Shown: piece by piece, positions 1 to 41,015 of the stretch | How the letters are laid out: every line of letters begins with the position of its first letter | How positions within the stretch are numbered: position 1 is the first letter of the stretch | Virus record (IMG/VR): IMGVR_UViG_3300030085_001711 | Coordinates: 1-41,015 of that record | Source: a virus | Length of the DNA: 41,015 bases | Reading direction: 5' to 3' (one strand) | The notes under the pieces: generated by a model | Told to the model about the DNA's origin: nothing | The model's input: only the letters and a program-made list of their open reading frames with translations | Database searches by the model: none | Position numbers and translations under genes: made by a program

Positions 1-58
1 TAATCAGGATGAAGCCATTATCATCGTAGACAATGTACTTACGTTTGCTTTCCTTCAT
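1..58 (-). CDS. Partial small ORF at left edge
   Basis: An ATG at 58 opens a frame that runs off the left edge (19 codons visible, beginning MKESKRKYIVYDDNGFILI). Its start overlaps the TAA of the upstream gene as TAATG, the coupling arrangement used elsewhere in this genome, which is the main reason to believe it. Only the N-terminus is visible, lysine-rich then acidic. No family can be assigned. Confidence 0.5.
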   Translation of the reverse strand, partial: MKESKRKYIVYDDNGFILI

Positions 59-303
59 TACCATTTTTTGCAAGACCAATATCGTGCGGTAAACTTATCC
101 TTAGCCGTGTCGCACTTATGTCTCGCTCTAAAGCTCTTACGTCTTTTGGGATTGCTCTTCCGAATTTTCATATTTGGATCCCCGAAGCGGATGATCTTCT
201 CTTTCCCATTCTTGCAAGCCTTGACTACAAACTTCTTAGATCCACCCGAAGTCCTTCTAGGCTTATTACAAGCCATCTTTGCCTTGTTTATTCTAGTTGC
301 CAC
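58..303 (-). CDS. Small basic phage protein of unknown function
   Basis: An 81-residue, strongly basic protein when read from the GTG at 303, which has a good GAGG ribosome-binding site about 9 bases upstream. An internal ATG at 276 (protein beginning MACNKPRRTSGG) is a credible alternative with AAGG in front. The core KKFVVKACKNGKEKIIRFG and the ending RYWSCKKW resemble a small conserved family common in marine phages; this is recognition from memory, not a search. The Lys/Arg content fits nucleic-acid binding or a minor virion role, but that is inference. Its start overlaps the end of the upstream 56-residue gene. Confidence 0.75.
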   Translation of the reverse strand: MATRINKAKMACNKPRRTSGGSKKFVVKACKNGKEKIIRFGDPNMKIRKSNPKRRKSFRARHKCDTAKDKFTARYWSCKKW

Positions 304-463
304 CGCGATCTACCTCAAAACATTCTACTGCACTCGCAGAGTTGGTGATCAGGACTTTGGATTTTTCTAATTGGGCTTTGCAGTTCTCTTCAGAGCCGAA
401 GGTATCTATGTGGTAATATTCAAACTCACCGTGTAAAAACTGTAACCAGATTAAGAACCACAT
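293..463 (-). CDS. 56-residue small protein with hydrophobic N-terminus
   Basis: ATG at 461-463 follows directly after the TAG of the upstream gene (464-466) and the frame ends in TAG at 293-295. The protein begins MWFLIWLQFLHGEFEYYHID, a short hydrophobic stretch like a signal or membrane anchor, followed by a small domain with two cysteines. Similar anchored microproteins with a late conserved Cys are frequent in marine phages. Zero spacing upstream and an 11-base overlap downstream place it in one translationally coupled chain. Function unknown. Confidence 0.65.
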   Translation of the reverse strand: MWFLIWLQFLHGEFEYYHIDTFGSEENCKAQLEKSKVLITNSASAVECFEVDRGGN

Positions 464-913
464 CTAACCAAAAAACCACCAATAAACTGCACCTGCGATA
501 CCACCCCAGACAAACACAATGATAAATCCCCAAGTAAGCAACTCTCTAAGCTCTTCTTGCTCTTTCTGCTTTATTCTAAGGGCTTCCTTACGTTGCCGCC
601 TCATCTGGGCTTGGTAAGATACCCAATCGTCATACAATCCAGGTCTTCCGTACAAGCGCATGTGAGACTCAAGAGATTTTTTCTGTTCCTTGAGCTTGTC
701 CAATGCTAGGAACTCTTCGAAGTCATCACCTGCTTTACCTAAGACTTTAGTGAATACACTATTCTTCTTCTTCTCGACTTTTGCCTTTAGGTCTTCCTCT
801 GCAGAGACAAAAGCCCCAATGGATTTTCCTACATCAACTAACTCACGACCCTGTTGTATCGCGGTCTTGATAGTAGAATACGCAGCCGAACAAGCAGCCA
901 ATTCTGCAAGCAT
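464..913 (-). CDS. Phage membrane protein with C-terminal TM helix
   Basis: 149 residues. An Ala-rich N-terminal part is followed by a Lys-rich middle (about 40-80), a highly charged helix rich in R, K, Q and E (about 103-124), and one hydrophobic transmembrane segment (about 125-147) ending VYWWFFG. The ribosome-binding site GGGGGAG lies 4 bases before ATG. The charged helix plus terminal anchor suggests an inner-membrane protein. It sits among small late-type genes; a role in virion assembly or lysis is possible but not shown. Family not recognised with certainty. Confidence 0.75.
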   Translation of the reverse strand: MLAELAACSAAYSTIKTAIQQGRELVDVGKSIGAFVSAEEDLKAKVEKKKNSVFTKVLGKAGDDFEEFLALDKLKEQKKSLESHMRLYGRPGLYDDWVSYQAQMRRQRKEALRIKQKEQEELRELLTWGFIIVFVWGGIAGAVYWWFFG

Positions 914-939
914 TCTCTCCCCCTAAAAAACTCACAAGT

Positions 940-1113
940 TTATGAGTTCTTTATCCCCATGTTTCCTGATGCGTTTCCTACTTTCTTCTTCTCTGCCATA
1001 CCGCCCATGTTGTAAGAGGGCTTCTTCTTCTTCATAGCCATGCCACCGCCATACATTTTGGCTTTTCCGTTAGGCTTCACACTGGCTCCGCAATTTGCAT
1101 ATTTTTTATTCAT
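940..1113 (-). CDS. 57-residue Lys/Gly/Met-rich protein
   Basis: Start chosen at ATG 1113, which overlaps the stop of the upstream gene by 8 bases; a longer upstream frame would run through that gene. The sequence begins MNKKYANCGASVKPNGKAK and consists of Lys clusters between GGG and GGM motifs, a composition seen in small marine phage proteins of unknown role. Very basic, no predicted fold, possibly nucleic-acid binding. A 26-base gap separates it from the next gene downstream. Confidence 0.65.
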   Translation of the reverse strand: MNKKYANCGASVKPNGKAKMYGGGMAMKKKKPSYNMGGMAEKKKVGNASGNMGIKNS

Positions 1114-1363
1114 CAAACTCTTCCTCGATGTAGTACGTGGGTAAAAATCTTTCTGGTTCGGGGGGTATGTCCACAGAGTTCTCTTCAGTAAAGAAATAGG
1201 CTCCGTATCCTTTAAATTTATGTGCCATAGGATTGGCATCTAATTCTCGTTGAGTGATCAGCCCTTCTTCTACAAGCAACCGCCTTATTGTGGGAAAATC
1301 TAGCCTCTGCCCTGTTTTCGCTTCGATTGCGGCTCTGATGTAATATAAGTTAAGGCTTTTCAT
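1106..1363 (-). CDS. 85-residue hypothetical protein
   Basis: Start at ATG 1363, with AGGAG five bases upstream; a GTG two codons earlier lacks correct spacing. The N-terminal part (YYIRAAIEAKTGQRLDFPTI) looks like a small helical DNA- or protein-binding module. The C-terminal half is acidic and aromatic, ending EEEFDE. It is the first gene behind a good predicted promoter (1395-1423). Family not recognised. Confidence 0.7.
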   Translation of the reverse strand: MKSLNLYYIRAAIEAKTGQRLDFPTIRRLLVEEGLITQRELDANPMAHKFKGYGAYFFTEENSVDIPPEPERFLPTYYIEEEFDE

Positions 1364-1394
1364 AGGCACTCCTGCTTGGATGCCTAGTTCCTAC

Positions 1395-1423
1395 ATTATA
1401 CCAATTTCTAGGAGTTAAGGCAA
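1395..1423 (-). promoter_or_regulatory. Sigma70-type promoter, leftward
   Basis: On the minus strand TTGCCT (1423-1418), a 17-base spacer and a perfect TATAAT (1400-1395). It would drive the leftward genes starting at 1363. It faces away from the promoter at 1459-1487, with an operator-like dyad between the two. Confidence 0.7.
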
Positions 1424-1431
1424 TCATTTAA

Positions 1432-1455
1432 TTAAGTGTTAGTTACGACACGTAA
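1432..1455. promoter_or_regulatory. Operator-like dyad between divergent promoters
   Basis: TTAAGTGT, eight bases, ACACGTAA: a 24-bp dyad with one mismatch between arms. The same half-site and N8 spacing recur at 2644-2667 and 11323-11346, each at a predicted promoter. Here it lies 9 bp from the leftward -35 and 4 bp from the rightward -35, an ideal position for one dimeric regulator to control both. Confidence 0.55.
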
Positions 1456-1458
1456 TGA

Positions 1459-1487
1459 TTGACGAAAGTTGATTTAAATGGTACAAT
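1459..1487 (+). promoter_or_regulatory. Sigma70-type promoter, rightward
   Basis: TTGACG (1459-1464), 17-base spacer, TACAAT (1482-1487). It points into a gene-free region that folds strongly, and against the direction of all neighbouring genes, so its likely product is a non-coding RNA starting near 1494. Confidence 0.6.
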
Positions 1488-1493
1488 GAGATT

Positions 1494-1600
1494 GTGGTCG
1501 AGAGGGGTACTATATAGAAGTACCTCTAAGTCACCCTAGTATGGGAGTAGATGTCTTTATAGAAGACTACTCTCAGCCCTCTTACTCCATCCCCCCAATC
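1494..1600 (+). ncRNA. Candidate structured RNA with two tandem hairpins
   Basis: Downstream of the rightward promoter come two stem-loops. The first pairs 1503-1511 with 1519-1527 (9 bp, one G-U, 7-base loop). The second pairs 1543-1549 with 1568-1574 and 1553-1557 with 1563-1567, with a 3-base bulge and loop TATAG. Both loops contain TATAGAAG. A C/U-rich tail follows (1576-1596), including CCCTC, ACTCC and six C. AGAGGG (1502-1507) could instead pair with CCCTCT (1577-1582). No intrinsic terminator is evident, so the 3' end is arbitrary. The hairpins also fold on the minus strand, where they would lie just downstream of the DUF1127 gene. Confidence 0.35.
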
Positions 1601-1638
1601 CGAAAGTAATACTAAGATCAGTAGGTAGGCTACTAGCC

Positions 1639-1791
1639 TCATCTAGCTGTGTCTTTAAATGCAGCCCTGTATATCTCACTGCGACTAACGCCAATGTCGT
1701 TTAGTTCTTGGTCTGTTAAGTTCTGAAGCTGCCAGTAGGCGGCTCTTCTTTCTTGATATTTTATGATTTTATTGAATAGTTTTCTAAGCAT
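1639..1791 (-). CDS. DUF1127 (YjiS-like) small protein
   Basis: 50 residues: a basic start (MLRKLFNKIIKYQERR) followed by AAYWQLQNLTDQELNDIGVS and RSEIYRA, the signature of the DUF1127 family, in which a helix ending in L-x-x-L-x-D-x-x-L-x-D-I-G-x-x-R is diagnostic. Ribosome-binding site AGGAG lies 6 bases upstream of ATG, with an extended -10 promoter just before it. DUF1127 proteins are abundant in Alphaproteobacteria; CcaF1 of Rhodobacter sphaeroides binds RNA and is made from a transcript that also carries the CcsR small RNAs. A phage copy next to structured RNA is therefore notable. Role in this phage unknown; modulation of host RNA turnover is inference. Confidence 0.8.
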   Translation of the reverse strand: MLRKLFNKIIKYQERRAAYWQLQNLTDQELNDIGVSRSEIYRAAFKDTAR

Positions 1792-1816
1792 TATAATCTC
1801 CTATATTCTATAAAAC

Positions 1817-1825
1817 ATTATATCA
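1817..1825 (-). promoter_or_regulatory. Extended -10 promoter for the DUF1127 gene
   Basis: The minus strand reads TGATATAAT at 1825-1817, a perfect TATAAT with the TGn extension. A start near 1810 would leave a leader of about 20 bases before the DUF1127 ATG. No strong -35 is visible, as is allowed for extended -10 promoters. Confidence 0.5.
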
Positions 1826-1866
1826 TCTGGAGAGTTTGCTCAGTAGAGTCATAAGGTGCATAACCG

Positions 1867-2253
1867 CTATGACATCAAATACTTAATGGCTCTTTTTATT
1901 CCTTGTATGTTGTCTCCCAACAAGCCGATTGAGAGATTGCAGTGAGAACAGATCCATCCTCTGAATGTCTCTGTCTCGTAGCAGTGATCGAGGACAAGTT
2001 TATTATCCTTCTTGCCACAGCACTGACACTTATCTGGCTTCGGTGGGGCAGTCTTACGTATCTCATTTACTATTCTAAGATTACGCTTCTGACATTCCTT
2101 GCAGGAAGTACTTCTACATTCCCGATCTCCAGTTGCTCTTCGATATAACCTAAATGCTTCTCTAGGTTTTACCTGCTTGCAGTGTCTGCACTCTATGGCA
2201 TCCTCTGGAAGAGTATCGTCTAACCACCCAAATAAATTAGGTTGGTGGTTCAT
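1867..2253 (-). CDS. Endonuclease VII-type HNH nuclease
   Basis: 128 residues. CxxC pairs at C22/C25, C51/C54 and C76/C79 precede the nuclease motif LVLDHCYETETFRGWICSHC (about 86-105) and then NLSIGLLGDN. This is the His-Me/HNH arrangement of the recombination endonuclease VII family (T4 gp49), with H90 as general base, C102/C105 as zinc ligands and N106. Such enzymes resolve branched DNA and trim replicating phage concatemers before packaging; free-standing homing-like relatives are also common, so packaging versus homing is unresolved. Its start lies inside the end of the upstream gene (17-base overlap), implying coupled translation. Confidence 0.85.
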   Translation of the reverse strand: MNHQPNLFGWLDDTLPEDAIECRHCKQVKPREAFRLYRRATGDRECRSTSCKECQKRNLRIVNEIRKTAPPKPDKCQCCGKKDNKLVLDHCYETETFRGWICSHCNLSIGLLGDNIQGIKRAIKYLMS

Positions 2254-2566
2254 ACGAAGTGTTGAATAAGTCAGCTACTGCGTGAGTACTGGACTCAAGC
2301 TTGTCTGCTACTTCTCGTATCCTTTCAGATTGATGTAGTAAGCCGTTGCTTACCTTATATAACTCCTGATAGTCTCCATCTTCTTCGTGACACTCGATTA
2401 TGTCATTAATGACTTCCTCAAACGGCTGCTCTTTTATTACTGGCTTTTCGTCTAGGTCTATCGATACACTGGTCTGTAATAGAAATTGACCGTCATCGTC
2501 TTCAAATAAATCATTATCGATAAAGAGGGGAACTTCTAAGTTAACGTCCTGTCCGTTATCATTCAC
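2237..2566 (-). CDS. Acidic hypothetical protein
   Basis: 109 residues, rich in Asp and Glu (FEDDDGQF, ECHEEDGDYQE), with a C-terminal helix (about 73-100) containing heptad-spaced hydrophobics. First gene behind a promoter/operator pair at 2626-2667. The acidity could reflect DNA mimicry or partner binding, but no family is recognised and nothing more can be claimed. Confidence 0.6.
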   Translation of the reverse strand: MNDNGQDVNLEVPLFIDNDLFEDDDGQFLLQTSVSIDLDEKPVIKEQPFEEVINDIIECHEEDGDYQELYKVSNGLLHQSERIREVADKLESSTHAVADLFNTSYEPPT

Positions 2567-2625
2567 TTTAGTTGCTCCGATAAGTTTGCTCTATCGAAAT
2601 AACTGGTTACCTGTATTTTTATATT

Positions 2626-2654
2626 ATAGTACCCAACATCTTGTAACGTGTCAA
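2626..2654 (-). promoter_or_regulatory. Sigma70-type promoter overlapping operator
   Basis: Minus strand: consensus TTGACA (2654-2649), 17-base spacer, TACTAT (2631-2626), about 60 bases upstream of the ATG at 2566. A TATAAT in the same stretch is three bases too far from the -35 for normal spacing. The -35 lies inside the dyad 2644-2667. Confidence 0.55.
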
Positions 2655-2667
2655 GCATAACACCTAA
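2644..2667. promoter_or_regulatory. Operator-like dyad over the -35 box
   Basis: TAACGTGT, eight bases, ACACCTAA: the same half-site and spacing as the dyads at 1432 and 11323. Because it covers the -35 of the leftward promoter, a bound protein would be expected to repress. Confidence 0.5.
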
Positions 2668-3097
2668 TATATAGAAACTTTACAGAATATTTCTAGTAGA
2701 AATACGCTAGGGGTCGTTTACGGTTGCCATTTTCCCAAAATATGTCTGGGTTGTATACGACATCGGGGGGGTAGGGGGGTGGCACTCGCCCCCTCTGGAA
2801 AAATTTTTTTAGAAAAAAATAACCAAGAGAAATAGTAAGAAATTCAGTAGGTTAGTAGATAAATTAATCGAACTAATAACCTGACATTAACAGTTCGTGT
2901 CTGGAAAAATGCAGCATCGAGAAAAGAATTATAAAAAAATTAATCAGGTAATTAATCGAAGCTGCAGAAAAATTATCGATAGCTATCTAATTAAGAAAAT
3001 TTTCTACAATTGACGGTTATTTTAGATCGGATAGAAGTTCGAGATTGTATACCTATTTGACCGATTTCCCCAGACGCCAGCCAATTAACAAGGTGTT

Positions 3098-3126
3098 ATG
3101 AGAGCCAATGTAAGAGCCACTGAGTG
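3098..3126. repeat. 29-bp intergenic repeat, copy 1
   Basis: Matches 5235-5263 at 25 of 29 positions (ATGAGAGCCAAT then TAA, ending CCACTGAGTG). Both copies lie just downstream (leftward sense) of a minus-strand terminator and next to an AAGTGT or AAGGTGT half-site. The CACTcAGTG end is itself a small palindrome. Confidence 0.7.
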
Positions 3127-3225
3127 CAGGTAAAGTTTCTGGATATAAATATACCTGAGAAGAGTTTGGCTCATCAGTGACTCTCTCCGTGCCTCTCAGA
3201 CACTATCCTGATCGAGCCGTAGGAC

Positions 3226-3254
3226 ATAAAAAAACCCCACTAAAAGCAGGGTTC
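3226..3254 (-). terminator. Rho-independent terminator, leftward
   Basis: Minus strand: AACCC, a loop of about 11 bases, GGGTT (3253 to 3233), then a run of T (3234-3228). The stem is short (5 bp) but the position directly after the stop of the leftward gene ending at 3282 is right. Confidence 0.6.
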
Positions 3255-3281
3255 TTTAGTTGTTTATCTAAGTACTGGGTC

Positions 3282-3653
3282 TCAGTAATCGTCCTGATCG
3301 CCAGTATTCATATCATGCCAGTGATCGATGTCCTCAGTCTTGATCACATTAAAGCTGCACTCAGGATATTTTCTCCTGAGACTATCGATGTCTACTAGCT
3401 GACCGATCTCAATACAGATATCAGTTCCGCATTCATCGATGCCGATTGCTAGGTGTCGAACAGGGGCGGCAGCCGACACGTTTTTCGCTGCAGAATTATT
3501 CATCTCAGGTAAATAAGACTTTAAAATTTTACGTGGTTCAAATCTCTTTTCTAAAAGCTGCATGAACATTTCTTCAATGGCTGTAAAATCTTTATTGCTC
3601 ACATCCTCCGCAATTTGATCTAAGACAGCATCAATTAATTTCTGTTCAGTCAT
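3282..3653 (-). CDS. 123-residue conserved phage hypothetical
   Basis: The start is placed at ATG 3653 (protein beginning MTEQKLIDAVLDQIAEDVSN), overlapping the previous stop by 8 bases. The N-terminal helical motif (KDFTAIEEMF then LEKR, ILKSYLPE) is familiar from many small marine phage proteins of unknown function. The C-terminal half looks like a small alpha/beta module containing CIEIGQLVDI. Last gene of a leftward cluster, followed by a terminator. Confidence 0.65.
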   Translation of the reverse strand: MTEQKLIDAVLDQIAEDVSNKDFTAIEEMFMQLLEKRFEPRKILKSYLPEMNNSAAKNVSAAAPVRHLAIGIDECGTDICIEIGQLVDIDSLRRKYPECSFNVIKTEDIDHWHDMNTGDQDDY

Positions 3654-3981
3654 CGTCTGCCTCCTCAGTCTCAGGTCTGCAGATGCTGCAGCATGACGTT
3701 CCTGCATATTTCCAAAGGTCTCCTGCAAGGAAATATTTATGCAGGGTATAGCCCTCACAAACCAGTGAAATGTCGTGCAGCTTCTGATCGCATTTTGCCT
3801 CAGCTATTTCTGCAGTTTGTCCGTAGAAATCCCAGTAAGCGATCATGTCTTTTTCATCATCGGTTAACCAACGCAATTTAATTAAAACTGATTTTTTAAA
3901 ACCTGTTCGATGATAGCCTGAGTTAGTTCCGCACCATAGGCGTTTAAATCGCATACCTTCGTCACTGTTAACGTAGCCCAT
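3646..3981 (-). CDS. Cys/Trp-rich hypothetical protein
   Basis: 111 residues starting MGYVNSDEGMRFKRLW, with a cysteine cluster near the end (SCCSICRPE) that may bind metal, and an acidic tail EEADDD. Its ATG overlaps the previous TAA (TAATG), and its end overlaps the next start. Not recognised. Confidence 0.6.
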   Translation of the reverse strand: MGYVNSDEGMRFKRLWCGTNSGYHRTGFKKSVLIKLRWLTDDEKDMIAYWDFYGQTAEIAEAKCDQKLHDISLVCEGYTLHKYFLAGDLWKYAGTSCCSICRPETEEADDD

Positions 3982-4166
3982 TATAAATCCTCCTCAAAAG
4001 CTTCACCTGAGATAGCCTGAGCAATCAATTTATCGGCTCTCCACATATGATGTCTAACAGGTTGCGACTGATTAGCCTGAGCCTGAAACTGTCGGATATC
4101 AGACGAGCTAAAAGATAGCTCGTCCGACTGATCAAAATACTGAGATAATGTACTGTTAAAATCCAT
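3981..4166 (-). CDS. 61-residue Ser/Gln-rich hypothetical
   Basis: The start is set at ATG 4166 because a strong GGGAGGT lies seven bases upstream; the longer frame would run into the upstream gene. The protein is rich in Ser, Gln and Asp and ends EEDL. It follows the DUF2786 gene by 4 bases. No family recognised. Confidence 0.6.
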   Translation of the reverse strand: MDFNSTLSQYFDQSDELSFSSSDIRQFQAQANQSQPVRHHMWRADKLIAQAISGEAFEEDL

Positions 4167-4170
4167 GACA

Positions 4171-4908
4171 CTACCTCCCGATATAGCCAGAGACTGAACC
4201 ACCAGTGCTAACACCTTTGTTCAGACCAACCCTGTTGGCTGCAGCTCTTCCTGCTCTCGATGCAGAACCATTACCAGTAGATCGGCCACCACTGGTTCGG
4301 CCTCTTCCCCAGACCTTGCTCCTGTAGTCATCGAGGGCTTTCTCTGCGACTACTACCAGTGCAGTACCATCGGAAGCTTTATTGGCTTGGACAGTGTCCT
4401 GCTTCTGGTTCTCTTGATACATTTTCATTAGTCGAGAGTTGAGCCTGTATCCCATCGAGTTCATAAAGTTAGATCGAACTCGTCGAGGATGCATTCCCTG
4501 ATAGTTGACCTCTTCGTCATACTCCCAAGAATTTTTATAATTCAGAAATTCTAGTTCCATCGCTGACATCAAGGTACTGATCAAATAGATGGCATTATCG
4601 ACGCAGTGTCTTTGACCCAGTAATTTTAGATCGCCACCATCTCCCTGTATTCTGACTTCGCAGAAAAACTGCAGACCGTACAAAGCACACCACACTGGGT
4701 GTCTTACCTTGTTACCAATTGTCATGCGGTCTTGTGTATATTCGGTAAGCTCGATGTCTAGCTCAGTCAGGGTCAGATTATATTTATTCTGCAAAATCTG
4801 CATTGCTTTAGCTGCAGCCATAGCCTCAGCCTCAGTACAACCATTTTCTACAGTGCGTTCTGAAAAAGCTTTCAGTTTTTTTAGGATTTCTTTTCGATCA
4901 ATAGACAT
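4171..4908 (-). CDS. DUF2786-type protein with Gly/Arg/Ser tail
   Basis: 245 residues. Residues about 6-45 (ILKKLKAFSERT, then EAEAMAAAKAMQIL, NKYNLTL) match the DUF2786 pattern of two helices with an AxxMA-type core. The middle part is a mixed domain containing HPVWCALYGLQFFCEV, and the last ~45 residues are a low-complexity Gly/Arg/Ser tail (about 200-245). DUF2786 occurs in phage and plasmid proteins of unknown role, sometimes next to metallopeptidase-like domains; no metal-binding motif is visible here. The basic tail suggests nucleic-acid contact (inference). Confidence 0.65.
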   Translation of the reverse strand: MSIDRKEILKKLKAFSERTVENGCTEAEAMAAAKAMQILQNKYNLTLTELDIELTEYTQDRMTIGNKVRHPVWCALYGLQFFCEVRIQGDGGDLKLLGQRHCVDNAIYLISTLMSAMELEFLNYKNSWEYDEEVNYQGMHPRRVRSNFMNSMGYRLNSRLMKMYQENQKQDTVQANKASDGTALVVVAEKALDDYRSKVWGRGRTSGGRSTGNGSASRAGRAAANRVGLNKGVSTGGSVSGYIGR

Positions 4909-4910
4909 CT

Positions 4911-5123
4911 TTAAACCTCCACAAATACTAGAGTTGATGGTTTCAAATATACCTCATTACCAGTATCCCAATTAGTGCAGGTAAAATTAGCCGCACCGAA
5001 AAAGTCTTTTGGATTGTAATGATTTCTTACAAAATATGATTTTGCAGAAGGCTTTCTTTTAAACAGATCGCCTTGCTTAACTTTTCGTAATTCTACTTGT
5101 TTAAAAATTTCTGAAATTGACAT
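4911..5123 (-). CDS. 70-residue conserved phage hypothetical
   Basis: Start placed at ATG 5123 (protein beginning MSISEIFKQVELRKV), with GAGAGG nine bases upstream; a longer GTG frame begins inside the leader motif. The pattern FKRKPSAKSYFVRNHYN, then FTCTNWDTGNEVYLKP, resembles a recurring small phage family of all-beta character. Function unknown. First gene after a terminator, repeat and leader block. Confidence 0.65.
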   Translation of the reverse strand: MSISEIFKQVELRKVKQGDLFKRKPSAKSYFVRNHYNPKDFFGAANFTCTNWDTGNEVYLKPSTLVFVEV

Positions 5124-5138
5124 GGTTAGTGTCCTCTC

Positions 5139-5148
5139 TAGTTGGTTA
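5139..5148 (-). promoter_or_regulatory. Leader motif TAACCAACTA upstream of 5123 start
   Basis: The minus strand reads TAACCAACTAGAGAGGA immediately before the ribosome-binding site. The same ten bases lie before the starts at 6860, 8081 and 8408. It is the exact complement of a stretch in the predicted RNA at 21731-21797. Confidence 0.6.
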
Positions 5149-5206
5149 ATGAGAAGCACAATTGCCCCTCACCCAAATTTATGCAGGAATTTTATTGTTA
5201 ATGCAA

Positions 5207-5222
5207 ACACTTTGTTAAGTGT
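5207..5222. promoter_or_regulatory. AAGTGT dyad (inverted arrangement)
   Basis: ACACTTTGTTAAGTGT, a 6-bp inverted repeat around TGTT. It resembles 8442-8455 (ACACCTTATTAAGTGT apart from one-base register) and carries the half-site of the 24-bp dyads, but facing outward. It lies in the leader region of the gene starting at 5123. Confidence 0.4.
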
Positions 5223-5234
5223 CGATGCTAGCCC

Positions 5235-5263
5235 ATGAGAGCCAATATAAAGCCCACTGAGTG
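5235..5263. repeat. 29-bp intergenic repeat, copy 2
   Basis: Second copy of the element at 3098-3126, differing at four positions in the middle. The surrounding 5124-5375 stretch has no gene and consists of the leader motif, the dyad, this repeat and the terminator. Confidence 0.7.
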
Positions 5264-5330
5264 ACTTTAGCTGTTTTGCATACTATTACTCATAAAAAGC
5301 CGTTCCCCCCACTCTCTGGAATTTGGACAT

Positions 5331-5358
5331 AAAAAAAGGGCAACCGAAGCTGCCCCTC
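5331..5358 (-). terminator. Rho-independent terminator, leftward
   Basis: Minus strand: GGGCA-GC-TTCG-GT-TGCCC followed by seven T. Stable stem with a TTCG tetraloop, placed 17 bases after the stop at 5376. Confidence 0.88.
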
Positions 5359-5375
5359 TTTAATCGATGTAAATT

Positions 5376-5624
5376 TTATAGATCGTGATCTAATGCCTGA
5401 ATAAATTCTAAAAGTTCAGGTAATAAATTTGCGGTAGGTGTAGACTTCCGAATTTTACCCTGCCTCAAAATTTTCTCATGCACTGGATTACCGTCATATA
5501 ACCACCAATCATTTTCGAGGCGATCGATCACAAGATTTCTTACTCGCGTATGCCCCGATTTAATAGTGCAGCCATTTGGTTCAATTCCGCAGACATCGAT
5601 TGAATAGCCGAGAATTACTTTCAT
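5376..5624 (-). CDS. 82-residue hypothetical protein
   Basis: Begins MKVILGYSIDVCGIEPNGC; probably a small beta-rich fold (NDWWLYDG) with a C-terminal helix (LLPELLEFIQALDHDL). ATGA overlap with the upstream gene; last gene before a strong terminator. Not recognised. Confidence 0.6.
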   Translation of the reverse strand: MKVILGYSIDVCGIEPNGCTIKSGHTRVRNLVIDRLENDWWLYDGNPVHEKILRQGKIRKSTPTANLLPELLEFIQALDHDL

Positions 5625-5863
5625 TGAACAGCCTTCCAGTTTTTAGAATTTTTATCCCAGAACTCGATTGCTGCATTATGCACGACTGATTGATAGATGG
5701 CTAACTCAGTAGAGTTTAGGCAGCTTAACGCTAGAGGGTTACTGCGTACATGAGTAAGTATTTTTTTCATGCATTTTAAACTCTCGCGTCTGTTACCCAA
5801 GCTATCGATGTAATCATTAAGCAGGTTGATAATCGCATTTTGTTTTGGATGCTGCTCAATCAT
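5621..5863 (-). CDS. 80-residue helical hypothetical
   Basis: All-helical composition beginning MIEQHPKQNAIINLLNDYID with a central CMKKILTHVRSNPLALSCL. The start overlaps the end of the upstream gene by 8 bases and its stop overlaps the next start (ATGA). Not recognised. Confidence 0.6.
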   Translation of the reverse strand: MIEQHPKQNAIINLLNDYIDSLGNRRESLKCMKKILTHVRSNPLALSCLNSTELAIYQSVVHNAAIEFWDKNSKNWKAVQ

Positions 5864-6032
5864 TTAACGGCTCCACACTGACACACTCATAATCTTTTGC
5901 GCTATCGTGTCCGATGTCGAACCTTAGCTCGTCATATGCTACGGCTCGCGCATTATTTGGATCATCGACCTCGACTTCAGTTACCCATCGATGGGTGTCA
6001 TATGGTGCAAATTTTACGATAAATCTAGGCAT
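5856..6032 (-). CDS. 58-residue hypothetical
   Basis: Start at ATG 6032 with GGAGGT seven bases upstream; a GTG three codons earlier would leave no room for the binding site. Begins MPRFIVKFAPYDTHRWVTEV, a likely beta-strand pair, then an acidic helix. It overlaps the preceding gene by 8 bases. Function unknown. Confidence 0.6.
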   Translation of the reverse strand: MPRFIVKFAPYDTHRWVTEVEVDDPNNARAVAYDELRFDIGHDSAKDYECVSVEPLND

Positions 6033-6525
6033 CTGATGCACCTCCGAATGTTCTACTGATATTAATAATCAGACAGCCATTACTCCCGAAGGTCAGGGCT
6101 ACCTTATCGCCTACCTTCGCGTATTTTTTCAGACCTGATATCGAGATGCGTTTATCACCTCGCGCAGTCTTATAGAATACGACCCGACAGTTATCCTCAG
6201 TCCATTTATTTGACTGAACTCTTACCACCTCGCAGACATCCTCATTAGTGGTAATGAGATGTTTACCTTCGAGCATTACTCGATGACCGTTTCCGAGAGT
6301 TGAATAATCAATGCCATCACAAAAGTTGATGTCTACAGGTGGCACGTTCTTTAGACCTTGCCAGTATTGAACCTCGATCTCGCCTAAGCTTTTGGCAAAC
6401 TTAACCACTGAGATATTCGCATCGATGATGCATTTATCGAGCATGGTTTTTGTCAGTGTAATCTCCCCGACATTTTCACTATCGACATCTAATATATCGA
6501 AAAATTCTTTTACTGATAATTTCAT
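6025..6525 (-). CDS. 166-residue hypothetical protein
   Basis: Begins MKLSVKEFFDILDVDSENVG. Mixed alpha/beta N-terminal part; the C-terminal region (CRVVFYKTARGDKRISISG, then KVGDKVALTFGSNGCLIINI) looks like a small beta-barrel. ATGA overlap with the gene upstream. No conserved catalytic pattern is visible and the family is not recognised. Confidence 0.6.
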   Translation of the reverse strand: MKLSVKEFFDILDVDSENVGEITLTKTMLDKCIIDANISVVKFAKSLGEIEVQYWQGLKNVPPVDINFCDGIDYSTLGNGHRVMLEGKHLITTNEDVCEVVRVQSNKWTEDNCRVVFYKTARGDKRISISGLKKYAKVGDKVALTFGSNGCLIINISRTFGGASDA

Positions 6526-6860
6526 GCCGACACCTCAAAATTCTGGGTAATATCCAGTTCTGAATAATCGACCCAATTAGGTTTACTGTGGGGCGGTAAA
6601 TCTTTCAGTACTGCCCTGATTAGATGAGGCAGGGTAAGATCACCTATTCTCTCCCAAGACTGCTTCGAGTTCGACCATCGAAGCTTATCTGCGAACTCTA
6701 ATACATCGCAGGGTATCTTACGGTCATGTGTTGCAGCTTCCATGCGGATTAATCGATCCAGAGTAATCGCATTTTGTCTGCGGATTTTAGTCTCGCGTTT
6801 TTTAAGAGCTTTAATTCTGCGAGATGTTTTTACTCGCTCTTTTGTCATTAAATCTGACAT
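6522..6860 (-). CDS. Basic N-terminus hypothetical
   Basis: 112 residues. The first 40 are rich in Lys/Arg (KTSRRIKALKKRETKIRRQN) and helical, suggesting nucleic-acid binding; the rest is a compact domain containing LRWSNSKQSWERIG. The start is preceded by AGAAGGA and the leader motif. Function unknown. Confidence 0.6.
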   Translation of the reverse strand: MSDLMTKERVKTSRRIKALKKRETKIRRQNAITLDRLIRMEAATHDRKIPCDVLEFADKLRWSNSKQSWERIGDLTLPHLIRAVLKDLPPHSKPNWVDYSELDITQNFEVSA

Positions 6861-6872
6861 AGTTAGTTCCTT

Positions 6873-6983
6873 CTAGTTGGTTACCAGTTCTGCGAACCAG
6901 TAGGTTAATAAAATTATTATCAGGACAAAAATTAATGCCCTGATAACTGCTTCAAGAAATTGTAGGATACGTTCCTCAATCAT
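6873..6983 (-). CDS. 36-residue single-pass membrane peptide
   Basis: ATG at 6981-6983 lies inside the end of the upstream gene, and the frame ends in TAG at 6873-6875. The peptide begins MIEERILQFLEAVIRALIFV, continues hydrophobic (LIIILLTYWF) and ends AELVTN, a clear transmembrane helix with an acidic N-terminus. It fills an otherwise empty 115-base gap. Too short for similarity evidence; overlap and hydropathy are the support. Confidence 0.45.
   Translation of the reverse strand: MIEERILQFLEAVIRALIFVLIIILLTYWFAELVTN
6874..6883 (-). promoter_or_regulatory. Leader motif TAACCAACTA upstream of 6860 start
   Basis: The minus strand reads TAACCAACTAGAAGGAA directly at the ribosome-binding site; these 17 bases are identical before the start at 8408. 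The motif also forms the last codons and stop of the small upstream ORF (6873-6983). Confidence 0.65.
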
Positions 6984-7224
6984 TGGCTACCTCTTGAACT
7001 GAACGTAGCTTTCTGTCCTCTTTAATCTGATGGCAGAGTTCTATTGCTGCGCTATCGATTACTGAGAAAACATCGTTAGTAGGCCAATATTCAAAAGGTT
7101 GCCATACGTTGTCTTCCATAAACTTAGTAAGCTTACGATCCGACCACTTATGCCAATTGTCAGGAAAATTCTTACATAAGTAATGCCCTGACATAATTTG
7201 GATAGCTTTATTACGCTGCATCAT
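6976..7224 (-). CDS. 82-residue hypothetical protein
   Basis: Starts with two adjacent ATGs at 7224 and 7221, overlapping the preceding TAA. Aromatic-rich (FPDNWHKWSDRKL, VWQPFEYWP) with a C-terminal helix. Coupled to the DUF932 gene. Not recognised. Confidence 0.6.
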   Translation of the reverse strand: MMQRNKAIQIMSGHYLCKNFPDNWHKWSDRKLTKFMEDNVWQPFEYWPTNDVFSVIDSAAIELCHQIKEDRKLRSVQEVAND

Positions 7225-8081
7225 TAAGCCGCCAATAAAAATCTATCGTCGGACATCCACTTATTCACCTCAAGTTCTCGCTTGAACATATTGGCAGCTT
7301 GGGTGTCTTCCCGATTAGCCGTGTTACGTGGCTCAAAGCCATTACCTAGCGTGTGAGATGCATAATTAGTGAATGCAGACATCAAACTGAACTTATTGTG
7401 TCCTCTTACTTCGGCTTCCTGCATATATAACTCAAACATTTTCTTTTGCTTCTGTTCGGAAGGTATAATGTCCTCAAGTAATTTCTGGACAGTGGTCTCT
7501 CTCATATTAGTCTGAGCAAATACTTTGAGCCGTTCACTTTCTAAATAGAAATCGTTTTTAGCCCTGCGTAATTCTGAGATAAAATCCTGTAGTCTAAACC
7601 CAGAAGTATTTTTCCTGCGAACCACTGAGTATTCACCTGATACACAACCATTAGTGCAGAAAGTATCGATAGATCCAAACAACGTAACATTAGCTGCAGA
7701 ACCATTAACGCCATGTATGCCGATAATTCTCTGCCTTAACTCTGTCTTATGTCCACTGTCAGTCTCGATCTCAGTCTTAATAGATGGGAAGGTAATATCT
7801 GCCAGTGCAAAACCACCTTTATGACCTGACTTAAATCTGACCTGAGCATTCAAGATATCGTCACTATCCATATTCTCAGTTATCTGATCCCAGAGACCAC
7901 TGAAAAATGTCTGATGGTCTACGCAGTTGAACTTAGTACTAACGTGACCGATAGCCTCATCAGTAAGCGGATTAATAACAAAGTTGTGACCGTCCATTCT
8001 GGATGGTACGAAAACTGGTTTAAAATCCAAATGCTGCGGTAGTTCGATTTGGCGGTTTATTGAAGTAAAATCTAATGGCAT
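7224..8081 (-). CDS. DUF932 family protein
   Basis: 285 residues with the layout of DUF932 phage/plasmid proteins: a start region mentioning a saved template (HNFVINPLTDEAIGHVSTKF, then NCVDHQ), a GGFALADI-type strand, GIHGVNGSAANVTLFGS, and FCTNGCVSG, which corresponds to the family's conserved C-T-N motif. A helical C-terminal half follows. The family is widespread on phages and plasmids, often in early regions; its biochemical role is not established. Preceded by two copies of the leader motif and an AAAGGG ribosome-binding site. Confidence 0.78.
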   Translation of the reverse strand: MPLDFTSINRQIELPQHLDFKPVFVPSRMDGHNFVINPLTDEAIGHVSTKFNCVDHQTFFSGLWDQITENMDSDDILNAQVRFKSGHKGGFALADITFPSIKTEIETDSGHKTELRQRIIGIHGVNGSAANVTLFGSIDTFCTNGCVSGEYSVVRRKNTSGFRLQDFISELRRAKNDFYLESERLKVFAQTNMRETTVQKLLEDIIPSEQKQKKMFELYMQEAEVRGHNKFSLMSAFTNYASHTLGNGFEPRNTANREDTQAANMFKRELEVNKWMSDDRFLLAA

Positions 8082-8098
8082 ATTATGCCCTTTCTTTT

Positions 8099-8124
8099 TA
8101 GTTGGTTAAAATTAAAGTTGGTTA
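8099..8124 (-). promoter_or_regulatory. Two leader motifs upstream of 8081 start
   Basis: Two copies of the motif on the minus strand: TAACCAACT at 8124-8116 and TAACCAACTA at 8108-8099, the second abutting the AAAGAAAGGG ribosome-binding site. The 117-base gap to the previous gene also holds a start-less open frame encoding a hydrophobic peptide (KWLLILIKPFSVLFVWLYLL) that ends in TAA at the first motif. Confidence 0.55.
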
Positions 8125-8198
8125 CCCTTCGAACAGGGTGAGTAGATAAAGCCAGACAAACAGAACGCTGAACGGCTTTATCAAGATTAAAAGCCACT

Positions 8199-8408
8199 TT
8201 ATTTGACACCTATTATAATGTCGTTTTTCATAGTGACTTCAGCGAACCACTCACGACCTATATTTGTCATGTGTGGTCTATTGCATACTACTATAGTTCC
8301 ATTGCTTTGGTACTGATTACCAAATAAACTGGTCTCAATATAATTTAACTTTTTACCAATATTCTCTTTGAGAGATTTCTTGGTTGGATAGACTGCAATC
8401 ATAGTCAT
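8199..8408 (-). CDS. 69-residue hypothetical protein
   Basis: Begins MTMIAVYPTKKSLKENIGKK; the second ATG (8402) is also possible. The pattern SLFGNQYQSNGTIVV and EWFAEVTMKNDIIIGVK suggests a small beta-rich protein of a type seen in marine phages. First gene of the leftward early block, preceded by the leader motif and a palindrome. Confidence 0.6.
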   Translation of the reverse strand: MTMIAVYPTKKSLKENIGKKLNYIETSLFGNQYQSNGTIVVCNRPHMTNIGREWFAEVTMKNDIIIGVK

Positions 8409-8423
8409 ATGATCAATTCCTTC

Positions 8424-8433
8424 TAGTTGGTTA
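8424..8433 (-). promoter_or_regulatory. Leader motif TAACCAACTA upstream of 8408 start
   Basis: The minus strand reads TAACCAACTAGAAGGAA, overlapping the ribosome-binding site AGAAGGA, then eight bases to the ATG. Identical over 17 bases to the leader at 6874-6883. Confidence 0.65.
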
Positions 8434-8436
8434 CCT

Positions 8437-8456
8437 CGACACCTTATTAAGTGTCG
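8437..8456. promoter_or_regulatory. Palindrome CGACAC-N8-GTGTCG
   Basis: Perfect 6-bp inverted repeat with an 8-bp spacer (CTTATTAA), directly upstream of the leader motif of the 8408 gene. Shares ACAC, TTAAGTGT features with 5207-5222. Likely an operator for the leftward early transcript; the bound protein is unknown. Confidence 0.45.
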
Positions 8457-8459
8457 TAC

Positions 8460-8629
8460 CCTGCCTTACACTACTTATCTGAATAAATCAAATTTATTTT
8501 TTTGAGTAAAAATTTTTCAAAATAATTTTTTTTAAATTTTTATTTTTCCAAAAATTTTTTTCTAATTTATTTTTTTGTTTCTTCTCAGGACGTTAAATGA
8601 TGTACAACTGTAGTTAAGACTGTGGATAA
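8460..8629. other. Candidate replication origin (AT block plus DnaA box)
   Basis: About 8475-8580 is almost pure A/T with long T and A runs, the lowest-GC stretch in the window, as expected of a duplex-unwinding element. It is followed by TGTGGATAA (8621-8629), a perfect DnaA box on the minus strand. The block sits where leftward and rightward genes diverge. The rest of 8409-8753 holds only a palindrome, the leader motif and a TTAGGTGTTGACT half-site/-35 element (8667-8679). Only one DnaA box is seen, so host DnaA use is uncertain. Confidence 0.4.
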
Positions 8630-8753
8630 ATCAATCTTACCCTCTCGCGCTCGCGCTAGTGGTTAGTTAGGTGTTGACTTGAGTAAAAAATTCAGCCAAA
8701 GATTTTTGATTACTTCAAGAGTTTCAAATCAATAGGGAAAGGTAGGGCAGAGT

Positions 8754-8954
8754 TTGGATACTATTATAGACACCAACCAAGCCCATGAACTTAGCGAAAT
8801 AATACAACAGACGATAGAATTAGTTAATAAAGACAAGAAAGAATTAGTGGTAGTCTATATTATAGATTTCAATATCTTCGAAGCCGTTCCTGCCAATTGG
8901 TGTGATCAGAAGTTTGAGGGATGGAAAGAAATCGTAAGGGTCTGTGCAGGGTAG
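8754..8954 (+). CDS. Small hypothetical protein with TTG start
   Basis: 66 residues from TTG at 8754 (MDTIIDTNQAHELSEIIQQ); no in-frame ATG is available. A weak AAAGGTAGGGCAGAG precedes it. The sequence has a helix followed by LVVVYIIDFN and an aromatic C-terminus. It lies alone between an AT-rich region and a strong terminator, so it is a monocistronic unit. It could also be the coding-like part of a short RNA. Not recognised. Confidence 0.45.
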   Translation: MDTIIDTNQAHELSEIIQQTIELVNKDKKELVVVYIIDFNIFEAVPANWCDQKFEGWKEIVRVCAG

Positions 8955-8982
8955 CCATAGTTTTTTGGGAACAAAATGAAAA

Positions 8983-9008
8983 GGCTCACTTCGGTGGGTC
9001 TTTTTTTT
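8983..9008 (+). terminator. Rho-independent terminator, rightward
   Basis: GGCTCAC-TTCG-GTGGGTC followed by eight T; 7-bp stem with two G-U pairs and a TTCG loop. It isolates the small ORF from the integrase unit. Confidence 0.9.
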
Positions 9009-9010
9009 AT

Positions 9011-9040
9011 TTGACACTGTAGTAGGTGGTGGTGTAAGCA
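9011..9040 (+). promoter_or_regulatory. Probable promoter of the integrase gene
   Basis: Consensus TTGACA (9011-9016), 18-base spacer, weak TAAGCA (9035-9040). The GACAC and GGTGG words in the spacer resemble the operator half-sites found elsewhere. The leader to the ATG is about 55 bases. Confidence 0.4.
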
Positions 9041-9078
9041 CCTAACTGTTAATACCAACTCTTAACAGTTTGTTTATG

Positions 9079-9101
9079 TAACCAACCGAAAGAACCAACT
9101 A
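9079..9101 (+). promoter_or_regulatory. Leader motifs before the integrase start
   Basis: TAACCAAC (9079-9086) and AACCAACTA (9093-9101) precede ATG 9103 with no better ribosome-binding site than GAAAGAA. Same motif as in the leftward leaders but on the plus strand, so it follows the gene's sense rather than genome orientation. Confidence 0.5.
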
Positions 9102-9102
9102 A

Positions 9103-10407
9103 ATGAAAAAAGCTCCTTATGTTAGGATAGAAAAAAGAAAGAATGGTAATCATTACTTTGTTCGTCCTACTGAAAAGTTATTATCCATTTTCCCTGACCT
9201 AGAAATAGTACCTTTTGACACTTTAACGGAAGCCAATGCTCTGGGTTATGCATGGCAGCGTAAACTTGATACACACCTAAGTGGTGGCATTGATACACAT
9301 ACTTTGGAAGATAAATACAGTGTCAGATCCCTAATAAACGAGTGGAAAGCATCTCCTGCCTATCGAGATAATGACCTCTCTACGATGAGAAGTTACGCTA
9401 GTCACATTGAATACTGCATGAACTTCAAATTGAAAGGTGAGTCAGTACGCTTCGATGAGATGAAAGCTACAGACGTTACATATGAACATGCCAAGTATTT
9501 ATTTAATGACATTGAAGATGACGTAAGTACTCACAAAGCAGTCACTACTTTTATGCGCCTACGCGCAGCTTGGAATGAGGGTATCAAATGTGGCTTGGCT
9601 AACGTCAATCCTTTTGCCTTGGTCAAACTACCAGAATTAGAAGCCAGAGCCGTTCTCTGGAGTGAAGACATGGTAACCCAGGCTATCGAACAGTGTGACG
9701 CAGTAGGTAGATACTCAATGGGTACTATGATTACCCTCTGCTACCACTGGTGTCAGCGTCCAGTAGATATTCGCAGACTTCGATGGCGTGATGTCGAAAC
9801 TGGGATAGGGTACTTCAGACAGAAGAAGACTAAAGCTAGAATGGCTATCCCCCTTACGCAGGGTATTAAAGATAGATTAGCACTGCATGAAGAATTGTTA
9901 GGTGACGAGAGATACTTCGATGACATCATCTTGCGAGAAGAGCCTACGCAGAAGCCTTACACAGTCGATAGGGTATCAGTTGTATTCAAAAAGGTAGTCG
10001 TGAAGCCGCTGAAGTGGACTATGGTTCAAGATGGTGACCGTCTAGATGACAACGGAGAGCCTCTACTTACCTACCCAAGGATCGGAGACCTCAGACGTAC
10101 TGGTACTACTCACGCTAGTAGATCAGGCTGTACAGACAGAGAGCTAATGGCTCTCACTGGTCATAAAAATCCTTCCATGCTCGTTATCTATGCAAGGGCA
10201 GGGGAAATAGAAGCAACTAACGCAATGAATAAGAGAGGTTTACTCACTGCAATGGGTCACAATGGTGGTCCAGTTATGGAAGATCGGGTGGGTTGGAAAG
10301 CAGCCGCACAACAGATTGAAACTGGTCAGCTACCTGACAAAGCCCTGATCGAGGCGCAGAACGAAATCAAACGACTAAAGCAACAATTAAAGAAAATCAG
10401 GAATTAA
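9103..10407 (+). CDS. int: Tyrosine site-specific integrase
   Basis: 434 residues. An N-terminal arm-binding part and SAM-like core-binding region (about 70-180) precede the catalytic domain. Visible catalytic residues: R219 in WCQRPVDIRRL, a Lys in the QKKTKARMAIPL strand (about 241-244), R331 in IGDLRRTGTTH, H354 in LTGHKNPS and nucleophile Y363 in MLVIYARA. The usual box II His is Gly (G328), a substitution known in a subset of phage integrases. A short helical C-terminal tail (about 412-434) could be a coiled coil. It integrates phage DNA at a host tRNA; the matching attP core lies at 11200-11240, beyond thyX. Next gene starts 2 bases later. Confidence 0.93.
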   Translation: MKKAPYVRIEKRKNGNHYFVRPTEKLLSIFPDLEIVPFDTLTEANALGYAWQRKLDTHLSGGIDTHTLEDKYSVRSLINEWKASPAYRDNDLSTMRSYASHIEYCMNFKLKGESVRFDEMKATDVTYEHAKYLFNDIEDDVSTHKAVTTFMRLRAAWNEGIKCGLANVNPFALVKLPELEARAVLWSEDMVTQAIEQCDAVGRYSMGTMITLCYHWCQRPVDIRRLRWRDVETGIGYFRQKKTKARMAIPLTQGIKDRLALHEELLGDERYFDDIILREEPTQKPYTVDRVSVVFKKVVVKPLKWTMVQDGDRLDDNGEPLLTYPRIGDLRRTGTTHASRSGCTDRELMALTGHKNPSMLVIYARAGEIEATNAMNKRGLLTAMGHNGGPVMEDRVGWKAAAQQIETGQLPDKALIEAQNEIKRLKQQLKKIRN

Positions 10408-10408
10408 T

Positions 10409-11092
10409 ATGATATCAGCAAAACTAATTGACCACATGGGCAGTGACCTCTCAGTTGTGAATGCAGCTAGAGTATCCTTCAACAAGAAATCTGAAGCTCA
10501 CGGATACACAAAAATAGATGAAGGTCCATCAATTCCCATCTTGCGAGATAAAGATAAGAAGTTGATTGCTTACCTAGCCTCACACAAGCACCTTTCACCC
10601 TTCGGACACTGTTTTGCTACTTTTTACGTGAAAGCACCAATCTTTGTAGCTAGGCAACTGGTCAAACACGAATATCTGAGGCTGAATGAGATCTCGCGCA
10701 GGTATGTAAAATCAGAACCAGAGCTATTTTTTCCCGATTGGTGGCGAGAGAGTGTCGATGATAAGAAACAGGGTTCGGGTGGTAGGTTGGATGATGACAG
10801 AGCTAATGAAGCTATTGTCACTTCGATGCAACAAACTCAAGACGCAGTCTACAAGTATAACAAACTACTGAAGCTAGGTGTATGCGAGGAACAGGCTCGT
10901 ATGATCCTGCCACAAAATATGATCACAGAGTTCTACTGGTCTGGCAGTTTAGATGCATTTGCTAAGATGTGTAAGTTACGTAGGTCTGACGATGCACAAG
11001 CAGAGACTAAACGAATCGCCATAGATATCCACTGTCATATGACAAATATCTACCCACATTCGTGGGAAGCTCTGCAGAAAGCGTTACATTAA
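10409..11092 (+). CDS. thyX: Flavin-dependent thymidylate synthase ThyX
   Basis: 227 residues. Converts dUMP to dTMP using methylene-tetrahydrofolate, FAD and NADPH. The family signature appears as RQLVKHEYLRLNEISRRY (82-99): the usual R-H-R-x7-S reads K86-H87-E88-x7-S96, with N93, E94, R98 and Y99 retained. HLSPFGHCFATFYVKAP (61-77) is the conserved substrate-binding region and MILPQNMITEFYWSGS the C-terminal part. HMO-2011-type phages are known to carry thyX. It sits in one unit with int and is closed by a terminator. The altered first and third motif residues leave catalytic competence to be verified. Confidence 0.92.
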   Translation: MISAKLIDHMGSDLSVVNAARVSFNKKSEAHGYTKIDEGPSIPILRDKDKKLIAYLASHKHLSPFGHCFATFYVKAPIFVARQLVKHEYLRLNEISRRYVKSEPELFFPDWWRESVDDKKQGSGGRLDDDRANEAIVTSMQQTQDAVYKYNKLLKLGVCEEQARMILPQNMITEFYWSGSLDAFAKMCKLRRSDDAQAETKRIAIDIHCHMTNIYPHSWEALQKALH

Positions 11093-11107
11093 TGAGTCGA
11101 GTGAATA

Positions 11108-11160
11108 AAAAACCTGCAGAAACCTGCACGTGCAGATATACGAAAAATCTGCAGGTTTTT
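11108..11160. terminator. Long-stem terminator after thyX, usable both ways
   Basis: AAAAACCTGCAG (11108-11119) pairs perfectly with CTGCAGGTTTTT (11149-11160), giving a 12-bp stem with flanking A and T tracts suitable in either direction. The loop itself holds the palindrome CTGCACGTGCAG. It separates the int-thyX unit from attP. Confidence 0.8.
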
Positions 11161-11199
11161 ACTGCAAAAATCAGAAATAATCATTTAAAATCAGATAGT

Positions 11200-11240
11200 T
11201 GGCTCCGACGGTAGGGATCGAACCTACGACCAATTGATTA
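11200..11240 (-). other. attP: attP core: 3' end of a tRNA gene
   Basis: Read on the minus strand, the 41 bases give the 3' anticodon arm, variable loop TGGTC, a full T arm (GTAGG, TTCGATC, CCTAC), the 3' acceptor strand CGTCGGA, discriminator G and encoded CCA. The 5' half of a tRNA is absent: upstream bases depart from a tRNA at the anticodon loop (A at position 33), so this is not a functional gene but the identity block tRNA-targeting phages use to restore the host tRNA. Anticodon-proximal CUAA and a G discriminator fit tRNA-Arg(UCU); tRNA-Lys is an alternative. Confidence 0.82.
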
Positions 11241-11322
11241 GTTGGTTATCGTTTAAAATCAATGGGTTAGAAATTCTAGGTGTTAAAAACTGTTAATGAA
11301 AATAGTCAGTAGTTCGCTACAG

Positions 11323-11346
11323 TTAAGTGTTGACACTAACACTTAT
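11323..11346. promoter_or_regulatory. Operator-like dyad over promoter
   Basis: TTAAGTGT, eight bases, ACACTTAT, the best of the three 24-bp dyads (7 of 8 arm positions symmetric). It covers the -35 box TTGACA, so it is placed for repression of the rightward replication operon. Confidence 0.6.
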
Positions 11347-11357
11347 GCTTGTATCCT
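11330..11357 (+). promoter_or_regulatory. Sigma70-type promoter of the replication operon
   Basis: Consensus TTGACA (11330-11335), 16-base spacer, TATCCT (11352-11357), within 60 bases of the first gene. Transcription would begin near 11364, at the foot of a stable hairpin. Confidence 0.6.
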
Positions 11358-11361
11358 ACGG

Positions 11362-11378
11362 ACGCCCTTCGGGGGCGT
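11362..11378 (+). promoter_or_regulatory. 5'-end stem-loop in leader
   Basis: ACGCCC-TTCGG-GGGCGT: a 6-bp GC-rich stem predicted right at the mRNA 5' end and 16 bases before the start codon. Terminal hairpins of this kind can protect mRNAs from decay; that role is inferred. Confidence 0.45.
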
Positions 11379-11394
11379 AATACAGGATATATCT

Positions 11395-11631
11395 ATGATA
11401 ACATTTTTTACAGCCCTAGTTTTTTCTTACACTATCCAAGATGAGAAAGTTACTGTGAGACTTTGGTTAAATTCATATGAACAATGCTTAGATGCAATGA
11501 TTTCTGCAGAGCCTATGTACACCTTCATGGCTGATAATGTTTCGGATAAGAGAATCTATATGCTCTGTGAGAAATCTTCTGTACCAAGTACTATGACAGT
11601 TAAGCCTAGATTGCGTCCAGATGACTTATAA
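11395..11631 (+). CDS. 78-residue small hypothetical protein
   Basis: Start placed at ATG 11395, eight bases after AGGA; a longer frame from 11296 would contain the promoter and hairpin. The N-terminus MITFFTALVFSYTIQDEKV is hydrophobic and signal-like; the rest contains cysteines and WLNSYEQCLDAM, similar in style to other exported or anchored microproteins of marine phages. Overlaps the primase start by 11 bases. Function unknown. Confidence 0.6.
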   Translation: MITFFTALVFSYTIQDEKVTVRLWLNSYEQCLDAMISAEPMYTFMADNVSDKRIYMLCEKSSVPSTMTVKPRLRPDDL

Positions 11632-12379
11632 AGAACAGCTAGAGCTAATTAAAAGTATTCCTATTAGAGAAGGTGAGAGAAAGATAATCACTTGCCCAGT
11701 TTGTGGTGGTGCTAAGAAGATGTCTATTAGTAAGTTCGACGGTAAACTTCTCTGGAATTGTTTTAGAGCCAGTTGTAATACTAAAGGTATTCACTCAGGT
11801 GATCGAGGTCTAGAAGCAGCTAAGAACTATCTTAGTAACACAACTAAAGTTATTGATAGATATATTCGACCTTTACCCGACATGCTTACTTGCATAGATA
11901 ACCACCAAGAAGCTCTTGAGTATGTTAAGAGTGTGAATAGTTACGAGGCATATCAGAATAAATTAATTAAGATTAAATACGCACCTGCGGATCAAAGAGT
12001 GTTGTTCTTTGTAGGCGAGGGTGCAGTAGGTAGACTACTAAGAAAAGGTCAGCCCAAGTGGATTAGCTATGGCGATGTCTCGCAACTAACTCCAATAGGA
12101 ACTGGTGAGAATTTACTGATGGTAGAAGATGTACCCTCAGCCTGTAATGTTGCTCAGGTAAATAACTGTGTGGGCTTACCGCTGTTAGGAACAACACTTA
12201 GTAGTGTGACAAAAAGGTTACTAACTAAATACATTAATTGGTACATAGTGCTTGACAAGGATGCTAGTCGTAAGGCAATAATCCAGGCTATGAACTATGA
12301 CCGAAGAATTAAAATAAGATTTACGGATATTGATTTAAAACACGCAACTAAGTGTTACATCGAGGGATTAATTAAGTAA
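11621..12379 (+). CDS. DNA primase (zinc ribbon plus TOPRIM)
   Basis: 252 residues. The N-terminal zinc-binding domain has C25/C28 (TCPVCGG) and C47/C52 (WNCFRASC). A TOPRIM domain follows, with the acidic residue E169 in LLMVEDVPSA and the DxD pair in IVLDKDASR (D212, D214). This corresponds to the primase half of T7 gp4; the helicase is encoded separately at 13010. It makes RNA primers for lagging-strand synthesis. Starts inside the end of the upstream microprotein gene. Confidence 0.88.
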   Translation: MTYKEQLELIKSIPIREGERKIITCPVCGGAKKMSISKFDGKLLWNCFRASCNTKGIHSGDRGLEAAKNYLSNTTKVIDRYIRPLPDMLTCIDNHQEALEYVKSVNSYEAYQNKLIKIKYAPADQRVLFFVGEGAVGRLLRKGQPKWISYGDVSQLTPIGTGENLLMVEDVPSACNVAQVNNCVGLPLLGTTLSSVTKRLLTKYINWYIVLDKDASRKAIIQAMNYDRRIKIRFTDIDLKHATKCYIEGLIK

Positions 12380-12381
12380 GA

Positions 12382-12708
12382 ATGTATAGAAGTTCAAGCA
12401 CAAAGTATATACGAAGTGAGAACCCTGTTTATAGATGGGGTTATCTAATGAAATCCACATCATCAAGGATTAGAAAGTTTAAAATGATGACTCGGATAGG
12501 AGTTCCGCAGTCTGATTGGGTTGGAGGTCGAGCATGGGGTAGCCCCGTAGTTCCCCTAGCCCCACCTAGACAAAGTGATTCTAGATTATCATTAAACATA
12601 GATACGTACCTGACTTACGTAGATAAAAAACAACCAGTCGAAGCTGATAGTACCGACTATAAAAATCAAGGAATATCAAATGCAACTACGTGCAATAATG
12701 CTTGTTGA
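12382..12708 (+). CDS. Basic hypothetical protein
   Basis: 108 residues beginning two bases after the primase stop. The N-terminal half is rich in Ser, Arg and Lys (SSSTKYIRSE, SSRIRKFKMM), then comes a Gly/Pro/Trp segment, and a polar C-terminus. Low-complexity character and lack of a recognised family make it less certain than its neighbours, but spacing and the downstream overlap favour a real gene. Confidence 0.5.
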   Translation: MYRSSSTKYIRSENPVYRWGYLMKSTSSRIRKFKMMTRIGVPQSDWVGGRAWGSPVVPLAPPRQSDSRLSLNIDTYLTYVDKKQPVEADSTDYKNQGISNATTCNNAC

Positions 12709-12880
12709 TTTAGAAGTAGATAATTTTCAAGAAGCTGCAGCAATGGAAGCTAAATTACAAGAAAGCTTAGATACATTAGTAAGTCTAAATAAGAATATTA
12801 GTTATACTGCCTTAGACATCAAAGAGCGAAGAGGCAATGCCAAGCCTGACATTAGTAAGATGAAATTTAGACAAAATTAA
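12680..12880 (+). CDS. 66-residue conserved phage protein
   Basis: Begins MQLRAIMLVDLEVDNFQEAA and ends with a basic motif ERRGNAKPDISKMKFR, a pattern that recurs in small replication-region proteins of marine phages (recognised from memory). Predicted strand-helix-strand. Overlaps the previous gene by 29 bases; a strong terminator follows 30 bases later. Role unknown. Confidence 0.65.
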   Translation: MQLRAIMLVDLEVDNFQEAAAMEAKLQESLDTLVSLNKNISYTALDIKERRGNAKPDISKMKFRQN

Positions 12881-12911
12881 CATTTAAAAACAACAACTTA
12901 ACAAGTTTTTT

Positions 12912-12941
12912 AAGCCTCGGAGAAATCTGGGGCTTTTTTTT
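12912..12941 (+). terminator. Rho-independent terminator, rightward
   Basis: AAGCCTCGGA, loop GAAA, TCTGGGGCTT, then eight T: a 10-bp stem including G-U pairs. It ends the primase unit, so the helicase must have its own promoter or depend on readthrough. Confidence 0.88.
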
Positions 12942-12944
12942 ATT

Positions 12945-12973
12945 TTCATTAGGTGTTAATGCTACCATATAAA
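12945..12973 (+). promoter_or_regulatory. Possible promoter of the helicase operon
   Basis: Weak TTCATT (12945-12950), 17-base spacer, TATAAA (12968-12973). An operator half-site TTAGGTGT overlaps it (12949-12956) and AACCAACTA follows at 12974-12982. The -35 is poor, so activation or another start is possible. Confidence 0.35.
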
Positions 12974-13009
12974 AACCAACTACATAAGTGTTAGCAAAAG
13001 GAAAACACA

Positions 13010-14224
13010 TTGAACCACTCTATTCTAAAGAACTGTTTAAGTAACGAGTTCTTTGAGTCGAACAAGGCAAAACTACGAGCATCACTCTTCGAAGACCAAC
13101 TCAAAGACTTATTTACTACTATTATCGAACTCCATGAAAAGTTTAATAAGGACATAACTCCCTTAGAACTGTTCAGCTACTGGAAATCTAAAAACCCAAC
13201 TTCCACTGCATCTTGGACTGCAGAAATGGAAGATCAAATATCATCTATCGCTGACGCTGAACAAATGGATCAAGCTGTAGCAGTAGACGTTATCGAATCT
13301 CTCTGGCGGCAACACACTGGACTAGACATCGCTAATCTAGGCATTCGCATGAGCGAAGGTGACTGTAGTGCTATGGATAACTTAAACACCTTACTAGAGC
13401 GTGTAGGGTCTGGCTATCTACCCGATGACTTTGGTGACAATGTTACAGATGACATCTACGAGTTACTAGCCGTAGTGTCGGACGATAACCGTTTTAAGTT
13501 TAACATCGAGACACTAGCGCGGCATGTATATGGCATAGGTCGGGGAGAGTTTGGCGTAATAGCGGCTTACTCTAACGTAGGCAAAACAGCCTTTGCTGTA
13601 AGTTTAGCTGCCTCTCCTGCAGGGTTCTGTCAGCAAGGAGCTAAGGTTTGTTATATAGCTAATGAGGAAGTTGCAAAACGCACTAAGCTAAGAGCTATTC
13701 AAGCTTATACTGGTCTTACCAAAGATGAAATACAAGCTGATCCCTCAGCCGCTGCAGCCAAGTATAGCGGAATAAAAGACCGTCTGTTTTTTGTTGATGC
13801 CCAAGGTTGGGATATTCAGATGCTAGAAGGTTATCTAGCCAAAGAGCAACCTGACCTCTGTGTAATAGATATGGCTGACAAGATAGCTTTGACTGAGAAG
13901 TTTAACTCAGGGCATGAGCGTCTAAGAGAACTTTATTACCGACTACGTGAGTGTGCAAAGAAATATAACTGTGCGCTTATCGGTCTGTCTCAGGCAAACG
14001 GAGATGCGGAAGGTAAGACAAGGCTATCTATGTCGATGCTAGAGGGTTCTCGCGTCAGTAAGCAAAGTGAAGCGGATTTGTTGTTAGGCATTGGGAAGCT
14101 TGATCAAGCAGACAACCCTGATGATCCTGCACGTTGGATCACTGTGATGAAAAATAAGATATCTGGTTGGCATGGAACTGTTCAATGCAACCTTCAAGGG
14201 AAGGTGTCTCGCTATGTGGTCTGA
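13010..14224 (+). CDS. DnaB/RecA-fold replicative helicase
   Basis: 404 residues from a TTG start with AAAGGAA seven bases upstream. An N-terminal helical region (about 1-160) precedes a RecA-type ATPase: Walker A AAYSNVGKTAFA (185-196; K192, T193), Glu pair in CYIANEE (214-220), Walker B DLCVIDMADK (282-291; D287) and a sensor motif IGLSQAN (324-330). It matches the helicase half of T7 gp4/DnaB and would act with the separate primase ahead of the polymerase. Its stop overlaps a 25-residue membrane peptide. Confidence 0.85.
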   Translation: MNHSILKNCLSNEFFESNKAKLRASLFEDQLKDLFTTIIELHEKFNKDITPLELFSYWKSKNPTSTASWTAEMEDQISSIADAEQMDQAVAVDVIESLWRQHTGLDIANLGIRMSEGDCSAMDNLNTLLERVGSGYLPDDFGDNVTDDIYELLAVVSDDNRFKFNIETLARHVYGIGRGEFGVIAAYSNVGKTAFAVSLAASPAGFCQQGAKVCYIANEEVAKRTKLRAIQAYTGLTKDEIQADPSAAAAKYSGIKDRLFFVDAQGWDIQMLEGYLAKEQPDLCVIDMADKIALTEKFNSGHERLRELYYRLRECAKKYNCALIGLSQANGDAEGKTRLSMSMLEGSRVSKQSEADLLLGIGKLDQADNPDDPARWITVMKNKISGWHGTVQCNLQGKVSRYVV

Positions 14225-14291
14225 AATTATAATGATCGCCCTTTTAGTAGTTGTTCTTTGGTCAGTATGGAGAGATGGCAATGGTAGATAA
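14214..14291 (+). CDS. 25-residue membrane peptide
   Basis: ATG 14214 overlaps the helicase end, and the frame closes with TAA at 14289-14291, overlapping the next start. Sequence MWSEIIMIALLVVVLWSVWR plus a short polar tail: one transmembrane helix. Support is the perfect fit between neighbours and strong hydropathy; too short for similarity. Confidence 0.45.
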   Translation: MWSEIIMIALLVVVLWSVWRDGNGR

Positions 14292-14427
14292 TCAACTTCC
14301 CCCAGTGCTTGAGCATTGGCTTAATCAGGTGGGTATAAGAAAGCCTCTTCCTAAACAAAAACCTATTGAGAGAGATTTTTCTTTTAAGACTCCAATCTTT
14401 GACGAGAATGGGGAGCCAAATTTCTGA
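14281..14427 (+). CDS. 48-residue hypothetical
   Basis: Start at ATG 14281, with GGAG eight bases upstream (an ATG at 14275 is too close to that site). Begins MVDNQLPPVLEHWLNQVGI, Pro/Lys-rich, ending GEPNF. Its stop TGA overlaps the next ATG. No family recognised; the tiling of overlaps is the support. Confidence 0.55.
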   Translation: MVDNQLPPVLEHWLNQVGIRKPLPKQKPIERDFSFKTPIFDENGEPNF

Positions 14428-14720
14428 TGGATAAAATTGTATTAAGACTGCGTGGATCTTACAGCGTTAGCTGTGAGCCAGATAATTATACGATAGTGGC
14501 TAGGAGAGGCTCTCTGGTTGGTAAGATGGCTAGAGATCTAATGGATCAAGGATTTAATCCTAAAGCCTCAGTAGAAGTAATGCGTGACGATACGCTCTGC
14601 TTTGAGCCGATGACACTAGAAGCTTGGTCAAAAATCAACTTAGTAGAAAACGACACTGACTTTAAGTTTACTAAATATAAACCTTACCCTCTTGCAAACA
14701 AAGAGGTGAGTGATGACTAA
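14427..14720 (+). CDS. 97-residue hypothetical upstream of polymerase
   Basis: Begins MDKIVLRLRGSYSVSCEPDN, with a predicted beta-rich N-terminus and a Lys-rich end (FKFTKYKPYP). Start overlaps the previous stop; its last codons overlap the polymerase start. The position suggests a replication accessory protein, but no motif confirms it. Confidence 0.6.
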   Translation: MDKIVLRLRGSYSVSCEPDNYTIVARRGSLVGKMARDLMDQGFNPKASVEVMRDDTLCFEPMTLEAWSKINLVENDTDFKFTKYKPYPLANKEVSDD

Positions 14721-16902
14721 TATTTTAGTACTTGACCTGGAGACTACAGTTAGAAGGATCGAGGGTAGAATAGATAACTCACCTAAGAACCCAGAAAACA
14801 AACTTATCTCTGCACATTATGGTTGGCTAGGTAGCGAGACAGTAGATGTTGTACATACAGATATTTTTTATCACACTCAGTGTTACGAGCCTGATGGAAT
14901 CAGTCGTTTAGTAGATCACCTCAATGATGCAGATATTCTTTTAGTACATAACGCAAAGTTTGATGTGGAATGGCTACAGGAGATGGATCTACCTATTCCA
15001 CCTAAAGTAATCTGCACTATGATCGTCGAATATTGCTTACTGAAGGGTAGGTTCTTTGAGTTTGATTTTGAAGGTAATGCTAATCGAACAAAGATATCTC
15101 TGAAAGAAACTGCTTTGCGTAGGAAGACAGAGAGCTACAAAAAGAGTGAGTTAATTGATGAGAAGTTTAAATCAGGTATGGATTTCTCTGAAATACCTCT
15201 GGCAGACGTAGTTGAGTATGCAGAAGCTGACGTAAAGGTCTGCGGTGAGATCTATTTATCCCAATTAAAAGACTTAACAAAGGCAGAAAACCTATCTCTC
15301 AATAATGTGATCGATTTTATGTCAGATATGTTGATGTTTCTCTGTGAGATAGAGATGAATGGCGTAAAGATTGACATGGAAGCCTTAAAACAGGTGGAAG
15401 AGGAGTTTTTAGCTGAAAAAAATGAACTCACTGAAAGATTACAGGAAATAGTTACCCAAGTTATGGGTGATAAGCCTATTAACCTGAATAGTGGGGCTGA
15501 CATGACCAAAGTAGTGTACTCGCGTGAGGTAATTGATCGTGATGTACATAAGAATACGTTTAATATTGGTACTAATGCTGCAGGAAAGAGCCTCAGACCA
15601 CCTTATATGAGTTCAAAAGAGTTTGTAATAGCGGTCAGAGCTACAACTAAGGTAGTTATGAAGACCCAAGCTCGTACTTGCCCTGACTGTAACGGCATTG
15701 GAAGTATTCAGAAGTATAAAAGTAAGACAAAGACCGTCCAAGGTAAAAAATACAAGGTAAAGGGAGATCCCTACAAAAACAGAACCAAGTGTAAAACCTG
15801 CGATGGCAAAGGGGCTTTGTATATCTCTACTGGAGAAGAAGCAGGTCTAGGTCTAAATCCTTTAGATCCATATTATGCGTCAATAAATGGCTTCAAGACT
15901 GATAAGGAAACTATTCAGCTACTGATCAATCAGGCTAAGGTTAAGAAAAAAGAATTAGCCGTTGAATTTCTTACAAAAATCAGCCGACTCAATGCCATAT
16001 CTACTTACCTAGATAGCTTCGTAAAAGGCATACTCAGAGGTACTAGAAGTACTGGTCTTCTACATGCAAATTTTAATCAGACTATTGCTGCTACTGGTAG
16101 GCTATCGAGTGGTGGGGGTATTAGCCTTAACTTACAGAACATGCCTAAAAGAGGGTTTCCTGTTAGAAAATGTATGGTTTCGCGCTTTGGAGATCGCGGA
16201 AGATTAGTTGAAAGTGACTACTCCAGTTTGGAATTTCGAGTCGCAGTGGAACTTTCGAGAGATGCACAAGGTTTAGCAGATATCTTAGAAGGTAAAGATA
16301 TTCACCGACAGACTGCCAGTATTTGTCTGAAGAAAGATGCATCTGAGGTAACCAAAGATGAGAGGCAAGGTCATAAGTGGGCTTCATTTCAGCCTCTATT
16401 TGGCGGCACTGGGGCAGGTCAGCCAGATCATATAAAAGCATATTTCGACCGTTTTTATGAGATTTATGAAGGTATATATGCATGGCATGACTCTCTGATG
16501 ACAGGTACGCTGAAGAATGGCATCGTACAGACGCCTTCTGGTAGGCAATACTTCTGGCCTAATGTGGTTCGTACAAGAGCTAACAGGGTAACAAACGCTA
16601 CCCAGATACTAAACTACCCAGTGCAGGGCTTCAGTGCAGATCTTGTGCAGCTTGCTTGTATTAGAGCCTTCAAGATGTTCAAAGAGCAAAAACTTCAATC
16701 AAAACTGATACTTACAGTACACGACAGTATTGTAGTTGACTGCTTAGATGAAGAATTAGAGGCAGTAAAAGCTATTCTAACTGAGGCTATGACAGAGGTA
16801 GGTAAAGAGACCCAACTACGGTTTGGATACAAAACTGTTGTACCTCTCGACATCGAAATTTCTAGTGGAAAAAATTGGTTAGATCAGGTTGAAATGTCTT
16901 GA
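14713..16902 (+). CDS. polA: Family-A DNA polymerase with DnaJ-like zinc insert
   Basis: 729 residues from ATG 14713, with GAGG six bases upstream. The 3'-5' exonuclease domain shows LDLETT (D8, E10), HNAKFDVEW (D84) and YAEADVKVCGE (Y169, D173). Between exonuclease and polymerase lies a zinc insert CPDCNGIG ... CKTCDGKG (C323, C326, C360, C363), one DnaJ-type cysteine-rich pair; this partial DnaJ domain is a hallmark of HMO-2011-type phages. Polymerase motifs: A, SDYSSLEFR (D502); O-helix RQGHKWASFQPLFGG (R551, K555, F559, F563); C, LTVHDSIVVD (H670, D671). Position 762 (E. coli numbering) is Phe; the Tyr766 equivalent is Phe. Replicates the phage genome. Confidence 0.96.
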   Translation: MTNILVLDLETTVRRIEGRIDNSPKNPENKLISAHYGWLGSETVDVVHTDIFYHTQCYEPDGISRLVDHLNDADILLVHNAKFDVEWLQEMDLPIPPKVICTMIVEYCLLKGRFFEFDFEGNANRTKISLKETALRRKTESYKKSELIDEKFKSGMDFSEIPLADVVEYAEADVKVCGEIYLSQLKDLTKAENLSLNNVIDFMSDMLMFLCEIEMNGVKIDMEALKQVEEEFLAEKNELTERLQEIVTQVMGDKPINLNSGADMTKVVYSREVIDRDVHKNTFNIGTNAAGKSLRPPYMSSKEFVIAVRATTKVVMKTQARTCPDCNGIGSIQKYKSKTKTVQGKKYKVKGDPYKNRTKCKTCDGKGALYISTGEEAGLGLNPLDPYYASINGFKTDKETIQLLINQAKVKKKELAVEFLTKISRLNAISTYLDSFVKGILRGTRSTGLLHANFNQTIAATGRLSSGGGISLNLQNMPKRGFPVRKCMVSRFGDRGRLVESDYSSLEFRVAVELSRDAQGLADILEGKDIHRQTASICLKKDASEVTKDERQGHKWASFQPLFGGTGAGQPDHIKAYFDRFYEIYEGIYAWHDSLMTGTLKNGIVQTPSGRQYFWPNVVRTRANRVTNATQILNYPVQGFSADLVQLACIRAFKMFKEQKLQSKLILTVHDSIVVDCLDEELEAVKAILTEAMTEVGKETQLRFGYKTVVPLDIEISSGKNWLDQVEMS

Positions 16903-16927
16903 TCAACACCCTACAAAGTGGTAGAAT
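16899..16927 (+). promoter_or_regulatory. Sigma70-type promoter
   Basis: TTGATC (16899-16904), 17-base spacer, TAGAAT (16922-16927), beginning at the polA stop and about 27 bases before the next ATG. The spacer holds ACACCCTACAAAGTGG, similar to the AAGTGT dyads. Likely drives the nuclease and nucleotide-metabolism genes. Confidence 0.6.
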
Positions 16928-16953
16928 GAACATCTAACCTTAAAGGAAATATA

Positions 16954-17769
16954 ATGACAGAATTAACTACTGATACAGGCTCGACTATCGAGGAAATGGC
17001 AGCGGCTCTTGGCGCGGCTAATACTAAAAGCACTTCAACTAAAATTCCTTCTCTAAAGATTAATAGTAAAGGGGAAGATGATAACGGAAACCAAATACCA
17101 CTTGGTGCGTTTTTCTTAAATACACCTTCGGGTAGGGTGTACGCCAAAGATGGTGTGCGGCTTCGTGCATTTTCTAATCACATTCAGTATCAGCATTGGG
17201 GTACTGAAGGTAATCTAATTAATAAATCTATTTTGATGCGTAATAACGCTGAGGAAGCGATAGACCAGTTAGGCGGTATTATGTGTGGTATGCCTACATA
17301 TGAACAGTCTAGGCAGATGTCTGAAGAAGACCGTAAACAATTTAATGGTAGGGATCGATTTCGCATAATTCGAGCCGTAGTTAGCTATACAGGGAAGACT
17401 GCAGAGGGTGAAGAAGTTACAATAACTAATCAGCCTTGTAAGTTAGAACTTAAACGTAAAAATTATGGTCCGTTTTTCCATGATGTTACCAGTAAAATGG
17501 GTGACAGAAATCTTTGGGATTTCGAATGTATCCTGCGAGGAGAAAAGTTAAAAAATCCTGCAGGGATGCCATACTATAAAATTCGCTTTGATCCCCAGTT
17601 ACATAAGCCTCTTGAGATGGATCAGGAGACTAGTGACAGTATTAAAGCGGTAGCTGAGATGGTGTCGGGTGAAAACGCTCGTATTACTGAGATGTATAGA
17701 ACGGCACTAGAAGGCGATAAAATTGTAGACTCAGTGGACAACAGTCTTGAGAAAGATCTCGTTGGCTAA
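16954..17769 (+). CDS. Conserved phage protein, possible ssDNA-binding protein
   Basis: 271 residues, with AAAGGA six bases before ATG. A disordered N-terminus (about 1-45) is followed by a beta-rich domain (GAFFLNTPSGRVYAKDGVRL, then FSNHIQYQHW; FRIIRAVVSYTG; CKLELKRKNYGPFFH) and a charged helical C-terminus. Position between polymerase and RecE-type nuclease is where T7-like phages keep their single-strand binding protein, and the beta-rich fold would suit an OB domain, but no diagnostic motif or strongly acidic tail is present. SSB is therefore only a guess. Confidence 0.6.
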   Translation: MTELTTDTGSTIEEMAAALGAANTKSTSTKIPSLKINSKGEDDNGNQIPLGAFFLNTPSGRVYAKDGVRLRAFSNHIQYQHWGTEGNLINKSILMRNNAEEAIDQLGGIMCGMPTYEQSRQMSEEDRKQFNGRDRFRIIRAVVSYTGKTAEGEEVTITNQPCKLELKRKNYGPFFHDVTSKMGDRNLWDFECILRGEKLKNPAGMPYYKIRFDPQLHKPLEMDQETSDSIKAVAEMVSGENARITEMYRTALEGDKIVDSVDNSLEKDLVG

Positions 17770-18540
17770 ATGGGTATTGTAACAGGCATGAGTAATGAGG
17801 TGTACCACAGTACCAGTGGTATATCCTCTACAGCGGTAAAATCTGTATACAAGAAGTCTCTGGCTCACTGGAAAGGTGAAAAAAGAGTCCAAAGTGCAGC
17901 TTTTGCAATGGGAACGGCAGTACATGCCTTACTCCTAGAAGAGGATCGAGAGCTAGTAATCAAGGGTCCAAAGACTAAGAAGTCTAAAGCCTTTGAGGAA
18001 ATGCAAAGCAGCTTAAAAGAAGATCAGGTATTACTTACAGAAGTAGAATATAACGTAGCTAACCGCATTGCGAAGGGTGCGTTAGAGAACGAGAACTGTA
18101 AGAAAGTTTTGCGTCATAAAGAACGTAAGAACGAAGTATCTATCTTTGTTGATGATCCTCGATCTGGCCTCACGCTTAAAACAAGACCTGATTTATATAT
18201 CGAGTCCGAAAATACAGTCTACGATGTTAAGACTACTTTAGACGCTAGTCCTGCAGGTTTTTCGAAAGAATGTTTTCGATATGCCTATGACATACAAAGT
18301 GCTTTTTATATCTATGTATGTAACTTGGTAGGTCTTGATATCAAAGAGTTCACCTTCATTGCGTGTGAGAAGGCTTCTCCGTACCTCTCTCATATGCATG
18401 TGGTGAGTCCAGAGTTACTTAACCATGCAACTGAACGTATGCACAGAACTTTGGATAAAATTGCCTTAGCGAGTGAGAAGAACGAGTATGGCACTGGGTG
18501 GGGTTCTTGCTCCATACTGGAGCTACCTAAGTGGCTATAA
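17770..18540 (+). CDS. RecE-like PD-(D/E)XK exonuclease
   Basis: 256 residues. The N-terminal YHSTSGISSTAVKSVYK and FAMGTAVHALLLE (H52) are typical of the RecE/exodeoxyribonuclease VIII-like family. The active site reads RPDLYIESENTVYDVKTT (D141, D152, K154), followed by the conserved YDIQSAFYIY helix (Q176). It would degrade or resect double-stranded DNA for recombination or recycle host DNA. ATG at 17770 touches the previous TAA; ATG at 17788 is an alternative start. The next gene begins inside its end with a GTG. Confidence 0.86.
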   Translation: MGIVTGMSNEVYHSTSGISSTAVKSVYKKSLAHWKGEKRVQSAAFAMGTAVHALLLEEDRELVIKGPKTKKSKAFEEMQSSLKEDQVLLTEVEYNVANRIAKGALENENCKKVLRHKERKNEVSIFVDDPRSGLTLKTRPDLYIESENTVYDVKTTLDASPAGFSKECFRYAYDIQSAFYIYVCNLVGLDIKEFTFIACEKASPYLSHMHVVSPELLNHATERMHRTLDKIALASEKNEYGTGWGSCSILELPKWL

Positions 18541-18887
18541 CTACTCAATCTGCGAAGGCAAAAGGTAGAAAATTACAGCAACTAGTTCGGGATAAAATTC
18601 TCTCCCTCTTTCCCCAACTAACCCTCGATGATGTAAGATCTACCTCTTCAGGCGCTAGTGGTGAGGACATCCTCCTTAGTCCTTCCGCTAGACGCTTGTT
18701 CCCATACTCAGTGGAGTGCAAGGCTCATAAGAGTTTCGCTATCTACAAGGTTATGGAACAGGCAGCATCTAACTGTCCTGCAGACGCTACTCCCTTATCG
18801 GTAATCAAAGCTGACCGCCAAAAGCCACTGGTGGTGATAGATGCCGATGCCTTTTTTAAACTTCTGGAAGGAAGAAATAATGGATGA
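18531..18887 (+). CDS. PD-(D/E)XK endonuclease / resolvase-like
   Basis: 118 residues from a GTG start at 18531, with GGAG eight bases upstream. The nuclease motif is STSSGASGEDILLSPSARRL, then FPYSVECKAHK: catalytic D46, E62 and K64 in a G-E-D ... E-C-K layout. The motif is common in small marine phage endonucleases that take the place of T7 endonuclease I (junction resolution, host DNA breakdown). The exact substrate cannot be read from sequence. Overlaps both neighbours. Confidence 0.75.
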   Translation: MAITTQSAKAKGRKLQQLVRDKILSLFPQLTLDDVRSTSSGASGEDILLSPSARRLFPYSVECKAHKSFAIYKVMEQAASNCPADATPLSVIKADRQKPLVVIDADAFFKLLEGRNNG

Positions 18888-19209
18888 TGAAAGACCTAAT
18901 ACAATGGCTATTTTCCTTACAGTGGATAGCGAAGAAGACTACCTCGATATTGGCGTTGAACATAACTTTGGTGAAGACCTTAGCGAAGAGGCAAGGATTT
19001 TCTACTTAGATGCCCTCAATGGAATAGTGGCTAAAGTAAAGTTCGGCTTAGAAGAGTTGGCATTTACTGGAATGTTAATGCGTAACCTCGCAGCCCACCA
19101 ACATGATGATGATGAAGATGCGATGGGTATCGACTTCGAACCATCAGAAGAACTTCTACAAGCAATGGAAGATCGAAAAATAATCAAATTCAAAAAGAAA
19201 ATTCATTAA
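18880..19209 (+). CDS. 109-residue acidic conserved hypothetical
   Basis: Start at ATG 18880 behind GGAAGGAAG; the longer frame lies inside the nuclease gene. Pattern MDDERPNTMAIFLTVDSEED, an Asp/His-rich loop (HQHDDDEDAMG) and a basic end FKKKIH. Similar acidic proteins occur near replication genes of marine podoviruses (recognised loosely). Function unknown. Confidence 0.62.
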   Translation: MDDERPNTMAIFLTVDSEEDYLDIGVEHNFGEDLSEEARIFYLDALNGIVAKVKFGLEELAFTGMLMRNLAAHQHDDDEDAMGIDFEPSEELLQAMEDRKIIKFKKKIH

Positions 19210-19226
19210 TGGGAAAGGAATTTATG

Positions 19227-19511
19227 ATGAATAAATATAAAGAACTTGATGATCCCCTGACTACTATAACTCTCGACACAGATGATCCAGTTAATAACCC
19301 TTTCCATTACAATGAGGGTGATATTGAATGTATCGATGCCATGAGAGCTATGGCTGATGGGGCTACAAATGTCTCCGCACACGAAGCCTATTGTTGGCAG
19401 AACTCATTTAAGTATCTGTGGCGTTGGCCTTACAAAAACCGTGTCGAAGATCTCAAGAAATGTCAGTGGTATCTGAACCGTTTAATAGCGGAGTTAGAAG
19501 ATGATAACTAA
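19227..19511 (+). CDS. DUF3310 protein (T7 gp1.7-like)
   Basis: 94 residues from ATG 19227, with AAGGA seven bases upstream (ATGs at 19209 and 19224 are alternatives). Diagnostic DUF3310 elements: DPVNNPFHYNEGDIECIDAM (19-38) and FKYLWRWPYKNRVEDLKKCQ with WYLNRLI (61-87). T7 gp1.7, a nucleotide kinase, carries this domain, so a role in nucleotide supply is plausible; gp1.7-type activity is inferred. Overlaps the MazG gene by 11 bases. Confidence 0.82.
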   Translation: MNKYKELDDPLTTITLDTDDPVNNPFHYNEGDIECIDAMRAMADGATNVSAHEAYCWQNSFKYLWRWPYKNRVEDLKKCQWYLNRLIAELEDDN

Positions 19512-19971
19512 GGAAGACATCGAGGCATTCAAAGACATGCAAGAGCCGCCCTCTCAAGCAGGGCTGCACGATATGCCAGACGATTGGGATAAACATTTCC
19601 AGACACCTCTTCAGATGGTTAGGGAGTTCGCCAAACGTATGGAACAACCTCTCGATCAGGAGTGGTACAAAGACCTTATCTTAGAGAACTTACGGTTCAA
19701 CTTTATACAGGAAGAGTTCGATGAACTGGCCTTGGAAAGTTCTCTAGGAACAGATCCAGAGAACATGCTCAAGGAAATAGCTGACCTTGTGTATGTCCTC
19801 TACGGATATGCAGCTACGTATGGATGGGATTTAGACAAGGCCGTTAGGCGAGTTCACCTATCTAATATGAGCAAGCTAGGGATAGATGGCAAACCCTTAA
19901 AGAATGCCAAGGGCAAAGTAATTAAAGGCCCGAATTATAAAAAACCAAAACTTACCGACTTAGTGGAGTAA
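19501..19971 (+). CDS. MazG-like nucleotide pyrophosphohydrolase
   Basis: 156 residues. The all-alpha NTP-PPase core shows NFIQEEFDEL (E71, E72, E75) and KEIADLVYVLYGYAATYGWD (E92, D95), then DKAVRRVHLSNMSKLG and a basic C-terminus GKVIKGPNYKKP typical of phage MazG/PRA-PH-like enzymes. These hydrolyse nucleoside triphosphates or (p)ppGpp-like molecules; the substrate here is unknown. Located between DUF3310 and RNR in a nucleotide-metabolism cluster. Confidence 0.82.
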   Translation: MITKEDIEAFKDMQEPPSQAGLHDMPDDWDKHFQTPLQMVREFAKRMEQPLDQEWYKDLILENLRFNFIQEEFDELALESSLGTDPENMLKEIADLVYVLYGYAATYGWDLDKAVRRVHLSNMSKLGIDGKPLKNAKGKVIKGPNYKKPKLTDLVE

Positions 19972-19974
19972 CCA

Positions 19975-21660
19975 ATGAGCAGTTATAAATCTAACCTGAA
20001 CCCGATGTTCAGGAGCAAATTTTCTGAAGATATTTTCAATCACAAATATAAACATGAAGGGGCAGAGACTTGGTCTGCCTTAGCCAAAACCTTAATAGAT
20101 GATGTATGCGGAGAGATCCTTACAGACGAAGAATGTGATCAACTCACTGAATATGTACGAGACATGAAGTTTATCCCTGGAGGTAGATATTTATACTACG
20201 CAGGGAGACCAAATAAGTTCTTTAATAATTGTTATCTACTAAAAGCAGAAGAAGATAGCAGAGAGGATTGGGCTAACCTAAGTTGGAAAGCAGAAAGCTG
20301 CCTGATGACAGGCGGTGGGATAGGGGTGGACTACTCAGTTTATCGACCCAGTGGTGCGCCTATAAATAAAACAGGTGGGCAAGCATCTGGACCAATTCCT
20401 AAGATGAATATGCTTAATGAGATAGGTAGGCGTGTTATGCAGGGTGGATCACGTAGGTCAGCCATCTACGCATCCCTTAACTGGAAGCACAGAGACATCC
20501 ATGAGTTCCTATCTGCTAAAGATTGGGCTAATATGCCAGTAGGTACTACAGGTAAAAGTCTGTGGGATATCAAGCAAGATGACTTCAACTTTCCTGCACC
20601 TCTCGATATGACTAACATCTCAGTTAACTATGACACTGAGTGGTTACTTAATTACTACAGAACTGGTAATATTGGATCTACCTTTCTAAAGAACGTAGAA
20701 CAGGCAATGCGTACTGCAGAACCTGGATTTAGTTTTAACTTCTTCGATAAAGAGAATGAAACTCTTCGGAATGCATGTACTGAAGTGACTTCAGCCGATG
20801 ATAGTGATGTCTGTAATTTAGGCTCTATCAATATGGGTAGAGTAACTGACATCCACGAAATGGCAGACGTTGTAGAGTTAGCCACGAAGTTTCTTATCTG
20901 TGGTACACTCAGAGCGCAGCTACCTTATGAGAAGGTATATGAAACTAGAGAGAAGAACCGTAGACTAGGTCTTGGGCTGATGGGTATGCATGAGTGGCTT
21001 ATACAGCGTAATTCTAAGTATGAGGTAACTCCAACCCTTCATGCTTGGTTATCTGTGTATAAGGGTGTGTCTGATAAGGTGAGTAAGGAGACTGCAGATC
21101 ATCTAGGTATAAGTAGACCAGTAGCTAACCGCGCAATAGCTCCTACAGGCTCAATAGGCATCTTAGCAGGTACAAGTACTGGAGTAGAGCCTATCTTCGC
21201 TGTAGCCTACAAAAGACGCTATCTGAAGGGTAATACTAGGTGGGTATATCAATACGTAGTGGACTCAGCGGCTCAGGAGCTAATAGATCGATACGGAGTA
21301 AACCCAGAAAATGTAGAGAGTGCATTGGATCTGGCTGCAGACTATGAACGTAGGATGGCTTTCCAAGCTGACGTTCAAGATTACGTAGATATGTCGATAT
21401 CATCTACTATTAACTTACCTGCGTGGGGTTCTAAGATGAATAATGAGTCTACAGTATCTGACTTCGCACATACACTAGCTAAGTATGCGCCTCGACTACG
21501 TGGATTTACCTGTTATCCTGATGGATCGAGAGGTGGTCAGCCTTTAACTGCAGTTCCATACCAAGAAGCAGTCGATAAATTAGGTGAAGAATTTGATGAA
21601 CATGTAGAGACACACGATATATGTGACATCAGCGGAACAGGTGGCTCATGTGGTGTCTAA
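19975..21660 (+). CDS. nrdJ: Ribonucleotide reductase, class II (B12-dependent) type
   Basis: 561 residues. Reduces ribonucleotides to deoxyribonucleotides. Key positions: FNNCYLL (C86), SCLMTGGGIGVDYS (109-121), RNACTEVTSADDSDVCNLGS with N266, C268, E270 and C280 (radical and redox residues), the PTGSIGILAGTSTG loop and a C-terminal redox tail CDISGTGGSCGV. No NrdB partner gene follows and the motif set resembles adenosylcobalamin-dependent NrdJ, so class II is favoured over class I. It would depend on host cobalamin. Three bases separate it from MazG; the stop is followed by overlapping terminators. Confidence 0.9.
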   Translation: MSSYKSNLNPMFRSKFSEDIFNHKYKHEGAETWSALAKTLIDDVCGEILTDEECDQLTEYVRDMKFIPGGRYLYYAGRPNKFFNNCYLLKAEEDSREDWANLSWKAESCLMTGGGIGVDYSVYRPSGAPINKTGGQASGPIPKMNMLNEIGRRVMQGGSRRSAIYASLNWKHRDIHEFLSAKDWANMPVGTTGKSLWDIKQDDFNFPAPLDMTNISVNYDTEWLLNYYRTGNIGSTFLKNVEQAMRTAEPGFSFNFFDKENETLRNACTEVTSADDSDVCNLGSINMGRVTDIHEMADVVELATKFLICGTLRAQLPYEKVYETREKNRRLGLGLMGMHEWLIQRNSKYEVTPTLHAWLSVYKGVSDKVSKETADHLGISRPVANRAIAPTGSIGILAGTSTGVEPIFAVAYKRRYLKGNTRWVYQYVVDSAAQELIDRYGVNPENVESALDLAADYERRMAFQADVQDYVDMSISSTINLPAWGSKMNNESTVSDFAHTLAKYAPRLRGFTCYPDGSRGGQPLTAVPYQEAVDKLGEEFDEHVETHDICDISGTGGSCGV

Positions 21661-21676
21661 ATGCTTGTTTTATATC

Positions 21677-21709
21677 AAAAAAGCCCCTAAATCGGTTGAC
21701 TTAGAGGCT
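21677..21709 (-). terminator. Rho-independent terminator, leftward
   Basis: Minus strand: GCCTCTAA, a 10-base loop, TTAGGGGC (one mismatch) followed by six T. It ends the leftward structural transcript, about 90 bases past the last stop. The same DNA contains a rightward promoter. Confidence 0.75.
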
Positions 21710-21724
21710 CAAAACGAGTAGAAT
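21696..21724 (+). promoter_or_regulatory. Sigma70-type promoter inside terminator
   Basis: TTGACT (21696-21701), 17-base spacer, TAGAAT (21719-21724). It points at convergent genes, and a terminator lies only about 70 bases ahead, so its product should be a short RNA. Confidence 0.6.
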
Positions 21725-21730
21725 GTCATT

Positions 21731-21797
21731 GAAATGGTTGGTTACCATTTTAGTTGGTTAATCCCCTGTTTTCGTAATGAGGCAGGGGATTATTTTT
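21731..21797 (+). ncRNA. Predicted ~67-nt small RNA with anti-leader sequence
   Basis: Bounded by the promoter at 21696-21724 and the terminator at 21759-21797. Predicted fold: a 7-bp hairpin AAATGGT/ACCATTT (21732-21738 with 21744-21750) with loop TGGTT, a single-stranded linker TAGTTGGTTA (21751-21760), then the terminator stem. The linker is the perfect 10-base complement of the leader motif UAACCAACUA next to the start codons at 5123, 6860, 8081 and 8408; pairing extends to 13 bases, counting one G-U, toward the ribosome-binding site at 6860 and 8408. Suggests a trans-acting antisense RNA. No ORF of note inside. Transcription itself is unproven. Confidence 0.45.
21759..21797 (+). terminator. 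Rho-independent terminator, rightward
   Basis: TAATCCCCTG (21759-21768) pairs with CAGGGGATTA (21783-21792), a 10-bp stem, 14-base loop, then five T. Ends the RNR transcript and the predicted small RNA, and overlaps the stop codon of the convergent gene. Confidence 0.85.
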
Positions 21798-24700
21798 ACT
21801 GAATACCTAACTCCATCATCTCTTCATCTACGGTCACTAGAGGTCTTTCTTCGTTCTCTGTGCCGCCAGTAAACGGACCAACTCTTGTAGTAACTGGTAA
21901 ATTAGTTACCGCATCTAAAGCTTTATTAGCTACAAACGCACTGCTATCTATAGCAGCACTTTTTAAGCCTTGTTTTGCACCCATGTCAGCGTAGTAGGTG
22001 AAATATTCTTTTACGCCATCCAGTGTGGTGCGTCTTATATTAGGGTTAGCAGCTATTAAACCTCTTAAAGTTTCAGGAGTTTTAAACAATTCCTGTAAGA
22101 CTTCTTTTTGTCTTAACATAGGAAATTTATCGAATTGGTTTTTAAGATATTGCGAACCAATTGCGGCTGCTTGTAGTGAGGCATCACCTCTACCAAAGAG
22201 GACACCTAAGTTAGCACCAACTATCCTAGACAGGTTACCTGCTAGATCAGGTATTTTACCAATTACCTCATTAAAGGTATTAGGGTCCATCTTAGTTTTT
22301 TCAATTCGGATTGCTTCCGCTAAAGCAGTTCCGATAGCCTGTTTTTCTTTTGCAGTAATAATCTGATTTTGTTCCATTATAGAAAGTAAATCGGTTTGCT
22401 CTCCTTGTCTCCCAGTTCGAGGGGTTAGAAATTCCCTCACCACAGTCATCATGTCAACATTACCTGAGCTATCAGTCGCCTTTAGGAATATAGAATCCAC
22501 AGTTGCATTTCTAAAATCTTTGATTTGTTCCATGCTCTCAGCTTCTCTAGCTAATCTGGCATAGCCTTGGGCAGGATCTGTATCTATAGCCTGTATTATT
22601 GCATCAGGTAGCTGACCTGCGTTAGCCGCTGTACCTAGATCTGCAGCCATATCTTCAGCTATCTTCATTCTAAATATCATAGAATCCATATCGGCTTTTA
22701 GCTGTGGAAACCGTGATATTAACTCAGCGTTATTTTGGTAGAAATTTTGTACTGCCTGATCATTAATTGTATTGTCTGCATTTTTAAAACTAACAACCTT
22801 AGATCTTAGAAAACTTTCTTGGGCTTGAGACATCTCTGCGCCTAAGTCTGCATTTGTACCTTGATCATAAATAGATACCTGAGTAGGTGAGTCTGTACCT
22901 GCTTTATTGTCAGGATCGTAATACTCACTGGCTCCATCTATAAACTCTTCATCAGATATAGGGTCAGGGTTTCTTTGGTAAGTTGCTCCTTCAGGACGAT
23001 TAAACTCAGCATCAAGCCTTTGTTGATCTGTAACGCCATCAGGTAATTCAGTCTCAGGTATTATATTTCCATCTTCATCATATACAGGTCCATCAAACTG
23101 CTTAGATCCCCCTGTAGAGCCATCAGGAGGAAATATTCTTGTTCCATCATCTGTAGTAAAGCCTTTTACAAAACCTGCACCCTCGTCACCACCCATAAAT
23201 GGATAAGATGTATTTTCTGGGTATATTACATTATCTCTGGTAGCTATATTAGCAGCATCGTCACTAGCTCTTCGTCCATCATCCCCAAGTCTAGTGGCGT
23301 CTTGTTGTCGTTTTAAGGCATCTATCTCATCGAGGGCTGCTTGTCCTAGTTTTCTTACATCATCTGTAGACTCTGCAGCCGCTTGCATATCTGCAAAATT
23401 CTCACTTGCGATTTGCCCTTCTGGAGCAAGTGCTTCGTTAAGTACTCTTGTGTCTCTAATATTAGTTCCACCACTGGATGCCATGCCTAACACATCTTTA
23501 TTCCAGTAGCGATTAAATTGAATATTTAAGTTTAAACTAAAGGCTCTTGCTTGTTCTACTCGCTGTCCAACTTCTCCACCAACCTCTTTCATTTGAGTTA
23601 AGGCAGCATTAGCAAGTTCATCTAAAATACCTGCTTCTTTGAAACTAGAATTAGCAGTAGCAGTTCTAGACATATCTAACAAAATACTTCTGAGTTTAAT
23701 CAACTCACCTAGCTGTATCTGACCGCCCTGAGCTAAACGTGTGATTTCAGCATTAAGTTCAGGGTCAGAGGTCAAACTCATATTCCCTAAAATTCTTTCT
23801 TTATCTACTTTAATCACACCTTCTGCAAATTTTTGACCGTCTACCATTACATTTTTAGGTATCCGATCCCAGACTAATTCCTCAACTGCCCTAAATTCAT
23901 CTTTAGCTTCGAATAGGATACGTTGTGCATTAATTGAAGCTTGCTCTCTAGATGCTCCTGTACCTACATTATCAAAGGCTGCTAAAGCTTCTCTCTGTGC
24001 AGAGTCGATGGCTACATTGAGGGCTGTTTGGTACGCTCTGTAGTTTAATGCTTCAGCGGCTTTTACGTTACCGCCTCTGGCTAATGCCTCTGATACTTCA
24101 AAGATCGAGGCAACGGTATCATTTATGCGTTTTATAACCTGACCATCAAATTCAGGATTTCCCTGTAAACTTTTCTGAATAGCCATAAGTGCAGGATTAC
24201 CTGAGAGAGTTCCTGCAGGTAGGTCACCTCTGGCTATACCATCAGGATCAACTACTTGGTTTTGTCGGTCTATTCCGTTGTATAAGTCTTGTACTACCTG
24301 ATCAACGGTATATAGCTCTGCCTCGGCTTTATAAGCATCTGCTAATTCAGTATTACCATTAGCCTCTGCAGTTTTAGCAAGTTGTAGTAATTTCTTCCTA
24401 GAAGTATCTAGCTGCTTAACTATCTCGTTAATTGCACCCTCAGTAGCAGCTTTATTAGTTTGACCTTTTAGTAACTGCTTAAAAGGCTTCATTAAAAGTT
24501 TGCCGCCTGTTTTAATAATACTTGGCTTAGTTCCGTACAAATTACCCAGTAATTCTGCACTCATCTCTATAAATGGGTTATCATTTATAATTCCTGCCTG
24601 TTCAGCCGTAGCGACTGCACCTGCACCAAATGCTGTAGATTTACTTTCTGTAGAAACAAAGTCTCTACTTTTACTTTTTTTAGATAACTGTTTTACACCT

Positions 24701-25383
24701 GCTTTACCTAATTCCTCTGCACCTTCTTTAAGCGCAGTATAAAGACCACCAAATACAATTATAGGTAGATTTTCGCCAACTATACCACCTGCTTTAGCAA
24801 CGGCTGTATTTTCAAATTCTTCAGGGCTGTCGGCATAATCAATCTTATTTGCACCAAAAGCATCGTATACAGGATTTGCAACAGTCTCTATTGTATCTCT
24901 TATAGTCTGACCACCACCTACAGGGTTAGATGCAGAAAGTTTAAAGTCTTTCGGATCAGTGCTTAAATAGAAGTTAGGATCATAGTTAGGTGAGGTGTAG
25001 TCATCTACTCCTTCAGGAGCATTAATACTAGCTAGTTTATTTACACCCTGTCTAAATCCACCTTCTATTCCCTGCAAAGCTGCATTGGCTAGGTCTACTG
25101 GTATACCTGCTAAATTTGTAACACCAGTTGCCATCATCTGCATAAAGGTATTTGCTGCACCTGCCTCTCTAACGTCCTTACCTGTAGATAAGAAATCTAA
25201 GATCTGGCTTTTTGATACACCACCTTGCAGAGCTTGTTCAAAGTCTAAAACCTCACCATTGATCGTGACTGCCTTAATACCATCCCCCTGAGTTATGGTG
25301 TCAAATATTTCATCATCTGTCATAGAGCCGCGCTGATCAATAAGTAGATCAATGTCTAATTCTCTATCATTTTCTTCTGCCAT
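21796..25383 (-). CDS. Large internal virion protein (1195 aa)
   Basis: 1195 residues. An acidic N-terminus is followed by Ala/Gly-rich amphipathic and hydrophobic segments (about 73-110, and 198-218 GGIVGENLPIIVFGGLYTAL), then long helical regions rich in A, E, Q and R, a Pro/Gly/Asp-rich disordered stretch (about 720-830) and further helices. Size, composition and position (last of three giant genes before the lysis and fibre block) match the ejection proteins stacked inside podovirus heads, in the role of T7 gp14-16. No lytic transglycosylase motif was found. Specific function cannot be split further. Confidence 0.7.
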   Translation of the reverse strand: MAEENDRELDIDLLIDQRGSMTDDEIFDTITQGDGIKAVTINGEVLDFEQALQGGVSKSQILDFLSTGKDVREAGAANTFMQMMATGVTNLAGIPVDLANAALQGIEGGFRQGVNKLASINAPEGVDDYTSPNYDPNFYLSTDPKDFKLSASNPVGGGQTIRDTIETVANPVYDAFGANKIDYADSPEEFENTAVAKAGGIVGENLPIIVFGGLYTALKEGAEELGKAGVKQLSKKSKSRDFVSTESKSTAFGAGAVATAEQAGIINDNPFIEMSAELLGNLYGTKPSIIKTGGKLLMKPFKQLLKGQTNKAATEGAINEIVKQLDTSRKKLLQLAKTAEANGNTELADAYKAEAELYTVDQVVQDLYNGIDRQNQVVDPDGIARGDLPAGTLSGNPALMAIQKSLQGNPEFDGQVIKRINDTVASIFEVSEALARGGNVKAAEALNYRAYQTALNVAIDSAQREALAAFDNVGTGASREQASINAQRILFEAKDEFRAVEELVWDRIPKNVMVDGQKFAEGVIKVDKERILGNMSLTSDPELNAEITRLAQGGQIQLGELIKLRSILLDMSRTATANSSFKEAGILDELANAALTQMKEVGGEVGQRVEQARAFSLNLNIQFNRYWNKDVLGMASSGGTNIRDTRVLNEALAPEGQIASENFADMQAAAESTDDVRKLGQAALDEIDALKRQQDATRLGDDGRRASDDAANIATRDNVIYPENTSYPFMGGDEGAGFVKGFTTDDGTRIFPPDGSTGGSKQFDGPVYDEDGNIIPETELPDGVTDQQRLDAEFNRPEGATYQRNPDPISDEEFIDGASEYYDPDNKAGTDSPTQVSIYDQGTNADLGAEMSQAQESFLRSKVVSFKNADNTINDQAVQNFYQNNAELISRFPQLKADMDSMIFRMKIAEDMAADLGTAANAGQLPDAIIQAIDTDPAQGYARLAREAESMEQIKDFRNATVDSIFLKATDSSGNVDMMTVVREFLTPRTGRQGEQTDLLSIMEQNQIITAKEKQAIGTALAEAIRIEKTKMDPNTFNEVIGKIPDLAGNLSRIVGANLGVLFGRGDASLQAAAIGSQYLKNQFDKFPMLRQKEVLQELFKTPETLRGLIAANPNIRRTTLDGVKEYFTYYADMGAKQGLKSAAIDSSAFVANKALDAVTNLPVTTRVGPFTGGTENEERPLVTVDEEMMELGIQ

Positions 25384-25398
25384 ATTTTAAATTCCCGA

Positions 25399-28176
25399 CT
25401 AAAGTTTTTTAGGTTTTAGGAAACTACCTACTTTAGGTTTGCTTTCAGTTTTACCTGCATTAATCTCCTCAAAAATTGAGTTAAGATCAGACCAAATTAC
25501 TTGTAAGTCCTGCATTGCAATAAGAGCTTTTTGGGCATCACTCTTGCCAGTTTTATTAACTCTATCGGATGCAAGCTCGTTTTCTAAGTTGGCTATACCT
25601 TGCTGAATTAATTCTAAGGTGTTTTTGACTTTTGCCCCTGTTTCAATTGGACCCTGCCAAAATCTAGCAGTTTCAGGTAAGGTGGCTAGAATTTGCTGTT
25701 TCTGCCAAACACTATCTCTAGTACCTTGTGCGGCTGCTAATTTAACCGTTGTATTCAGACGTAGACCCTCAATAAAAGCTATTGCATTGGTTTCATTCTT
25801 AAAGCCTTGAAAACCTGCAGCGTCTGTAATCTTACCAAAGAATTTATTCCAGACACCCCTGATACCAACGGCTCCCTTCATTCCTGCCCTAGCACTCTCA
25901 CTTATTGTGCGGTCAAATGCCTTAGCTTTAGCAATATCTTCTTGAGATAAAGTTATTACTTTTGGATTATTATCAGCATCTACATAGCTGAGTTCTAATC
26001 CACCAGTTTCAGGAATAATTTCGAGAATAGAAGTGGGTACAGTAGGAGATGAAACATTACCCATGTCTACATCTGTAGCAGATCCATCTATTTTATTGAT
26101 GAATATGGGTGTACCATCAATCGCTGCACCTATTGATAATACTCCGTTTTTAACCTGTGCTATTTTCGCTCTATTCTCTGCATTATCATCAAGACCCATA
26201 TCCTTTAACATCTGGGTAACAGGTCCAGGTTTTACTGCACTAAATCCCTGCATTATGTATTGTCTTTGCATGTCTTCGGAATCTACCTCTATGGTATCTC
26301 CGTTTGGTGCATACAAAGTCCTTTTAACAAACTTAGGATCTTTTTTAACCGTAGTCATTTCCTTCCAAGATCGATCCCACTCAGCCATATTTTCTATGGT
26401 CATCTCTTTATCTTTGAAGAACTCTCTCATACCAAGCTGATAGAGATTAATATCTTTCTCTGCAGCTATTCTTTCTTGTTCATCTAACAGGGCTATCTTC
26501 TGCCTCATTAATGACTCCATTTCAGGAGTAGGTTCACCATCTTCACCTAGAAGATCAGTTCCTTTTTGGGCAATAAATCTATTGATATCTACCACAGAAT
26601 TGAAATTACCATCAAAAACTTGAGTAGTTAATTTCTGGTTTGATCGACTGTCGTACATATTCTTGACCAAGGTCTCAACTTTAGGTCTGTCAGATAGTAG
26701 TCCAGTGTCTATGAGAACCTTGAGATCCTCAATAGGCATAGCTAAGAGTTTATCTTCAGTATAGAAGTCATCAGGCTCTTTAGCTTTAGCCGTAGCCTCT
26801 GCCCACTGCTTCTCAAACTCAGCTAGGGCTTCAACTGTAGGTATATTAACTACATTAGCACCATCCACATTAGTCATTTTATAGTAGCCGTTCTTCTCGT
26901 ACCAAGCATCTAAAGCCTGTTCCTTTGCAGACATAGCTTTTGTTGTAGCTAGTTCTTTGTCAGTTTCGACTGAAAGGGCGAATGACTTCATCGCAGTGAG
27001 TGTCTGGATAGTTTTTATTTTACTATCGATTAGCGGATCATCTGCAGCTATGTTTTGTATTTGTAGAGCTTTTAGTGCTTGATCATAATAGCTAGAAGGT
27101 TTCTCAAGTTGCTGAGATGCTTCAGTAGCAGACTTCAGACCTGCAATAGTTTCTTTTACTTCTATCGCTGCCTCTATGTTTTTATACTCGTCTGAATCTG
27201 CCTTAAATATGTAGATGTAAGATTGTAGCTTCTCTAAATCTTGATCTAAACTTGTCTCCAGAGTAGACCAGAATTTATTACCTGCAGCTTGATCAGTTTT
27301 AAAATTAACAATTCCTGTTACCAGTTCTTCTTGTTCTGTAGTTAAAGGAGTTGTTGCTACAATTGTCTTTATGTCTTCCAGTTTTTTCTCCAAGAGAGAC
27401 TTTTTAGAATATCCTGGTATTACTTCAAACCAACTCTGTGAAGATGCCCACGCTTCTACTCGTCTAGCATCAGAGGGTTTTCCTTCATCTCTCAGTTGTT
27501 GCGCTGTTTGAGACCAATTTCTGTCAGTTAATTTGGATAAATCAAATAATTCTTCTTTTTTATCAAAGATAAATCTTCCACCATCTCCAGTATCTAAAGG
27601 ACCAAAAATTCTTTCCATTTGTCCTGCGGTAGCGGCAACCCCAGATTTTAAATCAGTTCGTTTGGATAAGTCCCCTAATTGACCAACAGTAATCGGACCA
27701 TCAGAACTTAAAGTGTATGAGGTATCACCAACTTTTATACCACCATACTTACTAATTGGGTCGTTTTGATTTACACTTGGACCTTGAAATGACATATCTG
27801 GATTTGCATCAAATCCAACTTTATCTTTAAAAAATTCGGTTAATTTAGTAGGGTCATCATAACCTGCTTCTATTAAAGCTAATATTTGAGACTTTGCTGC
27901 TGCACCTGAAGCATTCTGAGACATCAAAAAGGCGTTAGCTAAGGCATCATTTTTCTTATCTTGTAACTCTTTAGCATCCTGTAACTTTTTTAACTCTCTG
28001 GCTGCAGCCCTATCTTCTCTGCGTTTTTCCAGATCTTCCTGCATCTTTGCAGCCGCTTGCGTTTCAAGACCTGACACAAGAGGATCTACAAAACTAGCGA
28101 AGTAGTCTCGCTTCTTCTTGTAGTCACCTCTAGCAATACCTGCCCTGACTTTATTTGCTTCAGTCCTAAAACTCAT
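25399..28176 (-). CDS. Large coiled-coil internal virion protein (925 aa)
   Basis: 925 residues, dominated by charged helices (for example MQEDLEKRREDRAAARELKK near residues 41-60) and long heptad stretches, with a beta-containing segment around 620-760 and an Ala-rich C-terminal third. No membrane segment. Fifteen bases upstream of the 1195-residue gene; both probably form the internal core or ejection channel. Assignment rests on size, composition and order rather than on a motif. Confidence 0.65.
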   Translation of the reverse strand: MSFRTEANKVRAGIARGDYKKKRDYFASFVDPLVSGLETQAAAKMQEDLEKRREDRAAARELKKLQDAKELQDKKNDALANAFLMSQNASGAAAKSQILALIEAGYDDPTKLTEFFKDKVGFDANPDMSFQGPSVNQNDPISKYGGIKVGDTSYTLSSDGPITVGQLGDLSKRTDLKSGVAATAGQMERIFGPLDTGDGGRFIFDKKEELFDLSKLTDRNWSQTAQQLRDEGKPSDARRVEAWASSQSWFEVIPGYSKKSLLEKKLEDIKTIVATTPLTTEQEELVTGIVNFKTDQAAGNKFWSTLETSLDQDLEKLQSYIYIFKADSDEYKNIEAAIEVKETIAGLKSATEASQQLEKPSSYYDQALKALQIQNIAADDPLIDSKIKTIQTLTAMKSFALSVETDKELATTKAMSAKEQALDAWYEKNGYYKMTNVDGANVVNIPTVEALAEFEKQWAEATAKAKEPDDFYTEDKLLAMPIEDLKVLIDTGLLSDRPKVETLVKNMYDSRSNQKLTTQVFDGNFNSVVDINRFIAQKGTDLLGEDGEPTPEMESLMRQKIALLDEQERIAAEKDINLYQLGMREFFKDKEMTIENMAEWDRSWKEMTTVKKDPKFVKRTLYAPNGDTIEVDSEDMQRQYIMQGFSAVKPGPVTQMLKDMGLDDNAENRAKIAQVKNGVLSIGAAIDGTPIFINKIDGSATDVDMGNVSSPTVPTSILEIIPETGGLELSYVDADNNPKVITLSQEDIAKAKAFDRTISESARAGMKGAVGIRGVWNKFFGKITDAAGFQGFKNETNAIAFIEGLRLNTTVKLAAAQGTRDSVWQKQQILATLPETARFWQGPIETGAKVKNTLELIQQGIANLENELASDRVNKTGKSDAQKALIAMQDLQVIWSDLNSIFEEINAGKTESKPKVGSFLKPKKL

Positions 28177-28177
28177 T

Positions 28178-28744
28178 CTAAACCTCTTCTTCTACAGGTT
28201 CTTCCTCGCCACCTAACATGGCGGTCTGTTCTTCTTGCGTAGCTACGGAGTCACTATCTGGGGTAGGCATAGACATCAGCCCCTGTAGTGGTTCAGGTAT
28301 CTCTGGCTTTTCTTCTTCCAGTGTCTGATTTACGTCCTCTGGGTCTAGAGGTGTCTCAGTAACTATGCCTAATGCGGCACGTAGTAGAGTAGGGGTGATG
28401 ACTATTCGATCCTCATCATCGATACCCATGTCATACTTAATGCCCACACCCTTAGCCTGTATCTCTAGAAATCGAGCTAGTGGACCTGCTATTAATATAG
28501 CTAAGTCTATTCCTACTTTACCTACTCGAATACCTTGGAGAAGAACTGTGGCTACTATAGTAGTAATCTGCGTATCTATCTCAAGCATGGCAAAAGTAAG
28601 TTCCTGTTGCTCAGGCTCTTCCAGTTTAGTGATGAAGTAATCTATTGCTTCGTCATACTCATTTAGATCAGGCGGTCTATGCCAAGGCATATTTCGAGTG
28701 TCAGAGGTAAAGTTCTCTCCAGGGATAGGTTGATCAAGCTTCAT
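28178..28744 (-). CDS. Conserved virion-associated hypothetical
   Basis: 188 residues if begun at ATG 28744 (MKLDQPIPGENFTSDTRNMP), which has GAGG nine bases upstream; ATG 28762 is an alternative. The N-terminal motif PIPGENFTSDTRNMPWHRPP, followed by a two-helix hydrophobic region (FAMLEIDTQITTIVATVLLQ; GIDLAILIAGPLARFLEIQA) and a Glu/Pro-rich tail, recurs in marine phages and cyanophages next to virion genes. Function unknown; a small structural or scaffolding-like role is likely. Confidence 0.68.
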   Translation of the reverse strand: MKLDQPIPGENFTSDTRNMPWHRPPDLNEYDEAIDYFITKLEEPEQQELTFAMLEIDTQITTIVATVLLQGIRVGKVGIDLAILIAGPLARFLEIQAKGVGIKYDMGIDDEDRIVITPTLLRAALGIVTETPLDPEDVNQTLEEEKPEIPEPLQGLMSMPTPDSDSVATQEEQTAMLGGEEEPVEEEV

Positions 28745-28898
28745 CTGGTGTATCCTCTTCATCAAGTTTTTCTTCTAAGAGGTCAAAATACTCAGCGGTG
28801 TAGAAGAAATCTTCACCTTTTGCTTCACGCAAGGCTTCTGGTGTTTTACCAGATAGAAAGCCTTTCACTGATTTTTTGATTGCTGTCTGAAAATCCAT
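28734..28898 (-). CDS. 54-residue acidic microprotein
   Basis: ATG 28896-28898 to TGA 28734-28736. Sequence MDFQTAIKKSVKGFLSGKTP then EALREAKGEDFFYTAEYFDL and an Asp/Glu-rich tail; helical and amphipathic. It fills the gap between two structural genes and overlaps the next start by 11 bases. The EDFFYTAEYFDLLEE stretch looks like a binding helix. Too short for family assignment. Confidence 0.55.
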   Translation of the reverse strand: MDFQTAIKKSVKGFLSGKTPEALREAKGEDFFYTAEYFDLLEEKLDEEDTPDEA

Positions 28899-28913
28899 TT
28901 TTATTCCCTATTA

Positions 28914-31022
28914 TTAACCGCCAAGCCACCAAGGTTTAGTTGGTAGACCTAAAACAGTACCACCTAGTTTAAGTACCGCATCGAAGAATCCGCTACCGCC
29001 AGTTTGCTGACCTTGAAGTTGCATCTGTGCGGTCAGTAATCTTAGTTCAGCATCTCTGTCTCCTGCAGCGGTTTTCTGAATAAAATCTAATAAGTTTTCT
29101 GCAGTATCCCAGATCCTATTCTGTGCCTCTGTAGATATATCCAACTGGTTTTTTACGTCTGTCGAGATGGCATCCCAAGTAGTCTCGAACTGCTTCAGAG
29201 TGACTTCTCTTCGCCACTTAGCATTAGAAGTATCGATGTTGTACTGCATCTCCTGATAGAACTTCTCGCGGTTGTTCTGCAGTTCAGCATTGAAAGCTAA
29301 CATGTCGTTTACTTCACCTGCATTAAACTTGCGTAATCCGTTCAGTTCTGCAGTGTTATGTCTCTGGATCTGTGTGTTTAATTCATCATAAAATTTTGTA
29401 AAATCGTTCTTCTGTTCTGCAGTAAAAAGACGCTGTGCATTTATAATCTTACTATCTTCAAACAGTGCTTGAGTACGTTCTTGTTTATTAATTAGGGCAG
29501 CTTGTTGCTCGTTAGTTAAGTTCTTGAGATCCATCTCCAAGAAAGCCTTAGCATTGCTTACGGCTGCAGCTTGTCTGGCTCCTAAGTTAGCTTCTTCAAA
29601 TCGAGCCAATACGTTAGCTTTATTTATAATAGCTTGCTGTCTGTTATCTAAATTTTTAATCGTAAGTGATTGGAAGAATGCAGACTCTTTCTCTGCTATT
29701 CCCAGTGTGGCTTCCATAATAGCTGTAGCCATCGCAGAGGTCTGGGCTGATCCAGTAATACCATCGTAAGCCATAGTCTGGGATACACTTCTGGCAATCT
29801 TCTGCGCCCACTTAGGTATAACGGCTTGACCCTGATCATTTACAAATTGCTCGGAGATGATTTTCATCTGACCTGCAATTGTAGCTTTCTCATCTAAGTA
29901 GTTGCCTTCTCCTAGTGCTTTCGCAAGGTTTTTACCTGATACAGTACTGGTATCGATGATGGAGCTAAACTTTTGTGTGGCATACTCGTTGACTGCAACA
30001 CCAACTTGATTAACCGTACCGTCTTCGTTTCTACCAGTAGCGGCTCCTGTCATATCAGTCTCTATAGCAGAGGCATCTACGAGGTTATCATCATCAATAG
30101 TTCCAGTAGCAGCGGTCATGTCGAATGAACCATCTGCCATCTTCTCTGATATTGTTTCGGGAGTGTAGGTTGATACATCTGATGCATCTGTCGTAACCGC
30201 ATCTACAGTAGCTACATTAGTAACTTGCGTTGCTGTTTGATTAAGACCATCAACATCCATCTGGTATTTAGGATCACTACCTAGAATGTTAGTTCCAGTA
30301 GCGTTGGCGTTAAGGGTAGGTACGACATCCTCAAGCTTCATGTTTCTGTCTGCTAGAAACTTATTAGGGTCATCTACAATTGCTTGCATACCTGCTGTGT
30401 CTATACCTGCAGACTTAGCCCACTCTAGAACTTGTTCAGTGACAGACTTTTCTGGTTCTACATTATCAGCATTCTGTTCCGCTTCTTGTAAGACTTTAGC
30501 TGCACCTTCATCGTCACCCTTGTCTTTTAGGTCTTGGGCTAGTTGCTGATATCCAGTTAACCCTGTTTTAGGATCTACGACAGATAGTTTATCTACGAAG
30601 TTACCTTGGTCGTTTTGAACAACTTCATATGGAAGACCTAATGCGTTGTATGTATACACCATTCCATTTACATTGGTGTAATATTCCCTGCCATTTATAT
30701 TAGTACTTGCATCGTTTTCTGGATCTAAGTCGTTAGCCCATCCTGCTAGATTACCTATTATATTTACAGGATTTAACCAAGACATAATCCCACTTGTCTG
30801 TGGTGCAGAACCAGTTGCGGAACTACCACCGCTATCATTACTAGCAGTATTAGCTATGCCACTATATGTACCACCACTCCCGATATCACTACTAGGAACT
30901 GCAGTACCTTCATTAGATCCAGAGTCGTAAGTTAAAACACCGCCTTGATAACTAGCCCCATCATTTGGTGTAACCAAATTAGCCAGATTTTCAATTAAAC
31001 TATTATCAGAATCCCATGCCAT
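28914..31022 (-). CDS. Internal virion / structural protein (702 aa)
   Basis: 702 residues. A Gly/Ser/Thr-rich, low-complexity N-terminal third is followed by a Thr/Asp-rich region, then long Ala/Gln/Asn helices with repeated QAA and NAEQ patterns (about 430-660) suggestive of coiled coils, and a C-terminus ending PTKPWWLGG. Begins four bases from the spanin gene stop (TAATG overlap). Position and composition match the first of the internal virion proteins of HMO-2011-type phages. No enzyme motif seen. Confidence 0.65.
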   Translation of the reverse strand: MAWDSDNSLIENLANLVTPNDGASYQGGVLTYDSGSNEGTAVPSSDIGSGGTYSGIANTASNDSGGSSATGSAPQTSGIMSWLNPVNIIGNLAGWANDLDPENDASTNINGREYYTNVNGMVYTYNALGLPYEVVQNDQGNFVDKLSVVDPKTGLTGYQQLAQDLKDKGDDEGAAKVLQEAEQNADNVEPEKSVTEQVLEWAKSAGIDTAGMQAIVDDPNKFLADRNMKLEDVVPTLNANATGTNILGSDPKYQMDVDGLNQTATQVTNVATVDAVTTDASDVSTYTPETISEKMADGSFDMTAATGTIDDDNLVDASAIETDMTGAATGRNEDGTVNQVGVAVNEYATQKFSSIIDTSTVSGKNLAKALGEGNYLDEKATIAGQMKIISEQFVNDQGQAVIPKWAQKIARSVSQTMAYDGITGSAQTSAMATAIMEATLGIAEKESAFFQSLTIKNLDNRQQAIINKANVLARFEEANLGARQAAAVSNAKAFLEMDLKNLTNEQQAALINKQERTQALFEDSKIINAQRLFTAEQKNDFTKFYDELNTQIQRHNTAELNGLRKFNAGEVNDMLAFNAELQNNREKFYQEMQYNIDTSNAKWRREVTLKQFETTWDAISTDVKNQLDISTEAQNRIWDTAENLLDFIQKTAAGDRDAELRLLTAQMQLQGQQTGGSGFFDAVLKLGGTVLGLPTKPWWLGG

Positions 31023-31267
31023 TATAGTTTTTCCTTCTCAGCATTGCACTGGCGAATGCGATCACGCAGTAGTATATAATCAGTAACTACTTCAGGGATT
31101 GCTTCATAAGCTTTATCTAAGACATCAAGCTCTGCAGCTAATGTCTCGTTAAAATCCTCAGAGTAATTTTCTATTGGTGGGCAATAGATTTCTAAATCGG
31201 TTCTATAAACCGTTTCCGCGCAGCCTATCAGTGAGAGACTTGCGATCAGTAATACTATCTTTTTCAT
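31022..31267 (-). CDS. Outer-membrane spanin lipoprotein (Rz1-like)
   Basis: 81 residues with a lipoprotein signal: Lys-Lys start, hydrophobic core and lipobox L-I-G-C with C16 as lipid-bearing residue. The rest is a periplasmic domain with three more cysteines or charged helix. Its start is embedded 65 bases inside the Rz-like gene in another frame, the classic overlapping spanin arrangement. With the i-spanin it would fuse inner and outer membranes at the end of lysis. Confidence 0.8.
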   Translation of the reverse strand: MKKIVLLIASLSLIGCAETVYRTDLEIYCPPIENYSEDFNETLAAELDVLDKAYEAIPEVVTDYILLRDRIRQCNAEKEKL

Positions 31268-31442
31268 GCTCTGCCATTTTCTTATAAAAGTCTGTCTTTT
31301 TTTTAGAGGCTTGGAGATCGTCTTTAAGTATTTTATTCTTTTCTTTATTGGCTCCCACGACCTTACCCATGACGTAAATGATAGGGATAGCCACCGCTAA
31401 AGCTCCAATAATGTAAGTTTTGATCTTACTAAAAATAAACAC
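31203..31442 (-). CDS. Inner-membrane spanin (Rz-like)
   Basis: 79 residues from GTG 31442, overlapping the endolysin stop (TAGTG). One N-terminal transmembrane helix (about 8-26, TYIIGALAVAIPIIYVMG) and a Lys/Glu/Asp-rich coiled-coil periplasmic part. Typical of i-spanins, and paired with the embedded lipoprotein gene. Short relative to lambda Rz (153 aa), as in many marine phages. Confidence 0.78.
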   Translation of the reverse strand: MFIFSKIKTYIIGALAVAIPIIYVMGKVVGANKEKNKILKDDLQASKKKTDFYKKMAEHEKDSITDRKSLTDRLRGNGL

Positions 31443-32173
31443 TAGTGGATGCCCTCTTTATTGTCTTTCCATCGAGCGTAGGCAGCTAAGGCAATGCCAC
31501 CAATCGCACATATTAAGAAGATGGTTTTTAGACTATCGGCATAGGCAACTAGCCCCTGTAGTTGACCTGCCATCTCATTCATTGCTGTAGCAGTACCTGC
31601 AATACCTACACCTGCCATAGTTTTACTCTTAGCTAATGACTTGGGTGCTTCTGCAGTAGGTTTCTGAACCATATCAGGACCACCTTCATCAGATGGCATA
31701 GCAGCATCTCTAGAAAAGATTGCAGCTTCTGCAGCCCTACGTCTGGTTAGACCTTTTAGTGGAGTAAGTTTTCCATCTACTCTAGCTTTATTCCACCGCA
31801 TAATCTGTTCGGGTACGTCATCGTACAGACCTTTGTTGAGCTTTTTTAGTAGGGTTGAGCTACGGAAGTTACCTTCACCTAAGTTGAATACAAATGAGGT
31901 AAGCGCATCGAATTGTCCTTGAGTTAGAGGTACTTGGACGTACTTCTTAACAGCTTTACCATGCTCGGCTAAGTCTTCGATAAGACGCATCTCGCAGTAT
32001 TCTTTAGTCCACTTAGTACCAGATCGAACACCTTTGGTCGCGCCCCAACCACAAGTCCACTTTCCTGCAGGACATCTATAACTGGCTACCATACCATCTG
32101 GCTGTACTCTGTGTAGCCCTTCGAACTTTTGTACTAGTTTGATACCATCATCTGAAATTTTAACAGGGTGCAT
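31442..32173 (-). CDS. Endolysin, GH24 lysozyme with C-terminal membrane helix
   Basis: 243 residues. The lysozyme domain (about 1-152) shows IKLVQKFEGL (E18), SYRCPAGKWTCGWG (C34, T40), LTQGQFDALTSFVFNLGEG and RRRAAEAAIF, the T4/P22-type pattern with Cys in place of the catalytic Asp, as in several phage lysozymes; the E-to-C spacing is longer than the usual eight residues. Residues about 176-236 are Ala/Gly-rich and end in a transmembrane helix (TIFLICAIGGIALAAYA). Cleaves peptidoglycan. No separate holin gene is evident here, so the tail may anchor or time the enzyme (inference). Confidence 0.85.
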   Translation of the reverse strand: MHPVKISDDGIKLVQKFEGLHRVQPDGMVASYRCPAGKWTCGWGATKGVRSGTKWTKEYCEMRLIEDLAEHGKAVKKYVQVPLTQGQFDALTSFVFNLGEGNFRSSTLLKKLNKGLYDDVPEQIMRWNKARVDGKLTPLKGLTRRRAAEAAIFSRDAAMPSDEGGPDMVQKPTAEAPKSLAKSKTMAGVGIAGTATAMNEMAGQLQGLVAYADSLKTIFLICAIGGIALAAYARWKDNKEGIH

Positions 32174-32188
32174 AAAATGCTCCTTAAT

Positions 32189-33718
32189 TTAATTTTGCTG
32201 AATGAATGGTTGGTTATTTTGCGGTGACATTAAGCCCATGTTATTAGCTGATAGATTGCCAGACCGACTTCCTACCTGCCTATAGCCCATAGTATCTAAT
32301 GCCGCCATTAGCTGATTTAGATCACTTTTCTTCTGATTAGCTAAAGCACCTTGCCTATTATAGGTATTGGTTATTAGCATGTCGGCATTATCCATGCCTC
32401 GTCTTACTTGGTTACCATTTACATCAATAGACGCTGCTATAAGCGTACCATTATCATTAAATGCGTTAGCTACCGTAGCATACTCTGCGCGAATGCTTTC
32501 ATCTAAGTTATTACCCTGCGTTGCGAGTATTTGTTTAATAGTAGCTAACCTATTTAAGAAGTCTGTCTGTTGAGGGGTAGCTTCCCCACTAGCAGCCTGA
32601 CCACTAGCTAACTCTTTTGCAGTAGTAGCAAATGTAGCTAAGGTATTTGGTGCAGCTTGTCGTTGGATTGCTGCCTGATTAGAGGCTGATACGTTTGCAT
32701 TCCTAGCAGCCTGATTTTGCTGTTCCGCTTGATTTTCAGTGACTGCTTCAAAACCACCAGTGACTGTCTTTGATAATTCTGCACGTTGTTGATCTGCTAA
32801 GGTATTTGCCTTTTGCTGATCGGTTCTTAGTGTATCGAGACCAGTTTGCACTCCACCTATATTACTTGTGATTGTAGCCTGATTAGCAGCTAAATCTCCA
32901 TACTGAGTAGTTTGTTCATCCCTCATTGCGTTGAGAACATCAGTCATAGAAACCTGACCGCTTAGAACTGCTTTCTGCATGTCTGCTACTTGGGTTTGTT
33001 GGTCAGCAAAACCCTGATTAACATCAGCCCCTAAGTTCATTATATTAGTATTTGCTGTATCGACACCTGTCTGTACGTCACCTACTGCACTACCAAGACC
33101 AGTTAGCGCAGTGTTTGCACTATCAATGCCAGTTTGCATGGTAGCTTGGTTACCAAGAATGTCAGTTTGACCTGCAGCCAAATTTGTTTGACCACCAAGG
33201 ATAGACCCCTGGTTACCAATTATAGTATCCTGATTAGCAACCGAAGTAGCGAAGCCTTGGTTTACCTGATCTACCTTTGCCAAATCACTGGTATCAATTT
33301 CATTAACAATATTTGTGGTAGATCCACCGCCCCCAAAACTATCGAAGCGTTGGTTGATTAGGTCTTGGGTTGTAGACTGACCACCAATAATTTGCTCAGT
33401 ATCGCCTTTAATAGTGCCTGTTACTCCTACAGTCTGTCCACCTGCGGTAACCGTTTCACCACCACTGATAACATTACCATCTTCATCTGTTACTATAGGA
33501 GTAGTGAAATCAACGGTGTTACCTGTAGTAGTACCTGTCTCAGAGGCTGTACCAAGTATTCCACCTGCTTGATTAATAGCACCAGTTACTTCCGCTGTTC
33601 CTTCATCCACAATCGATTGAACTTCTTCAGTTGATGCTCCACCGCCACCGCCTTTAAATGCAATTAACCCACTACTTCGAGGGTTCAACCAAGGCATAAA
33701 TGGGTTGTATAAGGTCAT
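32189..33718 (-). CDS. Gly/Ala/Gln-rich virion protein with repeats
   Basis: 509 residues. After PFMPWLNPRSSGLIAF comes a poly-Gly stretch and a long region of imperfect ~11-14-residue repeats with NQ, TG and L at regular places (IIGNQGSILGGQTNLAAGQT; then ILGNQATMQTGIDSA), like a coiled or beta-helical rod. The C-terminal third is helical. Sits between endolysin and GNAT-like protein. HMO-2011-type genomes carry such a structural protein; a role in the tail or internal core is likely. Confidence 0.62.
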   Translation of the reverse strand: MTLYNPFMPWLNPRSSGLIAFKGGGGGASTEEVQSIVDEGTAEVTGAINQAGGILGTASETGTTTGNTVDFTTPIVTDEDGNVISGGETVTAGGQTVGVTGTIKGDTEQIIGGQSTTQDLINQRFDSFGGGGSTTNIVNEIDTSDLAKVDQVNQGFATSVANQDTIIGNQGSILGGQTNLAAGQTDILGNQATMQTGIDSANTALTGLGSAVGDVQTGVDTANTNIMNLGADVNQGFADQQTQVADMQKAVLSGQVSMTDVLNAMRDEQTTQYGDLAANQATITSNIGGVQTGLDTLRTDQQKANTLADQQRAELSKTVTGGFEAVTENQAEQQNQAARNANVSASNQAAIQRQAAPNTLATFATTAKELASGQAASGEATPQQTDFLNRLATIKQILATQGNNLDESIRAEYATVANAFNDNGTLIAASIDVNGNQVRRGMDNADMLITNTYNRQGALANQKKSDLNQLMAALDTMGYRQVGSRSGNLSANNMGLMSPQNNQPFIQQN

Positions 33719-33719
33719 C

Positions 33720-34175
33720 TTAGATCTCCATGTCGAAAACGTAATATAATGGTTTGTATTTGTTGCCTTGTCTTGAACTCAGGCTCTTTAATCTTCTTTG
33801 CCAACCTTTGCGCCCCCAGACTTGCATGTGTGAGCAACCGTTTGCTTTGGCAAAATCTTCAAACACCGTATGATCATGCTCGACCTGTTTTAGAGGTATT
33901 CCGTTGGTGGTGTTTGTTATTATCTGGCAGGTCTTTACCTGACCATAATGTAAAAATCTTAATGTGGTTGTGCAGACTATCTTGTTGTCTCTGTCGAGTG
34001 TGATGAAGATGAAGATCTTGTTGCTGAGTGCTTGCTTACACAGTTCCAAGATTGGTATTTCATTAATGCCGTGTGTTAGGGCTTTTTCTATGTCGGCTTC
34101 TATTAAATGCCAGACTTTTAGGACTTCATTCGGAGAGAGTAAGACAGTCCGAAACTCAGGGGTTTCTACTGTCAT
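33720..34175 (-). CDS. GNAT-like protein, T7 gp13-type
   Basis: 151 residues. The GNAT-like layout LSPNEVLKVWHLIEADIEKA at the start, FIFITLDRDNKIVCTTTLRF in the centre, then FEDFAKANGCSHMQVWGRKGWQ near the end matches the acetyltransferase-like proteins found in podoviruses beside internal virion genes (T7 gp13 and relatives). No full acetyl-CoA pyrophosphate loop (Q/RxxGxG/A) is seen, so it is probably structural or an assembly factor rather than an enzyme. First gene behind a good promoter. Confidence 0.72.
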   Translation of the reverse strand: MTVETPEFRTVLLSPNEVLKVWHLIEADIEKALTHGINEIPILELCKQALSNKIFIFITLDRDNKIVCTTTLRFLHYGQVKTCQIITNTTNGIPLKQVEHDHTVFEDFAKANGCSHMQVWGRKGWQRRLKSLSSRQGNKYKPLYYVFDMEI

Positions 34176-34210
34176 AAGTACCTTGATTTTGTTGAGTAAA
34201 TCTAGAATTG

Positions 34211-34239
34211 AGTATAACAGTTATAACAGTACTTTGCAA
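34211..34239 (-). promoter_or_regulatory. Internal late promoter, leftward
   Basis: Minus strand: TTGCAA (34239-34234), 17-base spacer, TATACT (34216-34211), about 36 bases before ATG 34175. The spacer contains the palindrome GTTATAAC. It splits the late block into fibre genes and lysis/internal virion genes. Confidence 0.6.
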
Positions 34240-34243
34240 GCCT

Positions 34244-34534
34244 TTATGATGGTTTTGTGGGCCAATCTTCCTCTTCTAAATTGGGCCAGTTTTCATGCTC
34301 TGGGAGCGACCTCAGTGAGGATCGATAGGTAGCCCAAGAAGTCTTGGCTTCATCTGTTAGTGGGCTGTCGTTCCCCTGTGTCCAATCAGACGCAGTAAGT
34401 AATTCATTGCGAATAATTCTATTTTGTTCATTAAGCATTGCTGTTTCAGCAGCAAGACTTTCTGCTTGTCGTTCTGCATATTCTTCATCAGAAATTTCAA
34501 CAAGACTATTATTAATTCCTATGTAATGTGGCAT
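34244..34534 (-). CDS. Phage tail assembly chaperone-like protein
   Basis: 96 residues. The C-terminal pattern RNELLTASDWTQGNDSPLTD, then WATYRSSLRSLP and WPTKP, is characteristic of small tail (fibre) assembly chaperones (Phage_tail_APC-type). The N-terminal half is a charged helix (EEYAERQAESLAAETAMLNE). It lies directly after the fibre genes, fitting a role in fibre folding. Start overlaps the upstream stop. Confidence 0.8.
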   Translation of the reverse strand: MPHYIGINNSLVEISDEEYAERQAESLAAETAMLNEQNRIIRNELLTASDWTQGNDSPLTDEAKTSWATYRSSLRSLPEHENWPNLEEEDWPTKPS

Positions 34535-35166
34535 TATCTTCTCCTCATTCCAAAAATTAATACTGTAACATCTTTTAATTCTTGTCTTAAAGATATGCCA
34601 CCGTATTCATCACCATTTGGATTTCTAAAATAAGCGTTTCCATCACTATACATATTCCAATAACCACCCTGATAACCCATGCTTGTGCGAGTGTAAGCAG
34701 TTATATAATAATCGCCTGTGCCTTGACTTTGGATTTTGTTGTCTATGAGTTCTATTTCAAAAGTTGCATTAAAATTTGAGTTTCTCTGTTGACCGTCAAA
34801 ATATAAATATGAACTGTTTTGTATGCTACTTACTGATGATGCGCTTTGAACATTGTTTCTGCTTCGCCAAGCACCGCCATCATTCCATCTATCCGTTCCA
34901 TTAGCTTTTAACAAATGCCAACTTAAATAATTATTACCATACCACTGAGCATGTCTAATAATATACTTATGCCTTTCATACTTTGTATGATCTATTCCTG
35001 CTGTAACTAAATATTCACTGACATTACCAGTGCTTTGAACTTTTGTAATAAATTCATATTCACTTTGTGCTTGAATAATAGTATTTACTTGTGAAGTTGT
35101 AAGACCACTTGAACCACCACCACCCTCGGCTATAGAGGCAAGTGAATTTCCTGACGATAACCCCAT
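34534..35166 (-). CDS. Tail fibre / receptor-binding tip protein
   Basis: 210 residues. A short Gly/Ser linker is followed by a compact beta-rich domain (HKYIIRHAQWYGNNYLSWHL; YYITAYTRTSMGYQGGYWNM) ending LKDVTVLIFGMRRR. The pattern of a globular beta domain at the end of a fibre cluster, next to its chaperone, suggests a receptor-binding or capping tip. No family recognised; composition Asn/Ser/Tyr-rich. Confidence 0.62.
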   Translation of the reverse strand: MGLSSGNSLASIAEGGGGSSGLTTSQVNTIIQAQSEYEFITKVQSTGNVSEYLVTAGIDHTKYERHKYIIRHAQWYGNNYLSWHLLKANGTDRWNDGGAWRSRNNVQSASSVSSIQNSSYLYFDGQQRNSNFNATFEIELIDNKIQSQGTGDYYITAYTRTSMGYQGGYWNMYSDGNAYFRNPNGDEYGGISLRQELKDVTVLIFGMRRR

Positions 35167-35175
35167 GTTATTCTC

Positions 35176-36501
35176 CTATACCGTTGACCTTACACCAAGC
35201 AATTGCAGCCCGAATGTTGGTGCAGAAAGACTTAATGCTGTAGCCTCAGAGGCAGATAAACGGGTTTGTTTTTTCCACAAAGCATTATTAGGTGAGGAAA
35301 AAGTATTACCATCAAAAGTAAACGCGGCTGCAGCAGTAGTGTTAGCTACTTGTCCTGCTTTGTTTATCTCTATTAATTCAGAGTTAGAACTATGATAAGA
35401 AAAGCCACCATTTAATAAAGGCTGAAAAGTATTTGATGACATATTATTATTTCTTACGCTTGTACCAAGACTGAGTTGCTCATTAGTAACAGGAGTATAA
35501 TCTTTTAATGAGCTTTGATTTGTTGCTTGAATAGTAGTCCAATTAGAAAAAGTATGTTTATAAACAGTTGAACTATTATCCATACGATAACAATATAATG
35601 TATTGGTAGCTTCATCAGGCGAAAAGCAAAAGTTTCTGGCAGAGCTTAATGACATATTGTTAGGAAAAGTAAACTTAATCCATGCGCCTTTATTAGAGCC
35701 TTCGAGTTTAATTCCATAAATACTATTGTTGTAAGAACTATTTACTATATACCAATAAAATCCATGAGAAGCTCTTGCTCTTGGATAAGACGATTGAGTA
35801 AATGGGCTATAGTTATTATTACCAGAATTATATTGAGAGTTATTAGAAAAAACACTAAAACTTGGGCCAGTTGGATTTGTTGTTAAATTGAGTTCTCTAA
35901 AAGACTGACCCTCCATATAATAACAATAATTTTTGTACACACCAAAAGGTCTATAACTTTCGTTACGAATAGATAAAACATGATCATCACTTAATCGCCA
36001 AGAATACGCTCTTTGTTGGCTATTAGTGTCGTTTGTTGTATAGACTATGTAAGTTTCTGCACCGCCAACATTACTTGTATAATACATAGCATCAGTTATA
36101 TCGCCATTGTCACTTAAATGACTTGAACCATAATTTTCAATAGGGGTTCCTGTTACATTACCTTGAGTGTCCTGATAATCTATCCGAAACATTCCAGAAG
36201 AACCATTGTTTACCCACGTCATATTTTCAACAAAAGTAAACGGATAATCTGTTGATTTTAATTTTAGCGTAGAGCTTGGCGGTATTATTAAACTGCCTGT
36301 TGCATTAGATGTAATACCACTAACATTAAAACCATTAAGTTCTAAATGCGTATTTGTTAAAAGAGATGTGCCATTAACGTGCATATCTTTGATAACAAAA
36401 CTTGTGGTAGAGTTTGTTGTTACTAATGTATGCTCACCATCGTCAAGCTCTGTGCCTCCTAATGATGTATTAAGAAAAATACTTTCGAGTGTGTCTGCCA
36501 T
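35176..36501 (-). CDS. Tail fibre protein with beta-propeller-like repeats
   Basis: 441 residues. The N-terminal half is beta-rich with GTSLLTNTHLELNGFNVSG-like strands; the middle has repeated units combining aromatic and Ser/Asn-rich blades (YTTNDTNSQQRAYSWRLSDD; then NSIYGIKLEGSNKGAWIKF) and the C-terminus is AAAAFTFDGNTF followed by an EATAL helix. Position, beta content and Asn/Ser/Tyr bias indicate a receptor-recognition fibre component. 9 bases upstream of the next gene. Confidence 0.65.
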   Translation of the reverse strand: MADTLESIFLNTSLGGTELDDGEHTLVTTNSTTSFVIKDMHVNGTSLLTNTHLELNGFNVSGITSNATGSLIIPPSSTLKLKSTDYPFTFVENMTWVNNGSSGMFRIDYQDTQGNVTGTPIENYGSSHLSDNGDITDAMYYTSNVGGAETYIVYTTNDTNSQQRAYSWRLSDDHVLSIRNESYRPFGVYKNYCYYMEGQSFRELNLTTNPTGPSFSVFSNNSQYNSGNNNYSPFTQSSYPRARASHGFYWYIVNSSYNNSIYGIKLEGSNKGAWIKFTFPNNMSLSSARNFCFSPDEATNTLYCYRMDNSSTVYKHTFSNWTTIQATNQSSLKDYTPVTNEQLSLGTSVRNNNMSSNTFQPLLNGGFSYHSSNSELIEINKAGQVANTTAAAAFTFDGNTFSSPNNALWKKQTRLSASEATALSLSAPTFGLQLLGVRSTV

Positions 36502-36511
36502 TTCTTATCTC

Positions 36512-36946
36512 CTATTCAAACGCCAGTGTTGAGGCGAAAGAAAATGCGCTTACGCCAGTAAGTTGCGAGCCATCTATTGCTCCAAGTTTTCCGTTAGAAT
36601 CTAGTTGTGGAATGTTGTTTGCCCCAGTGCCTACATTTAATGCAGCCGCTGTTCCTAGGGTTGGAGTTCCAGTTACATCTGAGTAAGCACCAGAAGTTGC
36701 TACTGCGTGTAATCCAGTGACATCAGATGCTGCCCCACTAGTTGCTACAGCCGCTAGACTAGAAGTAGCCGCCTTGGTGTTAATCTGAGTTTGAACATCT
36801 GAAGTAACACCTGCTAGTCGGTTTATTTCAGTTGCCGATACTGTTACGCCAGTTATTTCACCGACAGCTATTGCACCATCAGCTAGGATGCCACTGGGCG
36901 TAGTTCCACTGGATATAAAGTCAGCTAAATCCCTAGCTCTAGACAT
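36512..36946 (-). CDS. Tail fibre linker protein
   Basis: 144 residues. Starts MSRARDLADFISSGTTPSGI, the common N-terminus of marine phage fibre segments, then VTVSATEINRLAGVTSDVQT, a tail-fibre trimerisation-like motif, and two repeats of AATSGAxSDVTG-type units, ending with an IDGSQLTGVS motif. Looks like a shaft segment linking larger fibre proteins. Confidence 0.72.
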   Translation of the reverse strand: MSRARDLADFISSGTTPSGILADGAIAVGEITGVTVSATEINRLAGVTSDVQTQINTKAATSSLAAVATSGAASDVTGLHAVATSGAYSDVTGTPTLGTAAALNVGTGANNIPQLDSNGKLGAIDGSQLTGVSAFSFASTLAFE

Positions 36947-36968
36947 TTAATGTCTCCTTAAATTTTAA

Positions 36969-39900
36969 TTAAACAACTCTTACTTTGAGGTTCTGTGCAG
37001 CTAGACTTTTGATCTGCACTTTATTGGCGGCAGGGTGAAAGAAGTCATAGTCAGTACCCAAGACTGCGCCCTCATTTAAAACAGCCCCATCATAGTTTAA
37101 TGTTACACCATCAGATTTTGGCAATGAAGAGGCATTAGCCGTATCTTGGCGTAGCGCAATCATCAGGTCTAAAGTAGTACCTAATGTGAAATGATTGGCA
37201 TCTGCAACAGCGTCTAGTTGCGTCTTATCCATGCGGTTATGAGACTGTGCGCCTAATGCTTGTTGTAGAGTATAGAGTTCATCGTTGGTTGTACCGTCTA
37301 CCCATGTTGCTGATGTACTGTATGCGTTTGAAGCATTTGAATACTGAAAAATTTTAGAATTAGAGTTCATTACTGTGTATATTGTTGCATCATTATTTCC
37401 TATAAACACACTTTGCAAATTACTACCGTTTGAATTTACAGCTAATGAATAATTAGAATAGGTTGCAGTGCTAACATCCCAAGCAGTAGATAGATTATAC
37501 TCAAAAACACTTATGTTTAGCTCTCCACTAACATACATTTTTGTACCTAAACTATTAAATGCGATACCACTTGGCGCACCGTCTTGAGATGCCACACTAA
37601 ACTCTGTAGCATAAGATGCGGTTGTTACATCCCATGCAGTGCTTAGTGTATACTCAATTACTTTATCATTCTGCGTACCAACAATGTACATTTTTGTACC
37701 ATCAGGTTTAAACCACAAACCTGTTGGATTACCTTCTCTTGCACTAACATCATAATCAGTATTTGAAACTGTAGCAGTGTTTAGTTCCCAAGCAGTAGAT
37801 AAGTTGATTAATCTTACTTGATCGTAACTTCTACCAACAAACCATGCTTGAGTACCATCAGGCTTGAAAAAAAGTGATTCTGATGTGGATTCAGGTGAAA
37901 GACTTAGATTGTAATTAGAGTATGTTGCAGTTGATAAATCAAATGCTGTTGATAAGTTATACTGATAAGCATATTGTGCGCTTGTCACATACATTCGAGT
38001 TCCATCAGGCTTAAAAGTAACGCCTAATGCAGAGCCTGTTTGACTGCTAAAATCAAAACTACTGTTAGAGTAAGTAGCACTACTAATATTAGAGTTTAGA
38101 GAAGTTGTTCCACCATTATTATTATACTGCCATGTACCACTGTTATTCCGCACAATCGGCCTGACACCATCAGTACCTTTTGCTACAGACCAAGTTGTTC
38201 GACCATCAGTTGAGACTGCGTAGTTTACTGTACCTGACCCTGCGCTTTGTGTGGCTGTCATGCTGTTGATGTCTGTAAAATACTGACTGTCTATCTGCCC
38301 ACCAGAGTTGGTTACGGCTACGTTATATTGTTGTGTGGGTGTTAAGGTAGACTCATTTGTTGCATATTTATTGGCATCTACTCTCGATTGCCCATATGAC
38401 ACATTATACAAAATACCATTTACATGATCTAAACCAATACCACCTTGGGAATTAAGGCCAGAGCTATTTCTAGCTTGTGTATCAATAAATATTTCACCTG
38501 CTATATTTTGTGTTGAAATATCGTATGGCGTTGTTAGTGGATAAACAAACATAAAAGTAGTATTATATCTAACATTTATAAGCCAATTACCATCGGATGA
38601 AACTACAGACGCAGCATAAGAGTCTCCCTTATGAGGTACTCTTACAGTAGCATTAACTGATGGGTTTGACCCTGCCCAATCAAAAGGAGTGCTAAGATTA
38701 TATTGATACACAACACCACTAGGATTGTAATTTCCAGCAGGGTGACTTGCTCCAATTGTATTAGGCGCACCACTCCAAGCAGCATAAGGCTGATAGTACG
38801 CCTTTGACCCATCATTGTTCCATTTTAATTTTCCTCCATATGCTTGGCTGTTCTGCCCATCATTTTGACCAACAGGAATAACATTGTTGTTTGTGTTGGT
38901 CATTGTGCTTATGTCATATGCTGTACTAAGAGCATAAGTTTTTAAATAACTATTAGAGCTTTGGTTATATGTGACGTACATTTTTGTACCGTCATTATTC
39001 ATACTTATTCCAGTGTTACTAGCATTTACACCACTCTGAATTTGTCTTGTATAACTTGCTGTTGATAAGTCATAAGGAGTAGACATAGTAAATTGTCTAA
39101 TCATTGCGTTAGAAGCTTGATTTATTGTATATAAATAATTGCCATCTTTAGAAACGCAACAATCTAATATGCTTCCTAAATAACTACTGTTTACAGAACT
39201 AGGTGTAGTATTCTCTAAAGCAGCCGTTGTATTAAAACCAGACCCTATTTGAGTAACAAAGGGCATAGTAATACCATCAGCATCACCTGCGCTTTTTAGC
39301 CCAGACATAGACCAAGACCCTGCCGCTATCGTAGAGTTATCTGTGAATGCAGAGCCGCCTGTTGTACTGTATGCACCGCTAGTAGAGGTAAGAACTACAT
39401 CACCGCCATTTCCTACGATGCGTTTGCCTACGTCTGTTGAGGCAAATGAGCCACTGCCTAGAACAAGACCTGCGGCTGAAGTAGCAGCTTGAACATAATT
39501 TAGTGTTCCACTGCTATAATCATTCCAGTAATATCTATTACCACTATCTTCAAATTTAATTAATCCAAAGTTGTTATGTCCTGACTGTGTAGTTAAGTGA
39601 ATGCTGTCACTTGCAGTGCTTAAATCATATGCAGTACTCATACTTACTTTAATAATATGATAAGAAGTATTGTGTGTTCCTATGTAAATAGCACTACCAT
39701 CATGCGCTAACTCGACACTCATAAAGTCACCGCCACCGCTTGATGGATTATATGAAACCTCAGAACCTGCCGTACTTAAATCATATGCAGTAGAACAAGT
39801 AAATTGATGGACAGTACCTGCTAGATATTTAATTAAATATAATTTATACCCATTACTACCCCAAGCTATGTCAATAAAATCCGTACTGCCAAAACTGTAT

Positions 39901-40598
39901 GTATAGTTAGCACTATAAGAAGATGGATCCCAAGCGGTTGTATATACAAATTCTTTTATAGCATTAGCGCCAAAACTAGGAACATATGCTCTTAGTCCAT
40001 CTGGCTTCCATGTCATTCCTAATGCTGAACCGCCACTCATCACAGTATTATGATTTCTGGAGGCTACCGCACTCCCTGCGCTTGTAATATCCCATGCGGT
40101 AGATAGGTCATATGCTAACATTTCTGCATTTGATTGCTGAAGAATAATTAATCTAGTTCCGTTAGACCTAAAATTTATACCTCTAATATCACTAACGCCT
40201 GAGAAACTTTTATTGGTTGAACTTGTACCAGAAGCAGGTGTTGTACCGTAGGCAGTGCCAGTTGTAACAGTACTAGGCGTAAGCGTTACATTAGCAGCCG
40301 TATTGTGGAAGTCGTAGTTCGATGCTGTAGAGTTTACATCCCAGTTACCCTTCGTTGATATGCCTTGCTGTGGCACTTCTTTGGTAGCTGAGACTACTGG
40401 GCAACCAGACGTTATGCTTGATGATAACGTAATCTCAGCCGTTTCGTTTTGAGCAAACGTCTTTGTAAGAGTTCCTTTAGTCGGATCAGTATTAAGCGCA
40501 GAGTTAAATGCGGTAACTGTTCCACTATCTATACTTGCTATATTTTTTAATTCACGACTGTTGCTTACAACTTCTGTGCCGCCAACTTTTATCGCCAT
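36969..40598 (-). CDS. Giant tail fibre with ~12 propeller-type repeats
   Basis: 1209 residues. Begins MAIKVGGTEVVSNSRELKNI, typical of fibre N-termini. Two clusters of ~40-residue repeats follow, each with a pattern such as FKPDGTKMYIVG, then EYTLSTAWDVTTASY; the signature L/M-S-T-A/P-[FWY]-D occurs about twelve times (residues roughly 150-330, 480-700 and 880-1100). This is the layout of a seven-bladed-type beta-propeller or blade array and probably displays the host-binding surface. A fibre-like end (TLDLMIALRQDTAN) follows. AAGGA lies seven bases before ATG 40598. Confidence 0.78.
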   Translation of the reverse strand: MAIKVGGTEVVSNSRELKNIASIDSGTVTAFNSALNTDPTKGTLTKTFAQNETAEITLSSSITSGCPVVSATKEVPQQGISTKGNWDVNSTASNYDFHNTAANVTLTPSTVTTGTAYGTTPASGTSSTNKSFSGVSDIRGINFRSNGTRLIILQQSNAEMLAYDLSTAWDITSAGSAVASRNHNTVMSGGSALGMTWKPDGLRAYVPSFGANAIKEFVYTTAWDPSSYSANYTYSFGSTDFIDIAWGSNGYKLYLIKYLAGTVHQFTCSTAYDLSTAGSEVSYNPSSGGGDFMSVELAHDGSAIYIGTHNTSYHIIKVSMSTAYDLSTASDSIHLTTQSGHNNFGLIKFEDSGNRYYWNDYSSGTLNYVQAATSAAGLVLGSGSFASTDVGKRIVGNGGDVVLTSTSGAYSTTGGSAFTDNSTIAAGSWSMSGLKSAGDADGITMPFVTQIGSGFNTTAALENTTPSSVNSSYLGSILDCCVSKDGNYLYTINQASNAMIRQFTMSTPYDLSTASYTRQIQSGVNASNTGISMNNDGTKMYVTYNQSSNSYLKTYALSTAYDISTMTNTNNNVIPVGQNDGQNSQAYGGKLKWNNDGSKAYYQPYAAWSGAPNTIGASHPAGNYNPSGVVYQYNLSTPFDWAGSNPSVNATVRVPHKGDSYAASVVSSDGNWLINVRYNTTFMFVYPLTTPYDISTQNIAGEIFIDTQARNSSGLNSQGGIGLDHVNGILYNVSYGQSRVDANKYATNESTLTPTQQYNVAVTNSGGQIDSQYFTDINSMTATQSAGSGTVNYAVSTDGRTTWSVAKGTDGVRPIVRNNSGTWQYNNNGGTTSLNSNISSATYSNSSFDFSSQTGSALGVTFKPDGTRMYVTSAQYAYQYNLSTAFDLSTATYSNYNLSLSPESTSESLFFKPDGTQAWFVGRSYDQVRLINLSTAWELNTATVSNTDYDVSAREGNPTGLWFKPDGTKMYIVGTQNDKVIEYTLSTAWDVTTASYATEFSVASQDGAPSGIAFNSLGTKMYVSGELNISVFEYNLSTAWDVSTATYSNYSLAVNSNGSNLQSVFIGNNDATIYTVMNSNSKIFQYSNASNAYSTSATWVDGTTNDELYTLQQALGAQSHNRMDKTQLDAVADANHFTLGTTLDLMIALRQDTANASSLPKSDGVTLNYDGAVLNEGAVLGTDYDFFHPAANKVQIKSLAAQNLKVRVV

Positions 40599-40611
40599 CT
40601 TCGTATCCTTA

Positions 40612-41015
40612 CTAGGTGATTGTTGCGTTAGAGTTTACTGAGCCGACAACGTCTAAGTTGCCAGATGCATCTAGTTTCATTTTGTTTGTGCCGCCTGAAG
40701 CAAAATACAGGGAGCCACCGCTTTCGGTTACAGTCCAGTTGTCACCAAGTTTGACACCACCAGAACCGTCTTCGTTGACTAGAGGAACCCAGTTTCCACC
40801 ATGTGCAAAATAAGCTTTTTGAGTTGCATGGACATGCACAAAGCCGCCATGGTATGTACTTGCGCTTGGAAGGTCTGATAATTGAGAGTAGACATTCGAG
40901 AACAACATCTTACCAGTAGTGGTAATATCGTTTGATCCCATGTCTATGTCACCAGTAAAAGTAGCTCCACTTAGTTGAGCATATCGGGCGTCTGATTGAG
41001 ACTGTGTGTAGTGTG
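40612..41015 (-). CDS. Tail fibre segment, 5' end beyond window
   Basis: The frame is open to the right edge: codons upstream of the internal ATG at 40941 read QSDARYAQLSGATFTGDIDM, a standard fibre linker, so the real start lies outside and 134 codons are visible. Then SDLPSASTYHGGFVHVHATQ, a small beta domain around YFAHGGNWVPLVNEDG, and a SGNLDVVGSVNSNATIT end typical of fibre shafts. Part of a modular, probably co-assembled fibre. Confidence 0.75.
   Translation of the reverse strand, partial: HYTQSQSDARYAQLSGATFTGDIDMGSNDITTTGKMLFSNVYSQLSDLPSASTYHGGFVHVHATQKAYFAHGGNWVPLVNEDGSGGVKLGDNWTVTESGGSLYFASGGTNKMKLDASGNLDVVGSVNSNATIT

Follow-up and report, generated by a model that had tools for sequence, protein, structure and literature searches.

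The 41,015-nucleotide stretch of viral DNA analyzed here (the window) holds about ten dyads of the form TTARGTGT-N8-ACACYTAA, which probably serve as operators of a single phage-encoded transcription regulator that would bind as a dimer and would most likely act as a repressor. The dyads are genuine and beyond chance, and they form a bigger network than an earlier note on this DNA had reported. That note had proposed that one dimeric regulator coordinates several phage promoters. Its idea that a single binding activity serves the early leftward promoters, the late ones and the rightward ones for replication is well supported by the same element at the orthologous promoters of relatives, while it is the symmetry of the sites that suggests a dimer.

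Based on polymerase identity and gene order, the window is a fragment of a marine HMO-2011-type podovirus of subgroup III (CRP-3, CRP-212, CRP-235, and CRP-738). The DNA polymerase encoded at 14710-16902 shares 70% identity with the enzyme of Roseobacter phage CRP-738, aligned over 99% of its length, and 51-56% with those of CRP-235, CRP-3, and CRP-212; the comparisons covered 99-100% of the length (51-70% identity overall), and the gene order is syntenic. The part with the capsid, portal, and terminase genes is missing from the window and present in the 53-kb relative G001, which belongs to the closest relatives, the IMG/VR viral contigs L001-L005 (integrase identity 88-94%). At the DNA level, the first 20 kb of the window had no match in phage records, and a polymerase-profile scan of the genome collection returned distant polymerases only and no prophage. 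The ribonucleotide reductase gene lies at 19975-21660 on the plus strand. The enzyme of G001 is 81-89% identical to those of CRP-212 and CRP-3 and about 22-24% identical to those of CRP-738 and CRP-235, and since this pattern is unlike that of the polymerase, the gene was likely exchanged.

The three equally spaced dyads described previously (1432, 2644, and 11323) are present, with one, three, and one mismatches to the perfect consensus. A search for the perfect dyad with up to three mismatches returned four matches in the window versus 0.44 expected, a number reached in none of 100 shuffles. Lone half-sites were not enriched in the window (49 found, 57 expected), so that only the paired arrangement is significant. 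When a degenerate half-site ([TC]TA[AG][GC]TGT, up to three mismatches) was used, spacing 8 gave 16 matches in the window, 10 of them in noncoding DNA, which makes up 7.6% of the window; the remaining outward spacings gave 0-6 noncoding matches. A binomial calculation gives about 3e-8 for 10 of 16, for a half-site that had been relaxed after the sites had been seen. The enriched gaps were only 8 (outward) and 0 (inward), with almost nothing at other gaps.

All other previously listed sites also exist in the sequence (Table 1), some with a changed description. Among the presumed half-sites at 5215, 8667, and 12949, the last proves to be a full dyad that has decayed, its counterpart in a near-identical relative being clean, and among the inverted forms at 5207, 8437, and 16905, the box given as 8437 has to be corrected to 8439-8454. 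Sites absent from the earlier list are the two integrase dyads (9022 and 9042) and weaker ones at 1408, 5191, 8423, 16890, and 16914. The outer half-site at 8423 is doubtful, as it overlaps the leader motif TAGTTGGTTA and may be a mere part of it. A recurrent leader motif close to TAACCAACTAGAAGGA is found just upstream of several gene starts (5137, 6867, 8092, 8417, and 9086).

Table 1. Putative operator sites, predicted promoters and selected small genes in the window.
Feature	Position	Strand	Remarks
87-aa protein gene, candidate regulator	1106-1369	-	in 12/12 subgroup-III genomes, absent from HMO-2011 and CRP-207
Predicted leftward promoter TTGCCT-17-TATAAT	1395-1423	-	precedes 87-aa gene, late side; kept in homologous loci
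Weak dyad CTAGGAGT-N8-TCATTTAA	1408-1431		over -35 of leftward promoter; next dyad 24 bp on
Dyad TTAAGTGT-N8-ACACGTAA	1432-1455		between divergent -35s, TTGCCT (-) and TTGACG (+); retained in L001, L003, L004, G001
Predicted rightward promoter TTGACG-17-TACAAT	1459-1487	+	no ORF directly 3'
DUF1127 small protein gene	1639-1791	-	
Dyad TAACGTGT-N8-ACACCTAA	2644-2667		covers -35 of predicted leftward promoter 2654-2626, TTGACA-17-TACTAT, which precedes 111-aa/endonuclease VII genes
Array TTTATTGT-N8-ACACTTTG-TTAAGTGT	5191-5222		inverted box 5207-5222; over predicted leftward promoter 5218-5189
Inverted box ACACCTTATTAAGTGT	8439-8454		upstream of leftward 69-aa gene
Half-site TTAGGTGT joined to -35-like TTGACT	8667-8679	+	partner half-site not evident; kept in G001 and L004
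Two overlapping dyads, 9022-9045 and 9042-9065	9022-9065		integrase promoter region
Dyad TTAAGTGT-N8-ACACTTAT	11323-11346		over -35 of predicted rightward promoter 11330-11357, TTGACA-16-TATCCT (+), before primase region
66-aa protein gene, second candidate	12680-12880	+	phylogenetic profile only
Decayed dyad TTAGGTGT-N8-CCATATAA	12949-12972		before helicase gene
Weak dyads 16890 and 16914 with inverted box 16906-16921	16890-16937		predicted ssb-like promoter 16899-16927, box in spacer

One type of half-site makes up both the inverted form ACACYTARYTARGTGT (inward gap 0) and the 24-bp dyad (outward gap 8), in opposite arrangements. Successive half-sites face opposite ways and are separated by 0 and 8 bp in turn, which results in a period of 24 bp. 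Joined forms occur in the window at 1408/1432, 5191/5207/5215, and 16890/16906/16914, and in relatives at 25956/25972 of CRP-212 and as CTAATTGT-N8-GCACCTAATTAAGTGT before the primase gene of G008. Among the 156 flanks of 78 distinct inverted boxes, 31 had a third half-site at gap 8, versus 1-10 at other gaps, although many of these loci are homologous and thus not independent. The half-site of the regulator would be the 8-bp TTARGTGT, and arrays with a 24-bp period could hold adjacent dimers.

AT-rich promoters might yield TTAA-rich near-palindromes by mere chance, a reading favored by the lack of enrichment of the single half-site in the window and by an enumeration of exact 5-mer dyads in nine genomes, where the motif was too degenerate to rank among the top noncoding dyads. 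Nevertheless, we give chance almost no credence in view of the spacing specificity, the conserved footprint described below, and the distribution of the motif in relatives. Exact cores CACYTARYTAR were noncoding in 23 of 26 cases in 11 subgroup-III genomes versus 11% expected (p about 2e-19). Counts among the relatives are not independent, as many of these represent homologous loci. In addition, part of the motif refinement relied on sequences later counted. Four permuted control patterns showed no noncoding bias in the same comparison. An equal frequency of the dyad in coding DNA, which the earlier note had named as evidence against its proposal, was therefore not observed in the relatives. 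Since the consensus was drawn from the same phage group, the evidence lies in the coding/noncoding comparison and not in the raw count. An unbiased 8-mer enrichment placed TAACTAAG, CTAATTAA, CTTAATTA, ACCTAACT, and ACACCTAA near -10 words at the top.

Relatives whose DNA polymerases are about 51-72% identical also have the element at orthologous promoters. In CRP-212 (about 51%), sites precede the integrase, primase, helicase, ssb-like, capsid, and acyltransferase genes. Some orthologous promoters have no recognizable box in some relatives, and CRP-738 and CRP-235 have few. An exact dyad scan of viral contigs identified 25 stretches, of which six belong to HMO-like contigs and the others to unrelated phages. 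The unrelated 82-kb viral contig L107 contains three noncoding copies (1385, 1637, and 4025) of a similar dyad, TTAGGTGTAACAAATTACACCTAA, possibly another set of operators.

As the earlier note had stated, each of the dyads at 1432, 2644, and 11323 lies in or beside a sigma70-type promoter, with those at 11323 and 2644 on the -35 element; the promoters are predictions from sequence only. Predicted promoters coincide with sites at 1395-1487, 2626-2654, 5189-5218, 11330-11357, and 16899-16927. The arrays appear to overlap the -35 element, the -35/-10 spacer, or the start of most recognizable early, replication, integrase, and late promoters, and a protein bound there would consequently exclude the host sigma70 RNA polymerase. 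At the ssb-like promoter, spacer positions 5-14 (CACYTAAYTA) are mostly conserved among 14 non-redundant relatives, positions 1-4 and 15-17 less so. A sigma70 spacer by itself gives no reason for conservation, and the box is the conserved part. In most relatives the box at the primase promoter abuts the -35 element (CACYTAATTARGTGTTGACA) with its center near -43. The spacer of the acyltransferase promoter is filled by a box in CRP-212 (TTGCTA-ACACTTAGTTAGGTGTC-TATAAT) and in G009.

The center of the primase box is close to the position of a class II activator, as would be expected if the phage encoded an activator or a dual regulator, e.g., for an early-to-late switch, instead of a repressor. 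However, the box centers are spread between about -43 and +9 with respect to the inferred start, the box elsewhere fills an optimal 17-bp spacer, and most of the boxed promoters, with their good -35 and -10 hexamers, should need no activator, which makes this reading unlikely. Since such a range of centers is rarely tolerated by activators and is tolerated by steric repression, it would fit repression.

Two noncoding regions near these promoters were also observed. The region 1459-1640 (plus strand) starts with a rightward promoter without an ORF, which is the conserved divergent partner of the promoter of the 87-aa gene in homologous loci; it could possibly give rise to a noncoding RNA pointing at the DUF1127 gene, and its predicted fold showed no extra stability relative to shuffles (z -1.06). 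In addition, blocks of the noncoding stretch of about 700 bp at 2567-3281 are common to CRP-738 and CRP-212, at the same place.

Since no phage regulator gene was recognized in the scan of about half of the window's proteins, the binding protein might belong to the host, with the phages carrying its sites to follow host physiology. However, neither CRP-207, from another HMO-2011 subgroup, nor the cobavirus CRP-5 has a noncoding core, and both share the host strain FZCC0040 with CRP-3, CRP-212, and CRP-235; we therefore consider a host regulator improbable. As the motif tracks the phage lineage and is absent from phages of other lineages infecting the same host, the binding protein is probably encoded by the phage.

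The previous statement that the window holds no recognizable repressor gene agrees with our scans against family libraries, which found no CI/Cro-type helix-turn-helix repressor among the scanned half of the proteins, the genome lying partly outside the window. Proteins of 87, 66, and 148 aa are encoded in all subgroup-III genomes tested and not in HMO-2011 or CRP-207; a 111-aa protein has the same profile and is missing only from G001, a genome apparently incomplete at that place. Judging from a hydrophobic stretch at its C-terminus, the 148-aa protein appears to be membrane-bound. The gene of the 87-aa protein adjoins the strongest divergent array. Its structural model is of low confidence (pLDDT 67) and matched no known fold, with Foldseek hits at E 4 or worse and VIA-align Z scores of at most 3.6. 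Pfam gave only weak hints, to HTH_33 for the homologue of CRP-235 (E 0.16) and to DUF2087 (E 0.11). The 66-aa protein yielded a confident model (pLDDT 88) with one helix between extended segments, which had no match in the PDB. It is a speculative possibility that a protein of the 87-aa or 66-aa type, without a recognizable DNA-binding domain, is a master repressor of most promoters including the late ones, binding adjacently on the arrays of alternating half-sites, and that operator drift between relatives would then distinguish immunity types in this abundant group of ocean phages. Two other proteins were rejected as regulators. In CRP-212 and CRP-3, the DUF1127 gene is immediately preceded by an inverted box of its own. 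However, a homologue is present in CRP-207, where noncoding boxes are absent, and none was found in G009 despite the perfect box of this genome. The helix-turn-helix protein gp55 of CRP-212 is common only to CRP-212 and CRP-3.

CRP-3 integrates at the 3' end of a host tRNA-Met gene (PMC6918029). Given the integration of this relative, a lysogeny-type repressor would be the likeliest role of the regulator, and together with the tRNA-like segments described here it leads us to expect a lysogeny repressor, although none is annotated. We thus infer a role in lysogeny. A tRNA-like 3' end (T arm and acceptor) is located at 11199-11240 on the minus strand, preceding the 11323 dyad by about 85 bp, and is probably the attP. 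Most relatives have the same kind of segment at the corresponding place. In CRP-3 and CRP-212 a tRNA-Met-like 3' end, read by eye, lies upstream of the primase gene, and that of the window differs from it. Rfam returned nothing at curated thresholds, the tRNA-like segment scoring only 13.5 bits.

The presence of one array within about 100 bp of this segment, and of a DnaA-box-like word in another, AT-rich region, would also be in line with a function of the repeats in replication, partition, or recombination, as iteron-like or integrase/excisionase sites. Against this, the sites hold fixed places relative to -35 and -10 elements at promoters throughout the genome, and those of the capsid, acyltransferase, ssb-like, and helicase genes are far from attP, where arm-type sites would cluster; such a function is thus very improbable. 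The region in question (8480-8630) comprises an AT-rich stretch followed by the DnaA-box-like TGTGGATAA (8621-8629), is conserved in G001 and L004, and may possibly be a replication origin, with one DnaA box being within chance.

A repressor acting on sites of this kind would resemble several known systems. In cluster A mycobacteriophages (L5/Bxb1), the repressor sites are dispersed, asymmetric, 13 bp long, mostly located off promoters, and oriented with transcription (PMC6550527). The present sites share with them the many dispersed copies of one regulator site in a temperate phage genome and the sequence drift between related phages, but they are inverted repeats in noncoding DNA that overlap predicted promoters, number about ten per genome, and come without a recognized repressor gene. 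In the Streptomyces phage phiC31, conserved inverted repeats overlap many phage promoters and are bound by one repressor, whose gene has been identified; the sites are mainly at early promoters. Palindromic sites overlapping many promoters are likewise found here, although sequence and lineage differ. The lambda OL and OR operators are tandem dyads about 24 bp apart, centre to centre, over sigma70 promoters in two clusters. Tandem dyads 24 bp apart over promoters, suited to adjacent dimers, are present at 1408/1432, 5191/5215, and 16890/16914; unlike the two lambda clusters, they are scattered over most promoters. No CI/Cro-type gene was recognized in the roughly half of the proteins that were scanned. 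NrdR boxes are 16-bp palindromes with ACAC...GTGT ends, which precede ribonucleotide reductase genes in pairs with a spacing of about 31-32 bp. The inverted box is a 16-bp palindrome with the same ends, but its center differs, the tandem spacing is 24 bp, and no site precedes the ribonucleotide reductase gene. The system would work like those of cluster A, phiC31, and lambda but is filed with none of them.

Such networks are already known from other temperate phages. The genome papers searched do not mention promoters, and we found no description of an operator network of this kind for this abundant ocean phage group. The conserved operator provides a sequence handle for finding the regulator and for predicting immunity groups among metagenomic relatives, and it raises the question of how lysogeny is controlled without a recognizable repressor gene.

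Follow-up and report, generated by a model that had tools for sequence, protein, structure and literature searches.

The window, a 41-kb IMG/VR record (IMGVR_UViG_3300030085_001711) analysed at its full length, carries a set of rightward replication genes that ends with a ribonucleotide reductase (RNR) gene and meets leftward structural genes at a junction spanning 21660-21796 (Table 1). Its DNA polymerase has 70% identity to that of Roseobacter phage CRP-738, 56% to that of CRP-235, 51% to those of CRP-3 and CRP-212, and 35% to that of Puniceispirillum phage HMO-2011; because of these identities the window is classified as an HMO-2011-type podovirus, and it meets the criteria for that type, which are a common DNA polymerase, helicase, primase and RNR module together with the gene order. 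The group has been described and is among the dominant marine viral groups (PMC9038755).

Table 1. Genes, parts of the small RNA element and predicted target sites in the window.
Feature	Position	Strand	Support
Ribonucleotide reductase (RNR), last rightward replication gene	19975-21660	+	
Integrase gene	9103-10407	+	
Replicative helicase gene	13010-14224	+	
DUF932 gene	7224-8081	-	
Intrinsic terminator of leftward structural operon, loop holds sRNA -35	21681-21710	-	arrangement kept, stems changed, in nearly all relatives
sRNA promoter: -35 TTGACT (21696-21701), 17-nt spacer, -10 TAGAAT (21719-21724)	21696-21724	+	TTGAC and A/T-rich -10 in 19 of 19 aligned family sequences
Predicted sRNA, ~67 nt, start inferred from -10 box	21731-21797	+	fold and covariance model match
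5' hairpin, stem GAAAUGGU/ACCAUUUU, loop UGGUU	21731-21751	+	compensatory stem changes across 19 hairpins
Linker UAGUUGGUUA, seed complementary to leader UAACCAACUA	21751-21760	+	
Intrinsic terminator of sRNA, 14-bp stem, U tail	21759-21797	+	
Target site, leader of gene starting 5123 (70 aa)	5139-5148	-	genome's best ungapped antisense match, runs through start codon
Target site, leader of gene starting 6860 (112 aa)	6874-6883	-	duplex scan, leader scoring
Two tandem target sites, DUF932 gene leader (start 8081)	8099-8124	-	motif and duplex scans
Target site, leader of gene starting 8408 (69 aa)	8424-8433	-	duplex scan, leader scoring
Two tandem target-like sites TAACCAACC, GAACCAACTA, integrase leader	9079-9101	+	motif search, leader scoring
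Weaker target-like site, replicative helicase leader	12973-12982	+	leader scoring

The junction contains a putative small RNA (sRNA) gene with its own promoter and intrinsic terminator, which satisfies the free-standing gene criterion for a trans-acting base-pairing sRNA. The promoter reported by the first-pass annotation is present and conserved in the family, and so is its terminator in the window, with a stem of 14 bp instead of the 10 bp originally given. The folded 67-nt RNA has a minimum free energy of -26.8 kcal/mol (z = -5.2) and displays both elements that had been proposed, with the loop UGGUU and the linker AGUUGGU unpaired and the terminator formed. The element is insulated by a convergent terminator on the opposite strand, which the annotation had not mentioned and whose loop includes the TTGACT of the sRNA promoter. 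In nearly all members of the family the -35 of the sRNA lies in the loop of the equivalent opposite terminator, and the terminator stem therefore varies around a fixed promoter element. A tRNA search found none, and the window has no gathering-level match in Rfam; weak Rfam matches to PyrR and NsiR1 were judged to be chance. A hidden peptide, suggested by a 22-codon ATG frame in the window's RNA, was rejected because the RNA of the L009-type relatives has no ATG.

The element occurs at the same junction in RNR relatives from IMG/VR, in CRP-3, CRP-212, CRP-738 and CRP-235, and in contigs G015-G031, and pattern searches recovered further variants; the pattern TTGGTTACC...TAGTTGGTTA also matched contigs L084, L086 and L090, which were dropped as they lack the promoter and terminator. 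Across 19 compared sequences the TTGAC, the spacing and the A/T-rich -10 are retained while the hairpin stem varies (AAATGG/CCATTT, GAACG/CGTTC, GAAAAG/CTTTTC, AAACGG/CCGTTT, TGAACC/GGTTCA, GAATTAGGT/ACCTAATTC and others). In particular, each of the six loop-proximal positions is a standard pair in all 19 distinct hairpins and occurs as three to five pair types; the stems were chosen by eye and tabulated by hand, because a MAFFT alignment misaligned the 5' stem arms. A covariance model constructed from ten relatives' sequences, leaving out the window and its near relatives, matches the window at 21696-21793 with an E-value of 5.3e-7, and also matches G001, G027, G028 and CRP-738. The model has no match in the examined sequences of HMO-2011, HTVC033P, G032 and G033, nor where the sequences of CRP-207 and CRP-1 cover the junction. 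Scanning genomes for the class-3 RNA gave 9 matches, in unrelated organisms by title and with no recognisable prophage. Judged by sequence comparison and without transcript data, the element at 21696-21797 is a gene for a small RNA that HMO-2011-type marine podoviruses have conserved.

The complement of the linker recurs in the leaders of early genes. As originally claimed, four minus-strand genes share it, the motif TAACCAACTA standing 13-17 nt 5' of the start codons at 5123, 6860, 8081 and 8408, and a close variant, GAACCAACTA, lies 1 nt ahead of the start of the integrase gene (9103). With at most one mismatch, TAACCAACTA has 16 copies in the window versus 4.0 +/- 2.0 expected, and none of 100 shuffles contains as many. 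The analysis adds the tandem sites before 8081 and the integrase, a motif in the helicase leader, which has a separate version in the helicase leaders of CRP-3, CRP-212 and the L009-type relatives, and a second pairing site in the hairpin loop. There are thus two places of predicted pairing: the linker with a site that lies 5' of the Shine-Dalgarno sequence or overlaps it, and the loop with the stretch from the Shine-Dalgarno sequence to the start, to which the loop and the 3' arm are complementary; the loop pairing sometimes takes in the Shine-Dalgarno sequence itself (GGACCAAUC-AUG).

An exact copy of TAACCAACTA at 11239-11248 is no leader and adjoins a probable tRNA-derived att site; here, the minus strand of the window has an att-like tRNA end at 11200-11224, and the tRNA 3'-end-like sequence GGTTCGATCCCTACCGTCGGAGCCA is probably the phage att site, the stretch up to and including the TAACCAACTA copy covering 11200-11248. 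Directly 5' of the leader motif of gene 8408 is an inverted repeat, CGACACTTAATAAGGTGTCG (8437-8456, minus strand), with a close copy, CGACACTTAACAAAGTGT, before gene 5123 (5207-5224, minus strand); the two are possibly an operator common to early transcription units. Further, TTGGCTCTCAT is repeated in intergenic stretches of the early region, at 3098-3108 and 5235-5245 of the minus strand, inside a longer similar block, CTCAGTGG...TTGGCTCTCAT.

Duplex-energy calculations, which disregard accessibility, place the named leaders at the top of the genome. When the sRNA was scanned against every 45-nt segment of both strands, ranks 1-4 of 9,062 were the leaders of 5123, 6860, 8408 and 8081; in CRP-3, the top three were likewise early-gene leaders. 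Scoring the loop and linker against all predicted leaders of the window yields a z of -10.4, where 0 of 500 shuffled RNAs are as good and the integrase is also among the top-scoring leaders. Across genomes (contig gene starts came from a simple purpose-made caller), the shuffle counts are 0-6 of 500 in 11 of 12; the exception is G021 (27 of 500), whose DUF932 leader has an 11-nt match despite the weak summed leader test. Not every part is above shuffles when taken singly: the G020 linker alone is not (z = -0.7), its loop carrying the signal, and the loop test alone is not for the CRP isolates. When gaps are disallowed, the hairpin and linker together match entire ribosome-binding sites in antisense almost from end to end. 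Among 81,974 positions of the window, the leader of 5123 matches best, over 29 nt through the start codon, and the matches at CRP-3 gp57, CRP-212 gp56 and a G029 gene rank first genome-wide in each; in these four genomes the top matches span 24-31 nt including the Shine-Dalgarno sequence and the start codon. The RNA therefore meets the sRNA criterion of being imperfectly complementary, above chance, to several mRNAs from other loci. If the place were only a junction of convergent operons with a bidirectional terminator, resembling leaders by chance, this would account for the terminators on both strands and for a promoter match that by itself is at chance level (1 found vs 3.1 expected). However, the duplex scan, the shuffles, the ungapped match, the covariance model and the exchange of RNAs described below exclude chance, and relatives retain the promoter, hairpin and linker, leaving this explanation with almost no credence.

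The linker and the leaders co-vary across relatives, in the forms UAACCAACUA, AACCAACGAA, UCUAACU and CUAAACU. Independent change of leader and linker would have refuted the original proposal; the opposite was found. Co-changing pairs include AGUUAGAU/AUCUAACU in CRP-3 (linker AAGUUAGAUAG, leaders AUCUAACUUGGAG...GACCAAUG), AAGUUUAG/CUAAACUU in CRP-235 (linker AAGUUUAGUG, leaders CUAAACUUACAAAAGGAAAUGACCAAAUG) and UUCGUUGGU/ACCAACGAA in G021 (linker UAAUUCGUUGGU, leader ACCAACGAAUUA); CRP-212 has the linker AGUUAGAAUG with leaders UUCUAACUGGAG...UGACCAAAUG, and CRP-738 the linker UUGUUCGUUGGUU and loop GAUUGGUCC with leaders UUUAACCAACGAACAUGGAG and GGACCAAUCAGAUG. In the L009-type relatives, UAGUUGGU and UAGUCA face ACCAACUA and UGACUA before the helicase; the loop is AUUAGUCA, the linker UAGUUGGU, and the leaders are located before the helicase (ACCAACUAAAGGACUGACUAC-UUG) and the primase (AACCAACUACUAGGAAUGAGA-AUG). 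An exact-pattern search for the L009-type leaders gave 24 matches, none of them in HMO-2011-type phages. When RNAs are exchanged between genomes, most of the pairing signal is lost: in the linker swap test, the z in the own genome is -7.8 for the window, -6.9 for CRP-212, -3.4 for CRP-3 and -2.6 for CRP-235, and foreign combinations are mostly near zero. The sRNA-less genomes of HMO-2011, HTVC033P and G032 remain at background level with no excess pairing, and the leaders of the DUF932 orthologues in sRNA-less CRP-1, CRP-345 and HMO-2011 are motif-free. In G033 (L325/L326), where no sRNA was found, the DUF932 leader TTAACCAACTAAAAGGAG (~17375, minus strand) matches the window's linker over 14 nt, and this genome pairs with the window's RNA at a z of -5.0. 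Overall, the criterion of co-variation between an sRNA and its target sites in relatives is met, and the observation made in the first-pass annotation holds and is much stronger than claimed.

Two side observations concern the same genes. The first codons of the helicase in G021, G028, G029, G030, CRP-738 and others, ATGGACCAATCA, are the complement of the own sRNA loop, GATTGGTCC, which reflects either conservation of the protein or a target site inside the coding sequence. The DUF932 early gene is on the strand opposite the integrase in sRNA-positive genomes; in sRNA-less CRP-1 (L365), CRP-345 (L366) and HMO-2011 (L261) it is on the integrase strand and adjoins it.

For phage sRNAs such as VpdS and PreS the known targets are host mRNAs (PMC12197685), which were not among the targets scored here, so that the RNA could mainly target host mRNAs with its complementarity to phage leaders being secondary; at least four classes of linker have changed together with the phage leaders, which makes this very improbable. 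Alternatively, the motif, including its copies between convergent genes, could serve as an operator to which a phage protein binds on the DNA, the RNA pairing being incidental. Operators would likewise co-evolve as a set, and the sRNA gene (21735/21751) shares a tandem spacing of 16 bp with the stretch ahead of gene 8081 (8099/8115). But the strict orientation of the motif and its placement around the Shine-Dalgarno sequence and start codon, the compensatory changes in the RNA hairpin, and the promoter and terminator conserved on one strand are all at odds with an operator, and no HTH or S24-type repressor was detected by Pfam and PHROGs among the early genes of the window or CRP-3, most of whose proteins have unknown function; we give the operator hardly any weight.

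We consider it likely that the ~67-nt RNA is a trans-acting antisense sRNA that represses several early and replication mRNAs together. It would be transcribed from its own host-type promoter between the two convergent terminators; its single-stranded linker would pair with a seed site just 5' of or running into the Shine-Dalgarno sequence, and the hairpin loop and opened 3' arm would pair from there to the start codon, yielding a duplex that covers the ribosome-binding site and represses translation. In the window, the integrase and the genes that start at 5123, 6860, 8081 and 8408 are the predicted targets, to which the helicase may be added. The gene structure, the hairpin conservation, the two-site complementarity and the own-genome specificity are supported, as far as sequence alone can do so; transcription, repression over activation, and the biological moment (lysogeny or superinfection immunity, or early-gene shut-off) are inferred. 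The same holds for the earlier proposal that an antisense RNA, made from a promoter of its own, acts in trans on several early ribosome-binding sites: comparative evidence supports it, its transcription and regulatory effect remaining inferences.

That proposal had left undecided whether the RNA blocks or exposes ribosome-binding sites. The same pairing could activate translation by freeing the Shine-Dalgarno sequence from leader structure, and in some leaders this sequence is predicted to be partly paired and to open when the linker site is held single-stranded. However, the opening is small in the window's leaders and largely an artefact in CRP-3 and CRP-212, because the blocked stretch extends into the Shine-Dalgarno sequence; nothing in the modelled leader folds speaks clearly for activation. 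The second pairing site, moreover, is on the stretch from the Shine-Dalgarno sequence to the start codon, and the duplex is able to cover both. The predicted placement of linker and loop is the geometry of translational repression, so that blocking is favoured, exposing is not, and activation is unlikely.

An integrase is present in all 16 sRNA-positive genomes spanning the region, some of them near-identical, and CRP-3 is known to integrate at tRNA-Met (PMC6918029). The phages CRP-3, CRP-212 and CRP-235 share one host strain and differ in their linker-leader pairs, which is what immunity groups would show. Because an integrase is always present and no protein repressor was detected, RNA-based immunity, as with the C4 RNA of P1/P7, is possible but unproven. 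An exclusive role in immunity is opposed by HMO-2011 and CRP-1, which have integrases and no such RNA at the junction, and by the integrase itself being a predicted target in the window. Weighing the evidence from integrases, repressors and linkers with these points, we hold antisense repression to be probable, and regard only tentatively the further idea that a single multi-target antisense RNA, with no CI-type protein, is the lysogeny repressor and immunity factor, its immunity groups being set by linker/leader co-change.

Several known systems share parts of this design. The RegA protein of T4 acts on the start sites of many early mRNAs and silences them; it works alike, as one factor on many early mRNAs, and is unrelated, being a protein. 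The satellite phage P4 uses an RNA, CI, rather than a protein as its immunity factor, which pairs with leader sequences, is processed from a leader transcript and acts on transcription termination. The window's sRNA resembles CI in its leader pairing and, if proven, as an RNA immunity factor; unlike CI, it is a separate gene and is predicted to pair with ribosome-binding sites. Known antisense or trans-acting phage RNAs include C4, sar, OOP, VpdS and PreS (PMC12197685). C4 of P1/P7 is likewise an antisense RNA with complementary stretches in its loops that pairs around a ribosome-binding site, and a few base differences set its immunity specificity (PMC12197685). However, C4 has one target (ant/icd), whereas the window's sRNA is a free-standing gene with its own promoter and terminator and several predicted mRNA targets; it does not qualify as C4, which is absent from both the gathering-level and the weak Rfam matches. 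The sar RNA of P22 is similarly short (68/69 nt) and reduces the translation of a phage mRNA with which it pairs (PMC12197685); its sole target is the antirepressor mRNA, in contrast to several distant early leaders. VpdS of phage VP882 and PreS of phage lambda are trans-acting sRNAs of temperate phages (PMC12197685), but they were found experimentally, are Hfq-dependent and have host targets, with no reported co-evolving leader motif common to early genes. In the papers on HMO-2011-type phages that were searched by term, no mention of a repressor or of a small RNA was found.

One RNA that mirrors a ribosome-binding site motif common to several early genes, and that co-evolves with it across a major marine phage group, seems to be new. 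If true, the RNA would be a compact regulon controller, as far as found undescribed for any phage, and would address a gap in how the dominant marine HMO-2011-type phages time their gene expression or maintain lysogeny. Further, its relatives provide a natural data set of co-varying RNA-mRNA pairs, and the question of lysis or lysogeny becomes directly testable in the cultured isolates CRP-3 and CRP-738.
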